Assembly (NCBI GenBank): GCA_021781455.1
Contig: JAJXWV010000069.1
Coordinates: forward strand, 1 to 64,000
Reading direction: 5' to 3'
Origin: Acidobacteriota bacterium
GTDB taxonomy: Bacteria > Acidobacteriota > Thermoanaerobaculia > Gp7-AA8
Length of the DNA: 64,000 nt
The translations under genes and the position numbers were made by a program. Positions 1-64,000 of the stretch are shown here, one piece after another. The notes under the pieces were generated by a model. It had not been told where the DNA came from. It searched no databases and saw only the letters and a list, made by a program, of their open reading frames with translations. The first letter of the stretch is position 1, and each line of letters starts with the position of its first letter.

Positions 1-83
1 GTTCGTTTTCTCGCTTTGCTCATGAGCCATTATAGATCATAATTAGTCATACTAATAAGTTACCTTTCGATTTCTGCACAGCC

Positions 84-230
84 TCTGAGCCGGCAGAGCT
101 GCGGGGCAGGGTGGGTTGGGTGGAAGCGGCGGAGCGCGGCGAAGAGTCTCCAGCTGACCAATCGTCCCGGTAAGAGACTCTTCGCCGCGCTCCGCCGCCG
201 GGGGCGGCTCCGCCGGCTCAGAGTGACGGG
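84..230. repeat. Large inverted repeat, family B copy 1
   Basis: The two arms are complementary. The left arm reads CTCTGAGCCGGC...GCGCGGCGAAGAGTCT and the right arm AGACTCTTCGCCGCGCTCC...GCCGGCTCAGAG. It fills most of the non-coding stretch before the aconitase-family gene. Full copies recur at 30223-30391, 34661-34905 and 40471-40637, and diverged half copies lie inside or beside genes. The preceding bases 20-65 are AT-rich and contain the small palindrome ATTAGT-CAT-ACTAAT (42-56); I see no gene in 1-288. Confidence 0.85.
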
Positions 231-300
231 GGCGCTCTGCCCTCTCCGCTCTCCCGTCCGGTAGAATCCGCCGCTCCTGCAATGCGTTTTGGACAGAGAT

Positions 301-2286
301 ATGAAACCTCCCGAGATCCTGACCCTCACGCCCGGTAAACGCGTCCTGTTTCTGACCAAAGACCCCGAGCTCATCCGCCGGCAGTTGCGCGGCGAGCTCG
401 ACCTGAAGATGAAGGATCTTCGCGTCGAGGACCTGATGGACGACATCAACACCGACGTCATGGCGCCGGCGTGGGCCTGTTTCGACTACAGGCCCGAGGA
501 CGTGGCGCGCAATGCCTACGCGGGACTGGTCGCCAACGGCGAGCGGGTGTTCCCGATCGACGCCCTGAAGAACGGCAATTTCGAAGTCATCGCCAGCGGA
601 CTACGGAAGGGCGTGGGGAGCTCGCGGGAGCAGGCTACGCAGGCCGAGGTCTTCAGCGGGATCCGCATCGCCATTGCGGATTCGTTTGCGCCGATTCACG
701 CCGGGAACAACGTGAACCAGGGGCTGCTGATGGGCGATCACGAGATGCTGGAACGCCTGCAGGCTGGTGAAGGGGTCCCGCTGGAAGAGTTCTACCGGAA
801 GTACGACCCGATCACGAAGCTCATCATCCGGGCCGGCGGACTGTTCCCCTTCGCGAAGTCGCTTCAGCGCGGCGAGATCGAGCTGCCCTCGCCCGACACG
901 CCAGCGCGTCCGATGACGATGGGGGAGAAGATCCTGGCCCGCCACCTGCGCGGAAGCGGGCCGAAGTACGTCAAACCGGGCGACGCCGTGGTCGTCGACG
1001 TGGACGGCGGTTACTCGCACGAGTTCACCACCGCGCAGGTCCACCATTTCCTCGCGGACGAGTACGGCCGTGATTACGCGATCCGCAATCCGCAGAAGTT
1101 CGCAGTGTTCGAGGATCACCTGATCTATGCCGACGACGTGGCCCGGATGCGGCCGTTCCTGCCGAAGATCGAAGTGCTCCGGCAGACCCAGCGCGAGTTC
1201 CAGCGCCACAGCGGGTGCCGCGACTACTCGGCATCGGACAACGTCTCGCCCGGCATCTGCCACGAGGTGGCGCGCGAGGAGTTCATCGATCCCGGCGATT
1301 TCATCCAGGCCACCGACAGTCACACCTGCATGGGCGGGGTGAACAACGCCCTGGCGTGGGGCGTCGGTTCGACCGAGTACGCGAACCTGGTGCAGTCGGG
1401 ATTCACGATGGTGGAGGCGTCGGAGTCGATCCGCTTCGAGCTGGTGGGGAGCCTTCGCGAGAACGTCACGGCCAAAGACGTGATGCTGTACATCCTCCTG
1501 CACTACGCGAAACCGCAGATGACACTCGACCGGATCATGGAGTTCACCGGGCCGGGTCTGCGCGGGCTGTCGCTCGACGAGCGCGCCACGCTGGCCAACA
1601 TGGCTACGGAATGCTCGGCTCGCACGGCCGTGGTGGAGGCGGACGAGAAGACGTTCGCGTGGATCGCGGCCATGCGCCCCGGCGTGGACGTCGACAGGCT
1701 CAGGGCGCGCGCAGTGAGCCCCGATTCCGGCGCCCAATACGCAGGCGGCGTGCACACGATTGACTTATCGGCGATCGAGCCGATGGTGGCGCACCCGGGA
1801 GATCCCGACCGCGGCATTGCCTCCGATCCGACGAACGGCGAGCGCATCGGCGAGATCGGCGAGGTGAAGATCGACATCGCCTATGCCGGATCGTGCACGG
1901 CCGGGAAGGTGGACGATCTCCTCTTCTACCATCAGGTGGCGAAGGAAGCCGTCGACCAGGGTTTGAGGGTTGCCGAGGGCGTGAAGTTCTTCATTCAGTT
2001 CGGGTCGCAGGCGGTGGAGAAGTTCGCCCGCGACAACGGCCTGGTGGAGACATTCGAGCGCGCCGGGGCGGTGGTGCTGAATCCGGGGTGCGGGGCCTGC
2101 ATCGGCTGCGGCCCGGGCGTTTCGGAGACCGCCGATCAGGTGACCGTGAGCGCGATCAACCGCAACTTCCGCGGCCGCAGCGGTCCCGGCAAGCTCTGGC
2201 TGGCTTCGCCGCTGACCGTGGCCGCCTCGGCGTTCACCGGACGGATCACCGCGTACACGCCGGGGATGTTTCGAGGAGAGCGCTGA
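301..2286 (+). CDS. Aconitase-family hydratase, AcnB-like swivel-first order without HEAT domain
   Basis: Probably interconverts citrate and isocitrate (or a related tricarboxylic or branched substrate) with a [4Fe-4S] cluster in the cytosol. The N-terminal ~190 residues are a swivel domain (DDINTDVMAPAW, GVGSSREQA), followed by the large catalytic part with ATDSHTCMGG and CGACIGCGPG supplying the cluster cysteines. Swivel-before-catalytic order is that of AcnB, but the AcnB HEAT-like N-terminal domain is absent and the protein (661 residues) is about 200 residues shorter than AcnB. A TTG at 289 would add four residues; ATG 301 is preferred. Which substrate it uses cannot be told from sequence alone. 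No partner gene is adjacent. Confidence 0.85.
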   Translation: MKPPEILTLTPGKRVLFLTKDPELIRRQLRGELDLKMKDLRVEDLMDDINTDVMAPAWACFDYRPEDVARNAYAGLVANGERVFPIDALKNGNFEVIASGLRKGVGSSREQATQAEVFSGIRIAIADSFAPIHAGNNVNQGLLMGDHEMLERLQAGEGVPLEEFYRKYDPITKLIIRAGGLFPFAKSLQRGEIELPSPDTPARPMTMGEKILARHLRGSGPKYVKPGDAVVVDVDGGYSHEFTTAQVHHFLADEYGRDYAIRNPQKFAVFEDHLIYADDVARMRPFLPKIEVLRQTQREFQRHSGCRDYSASDNVSPGICHEVAREEFIDPGDFIQATDSHTCMGGVNNALAWGVGSTEYANLVQSGFTMVEASESIRFELVGSLRENVTAKDVMLYILLHYAKPQMTLDRIMEFTGPGLRGLSLDERATLANMATECSARTAVVEADEKTFAWIAAMRPGVDVDRLRARAVSPDSGAQYAGGVHTIDLSAIEPMVAHPGDPDRGIASDPTNGERIGEIGEVKIDIAYAGSCTAGKVDDLLFYHQVAKEAVDQGLRVAEGVKFFIQFGSQAVEKFARDNGLVETFERAGAVVLNPGCGACIGCGPGVSETADQVTVSAINRNFRGRSGPGKLWLASPLTVAASAFTGRITAYTPGMFRGER

Positions 2287-2325
2287 GCCGAGAGGGCAGA
2301 GCGCGGAGGGCAGAGGGCAGGCGGC
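2287..2325. repeat. Short GGCAGAG-type tandem repeat
   Basis: Directly after the aconitase stop codon come imperfect repeats of GAGGGCAGAG. It is a minor member of the short-period repeats that occupy many gene borders here. Confidence 0.5.
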
Positions 2326-2372
2326 CGTAGCTCATTCGGAACTATAATCGCATACGGTTATGTTCTGCCCGG

Positions 2373-2378
2373 TATAAT
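2373..2378 (+). promoter_or_regulatory. -10 box TATAAT upstream of the FmdB-like gene
   Basis: A perfect TATAAT lies 23 nt before the ATG at 2402. No clear -35 hexamer is seen at the usual spacing, and no strong Shine-Dalgarno sequence precedes the ATG. Confidence 0.5.
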
Positions 2379-2401
2379 CTCCTGCGCTCTGAGACCTCAA
2401 A

Positions 2402-2590
2402 ATGCCTTTATTCGAATTCATCTGCGACGAATGCGGAACCCGTTTCGAGGAGCTCGTCATGGGCGAGCGAGTGGTTGACTGCCCGAAATGCGGCAGCGGC
2501 GACGTCCGCAAACAGTTCTCCACGTTTGCGAGCCGCACCGCCGGCTCTTCTTCGAGCTCAGCACGCACCGCTCCCACGGTCCCCACGTGA
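2402..2590 (+). CDS. FmdB-family zinc-ribbon protein
   Basis: A 62-residue protein beginning MPLFEFICDECG, with CxxC pairs at residues 8/11 and 27/30 that form the single zinc ribbon of the FmdB/CxxC regulatory family. The tail is a low-complexity Ser/Thr/Ala stretch, usual for this family. Members are widespread and sit beside unrelated genes; the first was named as a putative regulator of formamidase/amidase expression, but a DNA-binding role is not established here. A TATAAT box lies just upstream, so it is probably transcribed on its own. Confidence 0.85.
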   Translation: MPLFEFICDECGTRFEELVMGERVVDCPKCGSGDVRKQFSTFASRTAGSSSSSARTAPTVPT

Positions 2591-2625
2591 GGCATCGGCC
2601 CAGGGCGGCGGGGCTGCTCTTAAGA

Positions 2626-2704
2626 AGTCTTGAGTCCTGAGTCCTGAGTCCTGAGTGGGTTCGAGCGAGTCTCTCCATCCACCCACTCAGGACTCAGGAC
2701 TCAG
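2626..2704. repeat. Heptamer array CTGAGTC facing its inverted copy
   Basis: About four tandem copies of the 7-mer TCCTGAG are followed by a ~30 bp spacer and then by CACTCAGGACTCAGGACTCAG, the reverse complement. The block can fold into a long hairpin. It ends four bases before the start of the next gene, so it makes up that gene's whole 5' region. Confidence 0.85.
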
Positions 2705-2707
2705 CGC

Positions 2708-3355
2708 ATGAACAAATCACTGCAAACCGACCGCACCACGGTTCGCCGCCTTCCCAAACGCGGCTCGTATGAGCGCGAGCTCGTCTACTCCATCCTCGAC
2801 GAGGCGCTCATCTGCCACGTCGGCTTCGTCGTCGACGGCAAGCCGGTCGTGATTCCGACCATTCACTGGCGCGAGGGAGACAGGCTGTACCTCCACGGTT
2901 CGGCCGTCAGCCAGATGCTTCGCACACTGCGGGGCGGCGTCGAGGCCTGCGTCACCGTCACGCTGCTGGACGGCCTCGTGCTGGCCCGCTCGGCCTTTCA
3001 TCATTCGATGAACTATCGCTCCGCCGTGATCTTTGGATACGCCGCCGAGGTGACGGGGGAGGCGAAAATACGAGCGCTTCACGGTCTCGTGGAGCACGTC
3101 TGCCGCGGCCGTTCGGCCTCCGCCCGTCCGCCGAACGAACTCGAGCTGAAGCAGACTCTCGTGCTCTCGCTCCCGATCGACGAAGCCTCGGCGAAGGTTC
3201 GCACCGGCCCTGCCGTTGACGAGGAAGAAGACTACGCCCTGCCGATCTGGGCTGGCGTCCTGCCGCTGCGCGTCCTGCCGCAAGAGCCGATCGCGGACGA
3301 CCGATTGCCGGACGGGATCACGGTTCCCGACTACGTGCGGCGGTACAGACGCTGA
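2708..3355 (+). CDS. Pyridoxamine 5'-phosphate oxidase-like flavin-binding protein
   Basis: A 215-residue protein of the split-barrel FMN-binding fold. The opening segment YERELVYSILDEALICHVGF, then VDGKPVVIPTIHWREGDRLYLHGS and the FHHSMNYRSAVIFG segment are typical of the flavin-nucleotide-binding (NimA/PNPOx-like) group rather than of true PdxH. It probably binds FMN or a deazaflavin and reduces or sequesters an unknown substrate. No signal peptide, so cytosolic. It starts immediately after the heptamer hairpin and shares no clear operon with its neighbours; the biochemical substrate cannot be inferred from context. Confidence 0.8.
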   Translation: MNKSLQTDRTTVRRLPKRGSYERELVYSILDEALICHVGFVVDGKPVVIPTIHWREGDRLYLHGSAVSQMLRTLRGGVEACVTVTLLDGLVLARSAFHHSMNYRSAVIFGYAAEVTGEAKIRALHGLVEHVCRGRSASARPPNELELKQTLVLSLPIDEASAKVRTGPAVDEEEDYALPIWAGVLPLRVLPQEPIADDRLPDGITVPDYVRRYRR

Positions 3356-3408
3356 TGGACCGCGGCCTTAGAGGCCCAATCTCCAGGATTCGCAAGTCGA
3401 AGGCCTTT

Positions 3409-3493
3409 GTAGGGACGCGCAGCAGCGCGTCCGCAACTCACGTGGCCGGGACTGTTACCGGGGGTTTGCGGACGCGCTGCTGCGCGTCCCTAC
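3409..3493. repeat. Paired REP-like palindromes, family A
   Basis: Two copies of GTAGGGACGCGCAGCAGCGC... in opposite orientation (3409-3436 and 3466-3493), separated by about 29 bp. Each unit is itself palindromic (GGACGCGC-AGCA-GCGCGTCC). The same paired arrangement occurs at 23699-23780, and single units at 9022-9048 and 51506-51530. The organisation resembles BIMEs made of REP units. Confidence 0.9.
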
Positions 3494-3523
3494 CGGGGCA
3501 GAAGGCCCGGCTTCCCTTGCGCC

Positions 3524-4078
3524 TCACCGGCTCCAGGGCGGGACGACCTTGTTCATGCGCGCGTAGGCGACGGACTGGCCGAGGTGTTCGTGGAGATGGT
3601 TCAGGATCATAACGTAGACGCCGCGGACCGTCGTCGGGCTGCCTAACACGGAGACCGGCTTGTCGAGATCGGCATCGCTGGTCTTCCTGATCAGCGCGCG
3701 GATGTACTCGAAAGACTTCTGCAGTTCGGCCATGACCCGCGGCTTGTCGGTGATGGCCTCGATGTCCTTGGGCAGGCCGGCGGGCGGCTGCTGGCCGAGG
3801 AACGTGGCCAGGTAGTAGGTGCCGCCGGCCATGTGCGTGTAGACCTCGCTGATGGAGCGGACACCCTGGCCAGGACGCCAGTTGTACTTGTCGGCAGGGA
3901 CGGCATTCGCCAGCCCCATGCACTTCTTCTGAAGGTCGTTGAGGTCGGTGATGAATTCGGCGCGGAAGCCGTTCTTCGGCGCGGTCTCGTCGCCCTGCGC
4001 CCTGGCAGGAGGCTGAATCCCAGCGTGCAGAAGAAGGGGCGTCAGCAGAATCACGGCGCCGATCAGTTGGATTTTCAT
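3524..4078 (-). CDS. Secreted DinB-family protein
   Basis: A 184-residue protein with a clear signal peptide (MKIQLIGAVILLTPLLLHAG, cleavage near residue 28) and a DinB-like four-helix bundle. Visible motifs are MGLANAVPADKYNWRPGQG near the first helix, ISEVYTHMAG with a likely metal-ligand His, and LNHLHEHLGQSVAYARM near the end with further His ligands. DinB/YfiT proteins bind divalent metal, and some are thiol-dependent transferases; the secreted version is frequent in Acidobacteriota, with unknown substrate. It is convergent with the PNPOx-like gene, separated from it by the REP pair. Confidence 0.8.
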   Translation of the reverse strand: MKIQLIGAVILLTPLLLHAGIQPPARAQGDETAPKNGFRAEFITDLNDLQKKCMGLANAVPADKYNWRPGQGVRSISEVYTHMAGGTYYLATFLGQQPPAGLPKDIEAITDKPRVMAELQKSFEYIRALIRKTSDADLDKPVSVLGSPTTVRGVYVMILNHLHEHLGQSVAYARMNKVVPPWSR

Positions 4079-4133
4079 GAGATCTCCGGGGCGTGGATTT
4101 GGGACGCGCCGATTGTAAGGGCAATTCCGCGCC

Positions 4134-4343
4134 GCCGGTGTGATGCGATGGCGTGAACTTTCGAGCTCCCTCCCGTCCCTTCAGTGCCGGCGTATCCGGG
4201 CCAGTAGCGAGTAACCAGGTGCGAAGCTGCTTCTGCATCTGCTCGTAGGAGGTCGCGGCGTCTGCCACGGTGAGCGCGGCAGGGGCTGCTGTGGCGCAGA
4301 GGACGACGGCGGAAGCGAACACCCCGGCCATGGCTCGCTGCAT
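4134..4343 (-). pseudogene. Possible stub of a small secreted protein
   Basis: Reading from ATG 4343 on the minus strand gives a good signal peptide (AMAGVFASAVVLCATAAPAA, ending in ADA) and then about 30 residues (SYEQMQKQLRTWLLATGPDT) before the frame runs without a stop into the 5' end of the DinB gene, where it is only a shadow. The end given is approximate. It may be the leftover 5' part of a frameshifted gene or a very short secreted protein; no family is recognised. Confidence 0.3.
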
Positions 4344-4380
4344 GTCGATTTTCTCCGTAAGGACCGATCTAATGCAGCCT

Positions 4381-4397
4381 AGCAAACGCTGTTTGCT
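4381..4397. other. 17-bp palindrome
   Basis: AGCAAAC-GCT-GTTTGCT lies between the stub at 4343 and the acyl-CoA dehydrogenase. It could be an operator or a weak terminator. The rest of 4398-4580 holds a possible -10 box (TAGAAT, 4420-4425) and the leader of the next gene. Confidence 0.45.
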
Positions 4398-4580
4398 GGA
4401 TCAGTGACATACGGCGCGTTAGAATCCGCGCGCCGAGAGGCCGGCAAGCCTCCCACCGGCGAAGGCAGTCGCGGCTCGCGACGCCATTCAACGCTCATCA
4501 TCCGACCCGTGCCGTACCGGAACGGTGGCTGAGCCCGACAGCCGAACGCGGGACGTACAAACGACAGAGGAGCTATTCGC

Positions 4581-5732
4581 ATGGATTTCGGTCTCACCGA
4601 GGAACAGAAACAGATCAAGCAGATGGTCAGGGATTTCGCGGAGAGCGAGATCAAGCCTCACGTCACCGAATGGGATGAGGCGCAGCACTTTCCGGTGCCG
4701 GAGTTCAAGAAGGCGGGCCAGCTCGGCATGCTCGGCGTCACCATTCCGGAGCAGTACGGCGGAGCCGGGCTCTCCTACGTCGATTACGTGAACGTGGTCG
4801 AAGAGCTCGGCGTGATCGACAGCGGATTCGCCCTCAGCGTGGCCGCGCACAACTCCCTCGGCACCGGTCACATCTACCACGCCGGCAACGAAGAGCAGAG
4901 GAAGAAGTGGCTTCCCAAGCTGACCTCCGGCGAGTGGATCGGCGCCTGGGGCCTGACCGAGCCCGGCTCGGGCAGTGACGCCTCCGGCATGCGCACCACG
5001 GCAGTGAAGGACGGCAACGAATGGGTGCTCAACGGCACCAAGAACTTCATCACCAATGCCAGCTGCGCGAACGTCTCCGTCGTTCTCGCGGTCACCGACA
5101 AGAGGGACCAGAAGCACGGCATCACCGCGTTTGCCGTCGAGATGGACCGCAAGGGCATCCACGCCGGGAAGAAGGAGAACAAGCTCGGCATGCGCATCTC
5201 CGACACTGCGGAGCTGGTGATGGAAGACTGCCGTGTGCCGGACGCGAACGTGCTCGGCAAGGTCGGCTACGGATTCATCGACGCCATGAAGATCCTCGAC
5301 GGCGGGCGCATCTCGATTGGCGCGCTGGCCGTCGGCGTGGCGCGCGGCGCCTACGAAGCGGCCCGCGATTACTCGAAGCAGCGCACCGCGTTCGGGCAGC
5401 CGATCTCCGGATTCCAGGCCATCCAGTTCATGCTCGCCGACATGGCCACCGAGATCGACGCCTCGCGCCTGCTCTGCTACCGCGCTGCCACCGTCAAGGA
5501 CGCCGGCGAGAGGGTCACGCAGTACTCGGCCATGGCCAAGCTCTACGCCTCGGAAGTGGCAGTCCGCTGCACCGAAAAAGGGGTGCAGATCTTCGGCGGC
5601 TACGGCTTCATCAAGGAATACCCGGCCGAGAAGTTCTACCGCGACGTGAAGCTCTGCACCATTGGCGAGGGAACCAGCGAGATCCAGCGGATGGTCATCG
5701 CCAGGAATCTGCTGGCGGGAGTGAACCAATAG
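4581..5732 (+). CDS. Acyl-CoA dehydrogenase (short/medium-chain or acyl-specific type)
   Basis: Catalyses FAD-dependent alpha,beta-dehydrogenation of an acyl-CoA and passes electrons to ETF; cytosolic. At 383 residues it has the standard length. Visible are the N-terminal helical domain ([20 protein letters not shown]), the beta-domain [20 protein letters not shown] that binds FAD/substrate, and the C-terminal [19 protein letters not shown] followed by [11 protein letters not shown], where the Glu of EGT is the expected catalytic base. A Shine-Dalgarno sequence GAGGAG precedes the ATG. The MeaB-like GTPase follows, consistent with propionate/branched-chain acyl-CoA catabolism, though no mutase lies in the window. 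Confidence 0.93.
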
Positions 5733-5830
5733 AGAAAAATTGAAAATTGAAAATTGAGAATTGAGAATTGAGAATTGAGAAAAACGGGGCACTCCCGCTT
5801 TTTTCAATTTTCAATTTTCAATTTTCAATT
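5732..5830. repeat. Heptamer array AATTGAG facing its inverted copy
   Basis: TTGAAAATTGAAAATTGAG and further AATTGAG repeats are followed by a 25-bp spacer and then four TTTTCAA/TTCAATT repeats in reverse complement. The array begins at the acyl-CoA dehydrogenase stop codon and ends eight bases before the meaB start. It may act as a terminator-like hairpin. Confidence 0.85.
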
Positions 5831-5837
5831 CACACCC

Positions 5838-6788
5838 ATGTCCGACACGGCGGCCCTCTCTTCGGCCCTCCTCTCCGGCCGCTACCGCGCGCTGGCGAAG
5901 GCGATCTCGCTCGTGGAGCGGGACGACCCGGCGGCGCCGCGCCTTCTGGCCGAAATCTACCCGGCCACCGGCCAGGCCAGGATCATCGGGATCACCGGAT
6001 CACCGGGATCGGGAAAGTCGACGCTGGTGGCGGCACTGGCGAGGCACTACCGCGCGCATTCCAAGCGCGTGGGAATCATCGCCGTCGATCCCACCTCGCC
6101 CTTCACCGGCGGCGCGATCCTCGGCGATCGCATCCGCATGGCCGACCTCTACACCGATCGCGGCGTCTTCATCCGCTCGATGGCCACCCGCGGTTTCCTG
6201 GGCGGGCTGGCACGGGCGACCAACGACGTGGTGGACGTTCTCGACGCCTCGGGATTCGACATCGTCCTCGTGGAGACGGTCGGCGTCGGCCAGGACGAGA
6301 TCGAAGTCGTTCGCACCGTGCAGACGAATCTGGTCGTGCTCGTTCCGGGCATGGGCGACGATATCCAGGCCATCAAGGCCGGCATCATGGAGATCGGCGA
6401 CATCTTCGTGGTGAACAAGGCCGACCGGCCGGGCGCGGACCGCACGGTCACCGAAGTCACCATGATGATGTCGCTCGTCGAGGAGCACGCCGCCTGGGTG
6501 CCACCGATCGTAAAAACAGTGGCGTCAAAGCGTCAGGGAGTCGAAGAGCTGGACGCCGCCATCGAACACCACTTCGAATATCTGCAGACCTCCGGCGAGC
6601 TCGACCGCCGCAACCGTGAGCGCGTGCGCATCCGCATCGAGACGCAGCTGAAGGAAAAGTTCATGGACCGTCTCATCGGCGGAACGATGTCCCGCGCCGA
6701 TTACGAAGCGGTCCTGGACGACGTGCTGCGCAAGCGGAACAATCCGCACGATGCCGCCGAGTCGATGATTCGCCGCGTGACCTTCTGA
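5838..6788 (+). CDS. MeaB/ArgK-type G3E GTPase (methylmalonyl-CoA mutase chaperone)
   Basis: A 316-residue SIMIBI-class GTPase that loads and protects B12 in acyl-CoA mutases. It has the P-loop GITGSPGSGKST (about residues 52-63), the switch region AVDPTSPFTGGAILGDRIRM, ETVGVGQDE as the Walker B/switch segment, and the base-recognition motif VNKADRPGAD. The C-terminal dimerisation arm is present. The start MSDTAALSSALL at 5838 is chosen because the upstream in-frame codons belong to the AATTGAG repeat. Placement after an acyl-CoA dehydrogenase supports a role in methylmalonyl-CoA metabolism; the mutase subunits are not in this window. Confidence 0.92.
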   Translation: MSDTAALSSALLSGRYRALAKAISLVERDDPAAPRLLAEIYPATGQARIIGITGSPGSGKSTLVAALARHYRAHSKRVGIIAVDPTSPFTGGAILGDRIRMADLYTDRGVFIRSMATRGFLGGLARATNDVVDVLDASGFDIVLVETVGVGQDEIEVVRTVQTNLVVLVPGMGDDIQAIKAGIMEIGDIFVVNKADRPGADRTVTEVTMMMSLVEEHAAWVPPIVKTVASKRQGVEELDAAIEHHFEYLQTSGELDRRNRERVRIRIETQLKEKFMDRLIGGTMSRADYEAVLDDVLRKRNNPHDAAESMIRRVTF

Positions 6789-6874
6789 AGCGAGCAGCGG
6801 GTAGCGGGCAGAAGATCTCGTCCTACCCGCTACCCGCTACCCGCTACCCGCTACCCGCTACCCGCTACCCGCTC
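6787..6874. repeat. Heptamer array CTACCCG with an inverted arm
   Basis: About seven perfect tandem copies of CTACCCG (6825-6874) are preceded by the reverse complement AGCGGGTAGCGGGCAG. It lies between the meaB stop and the pheT promoter region, so the -35 position of pheT falls inside the array. Confidence 0.9.
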
Positions 6875-6877
6875 GGG

Positions 6878-6883
6878 TACAAT
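6878..6883 (+). promoter_or_regulatory. -10 box TACAAT just before pheT
   Basis: TACAAT ends nine bases before the pheT ATG and there is no Shine-Dalgarno sequence (CCGCCTCCC intervenes). Transcription would begin at or next to the start codon, giving a leaderless mRNA. Confidence 0.5.
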
Positions 6884-6892
6884 CCGCCTCCC

Positions 6893-9025
6893 ATGAAACT
6901 GTCCCGCAATTGGATGTCCGACTATGTCGATCTCCGCGACCTGTCGGACGATGAGCTCAGCCGCCGCATGACCGGGATCGGCCATGCTCTCGATGCCGTC
7001 GAGAAGCATGGCGACGACACCGTTTTCGACGCCGAGATCACCACGAATCGAGTCGATGCCATGTCCCACATCGGCATGGCCAGAGAGCTCGCGGCGGCGC
7101 TGGGGAGGGAGCTGCGATCGGCGGTTTCAGGCGTTTCAGGCGTGGGGTCCTTCGCCGCGCTCCACCGCTCCCGCCACCCATCCGCCCCCGCGGTTGCGCC
7201 GGCTCAGGATGACACCGCGCGGGGCAGCGCAGCTGCGCCCTACGCGGGTGACGTCAAGATCCGCATCGAGGCACCGGAGATGTGCGCGCGCTACACGGGC
7301 GTGATCATCCGCGGCGTCACGATCCAAGAGTCGCCGCAGTACATTCGACAGCGGCTCGAGGCCGTCGGTCTGCGCCCGATCAACAACGTCGTCGACGTCA
7401 CGAACTACGTGATGCTGGCCCTCGGCCACCCCCTGCATGCGTTCGATCTCGCGCGGATCACCGACAAGACGATCATCGTGCGCCGCGGGCGCGACGGTGA
7501 GGTGATGAAGAGCCTCGATGGCGAGAATCGCCGCATCGACCGCGACACGGTCGTCATTGCCGACGCCCGCCGCCCCGTAGCCCTCGGCGGCATCATCGGC
7601 GGCGAGGAGAGCGAGATCAGCTCCTCCACGCGCGACGTTTTCCTCGAGTGTGCCTGGTTCAATCCCTCCGTCATCCGCCGCACTGCCCGACGCCTCGGTC
7701 TCAAGACCGACGCTTCCTACCGGTTCGAGCGCCGGGTCGATCCGAACGACACCATCGCCGCGAGCGACTTTGCCGCAAGCCTGATCGTCGAGCTGGCCGG
7801 CGGCACGCGCGAGCCGGCCATCGATGCCGTCGCAGCCGCCGAAGAACCGAAGGTCATCCGCCTGCGTGCGTCACGCCTTCACCAACAGTCCGGCGGCGCG
7901 GTGGGAGAGGCATACGCGCTCGAGCTCTTCCGCCGCCTTGGCTTCGACGCTGTTTCCGTGCAGGGCGGCCTCGAGGTCACGGTGCCGACCTGGCGCGGCG
8001 ACATCGGCGAGGAGATCGACCTGATCGAAGAGGTCCTGCGCTTCTTCGGCCTGAACAACGTCCCGGCCGAGCTTCCGCGCCTGACCACGGGCGACGCACA
8101 GCAGAATCCGATTGCCGAGGCCGAGGACGAGGTGCGGGGCATTTTGGCGGGCTGCGGGCTGACCGAGGTGGTGAACTACTCGTTCATCAGCGCGCAGGCG
8201 AACGCCATGTTTTCGGACGAGCAACCGGTGGCCATCACGAACTCGCTGACGGAAAACATCGCCTTCATGCGACTGTCGATCATTCCGTCGATCCTCGAGG
8301 CCGTCGCCTTCAATCGTTCGTACGGAACGCGTGACGGCACCCTGTTCGAAGTGGGACGGACCTACCATCGCGTGGAGGGTGCAAAGTCCGACGAGGCATG
8401 GCCGGTCGAGGAGCGCCACGTCATCGGGATCGTCATGTACGGCTCGCTCGGCGACTTCTGGGGCGACGCGAAACGGCCGGTCGACTTCTTCGACGTGAAG
8501 GGTGTCGTCGAGCAGATCGCGGCGAAGTTCCATGTGCCGCTGACATTCGCCACGGGTGACGAGGAGTGGCTGCGCAAGGGCCGCCGCGCCGTGGCACGTC
8601 ACAAAGACCGCCACATCGCGGCGCTTGGATTTCTGTCGCCCGAAATCCTGCAGCACTTCGGGATCAAGGGTGACGTGGCCGTGGCGGAAGTCGACCTGCA
8701 GGCGCTGCTTGCCTCGGCGACGGAATGGAAAATGGCGCCCATCGCGCGATTCCCGGGAGTGCCGATGATCCTGGCGCTCACGCATGGGCGGGACGTCGAA
8801 TACGCGCGGATCGCCGCGGCCATCCGATCGCTCGACGCGCCGTACCTCCACGAGGTCGGGCTGCGCGACCGCTTCGTTCCGGAGAACGACGTCAACACGA
8901 TCAAGACGACGCTGGGCATGTGGTACCAGGCATTCGACCGTTCGCTGACGCAGGAGGAAGTGGCGCAGATCCATCAGAACGTCGCCACGCGCGTTGCCGA
9001 GCTGCTGCCCGTGAAGGTGCTGTAG
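6893..9025 (+). CDS. Phenylalanine--tRNA ligase beta subunit, short form with in-frame repeat
   Basis: Large subunit of the alpha2-beta2 phenylalanyl-tRNA synthetase. It begins MKLSRNWMSDYVDL, then runs directly into DAEITTNRVDAMSHIGMARE, so the EMAP/OB tRNA-binding insert usual after residue ~40 is missing; this explains the length of 710 instead of about 800. The B3/B4 editing region (NNVVDVTNYVMLALGHPLHA), B5, the core and the C-terminal FDX-ACB anticodon-binding domain are present. Residues ~86-108 are encoded by an in-frame copy of the family B intergenic repeat. pheS is not adjacent. The stop codon TAG lies inside a REP unit. Confidence 0.95.
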   Translation: MKLSRNWMSDYVDLRDLSDDELSRRMTGIGHALDAVEKHGDDTVFDAEITTNRVDAMSHIGMARELAAALGRELRSAVSGVSGVGSFAALHRSRHPSAPAVAPAQDDTARGSAAAPYAGDVKIRIEAPEMCARYTGVIIRGVTIQESPQYIRQRLEAVGLRPINNVVDVTNYVMLALGHPLHAFDLARITDKTIIVRRGRDGEVMKSLDGENRRIDRDTVVIADARRPVALGGIIGGEESEISSSTRDVFLECAWFNPSVIRRTARRLGLKTDASYRFERRVDPNDTIAASDFAASLIVELAGGTREPAIDAVAAAEEPKVIRLRASRLHQQSGGAVGEAYALELFRRLGFDAVSVQGGLEVTVPTWRGDIGEEIDLIEEVLRFFGLNNVPAELPRLTTGDAQQNPIAEAEDEVRGILAGCGLTEVVNYSFISAQANAMFSDEQPVAITNSLTENIAFMRLSIIPSILEAVAFNRSYGTRDGTLFEVGRTYHRVEGAKSDEAWPVEERHVIGIVMYGSLGDFWGDAKRPVDFFDVKGVVEQIAAKFHVPLTFATGDEEWLRKGRRAVARHKDRHIAALGFLSPEILQHFGIKGDVAVAEVDLQALLASATEWKMAPIARFPGVPMILALTHGRDVEYARIAAAIRSLDAPYLHEVGLRDRFVPENDVNTIKTTLGMWYQAFDRSLTQEEVAQIHQNVATRVAELLPVKVL
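7149..7216. repeat. Half copy of family B repeat inside pheT
   Basis: The stretch TCCTTCGCCGCGCTCCACCG...CGCCGGCTCAGGATGACA matches the right arm of the family B inverted repeats (CTCTTCGCCGCGCTCCGCCG...CGCCGGCTCAGAGTGACG). It is read in frame as FAALHRSRHPSAPAV...QDD, in the linker before the editing domain. Confidence 0.85.
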
Positions 9026-9048
9026 GGACGCGCAGCAGCGCGTCCGCA
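9022..9048. repeat. Single REP unit, family A, supplying the pheT stop
   Basis: GTAGGGACGCGCAGCAGCGC... starts one base before the stop codon, so the TAG of pheT is the TAG of the repeat. Confidence 0.85.
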
Positions 9049-9090
9049 GCCCGTCGCGCGGGTGTGAAAAAAATCGATTTTGGAGAGACC

Positions 9091-9396
9091 GTGAAGAAAA
9101 CCCGAGAAGAACAACTGCCGCTGGCGGGGACCGAAGAAGGGGAGATCCTGTCGAAGCTCGCCGACCGCGTGGAGCGCGCCATCGCCACGATCCAGGCGTT
9201 GCGGAAGGAGCGCGACTCGCTGAAGACAAAGCTGGCCGCGCTCGAGAACGAGGCCAGGACGAAGGCCGACGCCGGTGAGCGCCTTTCCGCACTCGAAGAG
9301 GAGCACACGCGTTTTCAGCGCGAGCGCGACGAGATCAGGAACCGCATCGAGACGCTGCTGTCGAATCTGGAATCGCTCGACGAGGGAGCGGAGTAG
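9091..9396 (+). CDS. Short coiled-coil protein, possibly ZapB-like
   Basis: A 101-residue, mostly helical protein starting at GTG 9091 with GGAG a few bases upstream; an alternative GTG at 9064 would add nine residues. Heptad-rich segments (ILSKLADRVERAIATIQALR, then KLAALENEARTKADAGERLS) predict a continuous coiled coil. Short coiled-coil proteins after pheT often belong to the ZapB/ZapA cell-division set, but ZapA is not seen here, so the function is only a guess. It is separated from pheT by the REP unit. Confidence 0.65.
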   Translation: MKKTREEQLPLAGTEEGEILSKLADRVERAIATIQALRKERDSLKTKLAALENEARTKADAGERLSALEEEHTRFQRERDEIRNRIETLLSNLESLDEGAE

Positions 9397-9412
9397 CCTC
9401 TTCGGGGAGGAT

Positions 9413-9778
9413 TCACATCTCCGCGAGCAGCTGTTCGCGGCATTTTTCCAGATTCCGCCAGGCCAGACCTTCGTGCGCGGTGCGGTCCACGAGGAAGACC
9501 AGGTAGTAGCCGTCCTTCAGATCGCGGCTGAGCACCTTGGCCTCCGCGAACTCGACCTTGAATCGATGCGGCGCGCCGATGCCGGTGCGATCGCACAGCT
9601 CGCGAAGGTTCATCAGGAAGATGCCCTGATAGGCGCCCATGACCTTGATGTCGTGGTCGTCGGTATCGAACGGACGGTCGTGCAGCATCTCGACGGTCTC
9701 GCCCTCGTGATCGAGGAAGATCGCCCCGATCGCGCCGGGGGTGGAGAGGATGAGCTCGTGAAGGATGCGCCGGAACAC
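9413..9778 (-). CDS. Roadblock/LC7-like domain protein
   Basis: A 121-residue protein with the alpha-beta sandwich pattern of Roadblock/LC7 domains: FRRILHELILSTPGAIGAIF, EGETVEMLHDRPFD, VMGAYQGIFLMNLREL and DGYYLVFLVDRTAHEGLA. Bacterial members commonly regulate small Ras-like GTPases such as MglA, acting in polarity or motility. The start GTG 9778 has AGGAG at good spacing; longer in-frame extensions read into the tandem repeat upstream and are rejected. No MglA-like GTPase is adjacent. It is convergent with the coiled-coil gene. Confidence 0.7.
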   Translation of the reverse strand: MFRRILHELILSTPGAIGAIFLDHEGETVEMLHDRPFDTDDHDIKVMGAYQGIFLMNLRELCDRTGIGAPHRFKVEFAEAKVLSRDLKDGYYLVFLVDRTAHEGLAWRNLEKCREQLLAEM

Positions 9779-9787
9779 GGTCACTCC

Positions 9788-9902
9788 TGGACCACGGACC
9801 GCAGACCACAGACCGCAGACCACAGACCGCAGACCACGGACCGCAGACCACGGACCGCAGACCAGATCCAACTGCGGTCTGCGGTCTGCCGTCTGCGGTC
9901 TT
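9788..9902. repeat. Heptamer array CAGACCR
   Basis: About ten tandem copies of CAGACCA/CAGACCG/CGGACCG are followed by the reverse complement (TGCGGTCTGCGGTCTGCCGT). It separates the roadblock gene from the HD-GYP gene upstream on the same strand. Confidence 0.9.
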
Positions 9903-9935
9903 GCACAGGAAAGCCGATGCTGAGCGAGAAAGGGA

Positions 9936-11681
9936 TCAGGCCGCGCCTCGCACCGGCTCTTCGGTCTGGATGTCGCCGCGTTTGACGGCCAGCACGAAGG
10001 CGTCCACCACGTGCGGATCGAAGCGCGTTCCGGCGAAGCTCTTGATCTTCTCCACGACGTAGGCGGTCTCCATGGCCTTCTGGTAGGGACGGTTCGTGGT
10101 CATGGCGTCGAACGTGTCGGCAATGGCCACGATGCGCGCCTGTACGGGGATCTCGTCGCCGGAGATCCCTTCCGGATAGCCGCCTCCGCTCCACTTCTCG
10201 TGGTGGTATTTCATCCCCGGAATGATGTCGATGAGCTGGGCGACGCCGCTCATGATGGCCGCACCCTTGGCGGGATGCTGTTTCATGACCTCGAACTCGT
10301 CGTCGCTGAGCGCGCCGGGCTTGCGCAGGATGCGGTCGTCGATGCCGATCTTGCCGACGTCGTGGAGCAGGGCGCTGATGCGCAGGTTGCGCATCTCCTT
10401 CTCGGGGAGGTTCATGTTCTTGCCGATGGCGATCGAATAGCGCGCCACGCGCTCGGAATGGCCGCGCGTGTAGGGGTCCTTGGCGTCGATGGCCGCGGCC
10501 AGCATACGCACGGAGTTGATGAACAGCAGGTGGTTCTCGTGGGCGGCCTTCTTGAGCTGGTCGATGGCCTGCTCGATGGCGCCGCTCATGACGTTGAAGT
10601 TCTCCGCCAGCTCTCCGATCTCGTTGTGCGTCTTGAGCTGCACGCGCTTCTGGTAATCACCCTCGGCGATCTCCCGCGTGCGGTCGGCCAGGATGCGGAT
10701 GGGTCGGGCGATACCCGCGGCGAACACCACCGCCGCCACGATGGCCAGCAGCAGGGCGATGCCGCCCCACTCGATCGTGGCCCTGATCATCCGGGTGACC
10801 GAGACGAAGGCCTGCGCCTCCGGCTTCTGCACCACCGCCGCCCAATCGGGTCGTTCCACCGGCGCGACCGTGGCCAGCAGGCGGTTGCCGTTGTTGTCGA
10901 CGTAGGACTCCGTGAGCCGCGCCTGCAGGGGCGCGCTCTGGAAATCCTTCACGATCTTCAACGAGGAGTAGTCGGGGCGCTCGATGCTGATGCTCGGCTC
11001 GCTGTGCAGCAGCACACGGCCGTTGCGGTCGACGAGGAAGGCCGTGACGTCACCCTTGCCCTCTTCACGGATGCGATCGGCGATGCGCCGCAGGCTGACC
11101 AGCGCCTGCACCGCTCCGATCGGCTTTCCGCCGTCGATCACCGGAACGGCCAGGACCACGGCGGGCTGGTTCAGCGAACTTAGGTACTGGAACGTGCCTG
11201 TGTACGGCTGCCCGCGCAGGGCGGCTTCCAGCGAGAGGTTCATCTCCTGGACGACCCCCGGTTCCAGTCCGGCCGGCTTCGCCTCCGCGCCGTGGCCGTT
11301 GACGTCGACCACGCGCAGCTCGAGGAAGTCGCTGTCCGGCGTCACGTAATCGGTGATCCAGCCGGTCTGCGCGGCGTGGGAGAACGGATCCGTTCCCGGC
11401 GGCAGGGCCGTCTTCAGGACGCGGATGCTCCCGGCGATCTCGTTCAGCTGCTGCCGATTGCTGGTCAGCAGGGCGTGGATGTCGTTGGCAATCCCGACCG
11501 CCGAGCGCGTCAGGTACTTCTTTTCCAGCGTCTCGAGCGACTCGCGGTTGATCCCAATGAGGAAGTAGTGGGAGATGACGAGCGGCAAGAGGCCGACCAG
11601 CACCATGGCGCCGAGGAGTGTCCAGAGGAGGCGGGGACGGTGCGACGGGTTGGCCGCCGTCTCTTGCGAGGCATCGGTCAT
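9936..11681 (-). CDS. Membrane HD-GYP c-di-GMP phosphodiesterase with Cache sensor and HAMP
   Basis: A 581-residue sensor enzyme. A TM helix at ~22-43 precedes a periplasmic double-Cache-like domain (AVQALVSLRRIADRIR, VTAFLVDRNGRVLLHSEPSI), a second TM lies near 298-322, then a HAMP domain (RTREIAEGDYQKRVQLKTHN). The catalytic HD-GYP domain has GHSERVARYS, LLHDVGKIGIDD and HHEKWSGGGYPEG, giving the metal-binding HD pair and the GYP loop. It hydrolyses c-di-GMP in response to an external ligand. A TATAAT box nine bases before the ATG suggests a leaderless transcript. Confidence 0.93.
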   Translation of the reverse strand: MTDASQETAANPSHRPRLLWTLLGAMVLVGLLPLVISHYFLIGINRESLETLEKKYLTRSAVGIANDIHALLTSNRQQLNEIAGSIRVLKTALPPGTDPFSHAAQTGWITDYVTPDSDFLELRVVDVNGHGAEAKPAGLEPGVVQEMNLSLEAALRGQPYTGTFQYLSSLNQPAVVLAVPVIDGGKPIGAVQALVSLRRIADRIREEGKGDVTAFLVDRNGRVLLHSEPSISIERPDYSSLKIVKDFQSAPLQARLTESYVDNNGNRLLATVAPVERPDWAAVVQKPEAQAFVSVTRMIRATIEWGGIALLLAIVAAVVFAAGIARPIRILADRTREIAEGDYQKRVQLKTHNEIGELAENFNVMSGAIEQAIDQLKKAAHENHLLFINSVRMLAAAIDAKDPYTRGHSERVARYSIAIGKNMNLPEKEMRNLRISALLHDVGKIGIDDRILRKPGALSDDEFEVMKQHPAKGAAIMSGVAQLIDIIPGMKYHHEKWSGGGYPEGISGDEIPVQARIVAIADTFDAMTTNRPYQKAMETAYVVEKIKSFAGTRFDPHVVDAFVLAVKRGDIQTEEPVRGAA

Positions 11682-11690
11682 GTGCGGCCG

Positions 11691-11696
11691 ATTATA
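11691..11696 (-). promoter_or_regulatory. -10 box TATAAT before the HD-GYP gene
   Basis: On the minus strand TATAAT lies nine bases upstream of the ATG at 11681, without a Shine-Dalgarno sequence between them. Confidence 0.5.
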
Positions 11697-11699
11697 CGG

Positions 11700-11730
11700 G
11701 TCCTGAGTGCCGGGCCCTGAGTCCTGAGGG
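11700..11730. repeat. Short CTGAGTC-type repeat
   Basis: TCCTGAGTGCCGGGCCCTGAGTCCTGAGG is a small member of the CTGAGTC family, between the divergent HD-GYP and hemW genes. Confidence 0.6.
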
Positions 11731-11780
11731 CCCCTCGATCAGAATTCGCCACCGCCGGAGCCGCGTTCTACCCTCGATCC

Positions 11781-12872
11781 ATGCTCGGTCTCTACGTCCA
11801 TCTTCCGTTCTGCCGCGTGCACTGCACGTACTGCGCGTTCGCGATTTCGACCGACATCTCGCTGCAGCAGAGGTACGTCGACGCCGTGATCGCGGAGATC
11901 GCCTCGCGCGCCGCCGGCGAAGAGGTGGACACGCTCTACTTCGGCGGGGGAACCCCCTCGCGAGTCTCGATCGAGAACCTGGCCCGCCTCGCGGCCGCGA
12001 TCCGCGATCGATTCGCAGTGGCAGCCGGCGCTGAGTTCTCGATCGAAGCGAATCCCGAGGACGTCACCGGCGAATCGCTCGAGGCGTGGCGGGAGCTCGG
12101 GATCAATCGCGTGAGCATCGGGGTGCAGTCGTTCGCCGACCGCGAGCTCGAGCCGCTGGGACGGCTGCACGGCCGCGAGCGGGCCCGGGAAGCACTCTCT
12201 GCGGCGGTGGGCAGCGGCGTGCGCACGAACGTCGATCTCATTCTCGGGCTGCCGAATCAGACGGCGGCCACATTCCAGGAGACGCTCGAGACGGCCATCG
12301 CAGGCGGCGCCGGCCACCTCTCGCTCTACATGCTCGACCTGGAGGAGGGAACGCCGCTGAAGGCGCAGGTGGTGCGCGGACGCACGCACCTCCCCGACGA
12401 CGAGGGCGTGGCCGCGCTGTACGAATACGCCATCAGCCGGCTCGCCGAAGCGGGTCTCGCGCAGTACGAGATCAGCAATTTTGCGCGGCGGGGTGAGGAG
12501 TGCCGGCACAACCTCCGCTACTGGAACCGCGGCGCGTACCACGGCTTCGGCATCGCCGCGCATTCGTTCGTGGGCAGTCAGCGCTTCGCGAACACGCGCA
12601 ATATCCGCCACTACATCGACGCACCGCTCTCCGCCCGCGACTTCTCGGAGAACCTCGGTCCCGGCGAGGTGCGACGCGAGACGATCTTCCTCGGGCTCCG
12701 CCAGACGAGCGGGGTATCCTATGACCATCTCGTAGAGCTTTGCGGTCAGGAGGGCGTCGAATGGGTCGAACGTGGTTTGCAGGACGGATGGCTGCGTCGG
12801 GCGGAAGAGCGCGTGGTCTTCACCCCTTACGGTTTCTTGCTCAGCAACGATTACATCTCGCAGCTGTTCTGA
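11781..12872 (+). CDS. Radical SAM heme chaperone HemW
   Basis: A 363-residue radical-SAM protein that delivers heme to respiratory enzymes; formerly called oxygen-independent coproporphyrinogen oxidase-like. The cluster motif CxxxCxxC is at residues 11, 15 and 18 (PFCRVHCTYCAF), followed by TLYFGGGTPS, ANPEDVTGESLEAW and RVSIGVQSFADRELEPLGR, all typical. The C-terminal HemW domain (YEISNFARRGEECRHNLRYW) is present. True HemN carries an extra N-terminal tail that is missing here. Its 3' end overlaps the following barrel gene. Confidence 0.93.
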   Translation: MLGLYVHLPFCRVHCTYCAFAISTDISLQQRYVDAVIAEIASRAAGEEVDTLYFGGGTPSRVSIENLARLAAAIRDRFAVAAGAEFSIEANPEDVTGESLEAWRELGINRVSIGVQSFADRELEPLGRLHGRERAREALSAAVGSGVRTNVDLILGLPNQTAATFQETLETAIAGGAGHLSLYMLDLEEGTPLKAQVVRGRTHLPDDEGVAALYEYAISRLAEAGLAQYEISNFARRGEECRHNLRYWNRGAYHGFGIAAHSFVGSQRFANTRNIRHYIDAPLSARDFSENLGPGEVRRETIFLGLRQTSGVSYDHLVELCGQEGVEWVERGLQDGWLRRAEERVVFTPYGFLLSNDYISQLF

Positions 12873-13585
12873 TCCTCGGCGCGGCGGTTTCGGCGCAGGC
12901 CCAGGACATCGCATTCAATCCAAACATTTCTGCCGCCGATTTCCAGAAGTTCTCGCGCCTCGTGGCTCAGGGCATCTTTCCCTCACCGGTGCAACCGGCG
13001 CGTACCAGCGGTCTTTTGCACTTCGACATCGGCGTCGCCGCCACGGGAGTGAAGGTCGACACCAGCAGCCCGTACTGGAAGAACTCCGTCTCCAAGGACT
13101 TCACCACGGGGGGCTACGTGGCCGTCCCGCGGCTGGTCGTCACAAAAGGCTTCGGTGCGGGAGCGCTCTCGGCGTCGTACGCAAAGGTGAACAACAGCGG
13201 CATCAAGACGTGGGGCGGCGCGATCGACATCCCGATCATCCGCGGCACCCTGGCCAGCCCGGAGATCGCTCTCCGCGGCTCCTATGCCACGCTGACGGGC
13301 GTGCAGGACTACAAGCTGAAGGTCTACGGCCTGGAAGCCTTCATCAGCAAGGGAATCGGCCCGTTCACTCCGTACGCAGCGTACGGCCGGATGCGCTCGA
13401 ACTCCAACGCCACCGCCTCCGGCAACGTCCTTGGCCAGACCGTCACCGTGGCGCTGTCCGACAGTTCGAACGTGAATCGCTACACCGCGGGCGTTCGCTT
13501 TTCGCTGCTCGTTCCGAAGATTGCCGTCGAAGTGACAAGGGCCGAAGTGACGAGCTACGCCGCGAAGGTGAGCCTGGGGTTCTGA
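12788..13585 (+). CDS. Small secreted beta-barrel protein, outer-membrane candidate
   Basis: About 265 residues. A signal peptide (HLAAVLILGAAVSAQAQ) precedes alternating amphipathic strands (GYVAVPRLVVTKGFGAGALS, SPEIALRGSYATLTG, YTAGVRFSLLVPKIAVEVTR) and a C-terminal aromatic residue (AAKVSLGF), the usual beta-barrel assembly signal. No family is recognised. The start ATG 12788 gives a long signal-peptide n-region and overlaps hemW by 85 bp; ATG 12740 or 12761 are alternatives. The overlap suggests translational coupling to hemW. Confidence 0.65.
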   Translation: MAASGGRARGLHPLRFLAQQRLHLAAVLILGAAVSAQAQDIAFNPNISAADFQKFSRLVAQGIFPSPVQPARTSGLLHFDIGVAATGVKVDTSSPYWKNSVSKDFTTGGYVAVPRLVVTKGFGAGALSASYAKVNNSGIKTWGGAIDIPIIRGTLASPEIALRGSYATLTGVQDYKLKVYGLEAFISKGIGPFTPYAAYGRMRSNSNATASGNVLGQTVTVALSDSSNVNRYTAGVRFSLLVPKIAVEVTRAEVTSYAAKVSLGF

Positions 13586-13677
13586 GCGGAGGCGGGTAAA
13601 AGAGACTACTCCTCTTCCTTCCTGGCATCCGTCCTCCACTGGCGCGGGGAGGGGCTGCAGGAACGACCTCGGTCCGA

Positions 13678-13854
13678 TCACTTCTGTGGCTTGCGCTTGT
13701 CTCGCGGAATCGCCGGCGGACTGCCGAAGACCGAGCGGCCGCCCGACACGTCGCGAGTCGGGATCAGGTCGTTCAGTCGGATCGGTTTCTGGCTTCGCGG
13801 CGAGTCGCTCTCTGCACGGCGCTCCACCTTCACGGGCGGTTTCTTGCTGGCCAC
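13678..13854 (-). CDS. Candidate double-glycine peptide precursor 2 (58 aa)
   Basis: A tiny gene not otherwise explained: GTG 13854 with AGAGGA eight bases upstream, stop TGA at 13680-13678. It starts VASKKPPVKVERRAE and contains LNDLIPTRDVSGG at residues 27-39, followed by a 19-residue, Pro/Arg/Lys-rich tail (RSVFGSPPAIPRDKRKPQK). The segment D-L-x-P-x-[KR]-D-x-x-G-G is shared, with identical spacing, with the 61-residue peptide at 21872-22057 at the other end of the cluster. It lies downstream of the exporter operon on the same strand. The identical 20-mer of precursor 1 lies 14 nt upstream. Processing by the C39 exporter at GG is inference. Confidence 0.65.
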   Translation of the reverse strand: MASKKPPVKVERRAESDSPRSQKPIRLNDLIPTRDVSGGRSVFGSPPAIPRDKRKPQK

Positions 13855-13868
13855 GGAGAAGGTCCTCT

Positions 13869-13888
13869 AACAGGATCGGTGCCATCGG
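13869..13888 (-). promoter_or_regulatory. Shared 20-mer upstream of precursor 2, sigma-54-like
   Basis: On the minus strand this reads CCGATGGCACCGATCCTGTT, identical over 20 nt to 21721-21740 upstream of precursor 1. It contains TGGCAC, a perfect -24 element of sigma-54 promoters, and TGT where the -12 element would have TGC. If it is a promoter, the transcript would start only a few bases before GTG 13854, so translation would be leaderless or start at a downstream GTG (codon 8 or 10). Direct repeats ATGGATCG at 13925 and 13961 lie upstream and could be activator sites. Confidence 0.6.
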
Positions 13889-13987
13889 GCCGCGCCGACA
13901 GATAAGTGTCTGCTCCCGGACGGGATGGATCGGGTAGAGCGTTGCGCGAGAGCTTTTCGAATGGATCGGTCGCGGGGCCAGGGACGT

Positions 13988-14959
13988 CTATTTCGGGACC
14001 GCTGCTGAGAGATGTCGCGCGAGCTTGCCGCGGGAGATGCCGAGGATTTTTGCGGTGCGGCGTTGATTGTGTCCCGTCGATTCGTAGACGTGGAGCACAT
14101 GCGCGTTCACGGCGGCTTCGAGTGACAGATCGGCAGAGAGACGACCCGCAGGGTCCCCGAGAGCAGCGTCACTGACCAGGTCCCGCTGAAAGACGACGTG
14201 TTCGGGGCGCACGACGCTTCCCTCACAAAACAGGGCGATGGTGCGCATGATGTGGTGCAGCTCGCGAAGATTGCCCGGCCAGTCGTATGCGAGCAGCATC
14301 TGCATGGCTGCCGGATGAATCGACGTCAGTCGCTTGCCGCTTTCCGCAGCGGCTGTTTTCAGCTCACTGGCGATGAGCGAAGGCAGATCCTCCGGGCGGT
14401 CCTTGAGCGAGGGGACCGACAGAACGAGTCCGTCCAGGCGATGGTAGAGATCGTCGCGGAACCGTCCGTCGCGCACTCGTTCGCGCAGCGAGCAGTTCGT
14501 GGCGGAGAGGATTCTTGCGTCGGAGTGAAGCATCCTCTCGCCGCCGACGCGCTCGAACTCACCGTACTCGACGGCGCGAAGGATCTTCACCTGCGCCAGA
14601 GGACTCATGTCGGCGATCTCGTCGAGGAAGAGCGTGCCGTTGTGGGCGAGCTCGAACTTCCCCTTCGCGGTCTGCTGTGCGCCGGTAAAGGCGCCGCGCT
14701 CGTGGCCGAAGAGCAGGCTCTCGAGCAGGGTGTCGCTCATGGCCGAGGCGTTGAAAGCAATGAACGGTCCGGCGGCTCGCGCGGAGGAGTTGTGAATGGC
14801 CTGGGCGAGGAGAGTCTTCCCGGTGCCTGTTCGCCCGAGAATGAGCACGGGGATATCGCTTCTGGCGGCGAGCAGGGCGAGTTGCAGGCAGCGCTGCATG
14901 GCTGCATTGCTCGAGGTGAGTTCCTCGACCCTGAATCGCGACAGGCGCAGTTGCGTCAT
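13988..14959 (-). CDS. Sigma-54-dependent activator (AAA+ with Fis-type HTH, no receiver)
   Basis: A 323-residue bacterial enhancer-binding protein. Walker A GRTGTGKT is at 42-49, the sigma-54 contact loop GAFTGA at ~89-94, Walker B LFLDEIAD near 111, and the arginine-finger region RFRDDLYHRLDGL follows. The C-terminal Fis helix-turn-helix is NQRRTAKILGISRGKLARHL. There is no N-terminal receiver, PAS or GAF domain, so activity must be controlled by expression, by a partner protein or by a ligand on the AAA+ core. It overlaps the HlyD gene by 4 bp (ATGA) and is the last gene of the exporter operon. It probably drives the precursor genes. Confidence 0.92.
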   Translation of the reverse strand: MTQLRLSRFRVEELTSSNAAMQRCLQLALLAARSDIPVLILGRTGTGKTLLAQAIHNSSARAAGPFIAFNASAMSDTLLESLLFGHERGAFTGAQQTAKGKFELAHNGTLFLDEIADMSPLAQVKILRAVEYGEFERVGGERMLHSDARILSATNCSLRERVRDGRFRDDLYHRLDGLVLSVPSLKDRPEDLPSLIASELKTAAAESGKRLTSIHPAAMQMLLAYDWPGNLRELHHIMRTIALFCEGSVVRPEHVVFQRDLVSDAALGDPAGRLSADLSLEAAVNAHVLHVYESTGHNQRRTAKILGISRGKLARHLSAAVPK

Positions 14960-16143
14960 GGCTGAAGGTTCTCGCGGATTTTGCGGAGCGGCTCGAAGGC
15001 GAATTCAATCAATGAGCGGCGGCCCACGGTCACACGCGCGGTTCCCGTCATCCCGGGCCGCAGAGGATGGGAATCACGTCCGGTCACGATCTCCCGCCTG
15101 TCGAGCGAAGCCAGGGCGACAAAGTCGGATTCCTTCTGGCGCACCAGCGCTGCGGGACTGATCCAGTCGAGCGTGCCGGTGACAGCACCGAAGCGCTGAT
15201 AGGGAAAGGCATCGAAGAGAAAGCGGACGTGCTGGCGCGGCTCGAGTCGGGCCAGCGCGGTTTCCGGGAGATTGAGTCGTGCGCGAAGACGCGCGCTGAC
15301 AGGGCTGAGCTGGCAGAGGGCGTCGCCCGGCGCCACCACGCCGCCGGGGTTCTGCTGGTTCACGGCGACGCAGATGGCGTCGTAGGGCGCGCGGATCTGA
15401 AGCAGACCGTTGGCGATGGCGGCCAGCGGCTGTCGCAGCGCGGCGATGCGAATGGTGAGGTCGTCGGCCTCGGCCTTCTCCTCGATGCGCTGGCGCGTGC
15501 GCTCGCTCTGCATCGTCTGTCGTTCGAGGCGCCGCTGCGCGAGTGCCTTGCGAGCTAGTTCCAGGTCCTTGTACGACTCGGCGAGTGCCAGCCGGTGCGA
15601 GGCCAGCTCCATCTCGGAAACGAGGCCGCTCTTTTCCAGCTTCTCCACTCTTGCCAGAAGATCGCGCATGGTGGCCAGGTGGGTCTCGCGGAAAGCCAGC
15701 TCGCGCTTGGCCTGATCGATTTCGCTGTCCTTGATCCGCAAGGTCGATGCGTACGACTGCTCGAGCTTTGCGGAGCGCTCGCGGACCGCGCGAAGTGCCT
15801 CCGTACGCGTGGCGGTATCCGTCCGCCACTCGCGGACCTCGTCGACGCGGAGCAGGAACATCGGATCGCCCTTCCTGACGCTCTGCCCCTGACGGACCAG
15901 GACCTGCTCGATCACGGCGTGCCGCGGCGACTGAATCGGGTCCGCGCCGCCCGTGGACTCCAGCACGAACCGCGACTGCACCGTCTCCGGGATGTGCACG
16001 AAGATCGCCGCGAGCAGAGCGGTGACGAACAGCGCGATGAGGAGCCAGCCCAGCGCGCGCGCAAACCAGCGCGGCGGCTCTCGTGGCACGAGCTCTTCCT
16101 CTTCCCATGCTCGGCGATCGGCGATCGGTGAGGGTGTGCGCAT
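14956..16143 (-). CDS. HlyD-family membrane-fusion adaptor of the peptide exporter
   Basis: A 395-residue periplasmic adaptor. One TM helix (residues ~30-50, WLLIALFVTALLAAIFVHIP) anchors it in the inner membrane. A barrel-sandwich half (RHAVIEQVLVRQGQSVRKGD), a long coiled-coil hairpin (~105-225) and the second half (LLQIRAPYDAICVAVNQQNP) follow, and the C-terminal beta domain ends in PLRPGMTGTARVTVGRRSL. It couples the ABC exporter 6 bp upstream to an outer-membrane channel, which is not encoded in this cluster. It overlaps the regulator by 4 bp. Confidence 0.9.
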   Translation of the reverse strand: MRTPSPIADRRAWEEEELVPREPPRWFARALGWLLIALFVTALLAAIFVHIPETVQSRFVLESTGGADPIQSPRHAVIEQVLVRQGQSVRKGDPMFLLRVDEVREWRTDTATRTEALRAVRERSAKLEQSYASTLRIKDSEIDQAKRELAFRETHLATMRDLLARVEKLEKSGLVSEMELASHRLALAESYKDLELARKALAQRRLERQTMQSERTRQRIEEKAEADDLTIRIAALRQPLAAIANGLLQIRAPYDAICVAVNQQNPGGVVAPGDALCQLSPVSARLRARLNLPETALARLEPRQHVRFLFDAFPYQRFGAVTGTLDWISPAALVRQKESDFVALASLDRREIVTGRDSHPLRPGMTGTARVTVGRRSLIEFAFEPLRKIRENLQP

Positions 16144-16149
16144 GGCTGC

Positions 16150-19100
16150 TCAGATGCCGAGCTGATGGCTGGACAGGTAAAAGTAGAGGCCGCGGGCAGC
16201 CATCAGCTCGTCGTGTGTTCCGGTCTCGACGACTGACCCCTTTTCCAGAACGACGATCTGATCCGCATCCCTGATCGTGCTCAGGCGATGGGCAATCACG
16301 ACGGAGCTGCGCCCGCTCATCAGGCGGGACAGGTTCTGCTGGATGGCCCGCTCGGATTCCGAATCGAGTGCGCTGGTGGCCTCGTCGAAGATCAGCACGG
16401 GCGGGTCGTTGTAGAGAGCGCGGGCAATGGAGATCCGCTGTCTCTGGCCGCCCGACAGAGCGAGACCGGTCTCGCCGATCCTCGTTTCGTAACCCATCGG
16501 CAGCCGCATGATGAAGTCGTGGGCGTTGGCGAGCTGGGCGGCCCACAGTGCGCGATCGAAATCAGGATCGGAATCCCCGAAGGCGATGTTCCGCAGGATC
16601 GTCTCGTCGAACATGTGGTTTTCCTGCAGGACCAGGCCGATCTGACGGCGGAGATCGCGATAGTTGAGAGTGCGCATGTCGACGCGGTCGTAGTGGATCG
16701 TTCCCGCGGTCGGTTCGAGCAGTCCGGCCAGCAGCTTCACCAGAGTGGTCTTTCCGCAGCCGCTCCTGCCGACCACCGCGATCATGCGGCCGGGCGCGAT
16801 GTCGAGGTTGATCCCGCTGAGGATCTCCGGCGATTCCGGCCCGCCGTAGCGGAACCCGACGCCTCGCAGCTCGATGTGCCCCTCCAGCGAGGGGACGGGC
16901 GTGAGGCGCGAGCGGTCGTGTCCCTGCTCCGGCACCTGGTCGAAGATGTCTTCCAGTCGTCCCAGCATGACCGAGGAAAGCTGGAGCTCATCCCAGATGC
17001 CGAGCGTCCTCGTGACCGCGGCAAACGCCATCAGGGTGAGCGAGCTGAAGGCGACGAATACGCCGATCGTGATCTCTCCGCCGACCACCATCCGTGCGCC
17101 CACCCACAGGAACAGCGCCGTGGCCAGCATACCCACGGCCTGGATCATGCTCTCGTAGGTCATGATCACGAAGCTGCTCCGGAACATCTTGTTGGCGACG
17201 CGGAGGAACTCGTTGAGCATGGCCTCCCGAAACGTCTGCTCGGCCGAGGCGGCCTTGACGGCCTCGATGCCCTTGATGGCGTCGATCTGGTGCGAGCTGT
17301 ACCGGCCCCAGCTCTCCTCGAGGTCGGCGAAGATCGGCCGCAGGAGCCGCACCGAGAAGTACATCAGCGCGGCGTAGAAGGGCGCGGTCAGAAGAAACAC
17401 CGCGGCGAGTTTCACGCTGTAGATTGCCATCAGCGCGATCGATCCCGCTCCCGTGATCAGCGCGAGCAGACCACCGACGCCCTGCTGCACCGCGAATTGC
17501 CGCACCTGCCTCGCTCCGTCGAGCCGACGCTGGATGTCACCGGTGCGCCGGTTGTTGAAGTACGACAGCGGGAGCGCCAGCAGCTTGCGGGTCAGAAAAT
17601 CGAGAATTGCCGAATCGATGCGGATTGCCGCGAAGCTGAGAAGGTATTGCTGGGCGAGGTTGGAGACGATCATGAAGGCGAGGCAGGCGACCATCCCGAT
17701 CACGATCACGTTGAGCAGCGCCAGATCGTTCTCGACGATGACCTGGTCGACCACCATCTGCGTGAACACGGGAAAGAGCAATTGCAGCAGGGTCACGATC
17801 CCCGCCAGCAGAAAGACCTGCAGGAAGAGCGTGCGATATCCGGCGAAGAACGGCTTGATCCAGGCCAGAGCGGTCTTGCTCTCCGGCGCATCGGCGAATG
17901 CTTCGGTGTAGTCGAAGAGGGCGGCGTACCCGGTCCATCGCTGCTCGAATTCCTTTCGGGCGATGCGCCGGAGCCCGATGGCCGGATCGGCCACCCTGAC
18001 GAATTTCGAGCCCACGTCGTACACCACGACCCAGTGGTTGCCTTCCCAATGAGCAATGGCCGGAAGGGCCATGGAGTCGAGATTGCCTGTGCTGACTTTG
18101 AGGGCGCGCGCGGCGAGCCCGAGCTCCGTCGCAGCGCTGCAGATCGCCTTCAGGCTCGTGCCGTCCGCCGACGTGAAGCACAGCCGCCGGATTCTGGCGA
18201 GACTCACTTTGCGGCCGAAATGGCGGCAGATCATTCCCAGCGCGGCGGGACCGCAGTCCATCTCATCGATCTGAAGGACGACGGGGAACCTGCGGATGCG
18301 AGGCCGCTCTTTTCCCAGGTCTCCTTCTTCGCCGGCCTGCTCCGGACCGACTTTCGCCACGGCCTGCGTTTCCGCCGGCAGGAGCTCGGTGGCGAAGTCG
18401 AGCGGGACGCGGGCGGTCCGGTCGATCTCGTACTGCGCGAGCCTCTCGTCGAGCAGCTTCTCGAATTCGGGGAACTGCCGGCGAAGGTCGAGAAGGGTCT
18501 CCGGCGGCAGCGCCAGCAGCGTGCAATCGGTGACCGCCTCGGCCGAAGCGGCTCGGGGCGAGCCGTTGAGAATCGAGAGCTCGCCGAAGTAACCGCCTTC
18601 CCGATAGAACGCCAGCGAGCGCGAACCGTTCGCGGCCGGCTCGAACACCCGGACTCTGCCCGACTGCACCACGTACATCGGCCCCGCCGGGTCGCCTTTG
18701 CGCAGGATCTGCTGACCCGCAGAGAACCGGACGGTGGCCAGCCTGTGGATGAGCTGGTTCAGCGCCGGCTCGGGAAGACGGCCGAAGTTGCTGAATTCGT
18801 AGAGAAACCTGTGGAGGGTCCGGTAGCGCTGCGTGGCTTCGAGGTAGCCGCGCAATTCGGGAAATTCGGCGATCAGGCCGGCGAAGTCGTCGCGCGCCAG
18901 CCGGAGGACTTCGACGATGCTGGAACAGCGGACCGTGGCCGTGCGCGGCTCGGGCGAGAGGAGGGCGGACTCTCCGAACTCGCTGCCGGGACGAAGGACA
19001 TGCAGCGCGATCTCGTCGCCGCGCGCAGTGGTCTTGATGACCCGTGCCCGCCCGGCCATGAGGATGTAGAAAGCGTCCGCGGGATCGCCCTGCCGGACGA

Positions 19101-19215
19101 TGACGTCGCCGAAGTCGTACTGGACCTTCCGGAACAGCGAGCGTACGCGCTCCTGATGCTCCGCAGGGAAGAAGCGGAACACCGACGATTGCTGAAGGAA
19201 CGGTTCTGCGTTCAT
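16150..19215 (-). CDS. C39 peptidase-containing ABC exporter with two cNMP-binding domains
   Basis: A 1021-residue processing exporter. Two cyclic-nucleotide-binding-like domains occupy ~16-125 (PGSEFGESALLSPEPRTATV) and ~145-260 (GGYFGELSILNGSPRAASAE). The C39 peptidase (~308-435) has a full active site: Gln315, Cys321 (QIDEMDCGPAAL), His394 (EGNHWVVV) and Asp410. The transmembrane domain follows, then the NBD with GRSGCGKTT, LSGGQRQR, VLIFDEATS and AHRLST. C39 exporters cut leaders after a double glycine and export the rest. Both flanking small peptides carry such a GG site. The gene overlaps the PpiC-like gene by 4 bp. Confidence 0.95.
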   Translation of the reverse strand: MNAEPFLQQSSVFRFFPAEHQERVRSLFRKVQYDFGDVIVRQGDPADAFYILMAGRARVIKTTARGDEIALHVLRPGSEFGESALLSPEPRTATVRCSSIVEVLRLARDDFAGLIAEFPELRGYLEATQRYRTLHRFLYEFSNFGRLPEPALNQLIHRLATVRFSAGQQILRKGDPAGPMYVVQSGRVRVFEPAANGSRSLAFYREGGYFGELSILNGSPRAASAEAVTDCTLLALPPETLLDLRRQFPEFEKLLDERLAQYEIDRTARVPLDFATELLPAETQAVAKVGPEQAGEEGDLGKERPRIRRFPVVLQIDEMDCGPAALGMICRHFGRKVSLARIRRLCFTSADGTSLKAICSAATELGLAARALKVSTGNLDSMALPAIAHWEGNHWVVVYDVGSKFVRVADPAIGLRRIARKEFEQRWTGYAALFDYTEAFADAPESKTALAWIKPFFAGYRTLFLQVFLLAGIVTLLQLLFPVFTQMVVDQVIVENDLALLNVIVIGMVACLAFMIVSNLAQQYLLSFAAIRIDSAILDFLTRKLLALPLSYFNNRRTGDIQRRLDGARQVRQFAVQQGVGGLLALITGAGSIALMAIYSVKLAAVFLLTAPFYAALMYFSVRLLRPIFADLEESWGRYSSHQIDAIKGIEAVKAASAEQTFREAMLNEFLRVANKMFRSSFVIMTYESMIQAVGMLATALFLWVGARMVVGGEITIGVFVAFSSLTLMAFAAVTRTLGIWDELQLSSVMLGRLEDIFDQVPEQGHDRSRLTPVPSLEGHIELRGVGFRYGGPESPEILSGINLDIAPGRMIAVVGRSGCGKTTLVKLLAGLLEPTAGTIHYDRVDMRTLNYRDLRRQIGLVLQENHMFDETILRNIAFGDSDPDFDRALWAAQLANAHDFIMRLPMGYETRIGETGLALSGGQRQRISIARALYNDPPVLIFDEATSALDSESERAIQQNLSRLMSGRSSVVIAHRLSTIRDADQIVVLEKGSVVETGTHDELMAARGLYFYLSSHQLGI

Positions 19216-20279
19216 TGGGTGTGGCGGGAGCAGATCGTGTCGAAGTATTCGTCGAGGACGGCTTCGTCGATGCGACCGCGGACGTCGGCGTCGGCGAGGG
19301 AAGGCTCGATTTTTCGCAACAGCTGGTGCACGGCGAAGCGGCCGTACCGCTCGATGGGACCGACGACCTCACCCTCCGCGGCACCGAGCAGCCTCTGGAC
19401 GAACGGTCCGGCGAGGTCGTCCGCCCACATGAGGCTGCGCTCCGCGTGATAACCGGCGTCCCGGGCAACGGAGGCGAGGCTCGCTCCGTCATCGTGGACG
19501 CAGAGCGCCGCCTCACGGGCCGCGGCTGCCGAGTCGAATTCGAGTGTGTCGATCTCCAGGCGGGTCAGAGCCGCGCCCATCGACGAAAGCCTGGCGGTCC
19601 GCACCTCGTCGGTCAGCGCTTCGATCACCAGGCGATCGAAAGCCGATTCGAGTCGAGCCGCGCTTTCGAGCCAGGACTGGTCGCGGGCCAGCGCCGAGAG
19701 CCATTCCGACAGGCTGCGTCCGTCGAATCGACGACGATCGAGAAATTGCTTCAACACCGCCTCACCGGACACCGGCTTTCCGCGTTGCACGAGCTCGACG
19801 TCGGCGGCGACCCTGCGTCGAAGCCGCTTCGCCAAAGCCCCCATCTCGTCCGATAGCCAGAGGTGAATGCGCAGAAGATCGGGAAAATCGTCCGGGATCG
19901 CGTCGTCCTCCGCTGCGGCGATCGTCTCCCGGCAGAGGCGCTGATAAAGCCAGCGCCCGAAATCCGCCGTGTTCATTCCGCGCTCGTTGAGCCAGGCCTC
20001 GGTCTCGCCGGCGCTGATCAGGTCGTGCTCATAACGAAATCGCTCGGAGCTCGCCTGCAGCGCCCCGTCGTCGATCTCGAGCCCTTCCTCCGCCATCCGC
20101 GCTTCGATGGCTGCGAGCGCGAGAGTTTCCGCCATCGCCGCCTCCAGCTCGCCGCGAAAGCATGCCGACGCCACTGCATCATCGACGCTGAATGCCATTC
20201 CGCCGGCGCGAAACACCGTCGCCGACCCGAGCCGGAGGCTCGGACCGAGCATCGTCAGCTTCTCCGCCGTGATCGGCAT
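19212..20279 (-). CDS. PpiC/SurA-like peptide-maturation protein without signal peptide
   Basis: A 355-residue protein, first gene of the exporter operon (AGGAG seven bases before ATG 20279). The N-terminal half resembles SurA-type helical chaperone domains (ETEAWLNERGMNTADFGRWL); the C-terminal ~100 residues resemble a degenerate parvulin domain (DLAGPFVQRLLGAAEGEVVG, ERYGRFAVHQLLRKIEPSL). Unlike SurA or PrsA it lacks a signal peptide, so it should act in the cytosol. As I recall, PpiC-related putative peptide-maturation proteins are known next to C39 exporters; a role in holding or isomerising the precursor before export is inferred from that. Confidence 0.75.
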   Translation of the reverse strand: MPITAEKLTMLGPSLRLGSATVFRAGGMAFSVDDAVASACFRGELEAAMAETLALAAIEARMAEEGLEIDDGALQASSERFRYEHDLISAGETEAWLNERGMNTADFGRWLYQRLCRETIAAAEDDAIPDDFPDLLRIHLWLSDEMGALAKRLRRRVAADVELVQRGKPVSGEAVLKQFLDRRRFDGRSLSEWLSALARDQSWLESAARLESAFDRLVIEALTDEVRTARLSSMGAALTRLEIDTLEFDSAAAAREAALCVHDDGASLASVARDAGYHAERSLMWADDLAGPFVQRLLGAAEGEVVGPIERYGRFAVHQLLRKIEPSLADADVRGRIDEAVLDEYFDTICSRHTQ

Positions 20280-20394
20280 CGATCGCTCCTGGTTGTCAGC
20301 GACAACGAATCCCTGAACCTTTTCCGGTGCCTCCAGACTAACATCGGATGCTCGAATTCGGAAAGACGGTGCGTGGTACTCTCACACCCATCCG

Positions 20395-21594
20395 ATGACA
20401 GTCGAAAGCCGGGTTCGTAGGATCTACGAGCGCCGTCCATACCCTCCTCCAGCGATGCGCAAAGAGGAGCGAAAGTGGTCCCTGCCGCCGCTGGAGTGGA
20501 TCAACGGAGTGCAGGAGCGCCGCGAAGACCTGATTCCCAGACGCATCCTGATAGCCGGGTGCGGCGTCGGAATGGAGGCCTTCGTGCTGGGGGAAAGGTT
20601 CCCCTCAGCCGACATCGTTGCGGTGGATTTCAGCGAACGGTCGATCGCCGCCGCGCGGCGCTTCCAGCGTTCCGAGAAGGGGGGAGCCCGCGTTCGCTTC
20701 GAGGTGGCCGACCTCGCCGGTGCGGAGCTGCTTGCCATCACCGGCCGGGCCTTCGACCTGATCAGCTGCCATGGCGTGCTCTCGTACATTCCGGACGCCG
20801 CGACGGTCCTGCGCAATCTGGCGCGCGGCCTGTCGCCCACGGGAATTGTGATTCTCGGTACGAACGGCGCCGCTCACCCGAGCGTGCGGTTCCGGCCGGT
20901 CCTTCCGCGCCTCGGCATCGAGGCCGACGAATTCCGCGAAGGTCGGCGCGTGCGGGATGTTCTCCGCGTCTGTGATGCTTTGTCGGTCTATCCGCCGACG
21001 CCGATCGCATCAAAGCCGGCTGGGTTTCTGGCCGGAGACCTCTTCGGTCCGATGAACCGCGCAATTTCGCTCTCGGAATGGAAGGCTCTCTATTCGCGCG
21101 CTGGTCTTCATCTCCTCGGCAGCTATCACGCGTTCTTCGCCATTCGCCGTGTGCTCAATGGTGATCTGCATCCGGTGCTGATGCCGAAATCGAGAACCGA
21201 GATTTCGGAGCTTGTCGATGCACTGCAGCCGGCGAGCTTTCATCAACTCGTGCTGGCTCGGAGGCCGTCACCGAGGATTCCGTGGCACGACGCGAGGAAG
21301 ATCCTTCGTTGTCGTCCGATCCGAACAGCACTCTACGCGATCCGGTTGCCGCGCGGCCGCGCGCCCTGGAAAGACCTTCGACGGGTGACCCTCGAGAGTC
21401 GCGCCACGATGACCGGCGCGACGCTGAACGTGCCTCAATGGGAAGTGGAAATCCTGAAGAACTGCGACGGCGAACGGTCGCTGCTCGAGCTCCTGCGGCC
21501 GGTACGCTCGAAGATCCCGGCCGCAACGGTGTCGGAGGCGATGTACCTCCTGTACCAGTTGACGGCTCTCAACCTGCTTCCGGCGGCCGGCTAG
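20395..21594 (+). CDS. Class I SAM methyltransferase with C-terminal winged-helix-like domain
   Basis: A 399-residue protein divergent from the exporter operon. SAM-binding motif I is RRILIAGCGVGMEAF (~56-70), the acidic residue is in IVAVDFSERSI, and post-motif SCHGVLSYIPDAATVLRNLA is canonical. The N-terminal RIYERRPYPPP stretch is typical of a methyltransferase group with an added regulatory domain. The last ~80 residues (LNVPQWEVEILKNCDGERSL, then MYLLYQLTALNLLP) look like a winged helix. It may modify the small peptide encoded 278 bp downstream, but it could also be a metabolite methyltransferase; the substrate is not known. Confidence 0.85.
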   Translation: MTVESRVRRIYERRPYPPPAMRKEERKWSLPPLEWINGVQERREDLIPRRILIAGCGVGMEAFVLGERFPSADIVAVDFSERSIAAARRFQRSEKGGARVRFEVADLAGAELLAITGRAFDLISCHGVLSYIPDAATVLRNLARGLSPTGIVILGTNGAAHPSVRFRPVLPRLGIEADEFREGRRVRDVLRVCDALSVYPPTPIASKPAGFLAGDLFGPMNRAISLSEWKALYSRAGLHLLGSYHAFFAIRRVLNGDLHPVLMPKSRTEISELVDALQPASFHQLVLARRPSPRIPWHDARKILRCRPIRTALYAIRLPRGRAPWKDLRRVTLESRATMTGATLNVPQWEVEILKNCDGERSLLELLRPVRSKIPAATVSEAMYLLYQLTALNLLPAAG

Positions 21595-21616
21595 CTCCGT
21601 GCGCCGGCCATGGCTC

Positions 21617-21634
21617 CAATCCGGAGCCGGATTG
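21617..21634. terminator. Hairpin after the methyltransferase
   Basis: CAATCCGG-AG-CCGGATTG is a perfect 8-bp inverted repeat 22 bases after the methyltransferase stop codon, followed by CTCGCTTTTG. It may be a weak terminator. A second inverted repeat, TGCTCGCTT (21633-21641) with AAGCGAGCA (21667-21675), overlaps it. Confidence 0.45.
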
Positions 21635-21720
21635 CTCGCTTTTGCGGCCGAAACCGCGTGAGCGGGAAGCGAGCACTCATGCCTAAGACGTCGCCGCTGA
21701 GCGCTTTACCGTTTTGTGGT

Positions 21721-21740
21721 CCGATGGCACCGATCCTGTT
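21721..21740 (+). promoter_or_regulatory. Shared 20-mer upstream of precursor 1, sigma-54-like
   Basis: CCGATGGCACCGATCCTGTT occurs here and, identically, at 13888-13869 on the minus strand before precursor 2. TGGCAC matches the -24 element of sigma-54 promoters; TGT replaces TGC at -12. A start near 21751 would leave a ~120-nt leader containing the palindrome CGCCACGATCGTGGCG (about 21788-21803). A sigma-54 activator is encoded in the cluster, which fits. Confidence 0.65.
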
Positions 21741-21871
21741 CTCGATAAGGTCCCATGCAAGCCGCGCGAACCGGCTGTTGACCCCTCGCCACGATCGTGG
21801 CGGGGACGTTTTACCAACGGCGGCGATTCGGAAGCGTTCGCTCCGGATCACCACAGCAAAGGGAGCACAGA

Positions 21872-22057
21872 ATGGCCAAGTCCAAGAAGAGCAACAAGGG
21901 CAAACCGACAGTCAAGGTCCACGACCTCGAGCCCGAGAAGGACCCGAAAGGTGGCGCGCTGTACATCAAGTACGACTCTCCGACGCTGAAATCGTCGAAC
22001 AGCTCGCTGAAGATCGAAGGACTCACGTCCAACTCGTTCCTCAAGTTCAACAAATGA
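21872..22057 (+). CDS. Candidate double-glycine peptide precursor 1 (61 aa)
   Basis: ATG 21872 follows GGGAG at good spacing. The first 28 residues form a lysine-rich leader (MAKSKKSNKGKPTVKV, then HDLEPEKDPKGG), the remaining 33 a core with ALYIKYDSPTLKSSNSS and LKIEGLTSNSFLKFNK, rich in Ser, Asn, Lys and aromatic residues and without cysteine. The segment DLxPxKDxxGG matches precursor 2 with identical spacing and ends in the double glycine expected for C39 peptidases. A strong terminator follows. I do not recognise the core as a known bacteriocin or RiPP class. Being a cleaved precursor is inference from context. Confidence 0.75.
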   Translation: MAKSKKSNKGKPTVKVHDLEPEKDPKGGALYIKYDSPTLKSSNSSLKIEGLTSNSFLKFNK

Positions 22058-22072
22058 ACCACCCCGACTGAC

Positions 22073-22104
22073 GCGGGCCGGCCGGCCGATGCCGGCCGGC
22101 CCGC
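22073..22104 (+). terminator. Strong hairpin after precursor 1
   Basis: GCGGGCCGGCCGGC-CGAT-GCCGGCCGGCCCGC is a perfect 14-bp stem with a 4-base loop, 15 bases after the precursor stop. The following GATCGTTCGTTGG has only a weak T-run. It separates the peptide gene from the convergent DsbA-like gene. Confidence 0.75.
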
Positions 22105-22140
22105 GATCGTTCGTTGGCGTGGGCGGTCGCCAGGGCAAGG

Positions 22141-23196
22141 CTACTTGGCGCCGACAGCCTGCTTGATCGCTTTGAGCACGTACTTGCCGTCAGGGCCGAA
22201 ATCGGTGACCTGGCCGTTGATGATGAAGGTCGGCGTGGCGTTGATGTTGTTGTCGAAGGCGCGCGAGACCTGCTCGAGCATGGACTGGCGCTCACCGGGA
22301 GAGCGATAGATCGGCAGCACCTTCGCCCACGGGATGTCGTGGTCTTCGCAGAAGTTCTGCAGGACCTTGTCGAAGGGCTGCTTCCCGATCTCTTCCTGGT
22401 TGCTGAACATGAAATCGACATAGGCCCAGTACTTCGACGGGGCGACGCGCTGAATGGCGCGCCCGCCAAGCGCCGCCGCCAACGCCCAGGTGTGATTTTC
22501 GAACAGCGGCAGGTCCAGGCGCCCGAAATTGATCTTGGAAAGGTTCTTCGCGATGACCGGGTCGATGGTCTTGTGCGCCCGTGCGCAGGTCGGGCATTCG
22601 AAGTCGGAGAGCTCGAGGATCTCCAGTTTGGCGTTCCTGTTGCCGCGGCGGACGGCGTTCTGCGCGCCGATGGCGTCGCGCAGACTGACGGATGGGGGCG
22701 TGCGGAGATTTCCGCGCATGCCGACCATGAGGAAGCGCTCCGAGGCGTCGACGTAGCCGTGATACGAGAACGGGCCGAAGCTGGTCTGGCGCGTGATGGC
22801 CACCGCTTTCAATCCGTCCGGAAGAGGGAAGGGCGCCACCGTCGCGGTGACGGGCTGCTTCAACAGCTGGGAGCCCTGTTCGCTGATGCGCTGGTCCAGC
22901 GGCTTGCCGTCGGCCGGCAGTTCGAACACCGTGCCGAGGATGATCTGCTGTGTGGACGGCGAGTACATGAGGAACTTGCGGGTGTCGCAGTTCTCATCGG
23001 TGGACTTGATGCGCACGTCGAACACCAGAAAGTTGAGCGGCCCGCCCTGAGGGAGCGGCTGGGCGGTGACGATCGCGTCAGGACAGCGCGCCAGCGCGCG
23101 CCGCGCGTAGACCTTGAGTGCGGCGACATCGACGGGAGCGGCCGACAGTGACAGCGAAACTGCGAGCGTAGAGAGTGCGATCAGAAGTTTTTTCAT
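22141..23196 (-). CDS. Secreted DsbA-like thioredoxin-fold protein
   Basis: A 351-residue exported protein (MKKLLIALSTLAVSLSLSAA signal peptide). Residues ~190-350 form a DsbA/thioredoxin-like domain with CPTC at 201-204 (LSDFECPTCARAHK) and the cis-Pro segment NATPTFIING. The N-terminal ~170 residues form a separate domain of unknown fold. It is likely a periplasmic thiol oxidoreductase or disulfide carrier. The start ATG 23196 is chosen because it begins the signal peptide. The next gene upstream on the strand is a rhodanese-like lipoprotein, 49 bp away. Confidence 0.85.
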   Translation of the reverse strand: MKKLLIALSTLAVSLSLSAAPVDVAALKVYARRALARCPDAIVTAQPLPQGGPLNFLVFDVRIKSTDENCDTRKFLMYSPSTQQIILGTVFELPADGKPLDQRISEQGSQLLKQPVTATVAPFPLPDGLKAVAITRQTSFGPFSYHGYVDASERFLMVGMRGNLRTPPSVSLRDAIGAQNAVRRGNRNAKLEILELSDFECPTCARAHKTIDPVIAKNLSKINFGRLDLPLFENHTWALAAALGGRAIQRVAPSKYWAYVDFMFSNQEEIGKQPFDKVLQNFCEDHDIPWAKVLPIYRSPGERQSMLEQVSRAFDNNINATPTFIINGQVTDFGPDGKYVLKAIKQAVGAK

Positions 23197-23245
23197 GCTG
23201 GTTTGATGACTTGCACCGCCGCCATCGAGCCGGCGCTGCACCCAT

Positions 23246-23653
23246 TCAGCGGGCGTTAACAGTGCGATAGCCGTGCGCAATCCACGCTTCGATTCCGCCT
23301 TCGACGTGGACGACGTTGCGGAACCCGGCCACGGTGAGAAGCTTCGCCGCCAGGGAGCCGTCCGTCGAGCTCTCGCCGTAAACGAGCACGGTCTGGTTCT
23401 GGTACGGGAGCAGCTCGGGAAGCTGCTTCTCGATCGAGTCGAAGGGGGCGTTCAACGCGCCGGCGATGTGTCCTTCCGGTCCGTCGTAGGCGGCCGCGCT
23501 GCGGACGTCGATGACGACCACCTGCGAGGTGTCGCTGATCATTTCGCTGGCCACCGTGGGAGCCACCTCCGCGTAGCCTCCGCTGGTCATGGAGATTCCG
23601 ACCGTCCTGCAGCCGGCGAAGAGAATCAGAGTCAGCACTACCAGTCTCTTCAT
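23246..23653 (-). CDS. Rhodanese-like lipoprotein lacking the catalytic cysteine
   Basis: A 135-residue protein with a lipobox (LTLILFAGC, Cys15) and one rhodanese domain: VVVIDVRSAAAYDGPEGHIAGALNAPF is the standard entry. The active-site loop, normally C followed by a GxR pattern, reads VYGESSTDGS, so the nucleophilic Cys is missing. It is therefore more likely a binding or scaffolding protein than a sulfurtransferase. It could be cotranscribed with the DsbA-like gene. Confidence 0.8.
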   Translation of the reverse strand: MKRLVVLTLILFAGCRTVGISMTSGGYAEVAPTVASEMISDTSQVVVIDVRSAAAYDGPEGHIAGALNAPFDSIEKQLPELLPYQNQTVLVYGESSTDGSLAAKLLTVAGFRNVVHVEGGIEAWIAHGYRTVNAR

Positions 23654-23698
23654 TCGCGTTTCCTCTCTGCTTCCGAGGCGGCCCAGCTCCCGCCACCT

Positions 23699-23780
23699 GC
23701 AGGGACGCGCAGCAGCGCGTCCGCAGCCCTGGTCGGAGGGGCATGACGAGAGTTGCGGACGCGCTGCTGCGCGTCCCTAC
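23699..23780. repeat. Paired REP-like palindromes, family A
   Basis: AGGGACGCGCAGCAGCGCGT... (23699-23725) and its inverted partner TTGCGGACGCGCTGCTGCGC... (23753-23780) are separated by 27 bp, the same architecture as 3409-3493. Confidence 0.9.
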
Positions 23781-23801
23781 CTTCGGAATGACACAGGCCC
23801 G

Positions 23802-24863
23802 TCAAACGAACTCCAGATCGAATTCGGCGTGGACCTCGCCGACGACGTTTCCGACGATGTTGCGGACGGGCCAGTCGCGATAACGGTCCAGCTCGCGGCG
23901 GCCGTCGAGGTCGAGGCCGAGGAGCTGAAGTGTGCGCAGGACCACGGGATTGCGGCCGCGCGTCATCGAGCCGTCGTTGATCTTCAATGCGATTCCGATC
24001 GCGGCATCATCGGCGAGCCTCAGGCGTTCAGTCAATTCGCCGTTCAGCGACGACGACAAGGCCATGGCGTAGAAGCCTTCCGCCCCCTCCTTGCCCAGAA
24101 GATCGCCTCCGAACGCTTCCATCAGCGGTGTGGTCATGCTCCACGCGCCGGCAACGTACTGCGGAAACGAGGTCATCGACTCCACTACCGCAGCGGTGCT
24201 GTCGCTGTAGCGGTCGAGTGCCCCGGAATCGCCGCGGCCGGTGGCCATCAGCCGTGCATATGCGAACGCGGCGCGGTACAACGAGAGAAAGAACGCCGGC
24301 ACGCCGCAGCCATCGACCGCGATCGGGATCTCGTCGGGACTCACTCCGGCGAAATCGGCAAGGATCGAACGGATGAGCACCTGTAGCGGGTGGTCGGGAT
24401 CGATGTACTGCGTGGACGGAGCGTCCATGGCCTGTGTCGCCAGCAGCATTCCGGCGTGCTTTCCGGAGCAGTTGTTGTGCAGCGGCGACGGTTCCTCGCC
24501 GGAGGCCCTCAGGTCGGCGGCCGCCTTCTCCTCGAACGGCATGTGCGCGCCGCAGAGCAGGTCTGCCTCGTCGAACTCTCCCTTGCGCAGAAGGGCCGCG
24601 GCGATGGAGACGTGTTTTGGCTCACCGCCGTGCGACCCACACATCAGAGCGACCTCCTCGCCGGCCAGATCGTAATCGTCGACTCCGCCGTACTCGAGCA
24701 GGGGAATGGCCTGGAACGGCTTGGCCGCGGAGCGAAGGCAGGTGCGGAGGTTCGGATCGCCGGCGAACGCCAGCAGGTGGCCCGTGGCGTCGACGACCGC
24801 GATCGAGCCGGTGTGGAACGATTCGAGGTAGGCGCCCCGGTACACGTTCGCCAGGCGTTGCAT
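23802..24863 (-). CDS. Asparaginase of the Rhizobium-type (AnsA/asparaginase II) family
   Basis: A 353-residue protein resembling the thermolabile rhizobial L-asparaginase family, unrelated to the E. coli AnsB fold. Key segments are RSAAKPFQAIPLL (Ser-Lys active-site region), MCGSHGGEPKHV, LHNNCSGKHAGML with the conserved zinc-ligand-like Cys, DGCGVPAFFLSL and MTSFPQYVAG. It hydrolyses L-asparagine to aspartate and ammonia in the cytosol. TAAACT lies nine bases before the ATG, the pattern seen at other genes here. Confidence 0.88.
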   Translation of the reverse strand: MQRLANVYRGAYLESFHTGSIAVVDATGHLLAFAGDPNLRTCLRSAAKPFQAIPLLEYGGVDDYDLAGEEVALMCGSHGGEPKHVSIAAALLRKGEFDEADLLCGAHMPFEEKAAADLRASGEEPSPLHNNCSGKHAGMLLATQAMDAPSTQYIDPDHPLQVLIRSILADFAGVSPDEIPIAVDGCGVPAFFLSLYRAAFAYARLMATGRGDSGALDRYSDSTAAVVESMTSFPQYVAGAWSMTTPLMEAFGGDLLGKEGAEGFYAMALSSSLNGELTERLRLADDAAIGIALKINDGSMTRGRNPVVLRTLQLLGLDLDGRRELDRYRDWPVRNIVGNVVGEVHAEFDLEFV

Positions 24864-24902
24864 TGGGCAGAGAGTTTATCGCGAGTGGGACACCGATCTG
24901 GT

Positions 24903-24980
24903 CTCGCGGTTGCGCGGTTGCGCGGTTCCGCGGTCATCCACCCCGCCGGAACCGCGCAACCACGGAACCGCGTAACCGCC
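24903..24980. repeat. Octamer array CGGTTGCG facing its inverted copy
   Basis: Three tandem copies of CGGTTGCG/CGGTTCCG are followed by GGAACCGCGCAACCACGGAA, the reverse complement. It lies between the asparaginase and STAS genes; a related array is at 27471-27570. Confidence 0.85.
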
Positions 24981-24981
24981 G

Positions 24982-25341
24982 TCAACCAGCTTTCGCCGGT
25001 GTCCCGCTCTCCGCGGCGACGGCCTCCTCCTCGGTGTTGTAGATCCTGAACACGGCATCGAGCTTGGCCAGCTTGAGCAGCTTCTGGATCCGTTCCGAAG
25101 GGTTGACCAGGATCAGTTTGCGGTTCTGAGTGGTGAACTTCCCGAGATAGCCGACCAGCTCGCCGATACCAGTCGAGTCGATGTAGTCGATCTTCGTGAA
25201 GTCGATGATGACGTTCGAGCTTTCGTTCCTGAGCACGTTCTCGAGAGCCGACGAGAAGAACTCCGCGCTCTCACCGAGCTTGATGAGGCCTTCCACGTAA
25301 AGAATCGTGAAGTTTTCGACGTGCTTCTTTTCGACGATCAC
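24982..25341 (-). CDS. STAS-domain anti-sigma-factor antagonist
   Basis: A 119-residue SpoIIAA/RsbV-like protein. The STAS core VENFTILYVEGLIKLGES, NVIIDFTKIDYIDSTGIGEL and KLILVNPSERIQKLLKLAKL is intact, with the phosphorylatable Ser in DSTGIGEL. It would bind an anti-sigma kinase when unphosphorylated. A SpoIIE-type phosphatase that could reactivate such a protein is encoded at 61326-62528; the kinase partner is not in the window. The C-terminal end abuts the octamer array. Confidence 0.9.
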   Translation of the reverse strand: MIVEKKHVENFTILYVEGLIKLGESAEFFSSALENVLRNESSNVIIDFTKIDYIDSTGIGELVGYLGKFTTQNRKLILVNPSERIQKLLKLAKLDAVFRIYNTEEEAVAAESGTPAKAG

Positions 25342-25419
25342 ACAGCCTCCGGTCTTACGGATTCAAGCACAGCAAATTGGGGGCCACCGGGGTCAACCGA
25401 GCGTGAGCGGGCAGTCGTT

Positions 25420-25539
25420 GTCATTCCGAGCGTCAGCGAGGAATCTGGGAGGGCGGGTGGCGCGCCTCATGAGCGGTTTCAGCACACTCAGCGCGCCGCC
25501 CCTTCCCCCAGATCCCTCGCTAACGCTTCTAGGATGACA
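25420..25539. repeat. Inverted repeat, GTCATTCCGAG type
   Basis: GTCATTCCGAGCGTCAGCGA...GAATCTGGG is followed about 50 bp later by CCCAGATCCCTCGCTAACGC...GGATGAC. It is related in style to family B but distinct in sequence. It lies between the STAS and fabF genes. Confidence 0.8.
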
Positions 25540-26743
25540 AGACGCTGCCCGCTCGTACCGCCACCACGGCGTTCATGCCGCCGAAGCCAAACGAGTTCGA
25601 CAGAAAGTATTGGGCGCTCCCGGCGCGGGGGGCGTTCGGCACGTAGTCGAGGTCGCATTCGGGATCCGGCCTGTCGAGATTGATGGTCGGCGGAATCACG
25701 CCGGCGCTGAGCGCGATGAGCGACGTCGCGATCTCGATGGCTCCGCTGGCTCCCATGGCGTGGCCGTGCATCGACTTCGTGGAGCTGACCGGGATCCTTC
25801 GGGCATGGTCGCCGAACACGGCCTTGATGGCGCGAGTCTCAGTGGCGTCGTTTGCGAGCGTGGCTGTGCCGTGTGCATTGATGTAACCGACCTCCCGCGG
25901 ATCGATCGAGCCGTCGGCGAGCGCCATGCGCATGGCGCGGGCGGCGCCGTCCGCGGAAGGATCGGTGAGGTGCCCGGCATCGCTCGTGGCGCCAACCCCC
26001 AGGATCTCGCCGAGGACCGGTTGGCCGCGCCGGAGCGCATTCTCGAGCGACTCCAGCACGAACACCGCCGCCCCCTCCGAGAGCACCAGACCCTTCCGGT
26101 CGGCGCTGAAGGGACGGCAGGCTCTGGCGGGATCGTCGTCGGCGGCCAGAACGCGCATCGACTCCCAGGCCCGGATGATCCCGAACGTCAGCGGCGCGTC
26201 GGCCCCGCCCGCGAACATGGCGTCGGCCTGTCCGCTGCGGATGGCCAGTGCAGCCAGGCCGATCGCGTGGGCGCTCGAAGCGCAGGCGGAGACGACGGCA
26301 TAGGCGACACCCTTCGCGCCGTACTTCGTCGAGATCGCGCTGGCGGCGGCGTTGTACATCGACCATGGAATCGTCGTGGGCATCACTCGTGTCGTGCCCT
26401 CTTTGTAGATGCGCTTGTATCCGGCGTCCGACGTCTCACATCCACCGAGGCCGGTGCCGATGAGGCAGCCGCAGCGGTCTGGATCGATGCCGAGCGCAGA
26501 GAAGTTCGCCTGCGAGGCGGCTTCTTCCGCGGCGATCAGCGCTAAACGGGTGAAGCGGTCATGCCCGCGATGCAGCCCCTCGTGCGCCGGTGCCGGCACT
26601 TCGCCGCCGATCCGGCAGCTCAGCTGCGTGGCGTCGATGCTCTCCAGCCAGCGGATTCCGCTGCGCGCGTTGCGCACCGCGTCGAGGGTCTCCGCCGCGC
26701 CATTGCCGAGACAGCTGACGATGCCGATTCCGGTGATGGCCAC
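25529..26743 (-). CDS. Beta-ketoacyl-ACP synthase II-type condensing enzyme
   Basis: About 404 residues. It condenses malonyl-ACP with acyl-ACP in fatty-acid or related elongation. Segments RVAITGIGIVSCLGNG, VSACASSAHAIG (nucleophilic Cys), INAHGTATLAND and SMHGHAMGASGA (the two His) give a complete Cys-His-His site, and SNSFGFGGMNAVV closes the fold. There is no ATG near the expected N-terminus; GTG 26743 is used, because the upstream frame reads into the AATTGAG array. It directly follows an ACP gene on the same strand, as in FabF-AcpP units. Confidence 0.9.
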   Translation of the reverse strand: MAITGIGIVSCLGNGAAETLDAVRNARSGIRWLESIDATQLSCRIGGEVPAPAHEGLHRGHDRFTRLALIAAEEAASQANFSALGIDPDRCGCLIGTGLGGCETSDAGYKRIYKEGTTRVMPTTIPWSMYNAAASAISTKYGAKGVAYAVVSACASSAHAIGLAALAIRSGQADAMFAGGADAPLTFGIIRAWESMRVLAADDDPARACRPFSADRKGLVLSEGAAVFVLESLENALRRGQPVLGEILGVGATSDAGHLTDPSADGAARAMRMALADGSIDPREVGYINAHGTATLANDATETRAIKAVFGDHARRIPVSSTKSMHGHAMGASGAIEIATSLIALSAGVIPPTINLDRPDPECDLDYVPNAPRAGSAQYFLSNSFGFGGMNAVVAVRAGSVLSS

Positions 26744-26757
26744 GCGGCGGCGGGGAG

Positions 26758-26829
26758 GAATTGAGAATTGAGAATTGAGAATTGAGAGAGTCACGCCGGT
26801 TGCACTTTCTCGCTTCTCACTTCTCAATT
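26758..26829. repeat. Heptamer array AATTGAG at the acpP-fabF border
   Basis: Four copies of GAATTGA are followed after ~30 bp by CTTCTCACTTCTCAATTTTC in reverse complement. On the minus strand it includes the last codons and stop of acpP and occupies the fabF leader. Confidence 0.85.
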
Positions 26830-27068
26830 TTCAGTTCCGCGGCGACCGCGTCGGCCATGTCTGCGAAGGTCTTCATGCTCCGGGCACGGCCGTCGGGAAT
26901 ATGGATGCCGAACTCTTCCTCGATGGCGAAGAGGATGGTCAGCGCGTCGAGCGAGTCGATGCCGGCGTCGGCCAGGGAAGTCTCGGGCGCGAGCTTGTCC
27001 TCAGGGATCGTCTTTTCCTTTCGAACGATGGCGATCAGCCTCGCGTCGAGCTCGGAACGTGTCATCAC
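26817..27068 (-). CDS. Acyl carrier protein
   Basis: An 83-residue ACP with the phosphopantetheine attachment Ser39 in DAGIDSLDALTILFAIEEEF. Acidic helices and the length fit AcpP-type carriers. Its C-terminal LKIEK is encoded by the start of the repeat array. It sits immediately before fabF, so both probably serve the same elongation pathway. TATCAT lies about ten bases before the ATG. Confidence 0.9.
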   Translation of the reverse strand: MMTRSELDARLIAIVRKEKTIPEDKLAPETSLADAGIDSLDALTILFAIEEEFGIHIPDGRARSMKTFADMADAVAAELKIEK

Positions 27069-27123
27069 GATCGTTATGATAGCCGCGGCGCTCGAAAGTG
27101 ACGGCGCCGCGCGAAGGCGACGA

Positions 27124-27468
27124 ATGCCGAAAAAGCGTTATCCGGCGATCTACGCAGCGTGGATCGCCCTCTGCACCATCCTCTTCTTCGGACTCTCCGG
27201 AGCCGAGGACCCGTCGCGCCGCCACGGCCGGATCCTCAGCAACGATGCCGGCCGGATGGCGCAGCAGATTGCGCAGAAGAGCCATCGCAGCTGGCGCGGT
27301 TACGACGTCGTCCACGTCGCCTACGCCTCACGCGCCGAAGGACAACCCGAGCCACGGTGGATCGTTCTCCTCGACGGCGAGCCGCGCACCGCGTTGCACA
27401 AGGCCATCGTCGTCGAGCTCCGCGCCAGCGACGGCGCACTCGTGCGGATCCGCAGACCGGTCGAGTGA
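27124..27468 (+). CDS. Hypothetical single-TM protein
   Basis: A 114-residue protein with a short basic start (MPKKRYPA) and one hydrophobic helix (IYAAWIALCTILFFGLSGA), followed by ~85 polar residues (RWIVLLDGEPRTALHKAIVV). It is probably anchored in the inner membrane with the domain outside. No family is recognised. It is divergent from acpP. Confidence 0.55.
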   Translation: MPKKRYPAIYAAWIALCTILFFGLSGAEDPSRRHGRILSNDAGRMAQQIAQKSHRSWRGYDVVHVAYASRAEGQPEPRWIVLLDGEPRTALHKAIVVELRASDGALVRIRRPVE

Positions 27469-27470
27469 TC

Positions 27471-27570
27471 AGAGGGTTGCGCGGTTGCGAGGTTGCGCGG
27501 TTCCGCGGTGTTCGACTGGCCAGATTGCGTTCGCGCAACCGCGGAACTGCGGAACCGCGTAACCGCGGAA
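27471..27570. repeat. Octamer-type array GCGGTTGC facing its inverted copy
   Basis: GGGTTGCGCGGTTGCGAGGT...GCGGTTCCGCGG is followed by CGCAACCGCGGAACTGCGGA and ACCGCGTAACCGCGG in reverse complement. It fills the space before the mutS promoter. Confidence 0.85.
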
Positions 27571-27597
27571 CCCGTTCATCATCGACAGTCGATCATT

Positions 27598-27603
27598 CAT
27601 AAT
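27598..27603 (+). promoter_or_regulatory. -10-like box CATAAT just before mutS
   Basis: CATAAT ends seven bases before the mutS ATG; the intervening CCCCCCA cannot act as a Shine-Dalgarno site. A leaderless transcript is predicted. Confidence 0.5.
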
Positions 27604-27610
27604 CCCCCCA

Positions 27611-30217
27611 ATGTCCCGCCCCAGGCTCACGCCGATGCTCGAGCAGTATTTCGAGATCAAGCGGCAGGTTCCGGACGCCATCCTCCTCTACCGGCTCGGC
27701 GACTTCTACGAGATGTTTTTCGAAGACGCGGAGAAGGCCGCACCGCTGCTCGACCTCGTGCTGACCGCGCGCAACAAAGGCCAGGACCACGAGGCGCCGA
27801 TGTGCGGGGTGCCGTACCACGCCGCCGACGGGTACATCGCCAAACTGGTGAAGAACGGCCTGCGCGTGGCGATCTGCGAGCAGGTCGAGGATCCGGCCGT
27901 GGCGAAGGGCCTCGTGCGGCGCGAGATCGTCCGCATCGTGACGCCGGGGACCGCCACCGAAAGCTCGATCGTGGAGCGGGAAAGCTGTTACCTGCTCTCG
28001 CTCGTGCCGGACGGCGAGAGCATCGGTGCGGCTTACCTCGACGTTTCCACGGGTGATTTCTTCGTGACGTCGTATCGGTCTCTGGACGACACCCGGCTGG
28101 TCGATGACGTGGCCCGGCTGGGACCGCGCGAGGCGATCTTCCCGCGCGAAGGGTCGGCGCAGGACGGGCTCTCATCGGAATCGATCGTACGCCTCGGTCT
28201 GGCCGCGACGGGCGTGGAGCCGTCGCTGTTCGAGCCTTCCGGTTCGCGCGAGTACCTGGCGCGTCACTTTCGCACTCAATCGCTGCGAGGTTTCGGTCTC
28301 GAGGACGACGAGGGGCGTGTGGCCGCTGCCGGCGCTGCGCTGCGTTATGCCGCGGCCAGCCACAAGCGCGAGCTCGATCACGTGCAGTCGCTGCGCGTCG
28401 ACAACGACGCCGATTTTCTCCAGCTCGACGCCGCCACGCTTGCCAATCTGGAGGTGCTGGAGTCGCGTGATGCCGGCCGGCCGCGGGCCACGCTGTGGAG
28501 CGTGGTCAACGCAACGCGCTCGGCGATGGGCGGTCGGATGCTGCGGCGATGGATCACCCGTCCCCTGAAGGGCCGCGAGACGATTTTCGAGCGGCATGAT
28601 GCCGTCGACGAGCTGACGCGATCGCGTCCCGTGCTCGAGCAGATGACCGCGAGGCTCTCCGAGATCGCGGACCTCGAGCGCATCGCCTCGCGGGTGACTC
28701 TCCGCAGCGCCACCCCCCGCGAATGCCTCACCCTCGGTGACTCGCTGCGGGCCGTGGCTGCGCTGCGGCAAGGCATGCGCGGCCTGCAGGGACCGCTGCT
28801 CACCCGCGTCCGCGAGGCCCTCGATCCGCTGGAGAATGTGGTCGCGCAGCTGGAGTCGACGATTGACCTGGATGCTCCGGCCGTTCTCCGCGACGGCGGC
28901 GTCATCCGCAGCGGAGTCGACACCGAGCTCGACCAGCTGCGCGCCATCGCCCACGACTCCAAGTCGATCCTCGTCTCCATCGAGGCCCGCGAGAAGGAAC
29001 GCACCGGCATCGGCTCGCTCAAGATCCGCTTCAACTCGGTGTTCGGCTACTACATCGAGGTCTCCAAATCGAATCTCGCCAAGGTGCCGTCCGACTACAT
29101 CCGCAAGCAGACCCTCGTGAACGCCGAGCGCTTCATCACGCTTGACCTCAAGGAGCTCGAGGAGAAGATCGTCGGGGCGGAGGAGAAGTCGATCCAGATC
29201 GAGCTGCGGCTGTACGACGAATTGCTGGCTGCCATCGCCAGGGGCAGCGCGGCCATTCTCGCCACGGCGCGGGCAGTGGGGGAGGTCGACGCCATCGTTT
29301 CCCTGGCCACGATCGCGATCCGGAACCGTTACGTCCGCGCCACCCTGACGGAAGACGCGGAGATCTCGATCGAAGACGGCCGTCACCCGGTCATCGAGCA
29401 GATCACGGCAGAGCGCTTCATTCCCAACAGCAGCGACATCCACCGCGACCGCAACGGGATCCAGGTCATCACCGGGCCGAACATGGGCGGCAAGTCGACG
29501 TACCTGCGCCAGGTCGCGCTGATCGTACTGCTGAACCAGGCCGGCTCGTTCGTTCCTGCCTCGAGCGCGCGGCTGGGCGTGTTCGACCGGATCTTCACCC
29601 GGGTGGGCGCTTCCGACCAGCTGGCCCGCGGCGAATCGACGTTCATGGTGGAGATGCACGAGACGGCGAACATCCTCAACAACGCCACCGCCCAGTCGCT
29701 GATCATCCTCGACGAGGTGGGACGGGGAACGGCCACCTTCGACGGCCTTTCGCTGGCGTGGGCGATCATCGAGTTCCTGCACGACAGCGCCTCGCGGTCG
29801 GGCATCACGCTGTTCGCCACGCACTACCACGAGGTCACGGACCTGGCCAAGACGCGGCCGCGCGTGGCCAACTACAACGTTGCGGTCAAGGAATGGAACG
29901 ACCAGATCATCTTCCTGCGCAAGGTCGTGCCGGGGGCCGCGGACAAGAGCTACGGCATCCAGGTGGCGAAGCTCGCCGGAATTCCGCGTTCGGTGATCGA
30001 CCGGGCCCACGAGATCCTGTCGACGCTGGAGCGGAAAGAGCGCGCCATGGTCGAGGAAACGCGCGGCCATGCGCCGGTGTCGAGCCGGCAGATGTCGCTC
30101 TTCGATTCGAATGAGCAGGACGTGCTGAACGCCCTGCGCGCCATGCAGATCGAGATGCTATCGCCGATCGACGCCCTGAACCGGCTCAACGAGCTGAAGG
30201 GAAAGCTCGGGACGTAG
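27611..30217 (+). CDS. DNA mismatch repair protein MutS
   Basis: An 868-residue MutS1. The N-terminal mismatch-recognition motif is GDFYEMFFEDA (the Phe-Tyr-Glu wedge), the connector, lever and clamp domains follow, and the ATPase has GPNMGGKSTYLRQ near residue 622, then ESTFMVEMHETANIL, LIILDEVGRGTATFDGLSLA and LFATHYHEV. The C-terminal helix-turn-helix dimerisation segment ends the protein. It binds mismatches and small loops and recruits MutL; mutL is not in the window. Confidence 0.97.
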   Translation: MSRPRLTPMLEQYFEIKRQVPDAILLYRLGDFYEMFFEDAEKAAPLLDLVLTARNKGQDHEAPMCGVPYHAADGYIAKLVKNGLRVAICEQVEDPAVAKGLVRREIVRIVTPGTATESSIVERESCYLLSLVPDGESIGAAYLDVSTGDFFVTSYRSLDDTRLVDDVARLGPREAIFPREGSAQDGLSSESIVRLGLAATGVEPSLFEPSGSREYLARHFRTQSLRGFGLEDDEGRVAAAGAALRYAAASHKRELDHVQSLRVDNDADFLQLDAATLANLEVLESRDAGRPRATLWSVVNATRSAMGGRMLRRWITRPLKGRETIFERHDAVDELTRSRPVLEQMTARLSEIADLERIASRVTLRSATPRECLTLGDSLRAVAALRQGMRGLQGPLLTRVREALDPLENVVAQLESTIDLDAPAVLRDGGVIRSGVDTELDQLRAIAHDSKSILVSIEAREKERTGIGSLKIRFNSVFGYYIEVSKSNLAKVPSDYIRKQTLVNAERFITLDLKELEEKIVGAEEKSIQIELRLYDELLAAIARGSAAILATARAVGEVDAIVSLATIAIRNRYVRATLTEDAEISIEDGRHPVIEQITAERFIPNSSDIHRDRNGIQVITGPNMGGKSTYLRQVALIVLLNQAGSFVPASSARLGVFDRIFTRVGASDQLARGESTFMVEMHETANILNNATAQSLIILDEVGRGTATFDGLSLAWAIIEFLHDSASRSGITLFATHYHEVTDLAKTRPRVANYNVAVKEWNDQIIFLRKVVPGAADKSYGIQVAKLAGIPRSVIDRAHEILSTLERKERAMVEETRGHAPVSSRQMSLFDSNEQDVLNALRAMQIEMLSPIDALNRLNELKGKLGT

Positions 30218-30222
30218 AAGTT

Positions 30223-30391
30223 CCGTCACTCCGAGCCGGCGGAACCGCGGGGGCGGGCGTGTGGGCGCGAGCGGTAAAGCGCGGCGAAGAGTCTCTTACC
30301 GGGACGATTTACCGGGTTGAGACTCTTCGCCGCGCTCCGCCGCTCCACCTGCCCACCCTCCCATGCGGCTTCGCCGGCTCGGAGTGACGGG
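30223..30391. repeat. Large inverted repeat, family B copy 2
   Basis: CCGTCACTCCGAGCCGGCGG...GCGCGGCGAAGAGTCTCTTA on the left and GAGACTCTTCGCCGCGCTCC...GCCGGCTCGGAGTGACGG on the right. It lies between mutS and nagZ, and its right end is 38 bases before the nagZ start. Confidence 0.9.
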
Positions 30392-30415
30392 AGTCCGGCC
30401 GCGCATCCCCTTTGC

Positions 30416-30421
30416 TACCAT
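30416..30421 (+). promoter_or_regulatory. -10-like box TACCAT just before nagZ
   Basis: TACCAT ends seven bases before GTG 30429. It follows the TAnnnT pattern seen before other genes in this window. Confidence 0.4.
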
Positions 30422-30428
30422 CCCACCC

Positions 30429-31583
30429 GTGCCTGACTACGACATCCTCGGCATCGGCCTCACCGGAAAATCGCTGACCCCCCTCGAGCGCCACCTCCTG
30501 CAGCAGCAGTCGCCGTACGCGGTGGTCCTGTTCGGACGCAATGTCGGATCGGCCGAGGAGCTGCGCGAGCTGGCGCGCGAGATCAAGGCCGTTTCGAAGA
30601 CGCCGCCCGTGCTGATGATCGACGAGGAAGGGGGGCGCGTGGACCGGCTGCGCCACCTCATCCCGGGCCTGCCGAGCGCCGAGGCCTTCGCGGAAGGGGA
30701 GAGACCGCGAGAGCTGAGCGAGTGGTTTGGCAGGGTGATCGGCCAGGCCCTGCGCTTCTTCGACATCGAGATCGACCTCGCGCCCGTGGTCGACATCCGC
30801 GGCAGCAGCGCACCGAAGGGCCTCGAGCGCCGCACCTTCGGCACCGATGTGAAGACGGTCGTCGATCTCGCAGGCGCGTTCATGCGCGGTCTGCACTCGG
30901 CCGGCACGGCTTCCTGTCTCAAACATTTTCCAGGCATCGGAGTCGGCTCGGCAGACCCGCACTACGGAGCCACCGTCATCGACATTCCGGCCGACGAGCT
31001 CCTTCGCCGCGATCTCGTTCCGTTCCGCGTCCTCGCCAACGAAGCAGGCGCGGTCATGATCGGCCACGGGACGTATCCGCAGCTCGACGATCCCGATGTC
31101 CCGGCCACGCTGAGCCGTCGCCTTGCGCACGATCTGCTCCGCGGCGAGCTTCGATTCGACGGCATCGCAGTCAGCGACGACATGGAAATGCATGCCGTCT
31201 CGGACCTCGGGTCGTACGAGCACATCTATGAATCAGCGCTCATGGCCGGGAACGACGTCGTCCTCTTCTGCAGCCACATCGAGCGCGTCCGTGACCTGCA
31301 ACTGTTCATGAACAAACGGGTCGCGGAAGACGCGCGAGTGCACGCCCAGTTCGACATCGCCGTGGCACGGTGCGAGAGATATCGCGCACATTGCAGCCGG
31401 CTTCGCAACGAGTCCGGACCGCCATTCGCGTCATTCGACGACCTCGTGGCCGAGGCCACGCGGTTCATCGAGGTATTCGAGCAGACGCGCCCGCAACGGG
31501 AGAGCGTGGTCCCTGATGAAGACCGCCGCAAGGGTCCGCGGAAACCGGGCAAGGGACACACCGGCCGCGAAGAATGGACGTGA
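30429..31583 (+). CDS. Beta-N-acetylhexosaminidase (GH3, NagZ-like)
   Basis: A 384-residue single-domain GH3 enzyme that removes N-acetylglucosamine from muropeptides in cell-wall recycling. PVLMIDEEGGRVDRLRHL and KHFPGIGVGSADPHYGATV are the NagZ signatures, and VSDDMEMHAVSDLGSYE carries the Asp nucleophile. There is no signal peptide, as expected for the cytosolic enzyme. GTG 30429 is chosen because upstream codons come from the repeat. The C-terminal tail is basic (RKGPRKPGKGHTGREE), which is not part of the fold. Confidence 0.9.
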   Translation: MPDYDILGIGLTGKSLTPLERHLLQQQSPYAVVLFGRNVGSAEELRELAREIKAVSKTPPVLMIDEEGGRVDRLRHLIPGLPSAEAFAEGERPRELSEWFGRVIGQALRFFDIEIDLAPVVDIRGSSAPKGLERRTFGTDVKTVVDLAGAFMRGLHSAGTASCLKHFPGIGVGSADPHYGATVIDIPADELLRRDLVPFRVLANEAGAVMIGHGTYPQLDDPDVPATLSRRLAHDLLRGELRFDGIAVSDDMEMHAVSDLGSYEHIYESALMAGNDVVLFCSHIERVRDLQLFMNKRVAEDARVHAQFDIAVARCERYRAHCSRLRNESGPPFASFDDLVAEATRFIEVFEQTRPQRESVVPDEDRRKGPRKPGKGHTGREEWT

Positions 31584-31588
31584 TCCGT

Positions 31589-31664
31589 TTGCGGATTGCG
31601 AGTTGCGGATTGCGAGTTGCGGATTGCGAATTGCCGATTGCGAATTGCAGATTGCGGGTTGCGG
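31589..31664. repeat. Heptamer array GATTGCG
   Basis: About ten tandem copies of GATTGCG/AGTTGCG/AATTGCR follow the nagZ stop. Unlike most other arrays here, no inverted arm is adjacent. Confidence 0.9.
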
Positions 31665-31699
31665 CGCTCCGACCTTTCAGTGGGTCAAGAATCGCCGCT

Positions 31700-32045
31700 G
31701 AGCCGCGGAGCGGCGAAATCTAATTAGCCCAAGGCGTGAGCCTTGGGGGACGAGGCAAGGCACAGCGCAGAGCCGCGGAGCGGCGACATTGGTCTCTCGG
31801 AGATGTCGCCGCTCCGCGGCTCATACGCTGGATCACGCACCGATCATCCCAACGCTGACGCGTTGGGCTACTTAGATCTCGCCGCGCCGCGGCTGGAGTA
31901 CCCTCTTCAAATCTCGCCGGATCCAGCGAACATCCTCCGCGGCTGGAGTGCCTCTTCAAATCTCGCCGGATCCAACGAACATCCTCCGCGGCTGGAGTGC
32001 CCTCTTCGAAGTCTCGCCGGGATCCACTGAACATCCCTGAAGAGC
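31700..32045. repeat. Composite repeat island
   Basis: No gene is seen. It holds GAGCCGCGGAGCGGCGACAT and its inverted partner ATGTCGCCGCTCCGCGGCTC around 31772-31823, AGCCCAAGGCGTGAGCCTTGGG and CCCAACGCTGACGCGTTGGG in opposite orientation, and about three direct repeats of a ~55-bp unit (CTGGAGTGCCTCTTCAAATC...GGATCCAACGAACATCCTCC) from about 31890 to 32035. The third copy has single-base changes. These look like several intergenic families piled into one site. Confidence 0.85.
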
Positions 32046-32063
32046 CCGGATTGTGGATTGACC

Positions 32064-32552
32064 TTACGGCGAGCGCTTCTTCCGGAAGTCGTCGATCGGT
32101 GCGATCGACTTTCTCATCAGGATCTCCGAATGACCGCGCATGAGGTAGTCGGGCATCTCTCCTACCACGCGGTAGCCGAGGGATTCGTAGAGCTCTTTCG
32201 CGCGATGGTTGAACGAGGAAACGCAGAGGAACGCGTTCGGCGACTCGCGGAAGATCCGCCCCTCGGCGAAGCTCATCAGCTCCGTTCCGATGCCGCGGCT
32301 GCGGGCCTCCGCAGCGACGCAGATGATCTGGATGTAGCCGACGAACGCCCCGTGCATGTTGAGGATGACGAAACCGACGGGTCGTTGCACGTCATGGGCG
32401 ACGTAGACCTCGCGGCTGACATCACGGAGGACGGACAGGCATTCGTCGAAGGTCCGGCCGAACGTGATCCACGGCTCGCTCGTGGCCATCATCGTGGCGC
32501 ACTGTGACGCTTCGGTCCCGGAGGCCAGCGGCTGGATCCTGATCTCGCTCAC
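32064..32552 (-). CDS. GNAT-family N-acetyltransferase
   Basis: A 162-residue acetyltransferase. The acetyl-CoA loop is VAAEARSRGIGTELMSFAE, followed by NAFLCVSSFNHRAKELYESL and GYRVVGEMPDYLM, the standard end of the GNAT fold. The DYLMRGHSEILMRK end suggests small-molecule or peptide N-terminal substrates, but none can be named. The likely start is GTG 32552. It is divergent from the DinB gene, with both starts about 30 bp apart. Confidence 0.85.
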   Translation of the reverse strand: MSEIRIQPLASGTEASQCATMMATSEPWITFGRTFDECLSVLRDVSREVYVAHDVQRPVGFVILNMHGAFVGYIQIICVAAEARSRGIGTELMSFAEGRIFRESPNAFLCVSSFNHRAKELYESLGYRVVGEMPDYLMRGHSEILMRKSIAPIDDFRKKRSP

Positions 32553-32585
32553 GCCGCTATACTGCCACGCTCGTGAGGTGAACGA

Positions 32586-33092
32586 ATGCGCCCAGATTCA
32601 TCGGAGTACGGATCCTATTTCGGTACCTACGTCGGCAACGTTCCCGAGGAGGACGTCCTGGCCGCACTCGAGTCGCAGCGGGACGACACGAAGAAATTTC
32701 TGCTTTCCATCCCGAAGGAGCGCGAGTCGTTTCGCTACGGTCCCGACAAGTGGAGCATCAAGGAGGTGCTTGGGCACCTCACCGATGCCGAGCGGGTGTT
32801 CGCGTACCGGGCCATGGCCATTGCCCGCGGCGAACAGCAGTCGCTTCCGGGCTTCGACGAGAAGGCGTACGTGACCCGCGCGGGATTCGAGCAGCAGTCG
32901 TTGCGCGATCTGCTCGACGCGTATCTCGCCGTACGCAATGCCAGCCTCGCTCTCTTCCGGCAGCTCGACGAAGAAGCGTGGCAGCGGCGCGGCACGGCGA
33001 ACAAGAATCCGGTCAGCGTCCGAGCGCTGGCCTACATCACCATCGGCCACGAGCGGCACCATCTGAAGATCTTGCGCGAACGATACGTGTGA
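32586..33092 (+). CDS. DinB-family protein (cytosolic)
   Basis: A 168-residue four-helix-bundle protein of the DinB/YfiT superfamily. KWSIKEVLGHLTDAERVFAY has the first metal-ligand His, and YITIGHERHHLKILRERYV the others, giving a three-His site. It has no signal peptide, in contrast to the secreted DinB protein at 3524-4078. Some members are bacillithiol or mycothiol transferases; the substrate is unknown here. TATACT (32558-32563) and a GAGGTGAA Shine-Dalgarno sequence precede the ATG. Confidence 0.88.
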   Translation: MRPDSSEYGSYFGTYVGNVPEEDVLAALESQRDDTKKFLLSIPKERESFRYGPDKWSIKEVLGHLTDAERVFAYRAMAIARGEQQSLPGFDEKAYVTRAGFEQQSLRDLLDAYLAVRNASLALFRQLDEEAWQRRGTANKNPVSVRALAYITIGHERHHLKILRERYV

Positions 33093-33136
33093 CGGGCTGT
33101 TGGCTCCAGGCTCTCAGCGCTCGGATGCGACGCCGC

Positions 33137-33760
33137 TCAGCCCAGGGCCACGTAGCGCACGACCGCGATGTAGTGGCAGGCGCTCCCGCCGAGCACGCAC
33201 AGGTGCCAGATGCCGTGCATGTGGGCGACCTTCTTCGACAGCGCGAAGAACGTCAGCCCGGCCGTGTAGATGATGCCGCCGGTCAGGAGAAGGACGATTC
33301 CGGGCGAGGGCATGACCCGCTTCAACGGTGCGAAAGCGAAAACGACCAGCCAACCCATCAGCACGTAGAGCGTGATGGAGATCCACCGATAGCGGCCGTG
33401 CAGGAAGACGTCCTTCGCGATGCCTGCCGCGGCCAGGGCCCAGACGATGCCGAACAGAGTCCAGCCCAGCCTGCCGCGAAGGAGGGCCAGCGTCAGGGGC
33501 GTGTAGGTGCCGGCGATCAGAAGGTAAATGGCGCAGTGATCGAAGACGTGGAAGATGTTCTTGGCCCTGCCGCGAAGAGAGTGGTAGAGCGTCGAGCTGA
33601 GGTAGAGCACGATCAGCATCGCACCGTAAACCGCGACCGCCGTGATCCTCGTGGCCCCGCCGTTGATCGAAGCCAGCGTCACGGCGACCGTGGTCCCCAC
33701 CACCGCCAGCAGGGAGCCGACCATGTGGGTGATGCTGTTGAAAAGCTCGCCGCGGTACAT
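33137..33760 (-). CDS. Hemolysin III / PAQR-family membrane protein
   Basis: A 207-residue protein with about seven TM helices. The family motifs are visible: ELFNSITHMVGSLLAVVGTT (start), SSTLYHSLRGRAKNIFHVFD with metal-ligand His and Asp, CAIYLLIAGTYTPL, and HMHGIWHLCVLGGSACHYIA with the closing His pair. HlyIII proteins are putative zinc hydrolases of the inner membrane; pore formation was reported for the Bacillus protein. TAGATT lies six bases before the ATG. Confidence 0.9.
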   Translation of the reverse strand: MYRGELFNSITHMVGSLLAVVGTTVAVTLASINGGATRITAVAVYGAMLIVLYLSSTLYHSLRGRAKNIFHVFDHCAIYLLIAGTYTPLTLALLRGRLGWTLFGIVWALAAAGIAKDVFLHGRYRWISITLYVLMGWLVVFAFAPLKRVMPSPGIVLLLTGGIIYTAGLTFFALSKKVAHMHGIWHLCVLGGSACHYIAVVRYVALG

Positions 33761-33804
33761 TCTTGAAATCTAGCACGTGACGGGCGAGCGGCAGGTTTGC
33801 CGGG

Positions 33805-33855
33805 TCACCCGGTCACCAAGTCACCTGGGGACCGGAACCCCGGTGACTCGGTGAC
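33805..33855. repeat. Octamer-type GGTCACC inverted repeat
   Basis: CCCGGTCACCAAGTCACCTG and CGGTGACTCGGTGACC face each other around GGGGACCGGAACCCC. It directly abuts the left end of the 166-bp MITE. Confidence 0.7.
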
Positions 33856-34021
33856 CTAGTGGCCTGTATCGGCTGAATTGGTACCACTTGGCTTGGTCTC
33901 GACGCCGTGAGCTTCGTTGCGCCTCCTCAGCATAGTCACCGCTATGCCTGCGTCGGCGCGCCTCGCTCACGTCGCCGATCCCGGCGCCACTGGTACCAAT
34001 TCAACCAATACAGGCCACTAG
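33856..34021. mobile_element. 166-bp MITE-like element, copy 1
   Basis: It begins CTAGTGGCCTGTATCGGCTG and ends CAACCAATACAGGCCACTAG: terminal inverted repeats of 31 bp with two mismatches and CTAG at both tips. A second copy at 47104-47269 has the same length and only one visible difference. The interior has a further hairpin (GCATAG-TCACCG-CTATGC). It encodes nothing and would need a transposase in trans. Confidence 0.9.
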
Positions 34022-34027
34022 TCAGCA

Positions 34028-34053
34028 AAAGCGGCGGCTCGCGCCGCCGCTTT
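34028..34053 (-). terminator. Intrinsic terminator of ssb
   Basis: Read on the minus strand, AAAGCGGCGGC-GCGA-GCCGCCGCTTTTG forms an 11-bp stem followed by a short T-run, 20 bases after the ssb stop. Confidence 0.8.
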
Positions 34054-34072
34054 GCGATTCCAGTCGATTGAT

Positions 34073-34519
34073 CTAGAACGGCACTTCGTCTTCGTCCTGC
34101 ACGACATCGGGCTGCGAAGTCGAGCCGCCCTTCTTGGCGCCGGTATACGAGCCGCCGCCGTACGATCCGCCGTTCTCGTCGCCCTTCTTATCGAGCATCT
34201 GCATGTCGCGGGCGATGATCTCTTTCCGCTCCCGCTTCTGTCCCGATTCCTTGTCGTCCCAGGTGTCGGTGCGGATCGAGCCTTCGATGTACACCAGCTT
34301 TCCCTTCTTCAGGTACTGGCCGCAGATCTCACCGAGCTTTCCCCATGCCACGATGTTGTGCCATTCGGTACGCTCCTGCTTCTCGCCGGAGCGGTCGGTG
34401 AACTTTTCGTCGGTGGCGAGCGAGAACTTCGTCACGCTCGTGCCATTGGGTGTAGACCGGACCTCGGGGTCCTTGCCGAGACGGCCAACCAGAATGACTC
34501 TGTTTACGGTTCCTGCCAT
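34073..34519 (-). CDS. Single-stranded DNA-binding protein
   Basis: A 148-residue SSB. The OB fold starts VNRVILVGRLGKDPEVRST and contains EWHNIVAWGKLGEICGQYLK and KLVYIEGSIRTDTWDDKESG. A Gly/Ser-rich linker leads to the acidic tip DEDEVPF, which recruits repair and replication partners. Shine-Dalgarno GGAG precedes the ATG. It is monocistronic with its own terminator. Confidence 0.97.
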   Translation of the reverse strand: MAGTVNRVILVGRLGKDPEVRSTPNGTSVTKFSLATDEKFTDRSGEKQERTEWHNIVAWGKLGEICGQYLKKGKLVYIEGSIRTDTWDDKESGQKRERKEIIARDMQMLDKKGDENGGSYGGGSYTGAKKGGSTSQPDVVQDEDEVPF

Positions 34520-34660
34520 TGTCTTTCTCCTGTTCGAGTGCTTTTTGTAATGGACCGACGGGCGTCGGCGGTTGCTCGAACGTCCAAGTGTGGGTCGAGC
34601 TCATTCTAAATCGAGACAAGCGGAGGCTGACGTTTTTCTACCGCGTGTGGAGTGGCTTTC

Positions 34661-34905
34661 CCGTCACTCTGAGCCGGCGGAGCCGCGGGCGTGGGTGGTC
34701 GGCGGGAGCGGCATGGCGCGGCGAAGAGTCTCTTACCGGGACGATGGTCAGGCTGGAGCGGATCGTGCGCGACGGCAGGCTCACCGCGATCGTGCAATCT
34801 GGAGACTCTTCGCCCCGCTCCGCCGCTCCGCCCGCCCGACCTGCCCCGCGGCTCCGCCGGCTCAGAGTGATGGCATCATCGCTCCGGCGGCTCACAGTAA
34901 CGGAG
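34661..34905. repeat. Large inverted repeat, family B copy 3
   Basis: The longest copy: CCGTCACTCTGAGCCGGCGG...GCGCGGCGAAGAGTCTCTTA to GAGACTCTTCGCCCCGCTCC...GCCGGCTCAGAGTGATGG, with an extra partial end unit (CTCCGGCGGCTCACAGTAAC). It fills the space between the divergent ssb and dtd genes and would hold their promoters. Confidence 0.9.
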
Positions 34906-34926
34906 GCGTGCTAAGTTTGCCCGCCG

Positions 34927-35364
34927 ATGAAATGCGTCATCCAGCGCGTCCGCCGCGCCTCAGTGCACGTCGGTGACGATCTCGTCTCGGAGGTCGGTCC
35001 GGGCCTGCTCGTTCTAGCGGCTGTAGAGAAGGGCGACACGCCGCAAGCCATCGTCGATGCGGCAAGGAAGATCCGCGAGCTGCGGATCTTTGCCGATGAT
35101 GCCGGCAAGATGAACCGTGACGTGACCGACGTGGCCGGCTCGATTCTCGCGGTCTCTCAATTCACCCTCGCGGGCTCGATCGCGAAGGGCCGCCGCCCGA
35201 GCTTCGACAATGCCGAGGAGCCGGCGCGGGCGAGCGAGCTGTTCGAGATCTTCGTGCGCGAGCTCGGCGCCACCGGAATCCCGGTGAAGACAGGCCGCTT
35301 CCGCGAAATGATGATCGTCTCGCTCGAGAACGACGGGCCGGTCACGTTCACCTACGACTCGTAG
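34927..35364 (+). CDS. D-aminoacyl-tRNA deacylase
   Basis: A 145-residue DTD that removes D-amino acids (and glycine from tRNA-Ala) from mischarged tRNA. It starts MKCVIQRVRRASVHVGDD and has the two active-site motifs SQFTLAGSIAKGRRPSFDNA and NDGPVTFTYDS (the family's SQFTL and NxGP[VI]T). Full length. No neighbour shares its function except leuS downstream. Confidence 0.96.
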   Translation: MKCVIQRVRRASVHVGDDLVSEVGPGLLVLAAVEKGDTPQAIVDAARKIRELRIFADDAGKMNRDVTDVAGSILAVSQFTLAGSIAKGRRPSFDNAEEPARASELFEIFVRELGATGIPVKTGRFREMMIVSLENDGPVTFTYDS

Positions 35365-35381
35365 GTCCATCAGATCGCGAA

Positions 35382-35480
35382 AAGTACTGAGTACTGAGTG
35401 CTGAGTGCTGAGTCCTGAGTGCTTCGGATTCGATACTCAGTACTCAGCACTCAGTACTCAGCACTCAGTACTCAGCACTC
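35382..35480. repeat. Heptamer array CTGAGTA facing its inverted copy
   Basis: Five tandem ACTGAGT/GCTGAGT units face six CTCAGTA/CTCAGCA units in reverse complement. It lies between dtd and leuS; the leuS -10 box begins eight bases after it. Confidence 0.9.
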
Positions 35481-35487
35481 GCTTCGC

Positions 35488-35493
35488 TATACT
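35488..35493 (+). promoter_or_regulatory. -10 box TATACT before leuS
   Basis: TATACT ends 12 bases before the leuS ATG; no Shine-Dalgarno sequence is visible in TCGCGGTCCGTC. Confidence 0.5.
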
Positions 35494-35505
35494 TCGCGGT
35501 CCGTC

Positions 35506-38076
35506 ATGCAATACGACCCCAGAGACATCGAATCGAAGTGGCAGCAGCGGTGGGCCGAGGAGCGCGTCGCGGAAGTCGACGTGACCGCCCCGGGCGACAA
35601 GTTCTACATGCTGAACATGTTCCCGTACCCATCGGGCGATCTTCACGTGGGCCACGGCCGCAATTACATCCTCGGCGACGCGCTCTACCGCTTCTTCCGC
35701 ATGCAGGGCCGCGTCGCGCTCAACCCGATGGGATGGGATGCCTTCGGTCTACCCGCCGAGAACGCCGCCATCAAGCGCGGGATCCATCCGCGCGAGTGGA
35801 CGGTGGGCAACATCGGTCGGATGAAGGCGCAGTTCAAGCGCTGGGGCATCCTCTACGACTGGTCGAAGGAGCTCGCCTCCTGCAATCCCGACTACTACCG
35901 CTGGAACCAGTGGCTGTTCCTGATGCTCTACAAACGCGGTCTGGCGTACCGGGGCAAGGCTCCCGTCAACTGGTGCCCCTCGGATCACACGGTGCTCGCG
36001 AACGAGCAGGTCGTGGACGGCCGATGCGAGCGCTGCGGCAGCGAGGTCGTGCAGAAAGAGCTCGAGCAGTGGTTCTTCAAGATCACTGACTACGCCGATC
36101 GTCTCGACGAGTCGCTGGACGGGCTCGAGGAATGGCCTGAGAAGGTCAAGCTGATGCAGCGGAACTGGATCGGCCGCTCGGTGGGCGCCGATGTCGACTT
36201 CGAGGTGCCGGCCCTCGGCAAGCCGCTGCGTATCTTCACGACCCGTCCCGACACGATTTACGGCGCGACGTTCATGGTCATGGCGCCGGAACATCCGGCC
36301 GTGGCCACGCTCATCGCCGACAACCCGCAACGCAGCGAGATCGAGGCCTGGATCGAAGGCGTGAAGAACCAGTCCGCGCTCGAGCGCCAGGAGGCGGGGA
36401 AGGAAGGGCGCTTCACTGGAAGGACCGCCATCAATCCGTTTACAAACGAGCACATCCCGATCTGGCTCGGAAACTTCGTGCTGATGCAGTACGGCACCGG
36501 CGCAATCATGGCGGTTCCGGGCCACGACCAGCGCGACTTCGAGTTCGCGCGCCAGTACGGCCTGTCGATTCGCGTGGTGGTCACGCCGCAGGGCGAACGG
36601 GCGCCGGCCCCTGCGGACATGGCCGAAGCCTTCGTGGTGAAAGACGAGAGTGCCGTCTCGGTCGAATCCGGATCGATCAGCGGGCTGGCCACGCCGAAGG
36701 CAATCGAGAAGATCCTCGACGAGATCGAGCAACGCGGCATCGGCCGGAAGATGGTCCGCTACCGCCTGCGCGACTGGCTCATCTCGCGCCAGCGCTACTG
36801 GGGCACGCCGATCCCGATCATCTACTGCGATCACTGCGGCATCGTGCCTGTGCCTGACTCGCAGCTGCCGGTGACGCTGCCGCTCGACGTGCCGTTCACC
36901 GGCCGCGAGGGGAACCCGCTGGCCAAGGATCCGCGGTTCGTGAACACGACCTGCCCGCGATGCGGCGCCGCGGCGCGGCGTGAAACGGACACCATGGACA
37001 CGTTCGTCGACTCGTCCTGGTACTACTGCCGCTTCATCACGCCGCACGACGACCGCAAGATCTTCGACAGCTACCTCGTCAACCGCTGGCTTCCGGTCGA
37101 CCAGTACATCGGCGGCATCGAGCACGCCATCCTTCACCTGCTCTACGCGCGCTTCATCACCAAGACGCTGTTCGACATGGGTCTCGTCGAATTCGAGGAG
37201 CCGTTCACGCGGCTGTTCAACCAGGGTGTGATCACGAAGGAGGGTTACCGCGATCCGAACGACAACTTCTCCTGGGTGCCGCTGGGGGAGGTGGAGCTCC
37301 GCGGCGGCAAGCCGGTGCGCAAGGGCAGCGGCGCGGAGTTGATGGCCGAAGTCGGCAAGATGTCGAAATCGCGCTTCAACGTGGTCCCGCCCGACGAGCT
37401 GATCGAGCGCTACGGGGCCGACACGGAGCGGGTCTACACGCTCTTCATCGCGCCACCGGATCAGGAAGCGGCATGGTCGGACGAGGGCGTGATCGGGGCC
37501 TGGCGTTTCCTCGGCCGCGTCTGGAACCTCGGCCAGGAGCTGCTGGAGATGCGGAACGCGCATCAGGCAGGCGCCGCGACCGTTTCGCCGGATCGCATGA
37601 TCCGCAAGATGCACCAGACCATCGACGCCGTCACCGCGCGCATGCACCGGTTCCAGTTCAACACCGTCATTTCCGCGCTGATGGAGCTCTCGAACTCGAT
37701 CGGCGACTATGTCTCGGCCGGTGGACACGACACGGTCAGGATGACTGAGGCGTATTCGACGCTTCTGAAGCTTCTCCATCCCTTTGCGCCGCACATCACC
37801 GAGGAGATGTGGTCGCTGCTCGGCAACCGCGAGCTCATCCTGGTGTCTTCGTGGCCGGTCGCCGATCTGGCGCTGATGCAGGAGGATGCGGTGACGATCG
37901 CGGTGCAGGTCAATGGGAAGCTGCGCGGCCAGGTCGAAGTGCCGGCTCCTCCGGTCGAGGAGGCGGTCTTTGCCGCGGTCGGCAGCAACGACAAGGTCCA
38001 GCAGTGGATCAGTGGCAAACAGGTTGTGAAGAAGATCTACGTCCCGGGTAAACTCGTGAACCTGGTGGTGAAATGA
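35506..38076 (+). CDS. Leucine--tRNA ligase
   Basis: An 856-residue class I synthetase. The HIGH-type motif is PYPSGDLHVGHGRNYIL, the KMSKS motif is KMSKSRFNV near residue 618, and the CP1 editing domain with FTTRPDTIYGATFMVMAPEH and GTGAIMAVPGHDQRDFEFA is intact, so misactivated amino acids can be hydrolysed. The C-terminal anticodon-binding and tail domains are present. The start at 35506 avoids the repeat-derived upstream codons. It overlaps lptE by 4 bp. Confidence 0.97.
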   Translation: MQYDPRDIESKWQQRWAEERVAEVDVTAPGDKFYMLNMFPYPSGDLHVGHGRNYILGDALYRFFRMQGRVALNPMGWDAFGLPAENAAIKRGIHPREWTVGNIGRMKAQFKRWGILYDWSKELASCNPDYYRWNQWLFLMLYKRGLAYRGKAPVNWCPSDHTVLANEQVVDGRCERCGSEVVQKELEQWFFKITDYADRLDESLDGLEEWPEKVKLMQRNWIGRSVGADVDFEVPALGKPLRIFTTRPDTIYGATFMVMAPEHPAVATLIADNPQRSEIEAWIEGVKNQSALERQEAGKEGRFTGRTAINPFTNEHIPIWLGNFVLMQYGTGAIMAVPGHDQRDFEFARQYGLSIRVVVTPQGERAPAPADMAEAFVVKDESAVSVESGSISGLATPKAIEKILDEIEQRGIGRKMVRYRLRDWLISRQRYWGTPIPIIYCDHCGIVPVPDSQLPVTLPLDVPFTGREGNPLAKDPRFVNTTCPRCGAAARRETDTMDTFVDSSWYYCRFITPHDDRKIFDSYLVNRWLPVDQYIGGIEHAILHLLYARFITKTLFDMGLVEFEEPFTRLFNQGVITKEGYRDPNDNFSWVPLGEVELRGGKPVRKGSGAELMAEVGKMSKSRFNVVPPDELIERYGADTERVYTLFIAPPDQEAAWSDEGVIGAWRFLGRVWNLGQELLEMRNAHQAGAATVSPDRMIRKMHQTIDAVTARMHRFQFNTVISALMELSNSIGDYVSAGGHDTVRMTEAYSTLLKLLHPFAPHITEEMWSLLGNRELILVSSWPVADLALMQEDAVTIAVQVNGKLRGQVEVPAPPVEEAVFAAVGSNDKVQQWISGKQVVKKIYVPGKLVNLVVK

Positions 38077-38606
38077 GGCCGAATCGATTTGTAGGAATCG
38101 TGGCGATGCTCGGCACGCTCTTCCTGCTCACGTCGTGCGGCTACGCCCTGGTCGGCACGGGGAACTTCCTGCCGGCGGACATCCACACGATCGCGGTCCC
38201 GGCATTCGTCAACAAGACCACGCGCGTGGAGCTCGAGCAGCGTGTCACCCAGGCGGTCGCGGAGGAGTTCGTCTCGCGCGGGCGGCTGAAGCTCGTGACA
38301 AAGCCGGCCGACGCGGACGCGATCCTGCGCGGTTCGATCGACAGCTTCGGCCTGTTCCCGATCGCCTCGAACCCGCAGGGACGCGCCACGCAGTACCAGA
38401 TCTCGATCACCGCGAAGATCGAGCTCGTCGACCACCGGCACGAGGACAAGGTGATCTGGAAGAACGACCAGTACCGGTTCACGGAGAACTACCAGGTCGG
38501 CGACGTGACGAGCTCGGATACCTTCGACCAGGAGACGCGGGCGATCGCCGAGATCGCCGTCCGGTTCGCGGAGTCGCTGGTGACGAACCTGCTGGAAGGG
38601 TTCTGA
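38073..38606 (+). CDS. LptE-like outer-membrane lipoprotein
   Basis: A 177-residue lipoprotein (GTLFLLTSCGYALVG, lipobox Cys22) resembling LptE, the plug lipoprotein that assembles with LptD for LPS insertion. Visible features are ADIHTIAVPAFVNKTTRVEL, then QRVTQAVAEEFVSRGRLKLV and ADAILRGSIDSF, the common core. It overlaps leuS by ATGA, so it is translationally coupled, an arrangement also seen for leuS-lptE in Proteobacteria. lptD is not in the window. Confidence 0.9.
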   Translation: MRPNRFVGIVAMLGTLFLLTSCGYALVGTGNFLPADIHTIAVPAFVNKTTRVELEQRVTQAVAEEFVSRGRLKLVTKPADADAILRGSIDSFGLFPIASNPQGRATQYQISITAKIELVDHRHEDKVIWKNDQYRFTENYQVGDVTSSDTFDQETRAIAEIAVRFAESLVTNLLEGF

Positions 38607-38610
38607 CGAG

Positions 38611-38697
38611 ACGGTCGCGAGGTCGCGAGGTTTCTAGGTCACGAGGTGCCTGGTTTGAGTACTACGCAACCTCGGAACCTCGCGGCCTCGAAACCGC
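38611..38697. repeat. Octamer array GAGGTCGC facing its inverted copy
   Basis: GAGGTCGCGAGGTTTCTAGG and related 8-mers face CAACCTCGGAACCTCGCGGC in reverse complement. It lies between lptE and the VWFA gene. Confidence 0.85.
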
Positions 38698-38760
38698 TTG
38701 ACGTCACATCTCGACCCTCTTCCGTTGCGATACTCTGTTAGAACTCACAGGGGAGGCTCT

Positions 38761-40398
38761 ATGCACCGGAAGCTCATATGCGCGGCGGTTCTCGTTCTGG
38801 CGGCGATCGGGGTTCTGGCCCAGGCTCCCGCGCCGGCAGTAACGACCTTCACCGCTCCGCGCGTCATCGACGCCGTGGTTACGGACTCTCATGGCAAGCA
38901 CATTGCCGGTTTGACGGCCGCCGATTTTCAGATCGTGCAGGACGGAAAACCTCAGGAAATCACGAAGTTCGTGGAGCTCACGCGCACCGGCGACGCTCCT
39001 GATACGCAGCCGGGGCGAATGATCGTCGTCGCGTTCGACATGTCCTCGCTCTCGATGCAGGGCCGTCGCAAAAGTGTCGATGCCGTACGGCAGGTTCTCA
39101 AGACCCGCGTCAGGCCGACGGACCGCGTCATGATCGCGCAGGTCTCGGTCGTGGGCGCTGCCTCCCCGGTGGGGGCCTGGACCTCCGATCCCGTAGAGAT
39201 CGAGCGTCAGCTGGCGGTCATCGACGGGCTCAACGTCAGCGAGCGGTCCTTCGAGCGAAAGAACACGGAACGGAACATCCAGATGTCCGTCGAGATGGAC
39301 CAGCCCGGCGGCAACGTGGTCATAACCTTCGACAGCCTGATCGGCACGGTCCGCCAGTACGCCGCCCGCGCACAAGCCGAGACGCGCCGGACCATCGTCG
39401 CCATCCAGGACGTCGTCGGAATGCTGGGTAGCGGACCCGGAAAGAAGATCGTGCTCCTCGCCGGCGGCGGGCTGCAGACCCGGCCGGGCTCCGAGATGTT
39501 CGAGTACCTCGAAACCCTCAAGAATCAGGGTGAGATGGGGCAGCTGGGGCCGGGGCTGAATGCGACGGCCAGGCGAGCCAATCCGCGGTCCGAAATCTCG
39601 CGATACGAAGTTGCCGAGGATATCCGTCAGATCGGCGAGATGGCGCGGAATCACGGCGTCGTCATGTATGCGATCCAGCCCGACACGACCGGATCGACCC
39701 AGCTGGCCGTCGAGCGGACCGACGTCGCCGACACCTCGGCCGACTTCATCGGCGTCGCAGACCAGATGAGCGGATATACCTTGCTGAGCGCCATGACCGG
39801 CGGGCAGTCGATGATGGGCGGAACCCCCCAGGCCGCCGCGGCCGCGATCAACGCCGACCTCGACATGCATTACGCGCTGTCGTTCCAGCAGACCATCCCC
39901 GCGGTCGGCGACCTTCCGAGAGTCATCGTGAAGATGACCAAGCCGGGATACAAGGTTCGATCGGCCTTCGCGGGCGGTCCGGTGAGCAAGGATGCCGAAG
40001 TGAAGGACGCGGTGGTCGCGAACCAGAGCGGCACACCGGCATCGAACGAGCTCAACATCGCGGTGAAGAACGAGGAGCCGGTGCCCGACGGGGTCAACCG
40101 GAAGGTGACGCTCACGGTGATGATCCCCGTGAAGTCGCTCAAGCTCACACGGGCGGGCGACGAAGTGGTCGGCGCGTTCGCGGTCTACATCTCCACCGGC
40201 GATGCGCAGGGCCACGCCTCGGCCGTGAACAAGCAGTCGAAGGAAGTGCGCTTTCCGGCCGCCGCCTTGCCGCAGATCCTCGAGAAGTCGATCGGCTTTC
40301 GCGTCGACGTCACGCTCATACCGGGACGCACCCAGGTTTCGGTCGGCGTGCTCGATCAGAACTCCGAGCAGACCGGATACGCGAAGATCGCGATTTAG
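38761..40398 (+). CDS. Secreted VWFA-related protein, acidobacterial type
   Basis: A 545-residue exported protein. The signal peptide is HRKLICAAVLVLAAIGVLAQ, with GGGGAGG before the ATG. The N-terminal part (VIDAVVTDSHGKHIAGLTAA, DFQIVQDGKPQEITKF) and the VWA-like domain starting MIVVAFDMSSLSMQGRRKSV match the VWFA-related family that is greatly expanded in Acidobacteriota. The DMSSLS replaces the classical MIDAS DxSxS with D-M-S-S-L-S, so metal binding is possible. It probably mediates protein-protein contacts in the envelope; the partner is unknown. Confidence 0.88.
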   Translation: MHRKLICAAVLVLAAIGVLAQAPAPAVTTFTAPRVIDAVVTDSHGKHIAGLTAADFQIVQDGKPQEITKFVELTRTGDAPDTQPGRMIVVAFDMSSLSMQGRRKSVDAVRQVLKTRVRPTDRVMIAQVSVVGAASPVGAWTSDPVEIERQLAVIDGLNVSERSFERKNTERNIQMSVEMDQPGGNVVITFDSLIGTVRQYAARAQAETRRTIVAIQDVVGMLGSGPGKKIVLLAGGGLQTRPGSEMFEYLETLKNQGEMGQLGPGLNATARRANPRSEISRYEVAEDIRQIGEMARNHGVVMYAIQPDTTGSTQLAVERTDVADTSADFIGVADQMSGYTLLSAMTGGQSMMGGTPQAAAAAINADLDMHYALSFQQTIPAVGDLPRVIVKMTKPGYKVRSAFAGGPVSKDAEVKDAVVANQSGTPASNELNIAVKNEEPVPDGVNRKVTLTVMIPVKSLKLTRAGDEVVGAFAVYISTGDAQGHASAVNKQSKEVRFPAAALPQILEKSIGFRVDVTLIPGRTQVSVGVLDQNSEQTGYAKIAI

Positions 40399-40470
40399 GG
40401 CGCGCGCGGATCCGCCCGCGAGCGTCCGTCCGCGCGCTTCCGTGATCCTGAGAGCTGGTGGAACCGCGCC

Positions 40471-40637
40471 CCGTCACTCTGAGCCGGCGAAACCGCGGGG
40501 GCGGTGGAAGGGCAGGAGCGGTGGAGCGCGGCGAAGAGTCTCTTACCGGGACGATCAGAGGTTTGAGACTCTTCGCCGCGCTACGCCGCTCCACCCAACC
40601 GCCCTTTCCCGCGGCTGCGCCGGCTCAGAGTGACGGG
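40471..40637. repeat. Large inverted repeat, family B copy 4
   Basis: CCGTCACTCTGAGCCGGCGA...GCGCGGCGAAGAGTCTCTTA and GAGACTCTTCGCCGCGCTAC...GCCGGCTCAGAGTGACGG, between the convergent VWFA and rpsT genes. Confidence 0.9.
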
Positions 40638-40647
40638 GGCAAAACAG

Positions 40648-40673
40648 AAACGGCGCACTCGCGTGCGCCGTTT
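40648..40673 (-). terminator. Intrinsic terminator of rpsT
   Basis: On the minus strand AAACGGCGCAC-GCGA-GTGCGCCGTTT is followed by CTGTTTTG, 22 bases after the rpsT stop. The opposite strand also ends in a T-rich run, so it may work in both directions. Confidence 0.85.
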
Positions 40674-40695
40674 TCGTTTTCCGCGATCCGGGTGG

Positions 40696-40965
40696 CTACT
40701 TCTTTTCGCCGCTGCCGCGCTTGGCGGCCGCGGAGAGCCGGGACTTGTAGCGGTTCGCGGTGTTCTTCTTGATGATTCCGCGCTTGGCCGCCTTGTCGAT
40801 CTCGGCGAATCCGGTCGAGAGAATCTCGGCCGCCGTGTCGCCACCGGCGACCGCTGCGCGCGACTTCTTCAGCGCGCCACGAAGCCGCGATTTGCCCGCG
40901 CGGTTCCGCTCATTCCGTTTTTCGGCCTGACGTCTCTGCTTCTCGGCCGAGCGAATATTCGCCAT
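40696..40965 (-). CDS. 30S ribosomal protein S20
   Basis: An 89-residue, highly basic three-helix protein: MANIRSAEKQRRQAEKRNER, NRAGKSRLRGALKKSRAAVA and GIIKKNTANRYKSRLSAAAK match bS20, which binds 16S rRNA early in 30S assembly. AGGAG precedes the ATG at good spacing, in contrast to the many genes here without Shine-Dalgarno sites. Confidence 0.97.
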   Translation of the reverse strand: MANIRSAEKQRRQAEKRNERNRAGKSRLRGALKKSRAAVAGGDTAAEILSTGFAEIDKAAKRGIIKKNTANRYKSRLSAAAKRGSGEKK

Positions 40966-41034
40966 GAATTTGCTCCTGTGTCCTTCCGGTGAGGTCTGCG
41001 ACCGGTGTGCCGGCCGAACGAAAGGCTGCGTATT

Positions 41035-41901
41035 CTACCTTGATTCCACTCCCAGTCTCTTCAATTCCTCCCGGGCCTTCGTGGCCTCGGGCGATTTGGG
41101 GTGCTCGTGTACCACGTACTGAAGCTGGACGATGGCTTGCGCCTTCTCCCCGATGTTCACGTAGGCGTAGCCCTTTTTCAGCAGCGCACTGGGAACCTTG
41201 TCGGATTGCGGGTAGCTGTTGACGACGCTGTCAAACTGCGCGATCGCGTCCTGATATTTCTTCTGCGAGTAGAGGCACTCGCCGATCCAGTAGGCGGCGT
41301 TGTCGGCCAGGTCGGATGTCGGATACTTGCCGATGAAGTCCTTGAATCCGGCGATGGCCAGGTCGTAGTTGCCTCGCTGATAGTCGCGGTAGGCGGCCTG
41401 GTACTCGACCGTGGGACTCTCGGTATCGGCAGCGACGGTGACCTCGCTCGCGGGGCCGGGGGGAGGCGCTCCCGGCGCGGCCGCAGCGCCGGGTGCAGTG
41501 GCTGGTGGAGCGGGGGTGAGCCGGGCCACGGCCGCACGAGTCTCGTCGAGGTCGTGCTGCGCCTGCGTGACCTGCTGGACGATGTGGTCGATGCGGTAGT
41601 TGGTCTGCTCGATCGATCCCTGCAGGTTGTTCTGCCGGTCTTCGATCTGGTCGACCTTGGCCACCATCGTGGCGTTGGACTTGAGAAGCGTCTGCGTCTG
41701 CTCGGCGATGCGCGCGTTCACGCTCTGCACCTCTTCCTTGCTCGAAGCCGTGCGCTTGAGCTGCGCCACCTGGTCCTGCAGCTCGTTGATCTGACTCTGC
41801 AGTTTCTGGATGTCGGAGGAGGTCACGCAGGCGCCGGCGCCCAGCAGCGACACGGCCAGTGCACAGCGGGCGGCGAGGCGGAGTGCGATGCGCGGGGTCA
41901 T
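41035..41901 (-). CDS. Tol-Pal coordinator CpoB (YbgF)
   Basis: A 288-residue protein, last gene of the Tol-Pal operon. A lipobox-like end of the signal sequence (VSLLGAGAC) suggests it is a lipoprotein here. A coiled coil (IQKLQSQINELQDQVAQLKR) is followed by a Pro/Ala linker and TPR repeats (YQAAYRDYQRGNYDLAIAGF, IGECLYSQKKYQDAIAQFDS). CpoB coordinates outer-membrane constriction with septal peptidoglycan synthesis through TolA. Confidence 0.93.
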   Translation of the reverse strand: MTPRIALRLAARCALAVSLLGAGACVTSSDIQKLQSQINELQDQVAQLKRTASSKEEVQSVNARIAEQTQTLLKSNATMVAKVDQIEDRQNNLQGSIEQTNYRIDHIVQQVTQAQHDLDETRAAVARLTPAPPATAPGAAAAPGAPPPGPASEVTVAADTESPTVEYQAAYRDYQRGNYDLAIAGFKDFIGKYPTSDLADNAAYWIGECLYSQKKYQDAIAQFDSVVNSYPQSDKVPSALLKKGYAYVNIGEKAQAIVQLQYVVHEHPKSPEATKAREELKRLGVESR

Positions 41902-41904
41902 TGC

Positions 41905-42492
41905 CTATTTTCCGATGAGCACGAGATGGTCGCGGCGATTCTTCGCCCACGCCGCTTCGTCGTGACCCGGGTCGAAGGGACGCTCTTCGCCGTAGCTGAC
42001 TGTGCGGATGCGACTGGCGTCGATTCCCAGCGTGGCCAGGTACTCCTTGGCGGTGTTGGCGCGGCGGTCGCCAAGGGCCAGGTTGTACTGCTCGGTGCCG
42101 CGCTCGTCGCAGTGGCCTTCGATGAGGAGGTTGTACTGCGGATTCTTCTTGAGCCAGTTCGCGGAGTTGGTCAGCGCGGTCTGCGCGTCGGGAGTGAGGG
42201 TCGACTCGTCGAACGCGAAGAAGGCGTCCTGAATGTAGCCGCGCTGCTGGGCGACGCGATTGAGCTCGTCGATGTCGGACGGAAGCGCTTCTTCCGTGAC
42301 CTTGGCCTCGGGCTGGACGAAGTCGGGCGGCTGAGTCACCGGAGTTGCGGCGACCGGAGGCGGCTGGGTGGTGGTGACGACGGGCGTCGGAGCGACGACA
42401 GGGGCCGGTGTCTTCTTGGTCCGGCAGGCGGGAAGGATCACGATGAGAGTGGCGAGCAGCGTAAGGGCAAGCGTCTTCAGCATCTTAGTCAT
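41905..42492 (-). CDS. Peptidoglycan-associated lipoprotein Pal
   Basis: A 195-residue lipoprotein ([11 protein letters not shown], lipobox Cys near 23) with a Pro/Val/Thr linker and a C-terminal OmpA-like peptidoglycan-binding domain: [40 protein letters not shown] and [19 protein letters not shown]. It tethers the outer membrane to the wall and binds TolB. It lies between tolB and cpoB on the minus strand. Confidence 0.95.
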
Positions 42493-42550
42493 TGCAGTTC
42501 GACTCCTTATGTGAACCAGTTCGAATCATACCAAACGGGCCGCAGCGCGA

Positions 42551-43843
42551 TTACTCAACCTTCTTTGACCAGTCCGGTTCTTTGTTCTCACCTTGCGACG
42601 TGAGCGGCATCAGATCGGTTCCGTCTGCGCGCATCCTGTAGATCTGCCATTTGCCGGAACGGTTCGACTGAAAGGCGATCCACTTGCCGTCCGGCGACCA
42701 GGAAGGCTGCTCGTTCGATCCTTCGCCGGCCAGGATGTGGCTTTCGCCGGTGACGACGTTCGTGATTCGGATCTGGAAGACGCCGTTGACGCGCGAGGTG
42801 TAGGCGAGCCGCTCGCCGTCCGGCGCCCAGCGCGCGTCGTCGTTCCATTGGCCTTCGAACGAGATGCGCCGGATGTTCGTTCCTTCCGCGTCCATCACGT
42901 AGATCTGAGGCGTGCCGCTCCGTCCGGAAGTGAAGCAGATCTGCCTGCCGTTGGGACTCCACTCGGGCGTGGACTCGATCGAGTACGACGTGGTCAGGCG
43001 CCGCAGGTTCGTAGCGTCGTCCCTGATCACGTAAATATCGGGATTCCCGTTGACCGAGCCGACGAAGGCGATGTCGTGTCCGACCGGCGAGAATCGCGCG
43101 GAAGTGTTCAGCGCCAGGCCGGTGTGGATCTTGATCCGGCCGCCGCCGCGGCGGTTGATCACGTACATCTCGCTGGCGTTGCGGCTGAAGGAGGTGTAGA
43201 CCATCCGCTCGTCGTCGGGCGACCAGCTGGGAAGAATCGAAAGCCCCCGGTGAAAGGTGATCCGGCGCTGATTGCCGCCGTCCCAATCCATCAGGTAGAT
43301 CTCCCAGAAGCCGTCGCGATTCGATGCGAATGCGATCTGCGTGGTGAAGATGCCGGGCTTGCCGTTGATGCTGCGCACGATGTACGAGGCGATCGTGTGC
43401 GCGGTCTTGGTGAGAGCGGCCTCCCCGGCGCGATAGCGTTTGCTGGGGAGCGCCTCGGCACCGGTGCTGTCGACCAGCCGTGTGTCGACGAGGTAGTCGA
43501 TCTCGGCGCCCCCGCCGCCCGCCGGCGTCGTGGAGAACCGCAGGTCGAGCAGGTACGCCGCGCTGATGCGCTTGAGAAGATCGGGCGTCGGCGGGACGTT
43601 CGGCGGCAACGGGGCGATGGCGAAGACACCGGACTCCGCGATGTCGCGCGTGAGCGGCGCGAAAAAGAGCGCGTTGATCTTCTGCGGGTCCAGTCCTGCC
43701 GGCAGACCGGGAAACGGAATGGCGATGCGCGCCACCTGCTGGGCCTTCGACTGATCGATCGTGGTCTGGATCTGCGTCTGCGCGTGCGCGGCGGACGCCA
43801 GCAGGACGAGGAGAACCGAAAGAGCTGGAGTCGTCTTTTTCAT
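42551..43843 (-). CDS. Tol-Pal protein TolB
   Basis: A 430-residue periplasmic protein: signal peptide (ALSVLLVLLASAAHAQTQ), N-terminal alpha/beta domain, and a six-bladed beta-propeller of repeated WSPDG-type blades (SWSPDDERMVYTSFSRNASE, EWSPNGRQICFTSGRSGTPQ, RWAPDGERLAYTSRVNGVFQ, SWSPDGKWIAFQSNRSGKWQ). It cycles between Pal and TolA. It overlaps the TolA-like gene by 4 bp. Confidence 0.95.
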   Translation of the reverse strand: MKKTTPALSVLLVLLASAAHAQTQIQTTIDQSKAQQVARIAIPFPGLPAGLDPQKINALFFAPLTRDIAESGVFAIAPLPPNVPPTPDLLKRISAAYLLDLRFSTTPAGGGGAEIDYLVDTRLVDSTGAEALPSKRYRAGEAALTKTAHTIASYIVRSINGKPGIFTTQIAFASNRDGFWEIYLMDWDGGNQRRITFHRGLSILPSWSPDDERMVYTSFSRNASEMYVINRRGGGRIKIHTGLALNTSARFSPVGHDIAFVGSVNGNPDIYVIRDDATNLRRLTTSYSIESTPEWSPNGRQICFTSGRSGTPQIYVMDAEGTNIRRISFEGQWNDDARWAPDGERLAYTSRVNGVFQIRITNVVTGESHILAGEGSNEQPSWSPDGKWIAFQSNRSGKWQIYRMRADGTDLMPLTSQGENKEPDWSKKVE

Positions 43844-44571
43844 TTGAACGTGAGGTGAACTCCGAGGAAGGTGCCGTTATACGCGAAAGGGAGCGGTGTC
43901 AGGGGAGAGGCTTCCAGGACGGCGCGGAGAGCGGCGCGGTCGGCGGTGCCGTTGCCGCTGCCCGTCTCGATTTTCGCGTTGCGGATCGTGCCGTCGCGCT
44001 CGATCTCGTAGTAAACGGTCGTGGCCGTGCCGGGCGTGACCTGGGGCCGGAACCAGTGCGTGCCGATCAGTCGTTTCATGTTCTCGATGTAGAGCGTGTA
44101 CGGGAAGTCGCCTTCGATGCCCGTGACGCCGGCGCTGCCGATGGGAACGTCCGCCACTCCCGTTGCGGTTCCGGTGCCGGCCGGATGCGCCGCGACGGCG
44201 GGCGGAGGAGGAGCAGCGACGTCCAGGCCCTTTTTCGTCGACTTTCCGAAGGGTGACGTCGGCGCCGTCTTCTTCGAGGGCTTCTCCACCGGCGCGGGCT
44301 TCGGCTGCTCGACGGCGGGCCGCGGCTCGGCCAGTTTCGGGAGCGGCGGGGAAACGGGCTTCGCCGCCGGCGCAGCCGCGTTCGCGGGAGTCATGGGTGC
44401 CAGCCTGATGGTCAATATGTTGACCCCATGGACAGGGGAGTGGTGCAGCGCGGCATAGACGGCGATGGCCGTGATCGCAGCGTGCAGGAGGACGGAGAGG
44501 ATGATTCCGGGAGCGGTACCCGTGTCGAGCGAGGCTCGTTCGGCCAGAAGTTCACCGACGCGGTCTTCCAT
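43840..44571 (-). CDS. TolA/TonB-like energy transducer
   Basis: A 243-residue protein with one N-terminal TM helix ([20 protein letters not shown]), a long Pro/Ala/Lys-rich periplasmic stretch ([20 protein letters not shown]), and a C-terminal TonB/TolA domain ([14 protein letters not shown]-like segment [36 protein letters not shown]). Placement between tolR and tolB identifies it as the TolA of this operon. It transmits proton-motive force from TolQR to the outer membrane. Confidence 0.9.
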
Positions 44572-44992
44572 CCGGTTCCTTCGGCTGCGTGATCATGCCC
44601 AGTTGCTCGACCCCGGCGCGGTTCATGATGTCGAGCACCGTCACCACGCGCCCGTATGGCACGCCTTTGTCTGCCTCCAGCAGCGCTCGCTTGACGCGAC
44701 GGCCGCGCAGCATCGGCCCCAGGGTGGCCTCGAGATTTCCCGTCCCGGCCGGCGCGCCGTCGACGTAGACGGCACCGTTCGCCGCCACCGTGACCTTGGC
44801 CGGCTGGTTCGAGGCCAGTTCGAAGCTCTTCCCCTCGGCCGTCGGAAGCTGCACGGTGAGCCCCGTGGTGAGCATCGGCGCCGTGATCATGAAGATGATG
44901 AGCAGGACCAGCATCACGTCCACCAGCGGCGTGACGTTGATGTCCGCCATGTCGCCCAGGTCGTCGCCGTTGCTGTCGAATCGAAAAGCCAT
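44552..44992 (-). CDS. TolR/ExbD-family protein
   Basis: A 146-residue inner-membrane protein. The single TM helix with the essential Asp is [20 protein letters not shown], followed by a periplasmic domain ([20 protein letters not shown]). It forms the stator with TolQ. It overlaps tolA by 20 bp. Confidence 0.94.
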
Positions 44993-45029
44993 CAGAAATT
45001 AGACGATCGTGTTGACGTGAAAGTAACTT

Positions 45030-45098
45030 GAAGTCCTGAGTCCTGAGTCCTTAGTAGATCGTGCACGCTTCCGCTCAGGACTCAGCACTCAGGACTTC
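45030..45098. repeat. Heptamer array CTGAGTC inside the tol operon
   Basis: GAAGTCCTGAGTCCTGAGTC faces CTCAGGACTCAGCACTCAGG. It lies in the 105-bp gap between tolQ and tolR and its right end touches the tolQ stop codon. As a hairpin it could lower downstream expression relative to tolQ. Confidence 0.88.
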
Positions 45099-45748
45099 TA
45101 CATGAAGTTCCTCTCCGTGAGGTTGAGGAACTCCAGCGTGAAGTCCTCCATCTCGCCGCGGGAGTGGCGCAGCCGCTGGACGAAGGCGTTATAGAAAAGG
45201 AGTGCCGGTATGGCTGCGAAGAGCCCGGCCGCCGTGTTGATCAGGGCTTCGCTGATGCCGGGGGCGACCGCGGTGATCGAGGTCGAGCCGGTCGAGCCGA
45301 TGCTGGCGAACGAGTCCATGATTCCCCACACCGTTCCGAACAGGCCGATGAACGGCGTCGCGGCGGCGGTGGTGGCCAGGAAAGGGACGTAGCGGCTGAG
45401 GCGGGCCCCTTCGATGCGGGAAGCGCGGATCAGCGATCGCTCCACGCTGTCGAGAGAGCGCACCTTCGCACCCTCGTGGGCGATCTGTGCCTCGACTTCC
45501 GCATACCCGGCCTTGAACAGACCGACCAGCGGCGAATAGGTGAGCGAATTGGCGGCCGACTGCACGTCGGCGAGCCGCTTGGCTTTCCGAAACACACTTA
45601 CGAACCGCTTCGACAGCCGCTCCGAGCGGCTGAAACGCCGCCAGACGATCAGGATCGTCGCCCACGACAGAATGGAAAAGAGGAGAAGGATGGCGAGAAC
45701 GGTTTTTCCCACCCATCCCGTATGGATAAACGCCGTCCAGAGTTGCAC
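45098..45748 (-). CDS. TolQ/ExbB-family protein
   Basis: A 216-residue, three-TM proton-channel subunit, first gene of the Tol-Pal operon (GTG start). TM1 is [20 protein letters not shown], and the conserved channel pair is [20 protein letters not shown] with [20 protein letters not shown]. It forms the pentameric stator around TolR. TACCTT lies seven bases before the GTG, another close -10-like box. Confidence 0.94.
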
Positions 45749-45768
45749 GGGCGGTAAGGTAGCAGAGA

Positions 45769-45832
45769 AATTGCGGATTGCGGATTGCGAATTGCGAAAT
45801 GAAGCGACGAACGGAGATCAATTCGCAATTCG
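45769..45832. repeat. Heptamer array GATTGCG/AATTGCG
   Basis: TTGCGGATTGCGGATTGCGA and ATTGCG face TTCGCAATTCG. It lies between the divergent tolQ and SDR genes and is related to the array at 31589-31664. Confidence 0.85.
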
Positions 45833-45834
45833 TT

Positions 45835-45840
45835 CATAAT
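45835..45840 (+). promoter_or_regulatory. -10-like box CATAAT before the SDR gene
   Basis: CATAAT ends eight bases before ATG 45849, with CGCGCCTC between. It is nearly identical in layout to the mutS promoter. Confidence 0.45.
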
Positions 45841-45848
45841 CGCGCCTC

Positions 45849-46622
45849 ATGTCGAAGCGTGCGCTCATCACCGGCGCGTCGAGCGGAATCGGCGAAGCGC
45901 TGGCGCGCGAGCTCGGGAGGCGCGGCTGGTCGCTGGCCCTTCTGGCGCGGCGACACGTTCTGATGGAAGCTCTGGCCCGCGAGATTGGAAACGCTGTGGC
46001 CTTTCCCTGCGACGTCAGCGACTTCACCTCCGTGACGGATTCCGTGCGCAAGGCCGAAGCCGCTCTCGGCGGGCCGTTCGATCTCGTCGTCGCCAATGCC
46101 GGGATCGGCGCGCCCACTCACGCGAGCAAGTTCAAGGCGAACGAGGCCGAGCAGATGGTGCGCGTCAACGTCCTCGGCATGATGTACCTGTTCGACGCCG
46201 TGGTCCCCTCGATGATCGAGCGCCGCGGCGGGCGGTTCGCTGGCATGGCCTCCCTGGCGGGACTGCGCGGCCTGCCGACGTCGTCCGCGTACTCCGCCAC
46301 GAAGGCGGCCATGCAGGCCTTTCTCGAGTCGAGCCGCGTCGAGCTCGCGCCGTACGGCGTCGGAGTGACGACGATCAACCCGGGGTTCGTGGCTACGCCG
46401 ATGACCGAGAGGAACCGCTTCAAAATGCCGTTCCTGGTGAACGTGAACAAGGCTGCGGTCATCATCGCCGACGGGCTGGAGCGCGGCGCGCGCGTCGTGC
46501 AGTTCCCGTGGCCGATGTCGTTGTTGATGCGTTTCACGCGCCTGCTGCCGAACGCCATCTACGACCGGGTGATGATTCCGTACGGGCGGCGTAAGAGCGA
46601 TCCGTCGAAGGTGAAGCGATGA
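45849..46622 (+). CDS. Short-chain dehydrogenase/reductase
   Basis: A 257-residue SDR. The cofactor motif is RALITGASSGIGEALARELG, the NAG motif VVANAGIGAPTH, and the catalytic YxxxK is SSAYSATKAAMQAFLESSRV with the preceding Ser in FAGMASLAGLRGLPTSS. VTTINPGFVATPMT follows. The NADP preference is suggested by the basic residues after the glycine motif. The substrate is unknown. It overlaps the next gene by 4 bp. Confidence 0.92.
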   Translation: MSKRALITGASSGIGEALARELGRRGWSLALLARRHVLMEALAREIGNAVAFPCDVSDFTSVTDSVRKAEAALGGPFDLVVANAGIGAPTHASKFKANEAEQMVRVNVLGMMYLFDAVVPSMIERRGGRFAGMASLAGLRGLPTSSAYSATKAAMQAFLESSRVELAPYGVGVTTINPGFVATPMTERNRFKMPFLVNVNKAAVIIADGLERGARVVQFPWPMSLLMRFTRLLPNAIYDRVMIPYGRRKSDPSKVKR

Positions 46623-47092
46623 AGCGCCTGTTTCGCGAGACGATGAACGTCCGCCTCTGGTCGTTCGTCAACGTCTTTCTGCTATGGATCGTCCGGCCGT
46701 CGATCCTGGAAGTGAACGAGAACCGCTGCGAGATCGTGATCCCGCTGAACTGGATCACACGGCGCCGCGACATTCACGCCATGTACTTCGGCACGCTGTC
46801 GATGGGCGCGGACATGGCCGGCGGCCTGATCGCCTTCCGGCTCATGCAGCGGCAGAAGGTGAACGTCTCGTTCATCTTCAAGGACTTCAAGGCGGAGTTC
46901 CTCAAACGCGCGGAAGGCGACGTGCACTTCGCCAACGAGGATGGGCCGGTGATTCAGGAACTGCTCCGGCGTGCTCTGGCGAGTGGTGAGCGCGAAGAGG
47001 CCAAGGTTCACGTCACGGCCACCGTGCCGAAGAAGCTCGGCGGCGAGCCGGTGGCGCGTTTCGAGCTCACGCTCTCCTTGAAACGGCGGTGA
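46619..47092 (+). CDS. Hotdog-fold-like protein (DUF4442 type)
   Basis: A 157-residue protein translationally coupled to the SDR gene (ATGA overlap). The core NRCEIVIPLNWITRRRDIHA, then AMYFGTLSMGADMAGGLIAF and VSFIFKDFKAEFLKRAEGDV resembles the DUF4442 thioesterase-like hotdog proteins. Pairing with an SDR suggests an acyl-CoA or acyl-ACP substrate. No catalytic residue can be assigned with confidence. Confidence 0.75.
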   Translation: MKRLFRETMNVRLWSFVNVFLLWIVRPSILEVNENRCEIVIPLNWITRRRDIHAMYFGTLSMGADMAGGLIAFRLMQRQKVNVSFIFKDFKAEFLKRAEGDVHFANEDGPVIQELLRRALASGEREEAKVHVTATVPKKLGGEPVARFELTLSLKRR

Positions 47093-47103
47093 GGCAGCAG
47101 GCG

Positions 47104-47269
47104 CTAGTGGCCTGTATCGGCTGAATTGGTACCACCTGGCTTGGTCTCGACGCCGTGAGCTTCGTTGCGCCTCCTCAGCATAGTCACCGCTATGCCTGCG
47201 TCGGCGCGCCTCGCTCACGTCGCCGATCCCGGCGCCACTGGTACCAATTCAACCAATACAGGCCACTAG
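47104..47269. mobile_element. 166-bp MITE-like element, copy 2
   Basis: The same element as 33856-34021, identical except for one visible base near the left terminal repeat (ACCACCTGG here, ACCACTTGG there). Its right tip CTAG overlaps the end of the minus-strand DUF2007 gene and supplies its TAG stop. Confidence 0.9.
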
Positions 47270-47637
47270 TGGACTCCCGGAAACGGCCCGCTCATCTCCG
47301 TCGTCGACGCGTCGCCACGCTGCAACCGCTCGAGAATTTCCTGAGCGCGCTCGTGCAGCGCATCGAGAACCCAGACCCGGGCATTCCACGGTTGCGGCCC
47401 GTCGATCGGCCGGTCGTCGAGGAGCGGGAGCGCGGTCCCCGCCTCGATCACGTACGGCACCCCCGCCCGTTCGAGCCGGTCGGCGAGTGCGGAGAGGAGC
47501 CCGGCGTCGGTGGTCATGGTCAGGCTGACGAGCTGCGAGCTCAGCGTCTCCTCGATGTGATCGACGAGCTTCTCGCCGCAATCGGCGCAGCGATCGACGC
47601 CTTCGCGGTATTCGGTGAGGCATTCTGGACAGATCAT
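47266..47637 (-). CDS. Zinc-ribbon plus DUF2007-like signalling protein
   Basis: A 123-residue protein. Cys3, Cys6, Cys17 and Cys20 (MICPECLTEYREGVDRCADC) form a zinc ribbon; the rest (SLTMTTDAGLLSALADRLER, AGVPYVIEAGTALPLLDD, RVWVLDALHERAQEILERL) resembles the DUF2007 putative signal-transducing domain. The last residues and stop (MSGPFPGVH) come right at the MITE end, so the original C-terminus may have been cut. It overlaps the MBL gene by 4 bp. Confidence 0.78.
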   Translation of the reverse strand: MICPECLTEYREGVDRCADCGEKLVDHIEETLSSQLVSLTMTTDAGLLSALADRLERAGVPYVIEAGTALPLLDDRPIDGPQPWNARVWVLDALHERAQEILERLQRGDASTTEMSGPFPGVH

Positions 47638-48509
47638 TGGAGACTCGCCACCAGTTCATCGATGTAACGGTCGGCTTTGACGAAGCTCTTGCCCCAGGTC
47701 TCGTTCCAGGGCGCGAGGACGTTGGCTTCCTTCATTTGCGCGGCAGTCTTGCCGGCCTTCAGTTCTTTCTCCACTGCAGCGGAGGTCGCCTCGAGCATCT
47801 CGCCGTAAGCGCGGAGGCTGGCCTTGTCTCCGAGGGGACCGTGGCCGGGGATGATCTTCACGTCGTCGGGGATCATGGGCAGAGTCTTGTCGACGGCAGC
47901 GATCAGGCCGCGAACGTTGCCTCCGTTCTCGGTGTCGATGATCGGATAGCCGCCGTTGAAGAACTCGTCGCCCATGTGCAGCACCTTCGACTGCGGGAAG
48001 TAGGCGATGGCGTCGCCGTCGGTGTGGGCGTCGGGATAGTGAATGATCCGGACGTCGTCGCCATCGAGGTGCAGCGTGATCCGGTCGTCGAAGGTGATGA
48101 CCGGCAATGCGGCTTTCGGCGACGGCGGAAAGTCGCGTCCGAACGCCTTCGCTCCGCTCTCCAGGCGCTTGCGGACGTTGTCGTGGGCGATGATGGTTGC
48201 CTGAGCACCGAAGAACTGGTTTCCGCCGGTGTGATCCATGTGGTAGTGGGTGTTCAGGACGAAGCGCACCGGCTTGGGCGAAAGGACGCGAATGGCTTCG
48301 GCGATCTTTGGTGCGAGTGGGGCGAACTGGTCGTCGATCATGAACACGCCGTCGTCACCCGTGAGCACCGCGATGTTGCCGCCGGCGCCGGTCAGCATGT
48401 AGACATTTCCGCCGACTTTGACGGATTTCACTTCGACCTTGCTGAAGTCCTGGGCGGCGGCTGAAGAGGCGAGGGCGAGGAACGCGATGAGAATGAACGT
48501 TCTGCGCAT
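47634..48509 (-). CDS. Secreted MBL-fold metallo-hydrolase
   Basis: A 291-residue exported protein (RRTFILIAFLALASSAAAQD). The zinc-binding motif is FVLNTHYHMDHTGGNQFFG, followed by HYPDAHTDGDAIAYFPQSKV, MGDEFFNGGYPII and IIPGHGPLGDKASL, so both zinc sites are complete. Close in pattern to class B beta-lactamase-like proteins, but the function may be different. The start ATG 48509 begins the signal peptide; TACAAT is six bases upstream. Confidence 0.9.
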   Translation of the reverse strand: MRRTFILIAFLALASSAAAQDFSKVEVKSVKVGGNVYMLTGAGGNIAVLTGDDGVFMIDDQFAPLAPKIAEAIRVLSPKPVRFVLNTHYHMDHTGGNQFFGAQATIIAHDNVRKRLESGAKAFGRDFPPSPKAALPVITFDDRITLHLDGDDVRIIHYPDAHTDGDAIAYFPQSKVLHMGDEFFNGGYPIIDTENGGNVRGLIAAVDKTLPMIPDDVKIIPGHGPLGDKASLRAYGEMLEATSAAVEKELKAGKTAAQMKEANVLAPWNETWGKSFVKADRYIDELVASLQ

Positions 48510-48515
48510 GAGGTC

Positions 48516-48521
48516 ATTGTA
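48516..48521 (-). promoter_or_regulatory. -10 box TACAAT before the MBL gene
   Basis: On the minus strand TACAAT ends six bases before ATG 48509. The divergent HExxH gene starts only 15 bp away, so the promoter region is extremely compact. Confidence 0.45.
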
Positions 48522-48524
48522 GCG

Positions 48525-48884
48525 ATGAATCTGTCGGACGAGCTGCAGCAGGCCGTTGCCGAATCGGGAGCGCGTCTTCACTTTCGCTTTCCGGCATGGC
48601 TGCGGCCGTTCGTCTTCCGCGGCATCACAGCCATCACGATTGGACGCCGTGTCTACGTGAGAACCGCTGACGCGCCTGACGGTCTGGAGCGGCTGCTGCG
48701 CCACGAGATCGAGCACGTCCGGCAGATCAACAGGATCGGCCTGATCCGGTTCTACGCTCGATACGGGGTCGAATACGTGCGCCACCGCCGTGCCGGAATG
48801 ACGTCATGGGACGCCTACCGGGCCATCTCGTTCGAGCGGGAGGCGAGAGCCGCCGAGGAGGTGCAGGGTGACCTGGACGTATAA
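48525..48884 (+). CDS. DUF4157-like HExxH protein
   Basis: A 119-residue protein with GLERLLRHEIEHVRQINRIG, the HExxH zinc-protease-like motif, flanked by TAITIGRRVYVRT and FYARYGVEYVRHRRAGMTSW. The last part (SFEREARAAEEVQGDLDV) holds the extra acidic ligand expected for such folds. DUF4157-type domains occur alone or in larger toxins; here it is alone, without signal peptide. Protease activity is unproven. Confidence 0.75.
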   Translation: MNLSDELQQAVAESGARLHFRFPAWLRPFVFRGITAITIGRRVYVRTADAPDGLERLLRHEIEHVRQINRIGLIRFYARYGVEYVRHRRAGMTSWDAYRAISFEREARAAEEVQGDLDV

Positions 48885-48899
48885 TCAAGCCACTGGCGA

Positions 48900-49075
48900 G
48901 CCATTTGAATCGTTGAATTTGCGGGAGTTACCCGGCGGTAGCTGAGTTGCTCAGCAACTGGTCTCCCAACTGTGCCGATGATGGATTGAGCAGGCACTTT
49001 CAACGATTGGCGACTCAGGATGTACCAGTGGTGACCCATCGACTCACCGGGGGGAGCTTCCACTCGAGATCTCAG
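48900..49075 (+). other. Structured leader of the GGDEF gene, candidate RNA element
   Basis: A 10-bp perfect helix AATCGTTGAA (48908-48917) with TTCAACGATT (48999-49008) can enclose GGGAG/CTCCC, AGTTG-CTCAG-CAACT and GTGCC/GGCAC hairpins, forming a multibranched fold. It contains GGTAGC like c-di-GMP-I riboswitches, but the rest of that consensus is not met. It occupies the whole 5' region of a diguanylate cyclase gene. Confidence 0.4.
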
Positions 49076-49080
49076 GCTGA

Positions 49081-50250
49081 TTGACGGAGATGATCCAGTT
49101 TCACGCGCTCGAAATCCCGCAGCTCGAACGGTTCCTGGAACGGCACCGTTCCGGTCTGTCGCTCAAGAGCGATGTCGACCTCGACCTCGTGCTGCGCCAG
49201 ATTCTGCAGAAGGCCTACGAGTTCGTGCCGTCCGAATCGGGATCGATTCTCCTCGACGACCCCTATCGCAAGGTTGCCAACCGCGGCGAGAACGAGCTCG
49301 TGTTCGTGGCCACCTTCGGCCACGCCAGCCGCGACCTGATCGGCCATCGCCTCTCCGCACACCACGGCATCGTCGGGCGTGTCTACGAGACCGGCACGCC
49401 ATATCTCTCGGCGGAGGTCGACCGCGATGCTTACTTCTACTCGGCGATCGATCAGCAGATCGGGCACAAGACGCACTCGGTCGTGGCGGTTCCGATCTAC
49501 ATCGGGAAAAACGTCTGCGGCGTGCTCGAGCTGATCAATCGCCTGGAGGGGAAGGCGTTCACGCAGCGCGACATGACCCTGCTGGAGATCTTCGCAGGCT
49601 ACACCTCGTTCATGCTGCAGAACGCGCTCGACGCCAAGCGCGCGCAGGAGTTGGCCAAGCGCGACGACCTTACCGGCCTCTACAACGACCGCTGGTTCAA
49701 CGTCCGGCTCAACGAGGCCATCGGCGATGCCCGGAAGTCGGGCAAAGAGGCCGTGCTGATCTTCATGGATCTCGACCGCTTCAAGGTCATCAACGACTGC
49801 CATGGTCATCTCGCCGGAAGCCAGGTGCTGCGCGAAGTCGGCTTCATTCTCAAGCGCTCCGTCAAGCAGGAGGACGCCACGGTGGCGCGCTACGGCGGCG
49901 ACGAGTTCGTGATGATCCTGCCGGAAACGAGCCTCGATGAAGGCGTCGAAGTCTGCGAGTCGATCCGCGATGCCATCGCCTCCACCACCTACCTCTCGGG
50001 AGAGTGGGGCTTCAGCATGCCGCCGCTGAATCTGCATGGAATCCTTTCCGCGTCGCTCGGAATCGCCCAGTTCGTCCCCGACCCGAAGTCGACGCAACCG
50101 CTCGACCAGGACAAGAACGACCTGCTGCGGCGCGCCGATGCCGCGATGTACCGCGCCAAGTCCCGCGGCAAGAACCAGGTCGTGGTCTCGCGCATGGGCG
50201 ATACCGTGCACGATGAGCCGGGCGGCGAGCTCTCCGAAGCCGCGCGTTAG
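49081..50250 (+). CDS. GAF-GGDEF diguanylate cyclase
   Basis: About 389 residues. A GAF domain (~25-175: RQILQKAYEFVPSESGSILL, HHGIVGRVYETGTPYL, VVAVPIYIGKNVCGVLELIN) precedes a GGDEF domain starting RDDLTGLYNDRWFN. The active site is RYGGDEFVMILPETS near residue 272, so the enzyme should make c-di-GMP. The RxxD inhibitory site is not present at its usual position. TTG 49081 and ATG 49090 are both possible starts. Confidence 0.92.
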   Translation: MTEMIQFHALEIPQLERFLERHRSGLSLKSDVDLDLVLRQILQKAYEFVPSESGSILLDDPYRKVANRGENELVFVATFGHASRDLIGHRLSAHHGIVGRVYETGTPYLSAEVDRDAYFYSAIDQQIGHKTHSVVAVPIYIGKNVCGVLELINRLEGKAFTQRDMTLLEIFAGYTSFMLQNALDAKRAQELAKRDDLTGLYNDRWFNVRLNEAIGDARKSGKEAVLIFMDLDRFKVINDCHGHLAGSQVLREVGFILKRSVKQEDATVARYGGDEFVMILPETSLDEGVEVCESIRDAIASTTYLSGEWGFSMPPLNLHGILSASLGIAQFVPDPKSTQPLDQDKNDLLRRADAAMYRAKSRGKNQVVVSRMGDTVHDEPGGELSEAAR

Positions 50251-50473
50251 GTCGCTGCTCGCAGTTCGCAGGAACCACCTGATTCGTACGAGTCACGACT
50301 TGCGAGCTCGTCAGGGCGAAACGTTGCGAGCTCCATGGGGGTGGGTTTGCAATGTTAGCGCAGCGACGCCCTCGAAGTAAGGAGTGCCGCTGCGGCGCGC
50401 GCTTTGCTATCCTCCCGCATCCTTCTTGAGCGTCCCGCAGCAAGCCCACAACCAACAGCACGGAGGTAGCACA

Positions 50474-51487
50474 ATGGCAAGAATTCAAGCCGAATACATC
50501 TGGATTGACGGGCAGAAGCCGACAGCCAAGCTCCGATCGAAGACCAAGATCATCAACGGGCCGGTCAAGTCTGTCAGCGACATTCCCGACTGGGGTTACG
50601 ACGGGTCGAGTACATTCCAGGCGACCGGTCACCACAGCGATCTGCAGCTTCGCCCGGTGAGGTTCGTCCCCGATCCGATCCGCGGCGACGACAACATCCT
50701 CGTGCTGAACGAAGTGCTCAACGCCGACGGCAGCGTTCACCCGAGCAACACCCGAGCCCGGCTGCGGCAGGTTGCGGAGAAGTACAAGGCCTTCGAGCCG
50801 TGGTTCGGGATCGAGCAGGAGTACACGCTGTTCGAAGGGGCGCGGCCGCTGGGCTGGCCGGAGAACGGATTCCCGGCGCCGCAGGGAGGCTACTACTGTG
50901 GCGTGGGCGCCGACGAGGTGTTCGGCCGCGACATCATCGAGGCGCACACGAGCGCCTGCCTGACGGCGGGGATCCACATCGAAGGCACCAACGCCGAGGT
51001 CATGCCGGCGCAGTGGGAGTTTCAGGTCGGTGCGCTGGGACCGCTGGAGGTCTCCGATGAGCTGTGGCTCGCCCGATGGCTGCTGTACCGCATCTCCGAA
51101 GAGTTCGGCGTCAGCGCCACGCTCTACCCGAAGCCGGTCAAGGGAGACTGGAACGGGGCCGGTGCGCACACAAACTTTTCAACGAAGGCGATGCGCGAAG
51201 ACGGCGGCCTGAAGGTGATTCTCGCCGCCATGAAGAAGCTCGAGCCGAAGCACGAGCAGCACATCGCTGTTTACGGCGCTCACAACCAGGAGCGCCTCAC
51301 CGGCGAGCACGAGACTTCGCCGATCCATTCGTTCCGCTACGGAGAGTACGACCGTGGCGCGTCGGTTCGGATCCCGATGGCCTCGATCAACGCCGGGAAG
51401 GGATACTTCGAGGACCGGCGGCCCGCCGCGAACATGGATCCGTACGAGGTCTGCGCCATCCTGGTGGAGACGGTCTGTGGAGATTAG
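50474..51487 (+). CDS. Glutamine synthetase type II
   Basis: A 337-residue eukaryotic-like GSII that makes glutamine from glutamate and ammonia; about 130 residues shorter than GlnA. Typical segments are AEYIWIDGQKPTAKLRSKTK, PDWGYDGSSTFQATGHHSDL, WFGIEQEYTLFEG, EVMPAQWEFQVGALGPLE and GAGAHTNFSTKAMREDGGLK. GGAGG lies before the ATG. It decamerises and is not adenylylated in known cases. The 223 bp upstream hold only short inverted repeats and a close TATCCT box at 50408. Confidence 0.95.
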   Translation: MARIQAEYIWIDGQKPTAKLRSKTKIINGPVKSVSDIPDWGYDGSSTFQATGHHSDLQLRPVRFVPDPIRGDDNILVLNEVLNADGSVHPSNTRARLRQVAEKYKAFEPWFGIEQEYTLFEGARPLGWPENGFPAPQGGYYCGVGADEVFGRDIIEAHTSACLTAGIHIEGTNAEVMPAQWEFQVGALGPLEVSDELWLARWLLYRISEEFGVSATLYPKPVKGDWNGAGAHTNFSTKAMREDGGLKVILAAMKKLEPKHEQHIAVYGAHNQERLTGEHETSPIHSFRYGEYDRGASVRIPMASINAGKGYFEDRRPAANMDPYEVCAILVETVCGD

Positions 51488-51505
51488 CCGTTGATGCCGA
51501 CCCGG

Positions 51506-51530
51506 CAGGGACGCGCAGCCGCGCGTCCCT
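51506..51530. repeat. REP unit, family A variant
   Basis: CAGGGACGCGCAGCCGCGCG... is a slightly shortened single unit after the glutamine synthetase stop. Confidence 0.75.
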
Positions 51531-51616
51531 CCTTCGCCCTTCCAGCGGAATTTCTGCACCGCGCGTCCAATTTGCATAGGAACCTTTCAGTCCTTCGGTC
51601 GTAGAATGGAAGGACA

Positions 51617-51934
51617 GTGGCGATGGAACAGATACTCAACCTGATCTGGATCGCGATCGCGGTCGGCACGGCGGTGGCAGTCCTGCCGCGGCGCCGTGAC
51701 GTGCGTGCGATCGCCGCCGTGGCCTGCGTTGCGGCCGTTCTGTTCCCCATCATCTCCGTTTCCGACGACATGCTGGCGGACCGGACGCTGCTCGACGCGA
51801 TCGCCGCCGTTCTCATCGGCTTCGGCCTCTTCCTCGGCCTTACGCTGGTCTTCCGCATCCGGTCGCAGCAGCGCTCCATGCAGCTGCTCGCGATCCCGAT
51901 TCACTCCGACCCACGATCGCCGCCCCGCGTCTGA
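51617..51934 (+). CDS. Hypothetical membrane protein, three TM segments
   Basis: About 105 residues with three hydrophobic helices (LNLIWIAIAVGTAVAVL, IAAVACVAAVLFPIISV, LLDAIAAVLIGFGLFLGLTL) and a polar tail. The start is GTG 51617 or ATG 51623. No family is recognised. Confidence 0.6.
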   Translation: MAMEQILNLIWIAIAVGTAVAVLPRRRDVRAIAAVACVAAVLFPIISVSDDMLADRTLLDAIAAVLIGFGLFLGLTLVFRIRSQQRSMQLLAIPIHSDPRSPPRV

Positions 51935-52449
51935 AATACGGCGCAGCGCGTCTGGCGATCGCAGCACTGGCATTCCTGCCGGTTTTTCCGCGAATGTCTG
52001 GTGTTCGTCAAAATCCGTAATTCCTCCTCGGATGGTTGAACCGGCGGGGATGCGGGTGCTGAATCGCTCAACGTGCCGCAGCCGTGGAATGGCGGCGTTC
52101 CCGCGTGTCGGCTATCCCCTGGGCCGACACCCGGGCTGCGGGGGCGCCGCCGTTCGACGGCTGAGGCTTTTCATTCATTGATGTCGTTCCGGCGGTTCCT
52201 CTCGCCCCATGGCTGCTGGACCGGGCTCGGTAAGCGAGGTTCAGCAGCAGGTCTCCCGGGCCTCGCGACCTCCGCGCTCCGCGGCAAAAATGCAACGCAG
52301 TGTCCGCCGCTGCCTTCGAAATCGCCCGCGCCGTCGCCGCCTCTGCATTTCCACATGGCCATCGTCTTGCGTGTCTCCGGGCTGACGGCCGGCGTCAGCG
52401 CCCCTGGAGGATGTCGTTGCATCTTCGCGAAGAAAAGGCGAGCACACCG
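51935..52449. other. Non-coding stretch with inverted repeats
   Basis: I see no convincing gene. It contains GTGTCGGC-TATCCCCTG-GGCCGACAC within a larger inverted pair (GCGGCGTTCCCGCGTGTCGG with CCGACACCCGGGCTGCGGGG, about 52088-52150) and a widely spaced ATGCAACG/CGTTGCAT pair (about 52291 and 52421). Open frames here have atypical composition. Confidence 0.5.
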
Positions 52450-53223
52450 ATGAGGCGCGATCTCTGGCTGGTCGTGATCGGCGCGTTCATCGGGCTCGTC
52501 GCCGCCGCGGCAACGGCGCTGCACGCACACCCGTCAGTGTTCACAGCAACGTTTGCATCGACACGGGCGCGCGCTTCCCATTGCGGCTGCGGGCCGCTCG
52601 CGGACGTCCGTGATCTCCCGCTGGTCGTCGATCCCGCGCCTTATGCCGGCCACACGATGGCGGTGCTGATCAGCGGAGACGGAGGATGGCGGGGCATCGA
52701 CAAGAGCATCGCCTCCGGTCTCAATGCGCGTGGTGTGTCGGTGGTGGGACTCGTGGCACCGGCGTACTTCGGCAAGCGGAAGACGCCGGAGCAGGCCTCG
52801 TGCGACCTGCGGCGCATCATCGAGTACTACTCGATCTACTGGCACGCGCCGAAAGTGATCATCGCCGGATACTCGCGCGGAGCGGGTGTGGCGCCATTCA
52901 TGGTCTCTCGGCTGCCTGCGAAATGGCAGGCTCACGTCGAATCGATCGCCTTCATCGCCCTCGAGCGGACCATCGATTTTCAGGTCACGCCACTCGACCT
53001 GTTTCGAACGGCGCCCGCATCGCATGACGTTCCGGTTGCAGGTGAGATCGCGAAACTGCACGGCAAGCGGCTGATCTGCATCTACGGTGTTCGCGACCCG
53101 GACAACCTCTGCCGCGACCTCTCGCCGTCGCTCGTGACCCGCGTTCCTGAACCGGGCGGACATCATTTTGCCGGCAGCTATGAAGAGCTCGCCGGAACGA
53201 TCCTGAAACTGTCGCACTCGTGA
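52450..53223 (+). CDS. VirJ/AcvB-like serine esterase
   Basis: A 257-residue secreted or membrane-anchored alpha/beta-hydrolase (DLWLVVIGAFIGLVAAAATA signal anchor). The family signature is AVLISGDGGWRGIDKSIASG, the nucleophile elbow IIAGYSRGAGVAPFM, and the C-terminal His GGHHFAGSYEELA. AcvB/VirJ proteins in Agrobacterium hydrolyse lysyl-phosphatidylglycerol. Here it overlaps the hydrolase-POTRA-barrel gene by 4 bp, so both may act on envelope lipids. Confidence 0.85.
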   Translation: MRRDLWLVVIGAFIGLVAAAATALHAHPSVFTATFASTRARASHCGCGPLADVRDLPLVVDPAPYAGHTMAVLISGDGGWRGIDKSIASGLNARGVSVVGLVAPAYFGKRKTPEQASCDLRRIIEYYSIYWHAPKVIIAGYSRGAGVAPFMVSRLPAKWQAHVESIAFIALERTIDFQVTPLDLFRTAPASHDVPVAGEIAKLHGKRLICIYGVRDPDNLCRDLSPSLVTRVPEPGGHHFAGSYEELAGTILKLSHS

Positions 53224-55862
53224 GAAGAATTCGATTGATGTCGACAGGCACAAGCGCCGCGAAGGATGCGCGTCTTCCTGAGCCGCCGGAGCGCGCCCCG
53301 ATGGTGAGCGTCGGCAGCGCGGCGAAGGGCATGTGTCATCCTGAGCCGCCGAAGCGCGCGCGGGTGGTGGGTGGCGGCAGCGCGGCGAAGGACGGCGAAG
53401 GATCCCCCGCAAGTTCATCGCGGGCCGGGTGGGCGCCCCTACTTGTTCTCACGGTGATCGTGGTAGGCGCCTCATCCCTCCACGCCGCTCAGCCGACCGA
53501 TTACGCTGCCGCAGGTCCTCACTCCGTCTCCGTCGTACGCGAGCAGTGGTACGACTCCGCGCGCCAGCGCAGCGTCCCGGTCAAGATCTACTACCCCGAC
53601 GACATCACCACACCTTCTCCCGTCGTGATCTTCTCCCACGGACTCGGCAATTCACGCGAGGGCTACGAGTATCTCGGCCATCACTGGGCGAGCCACGGCT
53701 TCGTCTCCGTTCACCCGGAGCATGTGGGTGCCGCACACGACATCGAGAAGAAGGGGCTGATCGCGCTCTATCGCGCCGGCAACGACCACAGCTACTGGCG
53801 TACTTACCCGGAAGACATCCGCTTCGTCATCGATCACCTTCCACAGTCGTCGGTGGCGTCGCGGGTGGACATGCAGCACATCGCCGTGGCGGGGCACTCT
53901 CTCGGCGCGTATGCGACTCTGGCGGAGGCCGGACTGATCGTGCCCGGAGCGAAAGGGTTGCACGACCCGCGCGTGATCGCCGGCATTCCGATCTCGATGT
54001 CCGAAGACTTCCCGCCTTCGGCCTATGGCGGGATTCGCATTCCGCTGCTGCACATCACCGGCACGCGCGACTCGAGCATCGTCTACGGCACGCTGCCTCG
54101 CGATCGCCGGATTCCATTCGACAGCATCACGGCGCCCGATCAGTTCCTGCTCACGATTCGCGGTGCGAACCACTCCACGTATTCGGATGACGAAAGTGCG
54201 CACAACCGCCGGGATCACGACCTGATCCGGGCGGCGACGACGGCGTTTCTCGACGCTTTCCTGCGCGGCGACGGCACGGCCCGGCAATGGCTGGCGGGCG
54301 GCGGCCTGCAGCAGTTCGCCAGCGCAGATGCGCGGCTGGAGATGCGGGGCGTGGCGGGAGCTCCGCTGCGGATCGGGCGGATCGAAGTGCACACCACGCC
54401 GCTGTTTTCGTCCGAGGAGGAATCGCACGGGCGGTTCTACGAAGTGGCCGATGCCCTGCACACGCCGACGCGCTCCGCTCTCGTGCGCAAGTTCCTGCTG
54501 TTCCACGAAGGCGATCTGTACGACCCGAAGCGGATCGTGGAGAGCGAGAAGAATCTCAGGCAGCTCGACTTCATCAAGGTGGCCACGATCAAGTCCGGCC
54601 CGCCGCACGACGGGGTCGTCGACATCGCCGTGGAGACTCAGGACGAGTGGACGACCGATCCCAACATCGATTTCGGTCATGACGGCGGCGTGGCCACCTG
54701 GAGTCTCAACGTCACGCAGAAGGATCTCCTCGGCAGCGGTGCCGAGGTCTCGCTGACGGGAGCGCGCGATCCGGAGCGCACCTCGCGATCACTGGAGATC
54801 ATCCATCCGGCGTTCCTTCGCGCGTATTCGAATCTCGACCTCACGCTGACAAAGGCCTCGGACGGCGGGGAGACGCGCGCCGAGCTCGGCCAGCCGTTCT
54901 ACTCCACGACTGCGCCGTTCTCGTACAGCATCCTGTTCGACCACGGCGCGAAGTCGATGCGCACCTTCGAAGACGGCGTGATGACTTCGCGCTTTCACGA
55001 GGACAACCGCGAGATCCGGGCCCTCTTCGGCGCGGCGTTGTCGGTCAGCGACAGGCACGCCCACCGGCTGCTGTTCGGGGTGGATCTTCAGGACAGCACC
55101 TTCGGCCTGCTCGAAGGCGACGGCAGTCCGCTGGATCGACATTTTCAATGGGCCCTTCTCGGCTATGAGTTCGCGTCGCAGGACCTGGTGAAGCTCGATT
55201 ACGTCGACCACGATGCCCGCTTCGACGATTTCGAGCTCGGCCCGCACGCCGCGGTCATGTTCGGAGTCTCGCCGCGAGGAGTGACCGATCGGGTCACCCA
55301 GCTCGTGAACGCGAGCGCCTCGACCGGCTTTCGACTCGGCGAGCACGCCTTCGTCGTTCCCAGTGCTGCCTACACGAGCCGTTTCGAGGGCGGCCCGCAG
55401 AATGAGATCGCCACGGCCGAACTGCGTCTGATCTGGCGTCCCGACACCAGGCCCATCCAGACCTTCGTCTCGCGGCTGCGCATCGACGATGGTCACAATC
55501 TCGACCGCGATGTGCAGTTCTTCGCGGACGGGCTGCGCGGGCTGCGCGGATACCCGGCCTACGCGTTCGCGGGCGATCGGGCCGTCGTGTTCAACGCCGA
55601 GCATCGCCTGTTCCTCGGTCGCGAGCTGCTGCAGCTCTTCGCGCCGGCGGCGGCGATCTTCATTGATTCCGGAACTGCTTCACCGGCGGGTCAGCGGATC
55701 CGTTTCGGCGATTTCAAAACTGACGTCGGCGCTGGATTGCGGATCGCAATCGCACGTGCCGAGTCGACCGTACTTCGATTGGATATGGCATATGCACTCA
55801 ACAACAGTCCCACAGGAAAACGCGGTTTCGTCTTCTCGTTCGGCACGACGCAGGCTTTCTGA
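53220..55862 (+). CDS. Alpha/beta-hydrolase fused to POTRA and outer-membrane barrel
   Basis: About 880 residues from GTG 53220 (ATG 53238 possible). After a repeat-derived N-terminal ~66 residues comes a signal sequence (PLLVLTVIVVGASSLHAAQ). Residues ~95-370 are a PAF-acetylhydrolase/dienelactone-hydrolase-like domain: FSHGLGNSREGYEYL, AVAGHSLGAYAT (Ser ~227), ITGTRDSSIV, IRGANHSTY complete a Ser-Asp-His triad. A POTRA domain (~386-460, KFLLFHEGDLYDPKRIVESE) and a BamA/TpsB-like barrel ending FVFSFGTTQAF follow. The plan equals type Vd (PlpD) but with another passenger fold. Confidence 0.88.
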   Translation: MRRIRLMSTGTSAAKDARLPEPPERAPMVSVGSAAKGMCHPEPPKRARVVGGGSAAKDGEGSPASSSRAGWAPLLVLTVIVVGASSLHAAQPTDYAAAGPHSVSVVREQWYDSARQRSVPVKIYYPDDITTPSPVVIFSHGLGNSREGYEYLGHHWASHGFVSVHPEHVGAAHDIEKKGLIALYRAGNDHSYWRTYPEDIRFVIDHLPQSSVASRVDMQHIAVAGHSLGAYATLAEAGLIVPGAKGLHDPRVIAGIPISMSEDFPPSAYGGIRIPLLHITGTRDSSIVYGTLPRDRRIPFDSITAPDQFLLTIRGANHSTYSDDESAHNRRDHDLIRAATTAFLDAFLRGDGTARQWLAGGGLQQFASADARLEMRGVAGAPLRIGRIEVHTTPLFSSEEESHGRFYEVADALHTPTRSALVRKFLLFHEGDLYDPKRIVESEKNLRQLDFIKVATIKSGPPHDGVVDIAVETQDEWTTDPNIDFGHDGGVATWSLNVTQKDLLGSGAEVSLTGARDPERTSRSLEIIHPAFLRAYSNLDLTLTKASDGGETRAELGQPFYSTTAPFSYSILFDHGAKSMRTFEDGVMTSRFHEDNREIRALFGAALSVSDRHAHRLLFGVDLQDSTFGLLEGDGSPLDRHFQWALLGYEFASQDLVKLDYVDHDARFDDFELGPHAAVMFGVSPRGVTDRVTQLVNASASTGFRLGEHAFVVPSAAYTSRFEGGPQNEIATAELRLIWRPDTRPIQTFVSRLRIDDGHNLDRDVQFFADGLRGLRGYPAYAFAGDRAVVFNAEHRLFLGRELLQLFAPAAAIFIDSGTASPAGQRIRFGDFKTDVGAGLRIAIARAESTVLRLDMAYALNNSPTGKRGFVFSFGTTQAF
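53250..53405. repeat. Tandem diverged half copies of family B in a gene start
   Basis: AGCGCCGCGAAGGATG, then CCTGAGCCGCCGGAGCGCGC...GCAGCGCGGCGAAGGGC and CCTGAGCCGCCGAAGCGCGC...GCAGCGCGGCGAAGGACG repeat with a ~65-70 bp period. They encode the peptide repeats SAAKDARLPEPPERAP, SAAKGMCHPEPPKRAR and SAAKDGEG before the signal sequence. Confidence 0.85.
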
Positions 55863-56535
55863 GCGGCGGCAGTGTCATTCTCGGTGTCATCCTGAGCCGC
55901 CGCAGCGGGCGCGGGCGGGGTGGTGGAAAGAGCACGCGAGAAGTCTTGCGATCTTCGCCATTCTCCTCGCGACGACCCTGCTTGTACCGCCGCCCTCCGC
56001 GATGGCCGGTCCCATCGAGGTGTTTGCGGCCGCTCTCGGCGGTGCAAACCACGAGTTCGGCTCGCTCACGCCCACCGACTGGCGCCTTCACGCGGGCCGC
56101 GGCGCCGCAGCGGGTCTGGATTGGTATTTCGCGCGCCACCTCTCGGCACAGGTGCAGACCGGACTGGAAACCGAGAACATCCGTGTGAGCGGCAGCCAGC
56201 GGGGCCACTTTCACATCATCCCGACCTCCGCGCTCGTCCAGTATCACCCGGTCACCGATTCGATCGTCGAGCCGTACGTCGGCGTCGGCGTGGCGTATCT
56301 GATGTTCCGCGGCGGCGTGACGACTGCATACGGCCGCGCCGAACAGCCCGACCACGCCGCGCTCATGACTGACGCCGGCATCAACTACGTCGTAGCCCGG
56401 CACTGGCGCGTGAGCATCGGCGCGGAGTACGGGCCGGCGCGATCGACTGCGGAAATCACCCATCCCGGCGCGAAGACCGACAAGGTCGACTACCACCAGC
56501 TCTACATCGCGACCGGAGTGCGGTACCGCTTCTGA
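55792..56535 (+). CDS. OmpW-like outer-membrane protein with disturbed 5' end
   Basis: The mature part, from about 55990, is an eight-stranded OmpW-type barrel: SAQVQTGLETENIRVSG, PTSALVQYHPVTDSIVEPYV, GVGVAYLMFRGG, and a C-terminal YIATGVRYRF. A signal sequence (SLAIFAILLATTLLVPPPSA) precedes it. No ATG, GTG or TTG exists in frame between the end of the previous gene and the signal sequence; the nearest, ATG 55792, lies inside that gene. A family B half copy occupies the missing 5' segment. OmpW proteins transport small hydrophobic molecules. Confidence 0.65.
   Translation: MHSTTVPQENAVSSSRSARRRLSERRQCHSRCHPEPPQRARAGWWKEHARSLAIFAILLATTLLVPPPSAMAGPIEVFAAALGGANHEFGSLTPTDWRLHAGRGAAAGLDWYFARHLSAQVQTGLETENIRVSGSQRGHFHIIPTSALVQYHPVTDSIVEPYVGVGVAYLMFRGGVTTAYGRAEQPDHAALMTDAGINYVVARHWRVSIGAEYGPARSTAEITHPGAKTDKVDYHQLYIATGVRYRF
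55885..55960. repeat. Family B half copy at the OmpW-like 5' end
   Basis: TCATCCTGAGCCGCCGCAGC...GGTGGAAAGAGCACGCGAGAAG...CTTGCGATCTTCGCC follows the family B half-copy pattern and is read in frame as HPEPPQRARAGWWK just before the signal sequence. Confidence 0.75.
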
Positions 56536-56558
56536 CCAGTTCGCAGACCACAGGTCCC

Positions 56559-56767
56559 TGTCATCCCAATGGCCTTAACTTATGAATTGTCAGCGCGTCA
56601 GACCCCTCATCCGCCTTCGGCACCTTCTCCCCGCTGCGGCGGGGAGAAGGGCAACAAAACTCGCCTTCGCAACAAGTTCCCCCTCTCCCCGTCGCAACGG
56701 GGAGAGGGCCGGGGTGAGGGGTCTTACGCGGCAGCGATCCTGTTAGGTTAAGACCATTGGGATGACA
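56559..56767. mobile_element. 209-bp non-coding inverted-repeat element
   Basis: Outer arms TGTCATCCCAATGGCCTTAA and TTAAGACCATTGGGATGACA enclose nested inverted repeats (GACCCCTCATCC.../...GGGGTGAGGGGTC, and CTTCTCCCCGCTGCGGCGGGG with CCCTCTCCCCGTCGCAACGGG). It is MITE-like and sits just beyond the broken mgtC remnant. Confidence 0.75.
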
Positions 56768-56839
56768 AGTCGGCGGGCGTGCTACCTGCGCCCGCCCTCT
56801 GCGCTTTACATGTGCTCTTCGCCGGGCGAGCTCTGGCGG

Positions 56840-56983
56840 ACGTGTGGCCGCACCGATGGCCACGAGCGAGTTCGTCTTCAGACCCGCTGTCTTGTGACGC
56901 CACTCCCGCTCGATCCCGACGACTGCCCCGAAAACCAGGGCCATCCCCAGGCGAAGAAGTGCGGTGTGAGCATCGACGATCAT
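56840..56983 (-). pseudogene. Remnant of an MgtC/SapB-family membrane gene
   Basis: From ATG 56983 the minus strand encodes ~48 residues typical of the MgtC/SapB N-terminus (LLRLGMALVFGAVVGIEREW, then HKTAGLKTNSLVAIGAA). The frame then runs into an unrelated repeat-like sequence (about 56770-56840) and the 209-bp element, so TM2-TM5 and the rest are missing. Intact MgtC proteins are ~150-230 residues. Confidence 0.8.
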
Positions 56984-57032
56984 GCGCTGCTGATCGGCTG
57001 CCGGCCACAACGGCCGGCAGCCGAAAGCCCGT

Positions 57033-58559
57033 CTACTGAATCGACATCTGGGGAACGGAAAGAAGGAATCCAGCCGGGTAGCCGACGTATCCCTGGATGT
57101 TCTTCCGCATCACGGCCGCGTTGACCTGGTGATAAAGCGAGAGATAGGGGAGGTCCTGCTGCAGGATGGTCTGCACCTGACCGTAGATGGCCTTCCGCTT
57201 CGCCTTGTCGAACGTGGAGCGCCCTTCGACGAGCAGCTGATCGACTTTGGGATTCGAGTAGTAGCCGCGATTCTGTCCGGACGGCGGCGTGTTCTTCGAA
57301 TAGAAAATGACGTAGTAGAAATCGGGATCCTGCACGCCGTTGCGGCTCATTGAGTACATCTGGAACTCGCCCTTCGAGATCTGGTCGAAGAAGGTTCCGA
57401 ACTCGCTCGACTGGATGCTCACCTTGATCCCGACCTGTCCCAGCATGGCCTGGATCATCTGCGCGCGCAGACTGGCCTCGGCGTCGGTTGACGTCTTGAA
57501 TGAAAGCGTGAACCGGATGCCGTTCGGTCCCGGCTTGTAACCCGCTTCGTCGAGCAGCTGCTTCGCGGCATTCACGTCGTATGGATACGCCGGCAGGTTC
57601 TCGGCGCGGGCCCAGTGTCCCTTCGCCAGCATCGTGTCGGTCGGAATTGCGTAGCCGCGCATCAGGTCCGTGCAGATCTTCTGGCGGTCGATGGCGTGCG
57701 CGATGGCCTGGCGGACCTTGAGGTTCTTCAGGATGGGGTCCTTCAGATTGAACGCGAGGTACTGGTAGACCGAGCCTGGCTGCTTGTCGACCGTGAAGTC
57801 GGGTTTGCCGTCGAACTCGGAGATGTTCTCGAAGGGGATGGCGTTGACCTCGAACTGCACGGTTCCGCGGCGCAGTTCCAGGATGCGCGTCGTCGCGTCG
57901 GGGATGACTCGCAGGATCACGTTCTTGATCTTCGGCGGACCGCCATGCCACTGGTCGAAGGCCTCCAGCACCACCCGATCATCGGAGCGGAAATCGACGA
58001 CCTTGTAGGGACCGCAGCCGATCGGATGGGTCTTGTAGACGTTCGTGTCGGCGCCCGTCGGCAGAATCCCCAGGGTGAGGTTGTCGAACAGCCCGCCGTT
58101 CGGCTCCTTGAGCTTGAAAATCACGGTGTGCTCGTCCGGCGCTTCGATGTGATCGACCGCCGCGTATCCCGACCGCTTCGAGGTCACGAACTTCGGGTCC
58201 ATGAGCGAGTCGTACGTCCACTTCACGTCGGCCGCCCTGACCGGCTGCCCGTTGTGGAACTTCGCATTCGGATTGAGGTGAAAGACGATCGTCTTGTCGT
58301 CGGGCATCTCCCATTTCGTCGCCAGGTCGGGGGCGTAGCTCATGTCCGGCGTGACCTTGACGAGGCCGCTGTAGATGAGGTCGAACACCCGGCCCGAGGC
58401 GTTGTCGTTGCCGACGCGCGCATCGAGATTCGTGGGGCTGCTCATCAGCTCGATCGTGAGCGTGTTCTTGTCGTTCGCCCCGCTCGCACCCTTCTTTTCG
58501 CCTCCGCAGGCGACGAGGGCGACGGCGCAGACGATCGTCAGGAGATGACGGATTCTCAT
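57033..58559 (-). CDS. Peptide/nickel-type ABC substrate-binding lipoprotein
   Basis: A 508-residue family 5 binding protein. The lipobox is LLTIVCAVALVACGGEK (Cys19). Signature segments are YAPDLATKWEMPDDKTIVFH, LNPNAKFHNGQPVRAADVKW, GCGPYKVVDFRSDDRVVLEA and LKVRQAIAHAIDRQKI. It captures oligopeptides or similar ligands for a Dpp/Opp-type importer, but no permease or ATPase genes lie next to it. Confidence 0.93.
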   Translation of the reverse strand: MRIRHLLTIVCAVALVACGGEKKGASGANDKNTLTIELMSSPTNLDARVGNDNASGRVFDLIYSGLVKVTPDMSYAPDLATKWEMPDDKTIVFHLNPNAKFHNGQPVRAADVKWTYDSLMDPKFVTSKRSGYAAVDHIEAPDEHTVIFKLKEPNGGLFDNLTLGILPTGADTNVYKTHPIGCGPYKVVDFRSDDRVVLEAFDQWHGGPPKIKNVILRVIPDATTRILELRRGTVQFEVNAIPFENISEFDGKPDFTVDKQPGSVYQYLAFNLKDPILKNLKVRQAIAHAIDRQKICTDLMRGYAIPTDTMLAKGHWARAENLPAYPYDVNAAKQLLDEAGYKPGPNGIRFTLSFKTSTDAEASLRAQMIQAMLGQVGIKVSIQSSEFGTFFDQISKGEFQMYSMSRNGVQDPDFYYVIFYSKNTPPSGQNRGYYSNPKVDQLLVEGRSTFDKAKRKAIYGQVQTILQQDLPYLSLYHQVNAAVMRKNIQGYVGYPAGFLLSVPQMSIQ

Positions 58560-58570
58560 CGCGACTCCTT

Positions 58571-58666
58571 GAAGTGCTGAGTACTGAGTGCTGAGTACTG
58601 AGTGGACGAGACTCGATCAGGCAGTGACTCAGTACTCAGCACTCAGTACTCAGCACTCAGTACTTT
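58571..58666. repeat. Heptamer array CTGAGTA facing its inverted copy
   Basis: AAGTGCTGAGTACTGAGTGC... faces GACTCAGTACTCAGCACTCA... in the divergent space between the binding protein and the phosphodiesterase; nearly the same sequence as 35382-35480. Confidence 0.9.
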
Positions 58667-58717
58667 GTTTCAGGCCGTGTTGCGCGACTGTTGCCCGCAA
58701 AAGGAGTGCCCGCTTGC

Positions 58718-58723
58718 TATCAT
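58718..58723 (+). promoter_or_regulatory. -10-like box TATCAT before the phosphodiesterase gene
   Basis: TATCAT ends eight bases before ATG 58732; CCCGCTCC lies between and there is no Shine-Dalgarno site close to the start. Confidence 0.45.
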
Positions 58724-58731
58724 CCCGCTCC

Positions 58732-60858
58732 ATGCGTCACCGGATTCTGTGGCTTCTGGCACTCTGTGCCATCTCCCTGCCGCTTCTCGCCGAACAAAAG
58801 GTCATCGTCCTCGGCTTCGACGGGGTCGACGCCAAGTACACCGAAAAATGGATGGACGAGGGGAAGCTGCCGAATCTCGCGAAGCTTCGCGCGATCGGGA
58901 CGTTCCGTCCGCTTCTGCCGACAACGCCGGCCCAGACTCCCGTCTCGTGGTCGACCTTCACTACCGGCATCGATCCCGGGCGCACCGGGATCTTCGACTT
59001 TCTGCGCCGCGATCCGAAGACGTACCTGCCAGTCTTTGCAGCCTTCGACGAGACGACTGTGCCGTTTCTCCTCGGCGCGAAGAACGCGCCGGCGTTCGCC
59101 GCCGGAGTGCTGATCGTCTTCGGGATCATCTCTCTCCTGGTGCTGATGAAATCACGAACCGGCGGAATCGTCATGCTCGTGGTCTCCGTCATTCTCGCCG
59201 GCGCGACGTTCGCGGCAACCAGGAAGTACATCCCGAACTCGCGGCCGGGCGTGATCAATCGACGTCAGGGCATTCCGTTCTGGGAGGTCGTTGCGAAGTC
59301 CGGGAAGAAGGCGACGGTGGTGGAGGTGCCGGTGACGTTTCCGGCCAACGACTTCGGCGACGGCGATCACCTCCTCTCGGGGCTGGGCGTGCCCGACATG
59401 TCGGGCCGGGTCGGAAAGCCGTTCTACTTCACCTCCGAGCTCGACTTTCATCGCGGGGGAGAAGGCGGCAACGAGTTCTCGATCGACGTCGTGCAGCTGG
59501 AAGACAACAAAGGCGTGATCCAGACGAAGATCCAGGGTCCGCCTAACAAGCTCTTCCCGAATCCGCCGTACATCTCGATTCCCATGACGATCACGGTGGC
59601 GAACGACCGGGGCTCGATCCAGATCGAAGTGAGCGGGCAGAAGATCTCGCTCCAACCGGGGCAGTGGAGCAACTGGGTCGATTTCGAGTTCCCGTTCAAT
59701 CCCATCATCAAGGTGCACGGCATCAGCCGCTTTCACCTGATCTCGTCGCAGCCCGAAGTGAAGCTGTACCTGTCGCCGATCAACTTCGACCCGCGCAATC
59801 TGCCGCCGGGCTTCAAGATCTCGGCTCCGACGAGCTGGGCTCCGGAGCTGGCGAACAAGTACGGCCTGTACAAGACCATCGGCTGGCAGATCGACACCTG
59901 GGCGATCTCCGAGGGCTTCGCCAGCGAGCAGATGTTCTGGGATGACATGGAGTGGTCCGTCATCCAGGACCGGAAGATGTTCGACGGGTTCCTGCACGAT
60001 GACAGCGACCTGCTGGTGCAGCAGTTCGAATTTCCCGATCGCGTGGCGCACGTCTTCTGGCGCTTCATGGATCCGAAGCATCCCGCATACGACCCGCGTC
60101 TGGCGGCGCAGTGGGGTGGCGGGCTTCTGCGCGCCTACCAGCTGATGGACTCGATCGTCGGCGACGCCATGAGGGCGGCGGACGAACATCATGCCGCGCT
60201 CATCGTGATGTCCGATCACGGCTTCGCCAGCTTCCGCAAGGCTGTCAACTACAACACCTGGCTGGTGCTCAACGGCTACATGACGCTGAAGAGCGGCGTG
60301 CGCGTGAAGGACCGCAATCTGGAGATGCTGTTCGACCAGGGACAGTTCTGGGAGAACGTCGACTGGTCGAAGACGCGCGCCTACGCCATGGGCCTCGGCG
60401 AGGTGTACATCAACCTCAAGGGGCGCGAGGCGCACGGCATCGTCAATCCCGGCGCCGAGTACGACGCCCTGAAGAACGAGCTCAAGCAGCGCCTCGTGCA
60501 GTTCACCGACCCGGAGACCGGAGATCGTGTCGTGCGCCGCGTCGTGGCGCGCGAGGACGTCTACCGCAAGTTCGACCCCAACCTGATTCCCGATCTGTTC
60601 GTCCTCAACAACAACGGCTACCGCGTGTCGTGGCAGACCTCCCTGGGCGGGATTCCCAAGGACCTCCTGGAGGTGAACAAGCTGCCCTGGAGCGGCGACC
60701 ACTGCTCGCTCGACCCTGAGATCGTGAAAGGAATCTTCTTCTACAACCGCAAGCTCACCACCAACCGCGCCCCCTACATCGCCGACATCTATCCGACCGT
60801 GTTAGGCCTGTTGAAGCTCAAGGCGCCGTATGAGCTGGATGGGGTCGAATTGAAGTAG
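58732..60858 (+). CDS. Type I phosphodiesterase / alkaline-phosphatase-superfamily enzyme
   Basis: A 708-residue exported protein (ILWLLALCAISLPLLAEQ). The metal and nucleophile motif is VIVLGFDGVDAKYTEKWM with TPAQTPVSWSTFTTGIDPGR carrying the likely Thr nucleophile. A hydrophobic helix pair (~120-160, FAAGVLIVFGIISLLVLMKS and GGIVMLVVSVILAGATFAAT) is inserted. Later metal ligands are FEFPDRVAHVFWRFMDPKHP, VMSDHGFASFRKAVNYNTWL and NKLPWSGDHCSLDP. It probably hydrolyses phosphodiesters or nucleotide substrates at the membrane. Confidence 0.9.
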   Translation: MRHRILWLLALCAISLPLLAEQKVIVLGFDGVDAKYTEKWMDEGKLPNLAKLRAIGTFRPLLPTTPAQTPVSWSTFTTGIDPGRTGIFDFLRRDPKTYLPVFAAFDETTVPFLLGAKNAPAFAAGVLIVFGIISLLVLMKSRTGGIVMLVVSVILAGATFAATRKYIPNSRPGVINRRQGIPFWEVVAKSGKKATVVEVPVTFPANDFGDGDHLLSGLGVPDMSGRVGKPFYFTSELDFHRGGEGGNEFSIDVVQLEDNKGVIQTKIQGPPNKLFPNPPYISIPMTITVANDRGSIQIEVSGQKISLQPGQWSNWVDFEFPFNPIIKVHGISRFHLISSQPEVKLYLSPINFDPRNLPPGFKISAPTSWAPELANKYGLYKTIGWQIDTWAISEGFASEQMFWDDMEWSVIQDRKMFDGFLHDDSDLLVQQFEFPDRVAHVFWRFMDPKHPAYDPRLAAQWGGGLLRAYQLMDSIVGDAMRAADEHHAALIVMSDHGFASFRKAVNYNTWLVLNGYMTLKSGVRVKDRNLEMLFDQGQFWENVDWSKTRAYAMGLGEVYINLKGREAHGIVNPGAEYDALKNELKQRLVQFTDPETGDRVVRRVVAREDVYRKFDPNLIPDLFVLNNNGYRVSWQTSLGGIPKDLLEVNKLPWSGDHCSLDPEIVKGIFFYNRKLTTNRAPYIADIYPTVLGLLKLKAPYELDGVELK

Positions 60859-60894
60859 GCTCTTGGCTCCTGGCTGTTGGCTCTTGGGCAGGAG
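60859..60894. repeat. CTCTTGG heptamer-type repeat, left of the four-helix-bundle gene
   Basis: GGCTCTTGGCTCCTGGCTGT...TGGCTCTTGGGC precedes the small gene; the reverse complement follows the gene at 61285-61316. Confidence 0.8.
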
Positions 60895-60899
60895 AAGTC

Positions 60900-61271
60900 A
60901 TGAGCTCACATCGAGATCTCATCGCGTGGCAGAGGGCCATGGCACTGGCAACCGACGTATACCGTGCCGCTGAGTGCTTTCCTCGCCGCGAGACGTATGC
61001 ACTGACTCTGCAGGTATGCTCGGCTGCGGTATCGGTGGCCAGCAACATCGCCGAAGGCAAGGGTCGCCTCTCAAAAAAGGAGTATCTTCAGTTCCTCTCG
61101 CGCGCCCGCGGGTCGCTACTCGAAGTCGAGACGCAACTCGAGATTGCGCATAACGTTGGCTTCCTCGACAACTCCACGTTCGAAGGCTTGTTCGAAAGCG
61201 CCGCCTCGACCGGCCGCGTCCTCAACGGCCTCATATCCGCCGTACGGCGGCAATTGGACCAGATGGAGTAG
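60900..61271 (+). CDS. Four-helix-bundle (S23/IVS-type) protein
   Basis: A 123-residue protein of the family first found as ORFs inside 23S rRNA intervening sequences: HRDLIAWQRAMALATDVYRA, VSVASNIAEGKGRLSKKEYL and ARGSLLEVETQLEIAHNVGF are typical. It forms a pentameric four-helix bundle in known structures. Here it is far from rRNA genes and lies between inverted copies of a short repeat, as if it were a small mobile unit. The molecular function is unknown. Confidence 0.9.
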   Translation: MSSHRDLIAWQRAMALATDVYRAAECFPRRETYALTLQVCSAAVSVASNIAEGKGRLSKKEYLQFLSRARGSLLEVETQLEIAHNVGFLDNSTFEGLFESAASTGRVLNGLISAVRRQLDQME

Positions 61272-61284
61272 TCGGGGTTTCAAG

Positions 61285-61316
61285 AGCAAACAGCCAAGAG
61301 CCAAGAGCCTGGAGCA
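61285..61316. repeat. CCAAGAG heptamer-type repeat, right of the four-helix-bundle gene
   Basis: AAGAGCAAACAGCCAAGAGC...GCCTGGAGC is the reverse complement of the repeat at 60859-60894. Similar traces occur at 33095 and 62528. Confidence 0.8.
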
Positions 61317-61325
61317 GACATCGCA

Positions 61326-62528
61326 TTGGACTACAAGAGACTACTCACCAAAGTCGAAAAAACCCTCGAATCCATCGAGCTGGATGGCAACAGCGGAACC
61401 AGCGGAACGATGGTCCAGCAGATCGCAGAGATCATCGCCACGAACTTCCGCGATGAGCTCGGCATCAGCGGCGGACGCATCTACGAGGCTCGCGGAGACG
61501 ACTCCTTCGAGCTGATCGGCCGTTTCGGGATCGCCCGCGAGGCGCGGCTGGGCATCAGCGTGCCGCGCGGCTACAAGCCCATCGAGCTCGTTCTCGAGAA
61601 TGGGATCGTGGTGATGAGCCCCGATGATCCGGGAGTCGACCCGGTCCTCGAAGAGCAACTCGGCGCGAGCCGCTTCGCCGCCATCGCCGCGGGAGACGAG
61701 GAGTACATCGTCAGCTTCGACGTCGCAGACCGGCTCGGACGGGAGGACATCCTCTTCTCGCTGAACCTGATCCGCTACGTGATCAACGACCGCATGCGGG
61801 CCATGCGTTACGAGTCCCTGATCGTGGAGGCCCAGCGCATCCAGGCCTCCATCCTTCCGCAGCGCGTTCCGGTCTACGCCGGTTTCGACATCTGGGGAAA
61901 GACCGTGCCGGCCGAGATCGTCAGCGGCGATTTCTACGACTTCATCCCGGTCAACGAGAACATCCTGGGCCTCGCCATCGCCGACGGCTCGGGACACGGC
62001 CTCCCTGCCGCGCTGGTCGTCCGCGACATCTACATGGGCTTGCGCATGGCCACGGATCGCGACTTCAAGATCATCCGCACGATGCAGAAGCTCAACCGCA
62101 TCATCCATCGCAGCCGCATGACCACGAAGTTCGTGTCGCTCTTCTACGGTGAGCTGGAGACAGGCGGCATCTTCATCTACACGAACGCGGGGCACAACGC
62201 TCCGTTCCTCCTGAAGGGAAACAAGATCGAGTACCTCAAGAACGGCGGCCCGGTTCTCGGCCCCACGCCCGATGCCACCTATACGCGCGGCTTCGTCAAT
62301 CTCGAACCGGGCGATCTGATGTGTCTTTACTCCGACGGTGTGGTCGAGGCGCATGACGCCCATGACCGGGAGTTCGGGCTGGAGCGGCTGCAGCGCGTCG
62401 TGCGGAACAATCGCGAACGGACCGCTCAGGAGATCGGCCAGGAGGTCCTGGCCCGCGTCGCGAAGTGGGGTCGTGCCCGCGAGGACGATCGGACTGTGGT
62501 GATCGTCAAGGCACTGGCAAATGGATGA
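61326..62528 (+). CDS. SpoIIE-type PP2C phosphatase with N-terminal GAF-like sensor
   Basis: About 400 residues from TTG 61326 with GGAG upstream. The first ~170 residues form a GAF-like domain (MVQQIAEIIATNFRDELGIS, GRIYEARGDDSFELIGRFGI). A linker with AQRIQASILPQRVPVYAGFD leads into the RsbU/SpoIIE catalytic core: VSGDFYDFI, ADGSGHGLPAALV, YTNAGHNAPFLL, LYSDGVVEAHD and REDDRTVVIVKAL complete the metal site. It dephosphorylates STAS antagonists; the STAS protein at 24982-25341 is a plausible, unlinked partner. Confidence 0.92.
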   Translation: MDYKRLLTKVEKTLESIELDGNSGTSGTMVQQIAEIIATNFRDELGISGGRIYEARGDDSFELIGRFGIAREARLGISVPRGYKPIELVLENGIVVMSPDDPGVDPVLEEQLGASRFAAIAAGDEEYIVSFDVADRLGREDILFSLNLIRYVINDRMRAMRYESLIVEAQRIQASILPQRVPVYAGFDIWGKTVPAEIVSGDFYDFIPVNENILGLAIADGSGHGLPAALVVRDIYMGLRMATDRDFKIIRTMQKLNRIIHRSRMTTKFVSLFYGELETGGIFIYTNAGHNAPFLLKGNKIEYLKNGGPVLGPTPDATYTRGFVNLEPGDLMCLYSDGVVEAHDAHDREFGLERLQRVVRNNRERTAQEIGQEVLARVAKWGRAREDDRTVVIVKALANG

Positions 62529-62565
62529 AGGCCAACAACCAAGAGCCTCCAGATTGAGATGAACG

Positions 62566-63423
62566 ATGCCGGACGTCCTCTACATCAACGGTCGCTTCAC
62601 CACCACCGACGAGCGGGTCCTCGGAGTGGAGGACCGTGGCTTTCTCTTCGGTGATGCGGTCTACGAAGTCTTCAAGTTCCTGCGGAAGACGCCGATCTTT
62701 CTGGCGGGTCACTGGCGCCGGCTGGAGCGCGGCCTGCGGGCCATCGAGATCCCGCTGCCGTGGGACGAGAGCTCCTTCGCCTCGACGATGCGCGATCTCC
62801 TGGAAAGGACGGCATGCGACGATGGAATCGTCTACATCGAGGTCTCGCGGGGCGAGGCCGCGCGCACTCATTTCTACAGCGACGATATGAAGCCGACGGC
62901 GATCGCCTATTCGCGCCGTTACACCTTTCCGGATGCGGCAAAAAAGGCGCGGGGCATCCGCATGATCACGCAGCGGGACGTGCGCTGGCGGCACTGTGAC
63001 GTGAAATCGGTCAACCTGCTGCCGAACGCGATGGCCAAGAAGGCTGCGCAGCGCGCCGGGGTCGACGAGGCCCTTCTCGTCGACGATGGCCTGGTCCGCG
63101 AAGGTGCGAGCTCGAACCTCTTTGCCGTCCTCGACGGACGCGTCGTCACCCATCCGCTCGACGAGCACATCCTGCCGGGCGTGACGCGCGACCATGCCAT
63201 CGCTCTGGCGCGCGGGCGCGGCATTCCGGTCGACGAACGGGTGATCGCGGTCAATGAGCTCCACAGCGCCTCGGAGATCTTCGTGACGGCCACGACGCTG
63301 GGGGTCATGCCCGTCGTTCAGATCGACGGCCGCGCCTGCGGGGGAGGCACACGAGGTCCGCTCACGACTGATCTGCAGCGTGCCCTCGACGACGCTGAGT
63401 CGCGAGAAGTCGCCGGCGGTTAG
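62566..63423 (+). CDS. Class IV aminotransferase, D-amino-acid-transaminase-like
   Basis: A 285-residue PLP enzyme. It starts VLYINGRFTTTDERVLGVED, has the fold-IV segment RGFLFGDAVYEVFKF, and the PLP-binding Lys147 lies in RHCDVKSVNLLPNAMAKKAA, a pattern closer to D-alanine transaminase than to IlvE. LVREGASSNLFAVLDGRVVT and HILPGVTRDHAIALARG follow. It could make D-glutamate or D-alanine for peptidoglycan. Confidence 0.88.
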   Translation: MPDVLYINGRFTTTDERVLGVEDRGFLFGDAVYEVFKFLRKTPIFLAGHWRRLERGLRAIEIPLPWDESSFASTMRDLLERTACDDGIVYIEVSRGEAARTHFYSDDMKPTAIAYSRRYTFPDAAKKARGIRMITQRDVRWRHCDVKSVNLLPNAMAKKAAQRAGVDEALLVDDGLVREGASSNLFAVLDGRVVTHPLDEHILPGVTRDHAIALARGRGIPVDERVIAVNELHSASEIFVTATTLGVMPVVQIDGRACGGGTRGPLTTDLQRALDDAESREVAGG

Positions 63424-63429
63424 GCGAGA

Positions 63430-63660
63430 TCAGCCATGACGGTGGCGGAGATTCTCGCGTCCGATCGTCACGAACAAGACGCCCGCGCCGGCTCCGACCA
63501 GGAGCATGAACTGCAGCGCGCGGTCGATCAGCGAATTCGCGCCCCACGTGCTCACGATGTAATAGATGAGCAACGCCGACGATGCGACGGTGAACAGCAC
63601 ACCGAGGGTCGCGAGAAAGACGTTCCCAATTCGGGACTGAATCCGAACCTGCTGAAGCAT
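63430..63660 (-). CDS. Small two-TM membrane protein
   Basis: A 76-residue protein with two hydrophobic helices (VFLATLGVLFTVASSALLIY and ALQFMLLVGAGAGVLFVTIG). GAGG lies six bases before ATG 63660, preferred over a TTG-type start further upstream. No family is recognised; it is convergent with the aminotransferase gene. Confidence 0.6.
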   Translation of the reverse strand: MLQQVRIQSRIGNVFLATLGVLFTVASSALLIYYIVSTWGANSLIDRALQFMLLVGAGAGVLFVTIGRENLRHRHG

Positions 63661-63766
63661 AGGCACCTCGGGGAATGGGTGACAGTAGTGTAACAACGTC
63701 CAAGCCCAGGTGCATCATCTGTTTAGCTTACGGCGATTTCGGCAGGCGGGCTCATGGTTGCCCTGC

Positions 63767-64000
63767 TCAGTCGCCCGAGATCAGGTCTCCGATGATCTTT
63801 CCGCCGATCCCACCGACGCCCTTGCTCTCGTCGCGGCTGCTGCCGATCGCGGCGGCGACTCGATTGGCCAGCCGGCTGAAGGGGAGGGTCTGCAGGACCA
63901 CGTGGCCGGGGCCGGAGAGGGTCGCGTAGAACAATCCTTCGCCGCCGAAGAGGGCGTTGCGGAAGCCGCCCACGAACTGGATGTCGTACTGGACGGAGTC
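63767..64000 (-). CDS. AIM24-family protein, C-terminal part (runs off the window)
   Basis: The visible 77 residues include [40 protein letters not shown] and [15 protein letters not shown], the end of AIM24/TIGR00266-type beta-sandwich proteins. The 5' part lies beyond position 64000. Function unknown in bacteria. Confidence 0.85.

Follow-up and report, generated by a model that had tools for sequence, protein, structure and literature searches.

A putative double-glycine peptide secretion cluster with a sigma-54 activator and two peptides of opposite conservation class in an Acidobacteriota bacterium

The window, that is, the whole stretch of DNA analysed, comprises 64,000 nt of an Acidobacteriota bacterium (GCA_021781455.1, contig JAJXWV010000069.1, positions 1–64,000, forward strand). 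It contains a single operon encoding a PpiC/SurA-like protein, a cNMP-C39-ABC exporter, an HlyD-type adaptor and a sigma-54 activator, accompanied by a divergent methyltransferase gene and one small peptide gene at each end. This layout, proposed in an earlier sequence-only reading, was reproduced down to the ORFs, overlaps and gaps. The features are as follows.

13678–13854, minus strand: PepA, class-A double-glycine peptide, 58 aa, GTG start, GG at residues 38–39, core RSVFGSPPAIPRDKRKPQK
13869–13887, minus strand: sigma-54-like −24/−12 element CGATGGCACCGATCCTGTT, ahead of pepA, with the T of its TGGCAC 30 nt upstream of the GTG
13988–14959, minus strand: sigma-54 activator (EBP), AAA+ from residue 16 with GAFTGA, lacking an N-terminal sensor domain, possible Fis-like HTH at the C-terminus
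14956–16143, minus strand: HlyD-type periplasmic adaptor, PF13437 at 8e-17, TIGR01843 at 150 bits (under its cut-off)
16150–19215, minus strand: exporter, 1021 aa, two cNMP domains, peptidase C39, ABC membrane and ATPase domains (Pfam)
19212–20279, minus strand: PpiC/SurA-like putative peptide chaperone, 355 aa, predicted parvulin-like fold at about residues 235–325
20395–21594, plus strand: class I SAM methyltransferase (Pfam), accessory
21722–21740, plus strand: the same sigma-54-like element a second time, ahead of pepB, with the T of its TGGCAC 147 nt upstream of the ATG
21872–22057, plus strand: PepB, class-B double-glycine peptide, 61 aa, GG at residues 27–28, core ALYIKYDSPTLKSSNSSLKIEGLTSNSFLKFNK

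The gene for the PpiC-like protein overlaps the exporter gene by 4 bp, the exporter and HlyD genes are separated by 6 bp, and HlyD overlaps the activator by 4 bp. The second small ORF opens at GTG 21797, and its ATG at 21872 yields the 61-residue peptide.

In the exporter, the C39 domain is fused to ABC membrane and ATPase domains, as in a PCAT. The catalytic Cys, His and Asp named in the earlier reading are in place, since Q315, C321, H394 and D410 are invariant in four aligned sequences (the window and three homologues). A PpiC-like ORF was found in 81 of 83 tabulated loci. For this protein, a SurA/PrsA-like fold was predicted, and no signal peptide was seen by eye. The protein of the window gave no Rotamase match in Pfam; its rotamase character is visible in relatives and in the predicted fold only. 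It scored 31 bits against TIGR04500 (cut-off 180), a distant relation, and 38 of 45 proteins of the set matched this model at E ≤ 0.001. According to the available part of the rosaritide report, MirC, a member of TIGR04500, is required for rosaritide maturation (PMC13097080). As that text describes, a C39 exporter and a precursor peptide are accompanied by a SurA-like protein in the rosaritide cluster, too. In contrast to that cluster, the eight proteins scanned here include no ATP-grasp synthetase, and assignment as a graspetide cluster was rejected on this ground.

In Gram-positive bacteria, double-glycine peptides and C39 exporters have been studied extensively. Both small peptides of the window carry DLxPx[KR]DxxGG (residues 29–39 in PepA and 18–28 in PepB), and their cores of 19 (PepA) and 33 (PepB) residues contain no Cys, in agreement with the earlier reading. 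The back-translated motif matched the whole 4.88-Mb genome twice, at exactly these peptides, and the backwards-read control gave no match in the same genome; the leader motif is therefore not a chance occurrence. Both peptides combine a double-glycine leader with proximity to a C39 transporter, an arrangement that recurs in relatives. The sequence-only reading had staked its proposal beforehand on the co-occurrence of such peptides with C39 exporters in related genomes, and similar leaders were indeed present in homologous loci. Profile searches (sequence E limit 0.05, with the degenerate L077 and L078 and the weak L112 counted) of 85 sequences containing a homologous exporter or part of one gave PepA-type matches in 34 and PepB-type matches in 34, many contigs stopping short of the peptide gene position. 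In the window, the matches had E values of 9e-16 (PepA) and 4e-10 (PepB), with the window row itself being part of each model. PepA, PepB and the PpiC-like protein of the window matched no Pfam family at E ≤ 0.1, and the NHLP/Nif11 leader models of NCBIfam found no match at E ≤ 1 among 29 PepA and 28 PepB sequences. Lanthipeptide, microcin and NHLP/Nif11 precursors were rejected, because PepA and PepB of the window have no Pfam or NCBIfam match and their cores no Cys. Other PepA rows gave weak NCBIfam matches to unrelated families (best E 0.028).

PepA and PepB belong to opposite conservation classes. The PepA core is conserved across phyla, with an identity of 0.42 versus 0.11 for shuffled sequences and a conserved FG near its start. 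In PepB the leader is conserved, and the core identity is at chance level (0.09 versus 0.10 shuffled). As the peptide sets were chosen by their leader, the conservation of the leader is partly a selection artefact, but that of the core is not. The earlier proposal that the peptides are the cargo stands insofar as both are GG precursors of the adjoining C39 exporter. They do not appear as two equivalent cargoes, one core being conserved and tied to the activator and the other hypervariable.

The identical 19-mer CGATGGCACCGATCCTGTT of −24/−12-like shape, overlooked in the sequence-only reading, precedes both peptide genes. Two matches to it at ≤3 mismatches arose in 0 of 100 shuffles of the window. 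Plain TGGCAC-N5-YTGY with one mismatch occurred 14 times in the window versus 11.4 expected, which is chance level; only the longer 19-mer stands out. In relatives, a like element lies before the peptide genes, is absent before the operon genes and hardly ever occurs in EBP-less loci. Where an EBP match was present, the weight matrix (p < 0.05) placed it before 25 of 32 PepA genes, two of them (L084 and L088) via another site; without EBP, it preceded 0 of 2 PepA and 1 of 15 PepB genes. The p values in the window are just 0.045 and 0.055. One fixed regular expression located it before 26 of 32 PepA genes with EBP and before none of those without (0/2 PepA, 0/15 PepB) or of the operon genes (0/37 PpiC, 0/43 exporter, 0/41 HlyD, 0/43 EBP), and it fails to match the window's own PepB element. 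The matrix count of 23 of 44 for PepB genes in loci with an EBP is mostly a re-reading of the upstream PepA site, and within 250 nt the fixed expression found an element for 3 of 44. Stand-alone PepB elements comprise that of the window, two in L074 and one in L095; in L113 and L126, no element was found.

Sigma-54 promoters have the consensus GG-N10-GC (−24/−12), and the shared element may act as such a promoter of the peptide genes. The consensus is not matched in the window, where both peptides have GG-N10-GT. Counted from the element, transcription would start a few nt before the GTG of PepA, leaving a very short predicted 5′ UTR, of a length unusual for a translated gene. The element could instead be an operator or another type of promoter, with the EBP acting elsewhere, as might be read from this 5′ UTR and from the −12 C, which is replaced in 28 of 30 PepA elements, including that of the window. 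We regard this as improbable, since the GG and the −13 G are invariant (30/30), the C and A after the GG are kept in 29 of 30, and the two elements that retain the −12 C, in the outlying loci L104 and L125, keep GG-N10-GC. Moreover, the element goes with the EBP, and rpoN is present in the genome. A consensus search in 12 genomes yielded 17 sites versus 1 with the backwards control, two genomes having none. Twelve of the 17 precede GG peptides; these are the clusters already found and thus provide no independent test. The remaining five (L147, L148, L149, L152 and L153) showed no GG peptide within 700 nt.

The EBP matched PF00158 (Sigma54_activat, 1.4e-60), and its C-terminus scored 19.8 bits for HTH_8 versus a cut-off of 22. 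PepA was found in 30 of 34 loci with an intact EBP versus 1 of 26 without. These 60 evaluable loci are the 83 considered (the window, L018, L019 and 80 contig loci) minus 23 with too short a flank (L019, L108, L116, L128 and 19 others); L017, apparently a duplicate of the L117 contig, and L021, with a distant exporter, were omitted. Eight tree-independent pairs were obtained for PepA and EBP, of which about six agreed and none opposed (median p 0.03). Without the four broken-EBP loci, significance was lost (5 pairs, 4 agreeing, p 0.125). The exporter tree was a quick one with long branches, in which the placement of the window is not settled. Four loci with an intact EBP have no PepA (L057, L083, L085 and L117), L071 kept PepA with a split EBP, and PepA is also retained in G524 and G527 of the order-level sample, despite stops within the cognate EBP. 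In the near-identical L077 and L078, the EBP, PepA and the element spacing are broken together, and the exporter, PpiC, HlyD and PepB are open. PepA is best read as a companion coupled to the EBP, and its role is probably regulatory. As this conserved companion occurs almost only where the gene-switch protein is present, peptide export and the control of the cluster's own genes may be coupled.

None of the 22 EBP-less loci carries PepA, though six have PepB-type peptides (L089, L093, L096, L100, L106 and, weakly, L112). This pattern bears on two other roles for PepA. Because the GG is kept in nearly all PepA sequences, PepA may simply be cargo. Two-peptide systems exist, and both peptides could be exported by a bacteriocin-like or signalling system of this kind, with PepA as the constant partner and the EBP merely as its switch. 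Both keep their GG leaders, and pepA and pepB often lie in tandem downstream of the operon in relatives. A pair in which one core is conserved across phyla and the other is at chance level does not resemble co-evolving partners, and with the six PepB-bearing loci that lack PepA, this makes the two-peptide reading rather unlikely. PepA might also be a conserved processing cofactor or a plug of the exporter. Such a function would suit a short, leader-bearing, conserved peptide, but the EBP-less loci keep the exporter, and six of them its PepB-type peptides, with no PepA at all, which renders it highly improbable.

As a third possibility, PepA might act as a pheromone (autoinducer); once exported, it would report cell density and, through a receptor, feed back on the EBP. 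C39 transporters are well known to export pheromones with GG leaders, and PepA has the shared control element. However, the eight proteins scanned include no receptor or kinase, a sensor domain is lacking in the EBP, and pheromones usually diverge between species, whereas PepA cores are conserved between them. We consider this role doubtful.

We favor, with a probability of about 0.6, a secretion system for double-glycine peptides under sigma-54 control, in which PepB is the cargo and PepA an EBP-coupled companion. The sensor-less EBP and RNA polymerase with sigma-54 would transcribe the peptide genes from the shared −24/−12-type element, which the operon genes lack. In the cytosol, the precursors would be bound via the DLxPxxDxxGG leader, probably by the SurA/PpiC-like protein. 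The C39 domain would cut them after the GG, and the cNMP-domain ABC exporter would export the peptides with HlyD. PepB-type peptides would represent the diversifying cargo. PepA would most likely be a small regulator on the same export route, its cellular level indicating whether or not the exporter functions.

Tentatively, the sign of this regulation could be negative. PepA would then be an export-coupled anti-activator, which binds the EBP and blocks sigma-54 transcription until the C39 exporter removes it; we hold this to be possible, at rather low odds. With the anti-activator removed by a working exporter, cargo would be made only when the exporter can move it. PspF is a sensor-less sigma-54 activator held by PspA, and FlgM is an anti-sigma factor removed by export. 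The activator found here would similarly need a partner in trans, and an exported small regulator would resemble FlgM; what was observed in this regard is the co-occurrence of PepA and EBP. Unlike PspA and FlgM, PepA matches no Pfam or NCBIfam family. If true, the mechanism would constitute a checkpoint of the FlgM type in PCAT-based peptide secretion, with the double-glycine leader used as an exit tag for a regulator. Whether a small peptide reports export to a sigma-54 activator becomes testable in this cluster type, in which a cNMP-C39 exporter is found together with its likely substrates and a dedicated regulator. DLIPxxxVxGG..FG plus TTGGCAyGAATxCTGRTAA can serve as the search criterion for the regulon.

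A literature search at the level of titles and abstract starts, covering few subscription journals, found no report of this cluster. It is best read as a variant, under sigma-54 control, of the long-type C39/SurA/HlyD peptide exporters. According to the accessible text of Wang et al. 2011 (PMC3140520), a long-type C39 with an N-terminal CAP_ED domain, HlyD and a rotamase-type SurA occur in groups I, II and VI of the cyanobacterial bacteriocin clusters. The present cluster shares with them the N-terminal cNMP/CAP_ED long-type C39, HlyD, a SurA-type protein and small double-glycine precursors with variable cores. Unlike the groups as described there, it shows no NHLP/Nif11 match, its SurA-like protein is very divergent, and a sigma-54 activator, a shared −24/−12-like element and a conserved companion peptide are added. 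The hosts differ as well, being mainly Verrucomicrobiota, and also Acidobacteriota, Gemmatimonadota and others. The cNMP-C39-ABC architecture is also that of HetC of Nostoc PCC 7120, the best-studied cNMP-C39 case among those compared, as far as the accessible texts go. In the part of the HetC report available (PMC10986499), the N-terminal domain binds ppGpp, the peptidase and ATPase residues are needed, no GG-leader gene was found near hetC, and the substrate is described as unidentified. Unlike HetC as portrayed there, the present exporter has two cNMP domains and is adjoined by candidate substrates.

The cluster hosts are uncultured lineages, mostly soil Verrucomicrobiota. In the phylum sample of 347 genomes, the PpiC-like protein was present in 7, its own genome included, and the PepA of the window was the only PepA match. 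Judged by match ranges, cNMP-C39 relatives over nearly the whole query occurred in its own genome, G009, G042, G026 and G063. With so few matching genomes, the system is rare in this sample.

The methyltransferase is no core part but an occasional accessory: 6 of 80 contig loci had a homologue, many of the contigs being short, and an obligate role was rejected on this count. Its presence correlates with PepB cores of greater hydrophobicity (p 0.0007) and lysine content (p 0.010), a lead only, because eight compositions were tested and three of the seven loci are from Opitutaceae.

The cluster architecture proposed in the sequence-only reading was borne out with respect to gene order, operon, divergent methyltransferase and the two small peptides. 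On the minus strand, a single tight operon contains the genes for a PpiC-like protein (a putative SurA/PpiC-like peptide chaperone), the exporter (a cNMP-C39-ABC protein), the periplasmic adaptor HlyD and EBP, a sigma-54 activator that has an AAA+ domain and no N-terminal sensor domain. The pepA gene follows EBP after a 133 bp gap on the same strand; on the plus strand, the methyltransferase gene is followed by a 277 bp gap and pepB.
13988-14959, minus strand: EBP
13678-13854, minus strand: pepA, double-glycine (GG) peptide of the first class
21872-22057, plus strand: pepB, GG peptide of the second class
The exporter comprises two cNMP domains, a C39 peptidase, an ABC membrane domain and an ABC ATPase; the C39 catalytic residues were invariant in an alignment of the window with three homologues. 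The DNA pattern for DLxPx[KR]DxxGG matched the 4.88-Mb genome twice, at the two peptides, and its backwards control nowhere; these peptides do not stand at the cluster by chance.

An excerpt of PMC3140520 describes CAP_ED-C39 exporters together with HlyD and SurA in cyanobacterial bacteriocin clusters of groups I, II and VI, and the chassis of the cluster is thus known. No description of a sigma-54 regulon or a companion peptide of such clusters was found in the literature, searched by titles and abstract starts. Scanning the cNMP-C39 part against species genomes yielded 98 relatives. Among the best 80 of these 98, the hosts were mostly Verrucomicrobiota, with Gemmatimonadota, Acidobacteriota, Hydrogenedentota, Planctomycetota and others, some bin titles being doubtful; L108, L112 and L132 sit in bins titled Akkermansia muciniphila and Klebsiella pneumoniae, which look doubtful for these contigs. 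L021 (genome G063, 605-8495) is a graspetide-like neighbour of the PpiC/cNMP-C39 family, with two PpiC-like ORFs, a distant cNMP-C39 exporter and an ORF that by eye looks like a possible ATP-grasp.

Profile searches of all small ORFs in 85 sequences (the window, four phylum relatives and 80 contig loci) gave PepA-type peptides in 34 and PepB-type peptides in 34, the weakest in L112 (E = 0.2). Neither class was found in NCBIfam or Pfam. Twenty-nine PepA sequences, from Verrucomicrobiota, Gemmatimonadota, Hydrogenedentota and the window, share DLxPxxxVxGG..FG, in which D, L, V and two G are invariant and at least 90% of sequences have F in front of the final G. In 28 PepB sequences, only M, D, K and GG are invariant. 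The mean pairwise identity of the leaders was 0.62 for PepA and 0.70 for PepB, partly by selection, as the sets were chosen by leader. The cores (the parts after GG) are unaffected by this choice: the first 14 core residues of PepA reached 0.42 vs 0.11 when shuffled, and the PepB cores 0.09 vs 0.10. PepB core identity was still 0.11 when the comparison was limited to the 68 pairs whose leaders share 85% identity or more; Gly, His, Ser, Gln or Pro is abundant in most PepB cores.

PepA tracks EBP, not the exporter. Sixty of 83 loci were judged, 23 being dropped for too short a flank. PepA accompanied an intact EBP in 30 of 34 loci (exceptions: L083, L085, L117, and L057, where a PepA remnant was seen), and occurred in 1 of 26 loci without one, namely L071, whose EBP is split. 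Twenty-two of these 26 had no EBP in the fetched flank; PepA was present in none and PepB-type peptides in six. L077 and L078, two almost identical loci, have a broken EBP, a broken PepA and broken spacing (a 2-nt alignment gap) of the control element described below, with exporter, PpiC, HlyD and PepB open. In L090, EBP is short and GG is replaced by DG. On the exporter tree of 64 loci, EBP changes 11 times and PepA 10 times. Over eight independent tree pairs, PepA changes with EBP in about six and never against it (median p = 0.031, range 0.016–0.125); leaving out the four broken-EBP loci, four of five pairs agree (p = 0.125). A second sample covered 197 genomes from the order of G350, with the clade EBP defined by at least 66% identity (next best at most 45%). 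PepA was found in 39, the exporter in 37 (34 with PepA) and the clade EBP in 36 (34 with PepA); in the other two, G504 and G538, the EBP match is seemingly cut by a contig end. Five of 161 genomes without clade EBP had PepA (G352, degenerate; G489; G494; G531, weak; G543). This sample does not separate EBP from exporter, because both occur together there.

Both peptide genes of the window are preceded by CGATGGCACCGATCCTGTT. Allowing up to two mismatches, the genome has five matches to TGGCACCGATCCTGTT; both exact matches lie before pepA and pepB, and the one-mismatch site falls within an ORF. A like element was picked out for 30 of 34 PepA genes, including that of the window, with 5–7 of 7 key positions, and none for those of L077, L078, L113 and L126. 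The consensus is TTGGCA[CT]GAATxCTG[AG]TAA, and all 30 keep GG and the -13 G. Sigma-54 promoters are of the -24/-12 type, GG-N10-GC, which the element resembles in sequence; however, 28 of the 30 carry another base (A, G or T) in place of the -12 C, and GG-N10-GC is kept in L104 and L125. The T of TGGCAC lies 25–33 nt before the PepA start codon in 29 of 30 and 147 nt before that of the window pepB, which makes a transcription signal more likely than a translation signal.

Best-site scores were tested against base shuffles, counting as EBP loci those with an EBP match above 100 bits, including the damaged L071 and L090. The best site reached p < 0.05 before 25 of 32 PepA genes with EBP (in L084 and L088 via another site), 0 of 2 PepA and 1 of 15 PepB without EBP. 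A single fixed expression matched before 26 of 32 and 0 of 2 PepA genes with and without EBP, and before 3 of 44 and 0 of 15 PepB genes, respectively; most PepB genes with EBP stand in tandem after PepA, and the window's PepB element was missed at its last base. In EBP loci, the expression was absent before 37 PpiC, 43 exporter, 41 HlyD and 43 EBP genes. A consensus search of 12 genomes gave 17 sites, 12 of them before GG peptides, all in already known clusters. In L148 and L149, short PepA-like N-terminal fragments, recognized by eye, follow the element, perhaps as decayed copies. The window's genome contains rpoN. The EBPs begin at the AAA+ domain, and at least 95% of 37 contain GAFTGA; L117, which lacks PepA, has GAFTDA.

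The cluster comparison suggests that EBP would drive pepA and pepB. An EBP lacking its own sensor depends on a partner acting in trans, as in PspF–PspA, and among the other parts only PepA was seen to be present or absent together with EBP. Since PepA varies with EBP and joins a conserved core to an export leader, the boldest reading that fits is a regulator, inhibitor or activator alike, leaving through the exporter it helps control. The SurA-like protein would probably deliver the leaders to the exporter, and export may be gated by the cNMP domains, by analogy with HetC, for which an excerpt of PMC10986499 describes ppGpp binding.

The PpiC-like ORF is present in 81 of 83 tabulated loci (missing from L112 and L131) and mostly adjoins the exporter. 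The window protein has no Pfam match of its own; among 45 homologues including it, 38 match TIGR04500 and 11 Rotamase_2, and their profile found SurA in the PDB at 6e-5. The predicted structure is confident (pLDDT 94.3), and its structural matches are to SurA and PrsA, at a best E of 2e-5 and with low whole-chain TM-scores; the parvulin domain at about residues 235–325 gave Z = 9.8–9.9 and rmsd 2.1–2.6 over 85–94 residues. Judged by eye, the protein has no signal peptide and should therefore be cytosolic. According to an excerpt of PMC13097080, rosaritide maturation requires the TIGR04500 member MirC as a partner. A second, weak TIGR04500-type match (23.6 bits) lies in the window's genome at G000:C2:15214-15834, minus strand (L002, L023).

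At the methyltransferase loci (the window, L089, L093, L096, L099, L100, L104), PepB cores appeared more hydrophobic and lysine-rich, in a comparison of few, partly related loci with eight tests. Other GG peptides have cores similar to parts of DUF1559 pseudopilin-like proteins (LLLPAVQKVREAA; CQNNLKQIGLALHSYSD).
GG peptides with DUF1559-like cores
L018, 8308-8481, minus strand
L018, 8567-8734, minus strand
L106, 5857-5982
L108, 6503-6742
L125, near 9835, minus strand
L128, near 8103, plus strand
The theme is common to five loci with differently named phyla. One peptide matches PF07596 above the cut-off (26.2 vs 23.3), and the sole plasmid matches of the L128 core were three DUF1559 proteins (E = 0.1–0.6). 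The GG-peptide core at L018, 9030-9221, minus strand, is similar to positions 1–21 of Hcp (PF05638, 18.4 bits, below the cut-off of 23.5).

Follow-up and report, generated by a model that had tools for sequence, protein, structure and literature searches.

Gene content and domain architecture of the locus

The window analysed here is a stretch of 64,000 nucleotides from an Acidobacteriota bacterium (contig JAJXWV010000069.1, positions 1 to 64,000). In it, the single frame 53220-55862 encodes a signal peptide, an alpha/beta hydrolase, one POTRA domain and an Omp85 barrel, all in one chain. The features of the locus, in window positions, are the following:

51623-51934, + strand: small membrane protein gene between glutamine synthetase and the hydrolase locus, conserved in relatives
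52450-53223, + strand: VirJ/AcvB-family esterase gene (ORF from 52300, ATG at 52450; PF06057 2.6e-49)
53220-55862, + strand: hydrolase-POTRA-Omp85 fusion gene, 880 codons plus stop, GTG start
53220-53423, + strand: non-conserved N-terminal stretch, codons 1-68 (21% identity and pN/pS 0.83 against the sister species)
53253-53378, + strand: two tandem copies, 78% identical, of a 63-nt repeat (repeat analysis)
53424-53489, + strand: signal peptide region, residues 69-90 (AGWAPLLVLTVIVVGASSLHAA), read from the sequence, without lipobox
53496-54299, + strand: alpha/beta hydrolase domain of PAF-AH-II/PETase type, residues about 93-360 (Pfam, AlphaFold2, fold comparison)
53898-53900, + strand: predicted nucleophile S227 (GHSLG), near-invariant in a 38-row alignment
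54069-54071, + strand: predicted catalytic D284 (GTRD), near-invariant in the same alignment
54171-54173, + strand: predicted catalytic H318 (GANH), near-invariant in the same alignment
54369-54644, + strand: single POTRA domain, residues about 384-475 (predicted secondary structure; TIGR03303 match at 416-541; profile search)
54645-55859, + strand: Omp85 beta-barrel, residues about 476-880, with LRGY loop-6 motif at 775-778 and C-terminal Phe
55489-56535, + strand: OmpW-like protein gene, OmpW homology in residues 211-348 (PF03922 1.2e-12)

The domain order that the initial annotation had read from the letters alone (signal sequence, Ser-Asp-His hydrolase, POTRA, barrel) was borne out by Pfam, TIGR and profile matches and by AlphaFold2. 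The hydrolase matches PF12740 (PETase, 5.3e-9), PF03403 (PAF-AH_p_II, 7.4e-9) and PF07224 (chlorophyllase, 1.5e-6), all over the Pfam cut-offs, and has the GxSxG nucleophile, the Asp followed by the His and the alpha/beta fold of PAF-AH-II/PETase enzymes. AlphaFold2 modelled this part mostly above 90 pLDDT, and the nearest solved folds to the model are PETases and cutinases. "PAF-AH-like" and "PETase-like" are equally good labels, and neither fixes the substrate. The suggestion that the hydrolase fold is unrelated to that of patatin also stood, given the PF12740 and PF03403 matches and the absence of a Pfam match to patatin (PF01734) in the fusion protein.

For the C-terminal half, the matches to PF01103 (Omp85, 16.8 bits) and PF07244 (POTRA, 13.5 bits) fall under the Pfam cut-offs, and those to BamA TIGR03303 (5.3e-13) and Omp85_fam NF047779 (1e-11) fall under the equivalog/subfamily cut-offs. 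A 12-sequence profile of this half retrieved TamA (1.4e-6) and BamA (4.9e-5) from the PDB, with a range of 1e-6 to 5e-5. The "BamA/TpsB-like" barrel first proposed is BamA-like as stated, and is better called BamA/TamA-like, with the TpsB part dropped. The Arg and Tyr of LRGY are invariant in 12 sequences, so that the protein combines a POTRA domain and an Omp85-type barrel with the RG(F/Y) loop-6 motif and the C-terminal aromatic residue of the Omp85 superfamily. Structure prediction, which the initial annotation had named as a check, returned a POTRA domain mostly at 82-88 pLDDT with the expected beta-alpha-alpha-beta-beta order, followed by an all-beta C-terminal region whose confidence (mean pLDDT 56) is too low for a count of its strands against the sixteen of Omp85 barrels. 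The low confidence of the barrel follows from an alignment with only four barrel rows. Foldseek with this low-confidence barrel model gave BamA/TamA as the nearest solved folds.

Codons 1-68 are probably in part untranslated. Since residues 1-68 are unconserved and contain the repeat copies, the true start may be the GTG at 53364 or 53367; an ATG at 53238 is a further alternative start within the frame. The 35-nt core of the 63-nt repeat occurs again at 55884-55918, ahead of the OmpW-like gene. The core CATCCTGAGCCGCCGAAGCGCGCG is found at the 5' ends of both the fusion gene and the OmpW-like gene, which was the case in 0 of 100 shuffles, and it lengthens the predicted N-termini of both genes.

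Occurrence and conservation of the fusion

The fusion is also present in G001, a sister species of the same genus (75% identity), and in G007 and G015, two species of another genus of the same family (about 45% identity). In the G007 copy, a short run of N interrupts the hydrolase; beyond it, the sequence runs without a break from the last hydrolase helices through the barrel. Among 396 genomes of the phylum, a draw into which G001, G007 and G015 did not fall, 104 match either half, and only the window's genome has both in one chain. When 84,980 species genomes were searched with hydrolase peptides, these three fusions were among the best 80 loci, and in the other 77, a few of which end at contig edges, the frame of the hydrolase showed no barrel; 86 weaker candidates were left aside. 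The fusion-bearing lineage appears to be one small group of soil Acidobacteriota. No alpha/beta-hydrolase-Omp85 protein was found in the open-access literature, subscription journals being outside the search.

Comparison of the window with G001 gave pN/pS values of 0.27 for the hydrolase, 0.26 for the linker, 0.26 for the POTRA domain and 0.28 for the barrel. Because these values are similarly low, the linker included, hydrolase, linker and barrel are evidently under selection as a single protein. Chance read-through or an assembly error joining two adjacent genes is highly improbable and was rejected on sequence grounds: although the two halves are near neighbours in G006, with one gene between them, and the G007 copy has its run of N, the fusion occurs in four genomes of two genera and its linker is under purifying selection.

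Origin of the two halves

Outside the fused genomes, hydrolase and barrel appear to be separate genes. The relatives of the barrel are signal peptide-POTRA-barrel proteins, one of which (41%) is encoded elsewhere in the window's own genome, and the barrel descends from this phylum-wide one-POTRA Omp85 family. Long-frame barrels of the family were considered as further fusions and rejected, as the 12 inspected have a signal-peptide-like stretch shortly before the POTRA domain and no evident second domain. The hydrolase, for its part, descends from standalone enzymes, most of which have lipoprotein signal peptides in this family.

The barrel tree places the four fused copies as two lineages within a fully supported clade of ten, all from this family; the window's genus branches first, G007/G015 next and then six unfused barrels. 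The hydrolase tree contains the same clade, with the unfused enzymes of G006 and G008 inside it and standalone enzymes as the nearest relatives. These topologies suggest either a single fusion that was later split or two separate fusions. In G006, the unfused hydrolase and barrel genes directly flank a gene for a PIG-L de-N-acetylase (G006:C365, L039:4026-4886). In G008, the two halves are on different contigs, the unfused hydrolase being at the syntenic locus, in the order glutamine synthetase, small membrane protein, hydrolase, peptide-binding protein, phosphodiesterase. A barrel remnant was looked for behind the G008 standalone hydrolase, and nothing convincing was found there. Genus g5 has the barrel alone; an orthologous hydrolase was not found in it.

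Distribution of the lipobox

The window protein has no lipobox (Cys after the signal peptide), and the fused G001 protein has LATST at its place. The other two of the four fused proteins have one: G007 (MTGKLRALCFLALAGC; LALAGC) and G015 (LVLATSC; LATSC). So do seven unfused hydrolases of the family (G002, G010, G016, G012, G004, G013 and G008), and the G006 hydrolase has a borderline lipobox, LLDSC. On the simplest reading of these signal sequences, the enzyme was ancestrally a lipoprotein, the fusion would have added a second anchor, and one genus, that of the window, would then have lost the first; such a history fits a barrel that replaced the lipid anchor. With the N-terminus lipidated and the C-terminus formed by a barrel, the enzyme would most easily lie between the two, in the periplasm. 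Surface-exposed lipoproteins do exist, and so a lipobox is compatible with export as well.

Neighbouring genes and other Omp85 proteins of the genome

The stop codon of the VirJ-family gene overlaps the fusion's GTG at 53220, and the initial annotation had described the fusion as coupled to this esterase. The neighbour does belong to the VirJ family; among the fused genomes, the arrangement is found only here, VirJ being absent beside the fusion in G001, G007 and G015, where the fusion is at the same locus. A functional coupling to VirJ as a general rule was rejected for that reason. A VirJ gene also adjoins the unfused hydrolase of G008. Agrobacterium VirJ is a Lys-PG hydrolase (PMC13135905). 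The copy beside the fusion is the third in the genome, and on contig C63 MprF is followed by two VirJ genes, an arrangement that is probably the genome's Lys-PG system. The OmpW-like gene was correctly placed downstream of the fusion and, among the other fused genomes, is common to G001 only. The small membrane protein has a conserved LFPIISxSDD motif and is present in one or two copies in the four relatives that have the locus.

Other Omp85 proteins are encoded outside the window in the same genome. One frame of 2441 codons (G000:C43:253742-261064; L188:243-7565) contains TamB (PF04357 3.1e-45), six POTRA repeats and an Omp85 barrel (9.1e-44), and so unites in one polypeptide the two halves of the TAM complex. 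For its C-terminal 1041 residues, the matching frames are 2083-2510 aa long in eight further genomes of the family and 1652 aa long in a ninth; in G004, G018 and other families, they are near 950-1350 aa. BamA and TamB are neighbouring genes in Acidobacteria (PMC4494059). Two more Omp85 proteins (G000:C82, L189; G000:C38, L190) have N-terminal WD40-like repeats, and one of them, in a 999-aa frame, also has a Peptidase_MA-like domain.

Interpretation of the fusion protein

We consider it fairly probable that the protein is an esterase or lipase tethered to the outer membrane, working in the periplasm at the inner face of that membrane, and that it evolved separately from PlpD. The fusion chain would be exported by Sec, and its barrel, an Omp85 barrel with a C-terminal Phe, would be inserted by BAM, with the POTRA domain and the hydrolase remaining in the periplasm under it. 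There, the Ser-Asp-His enzyme would cleave esters of the inner leaflet, most likely phospholipids, lysophospholipids or other acyl lipids. Such a protein would have arisen by fusion of a lipoprotein enzyme with an Omp85 protein of one POTRA domain that the phylum already had; anchoring would have passed to the barrel, and the lipobox would have been lost later in the window's genus. This reading is favoured by the fusion conserved in four genomes, the barrel and hydrolase trees, the lipoboxes, the conserved triad, the PETase/cutinase-like fold and the analogy to PlpD. The poor barrel model, the surface lipoproteins, the extracellular enzymes of PETase/cutinase type and the surface location reported for FplA (see below) speak against it.

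It could also be that the hydrolase serves the barrel, i.e., that the Omp85 part functions in assembly or translocation and that, as its substrates are inserted, the esterase deacylates or otherwise processes them or brings about a local change in the membrane. Omp85 proteins of known function do assemble or translocate proteins, and the barrel is found alone in many genomes, those of genus g5 included. Nevertheless, the loci inspected have no conserved partner gene beside the barrel, and many phyla have the hydrolase by itself with no barrel nearby; we regard this role as unlikely.

The initial annotation had favoured a type Vd-like autotransporter, in which the barrel would export the hydrolase to the surface or the medium, where it would attack foreign lipids, esters or polymers. 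PETase/cutinase-like enzymes frequently act outside cells, on polymers, and the hydrolase is near the secreted PETases and cutinases in its sequence family; the domain order, moreover, is that of PlpD and FplA. The patatin domain of PlpD, the prototype, was reportedly at first described as secreted, hence the name "type Vd". For FplA, a 2017 report described a location on the surface of E. coli (PMC5724010); later work, as it is cited in PMC11116518, did not find it there. By 2024 protease, disulfide and lipidomic data, the PlpD lipase domain is periplasmic, the protein being a homodimer in the outer membrane whose deletion raises phospholipid levels (PMC11116518). The analogy to PlpD remains good, yet it is no longer an argument for secretion, since the PlpD lipase is now placed in the periplasm. 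As two of the four fused proteins, in addition, start with a lipoprotein signal peptide, "type Vd secretion" is not supported; the relatives of the barrel lack a passenger, being plain POTRA-barrel proteins, and a compact folded hydrolase would be poor cargo for an Omp85 pore. Export to the surface is thus improbable in our estimation. Whether enzyme-Omp85 fusions in general secrete the enzyme or retain it in the periplasm is disputed.

A broader and rather doubtful proposal can be made: fusions of Omp85 barrels with unrelated lipid hydrolases may have arisen on more than one occasion, the reason being the unstable seam of the barrel, which gives access to the lipids of the inner leaflet, and this lineage may keep the steps from lipoprotein enzyme through fused lipoprotein enzyme to fused enzyme without a lipid anchor. 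Enzyme-Omp85 proteins would then be lipid-remodelling machines and not a secretion system. A second Omp85 fusion with an unrelated enzyme, whose relatives are still lipid-anchored at the N-terminus, would be a natural test of secretion versus periplasmic retention, and behaviour common to two unrelated enzymes would indicate what the barrel does for them.

Comparison with known systems

As a hydrolase, the protein shares fold, nucleophile elbow and triad with the PAF-acetylhydrolase II and PETase-cutinase enzymes; those with solved structures matched here have no membrane barrel, unlike the fusion. The VirJ/AcvB Lys-PG hydrolases share PF06057 with the neighbouring gene at 52450-53223, but this gene is an extra copy outside the probable Lys-PG operon.

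As an Omp85 protein, it has the POTRA domain and barrel of the "BamA-like" subfamily, which carries 1-3 POTRA domains (Heinz and Lithgow 2014, PMC4104836), and the standalone relatives of its barrel match the description of that subfamily; the fusion differs in bearing an enzyme. None of the ten Omp85 architectures in PMC4104836 is named there as bearing such an alpha/beta hydrolase, and the words "hydrolase" and "esterase" are absent from its text. The fusion would extend the short list of N-terminal domains of Omp85 proteins by an enzyme class.

The closest parallel is with the PL-Omp85 or "type Vd" proteins PlpD and FplA. The likeness of layout claimed by the initial annotation is real: an N-terminal lipid hydrolase is followed by one POTRA domain and a C-terminal Omp85 barrel, as in PL-Omp85 proteins. 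In contrast, the hydrolase of PlpD and FplA is a patatin with a Ser-Asp dyad, and that of the fusion is of PAF-AH-II/PETase type with a Ser-Asp-His triad. No patatin is fused to a barrel in the window's genome, which has two patatins elsewhere in frames without an Omp85 match. The barrel comes from the acidobacterial one-POTRA family and, unlike PlpD and FplA, some fused members have a lipobox. The fusion resembles the PL-Omp85 proteins in its likely working and is no member of the group, since the defining patatin domain is absent.
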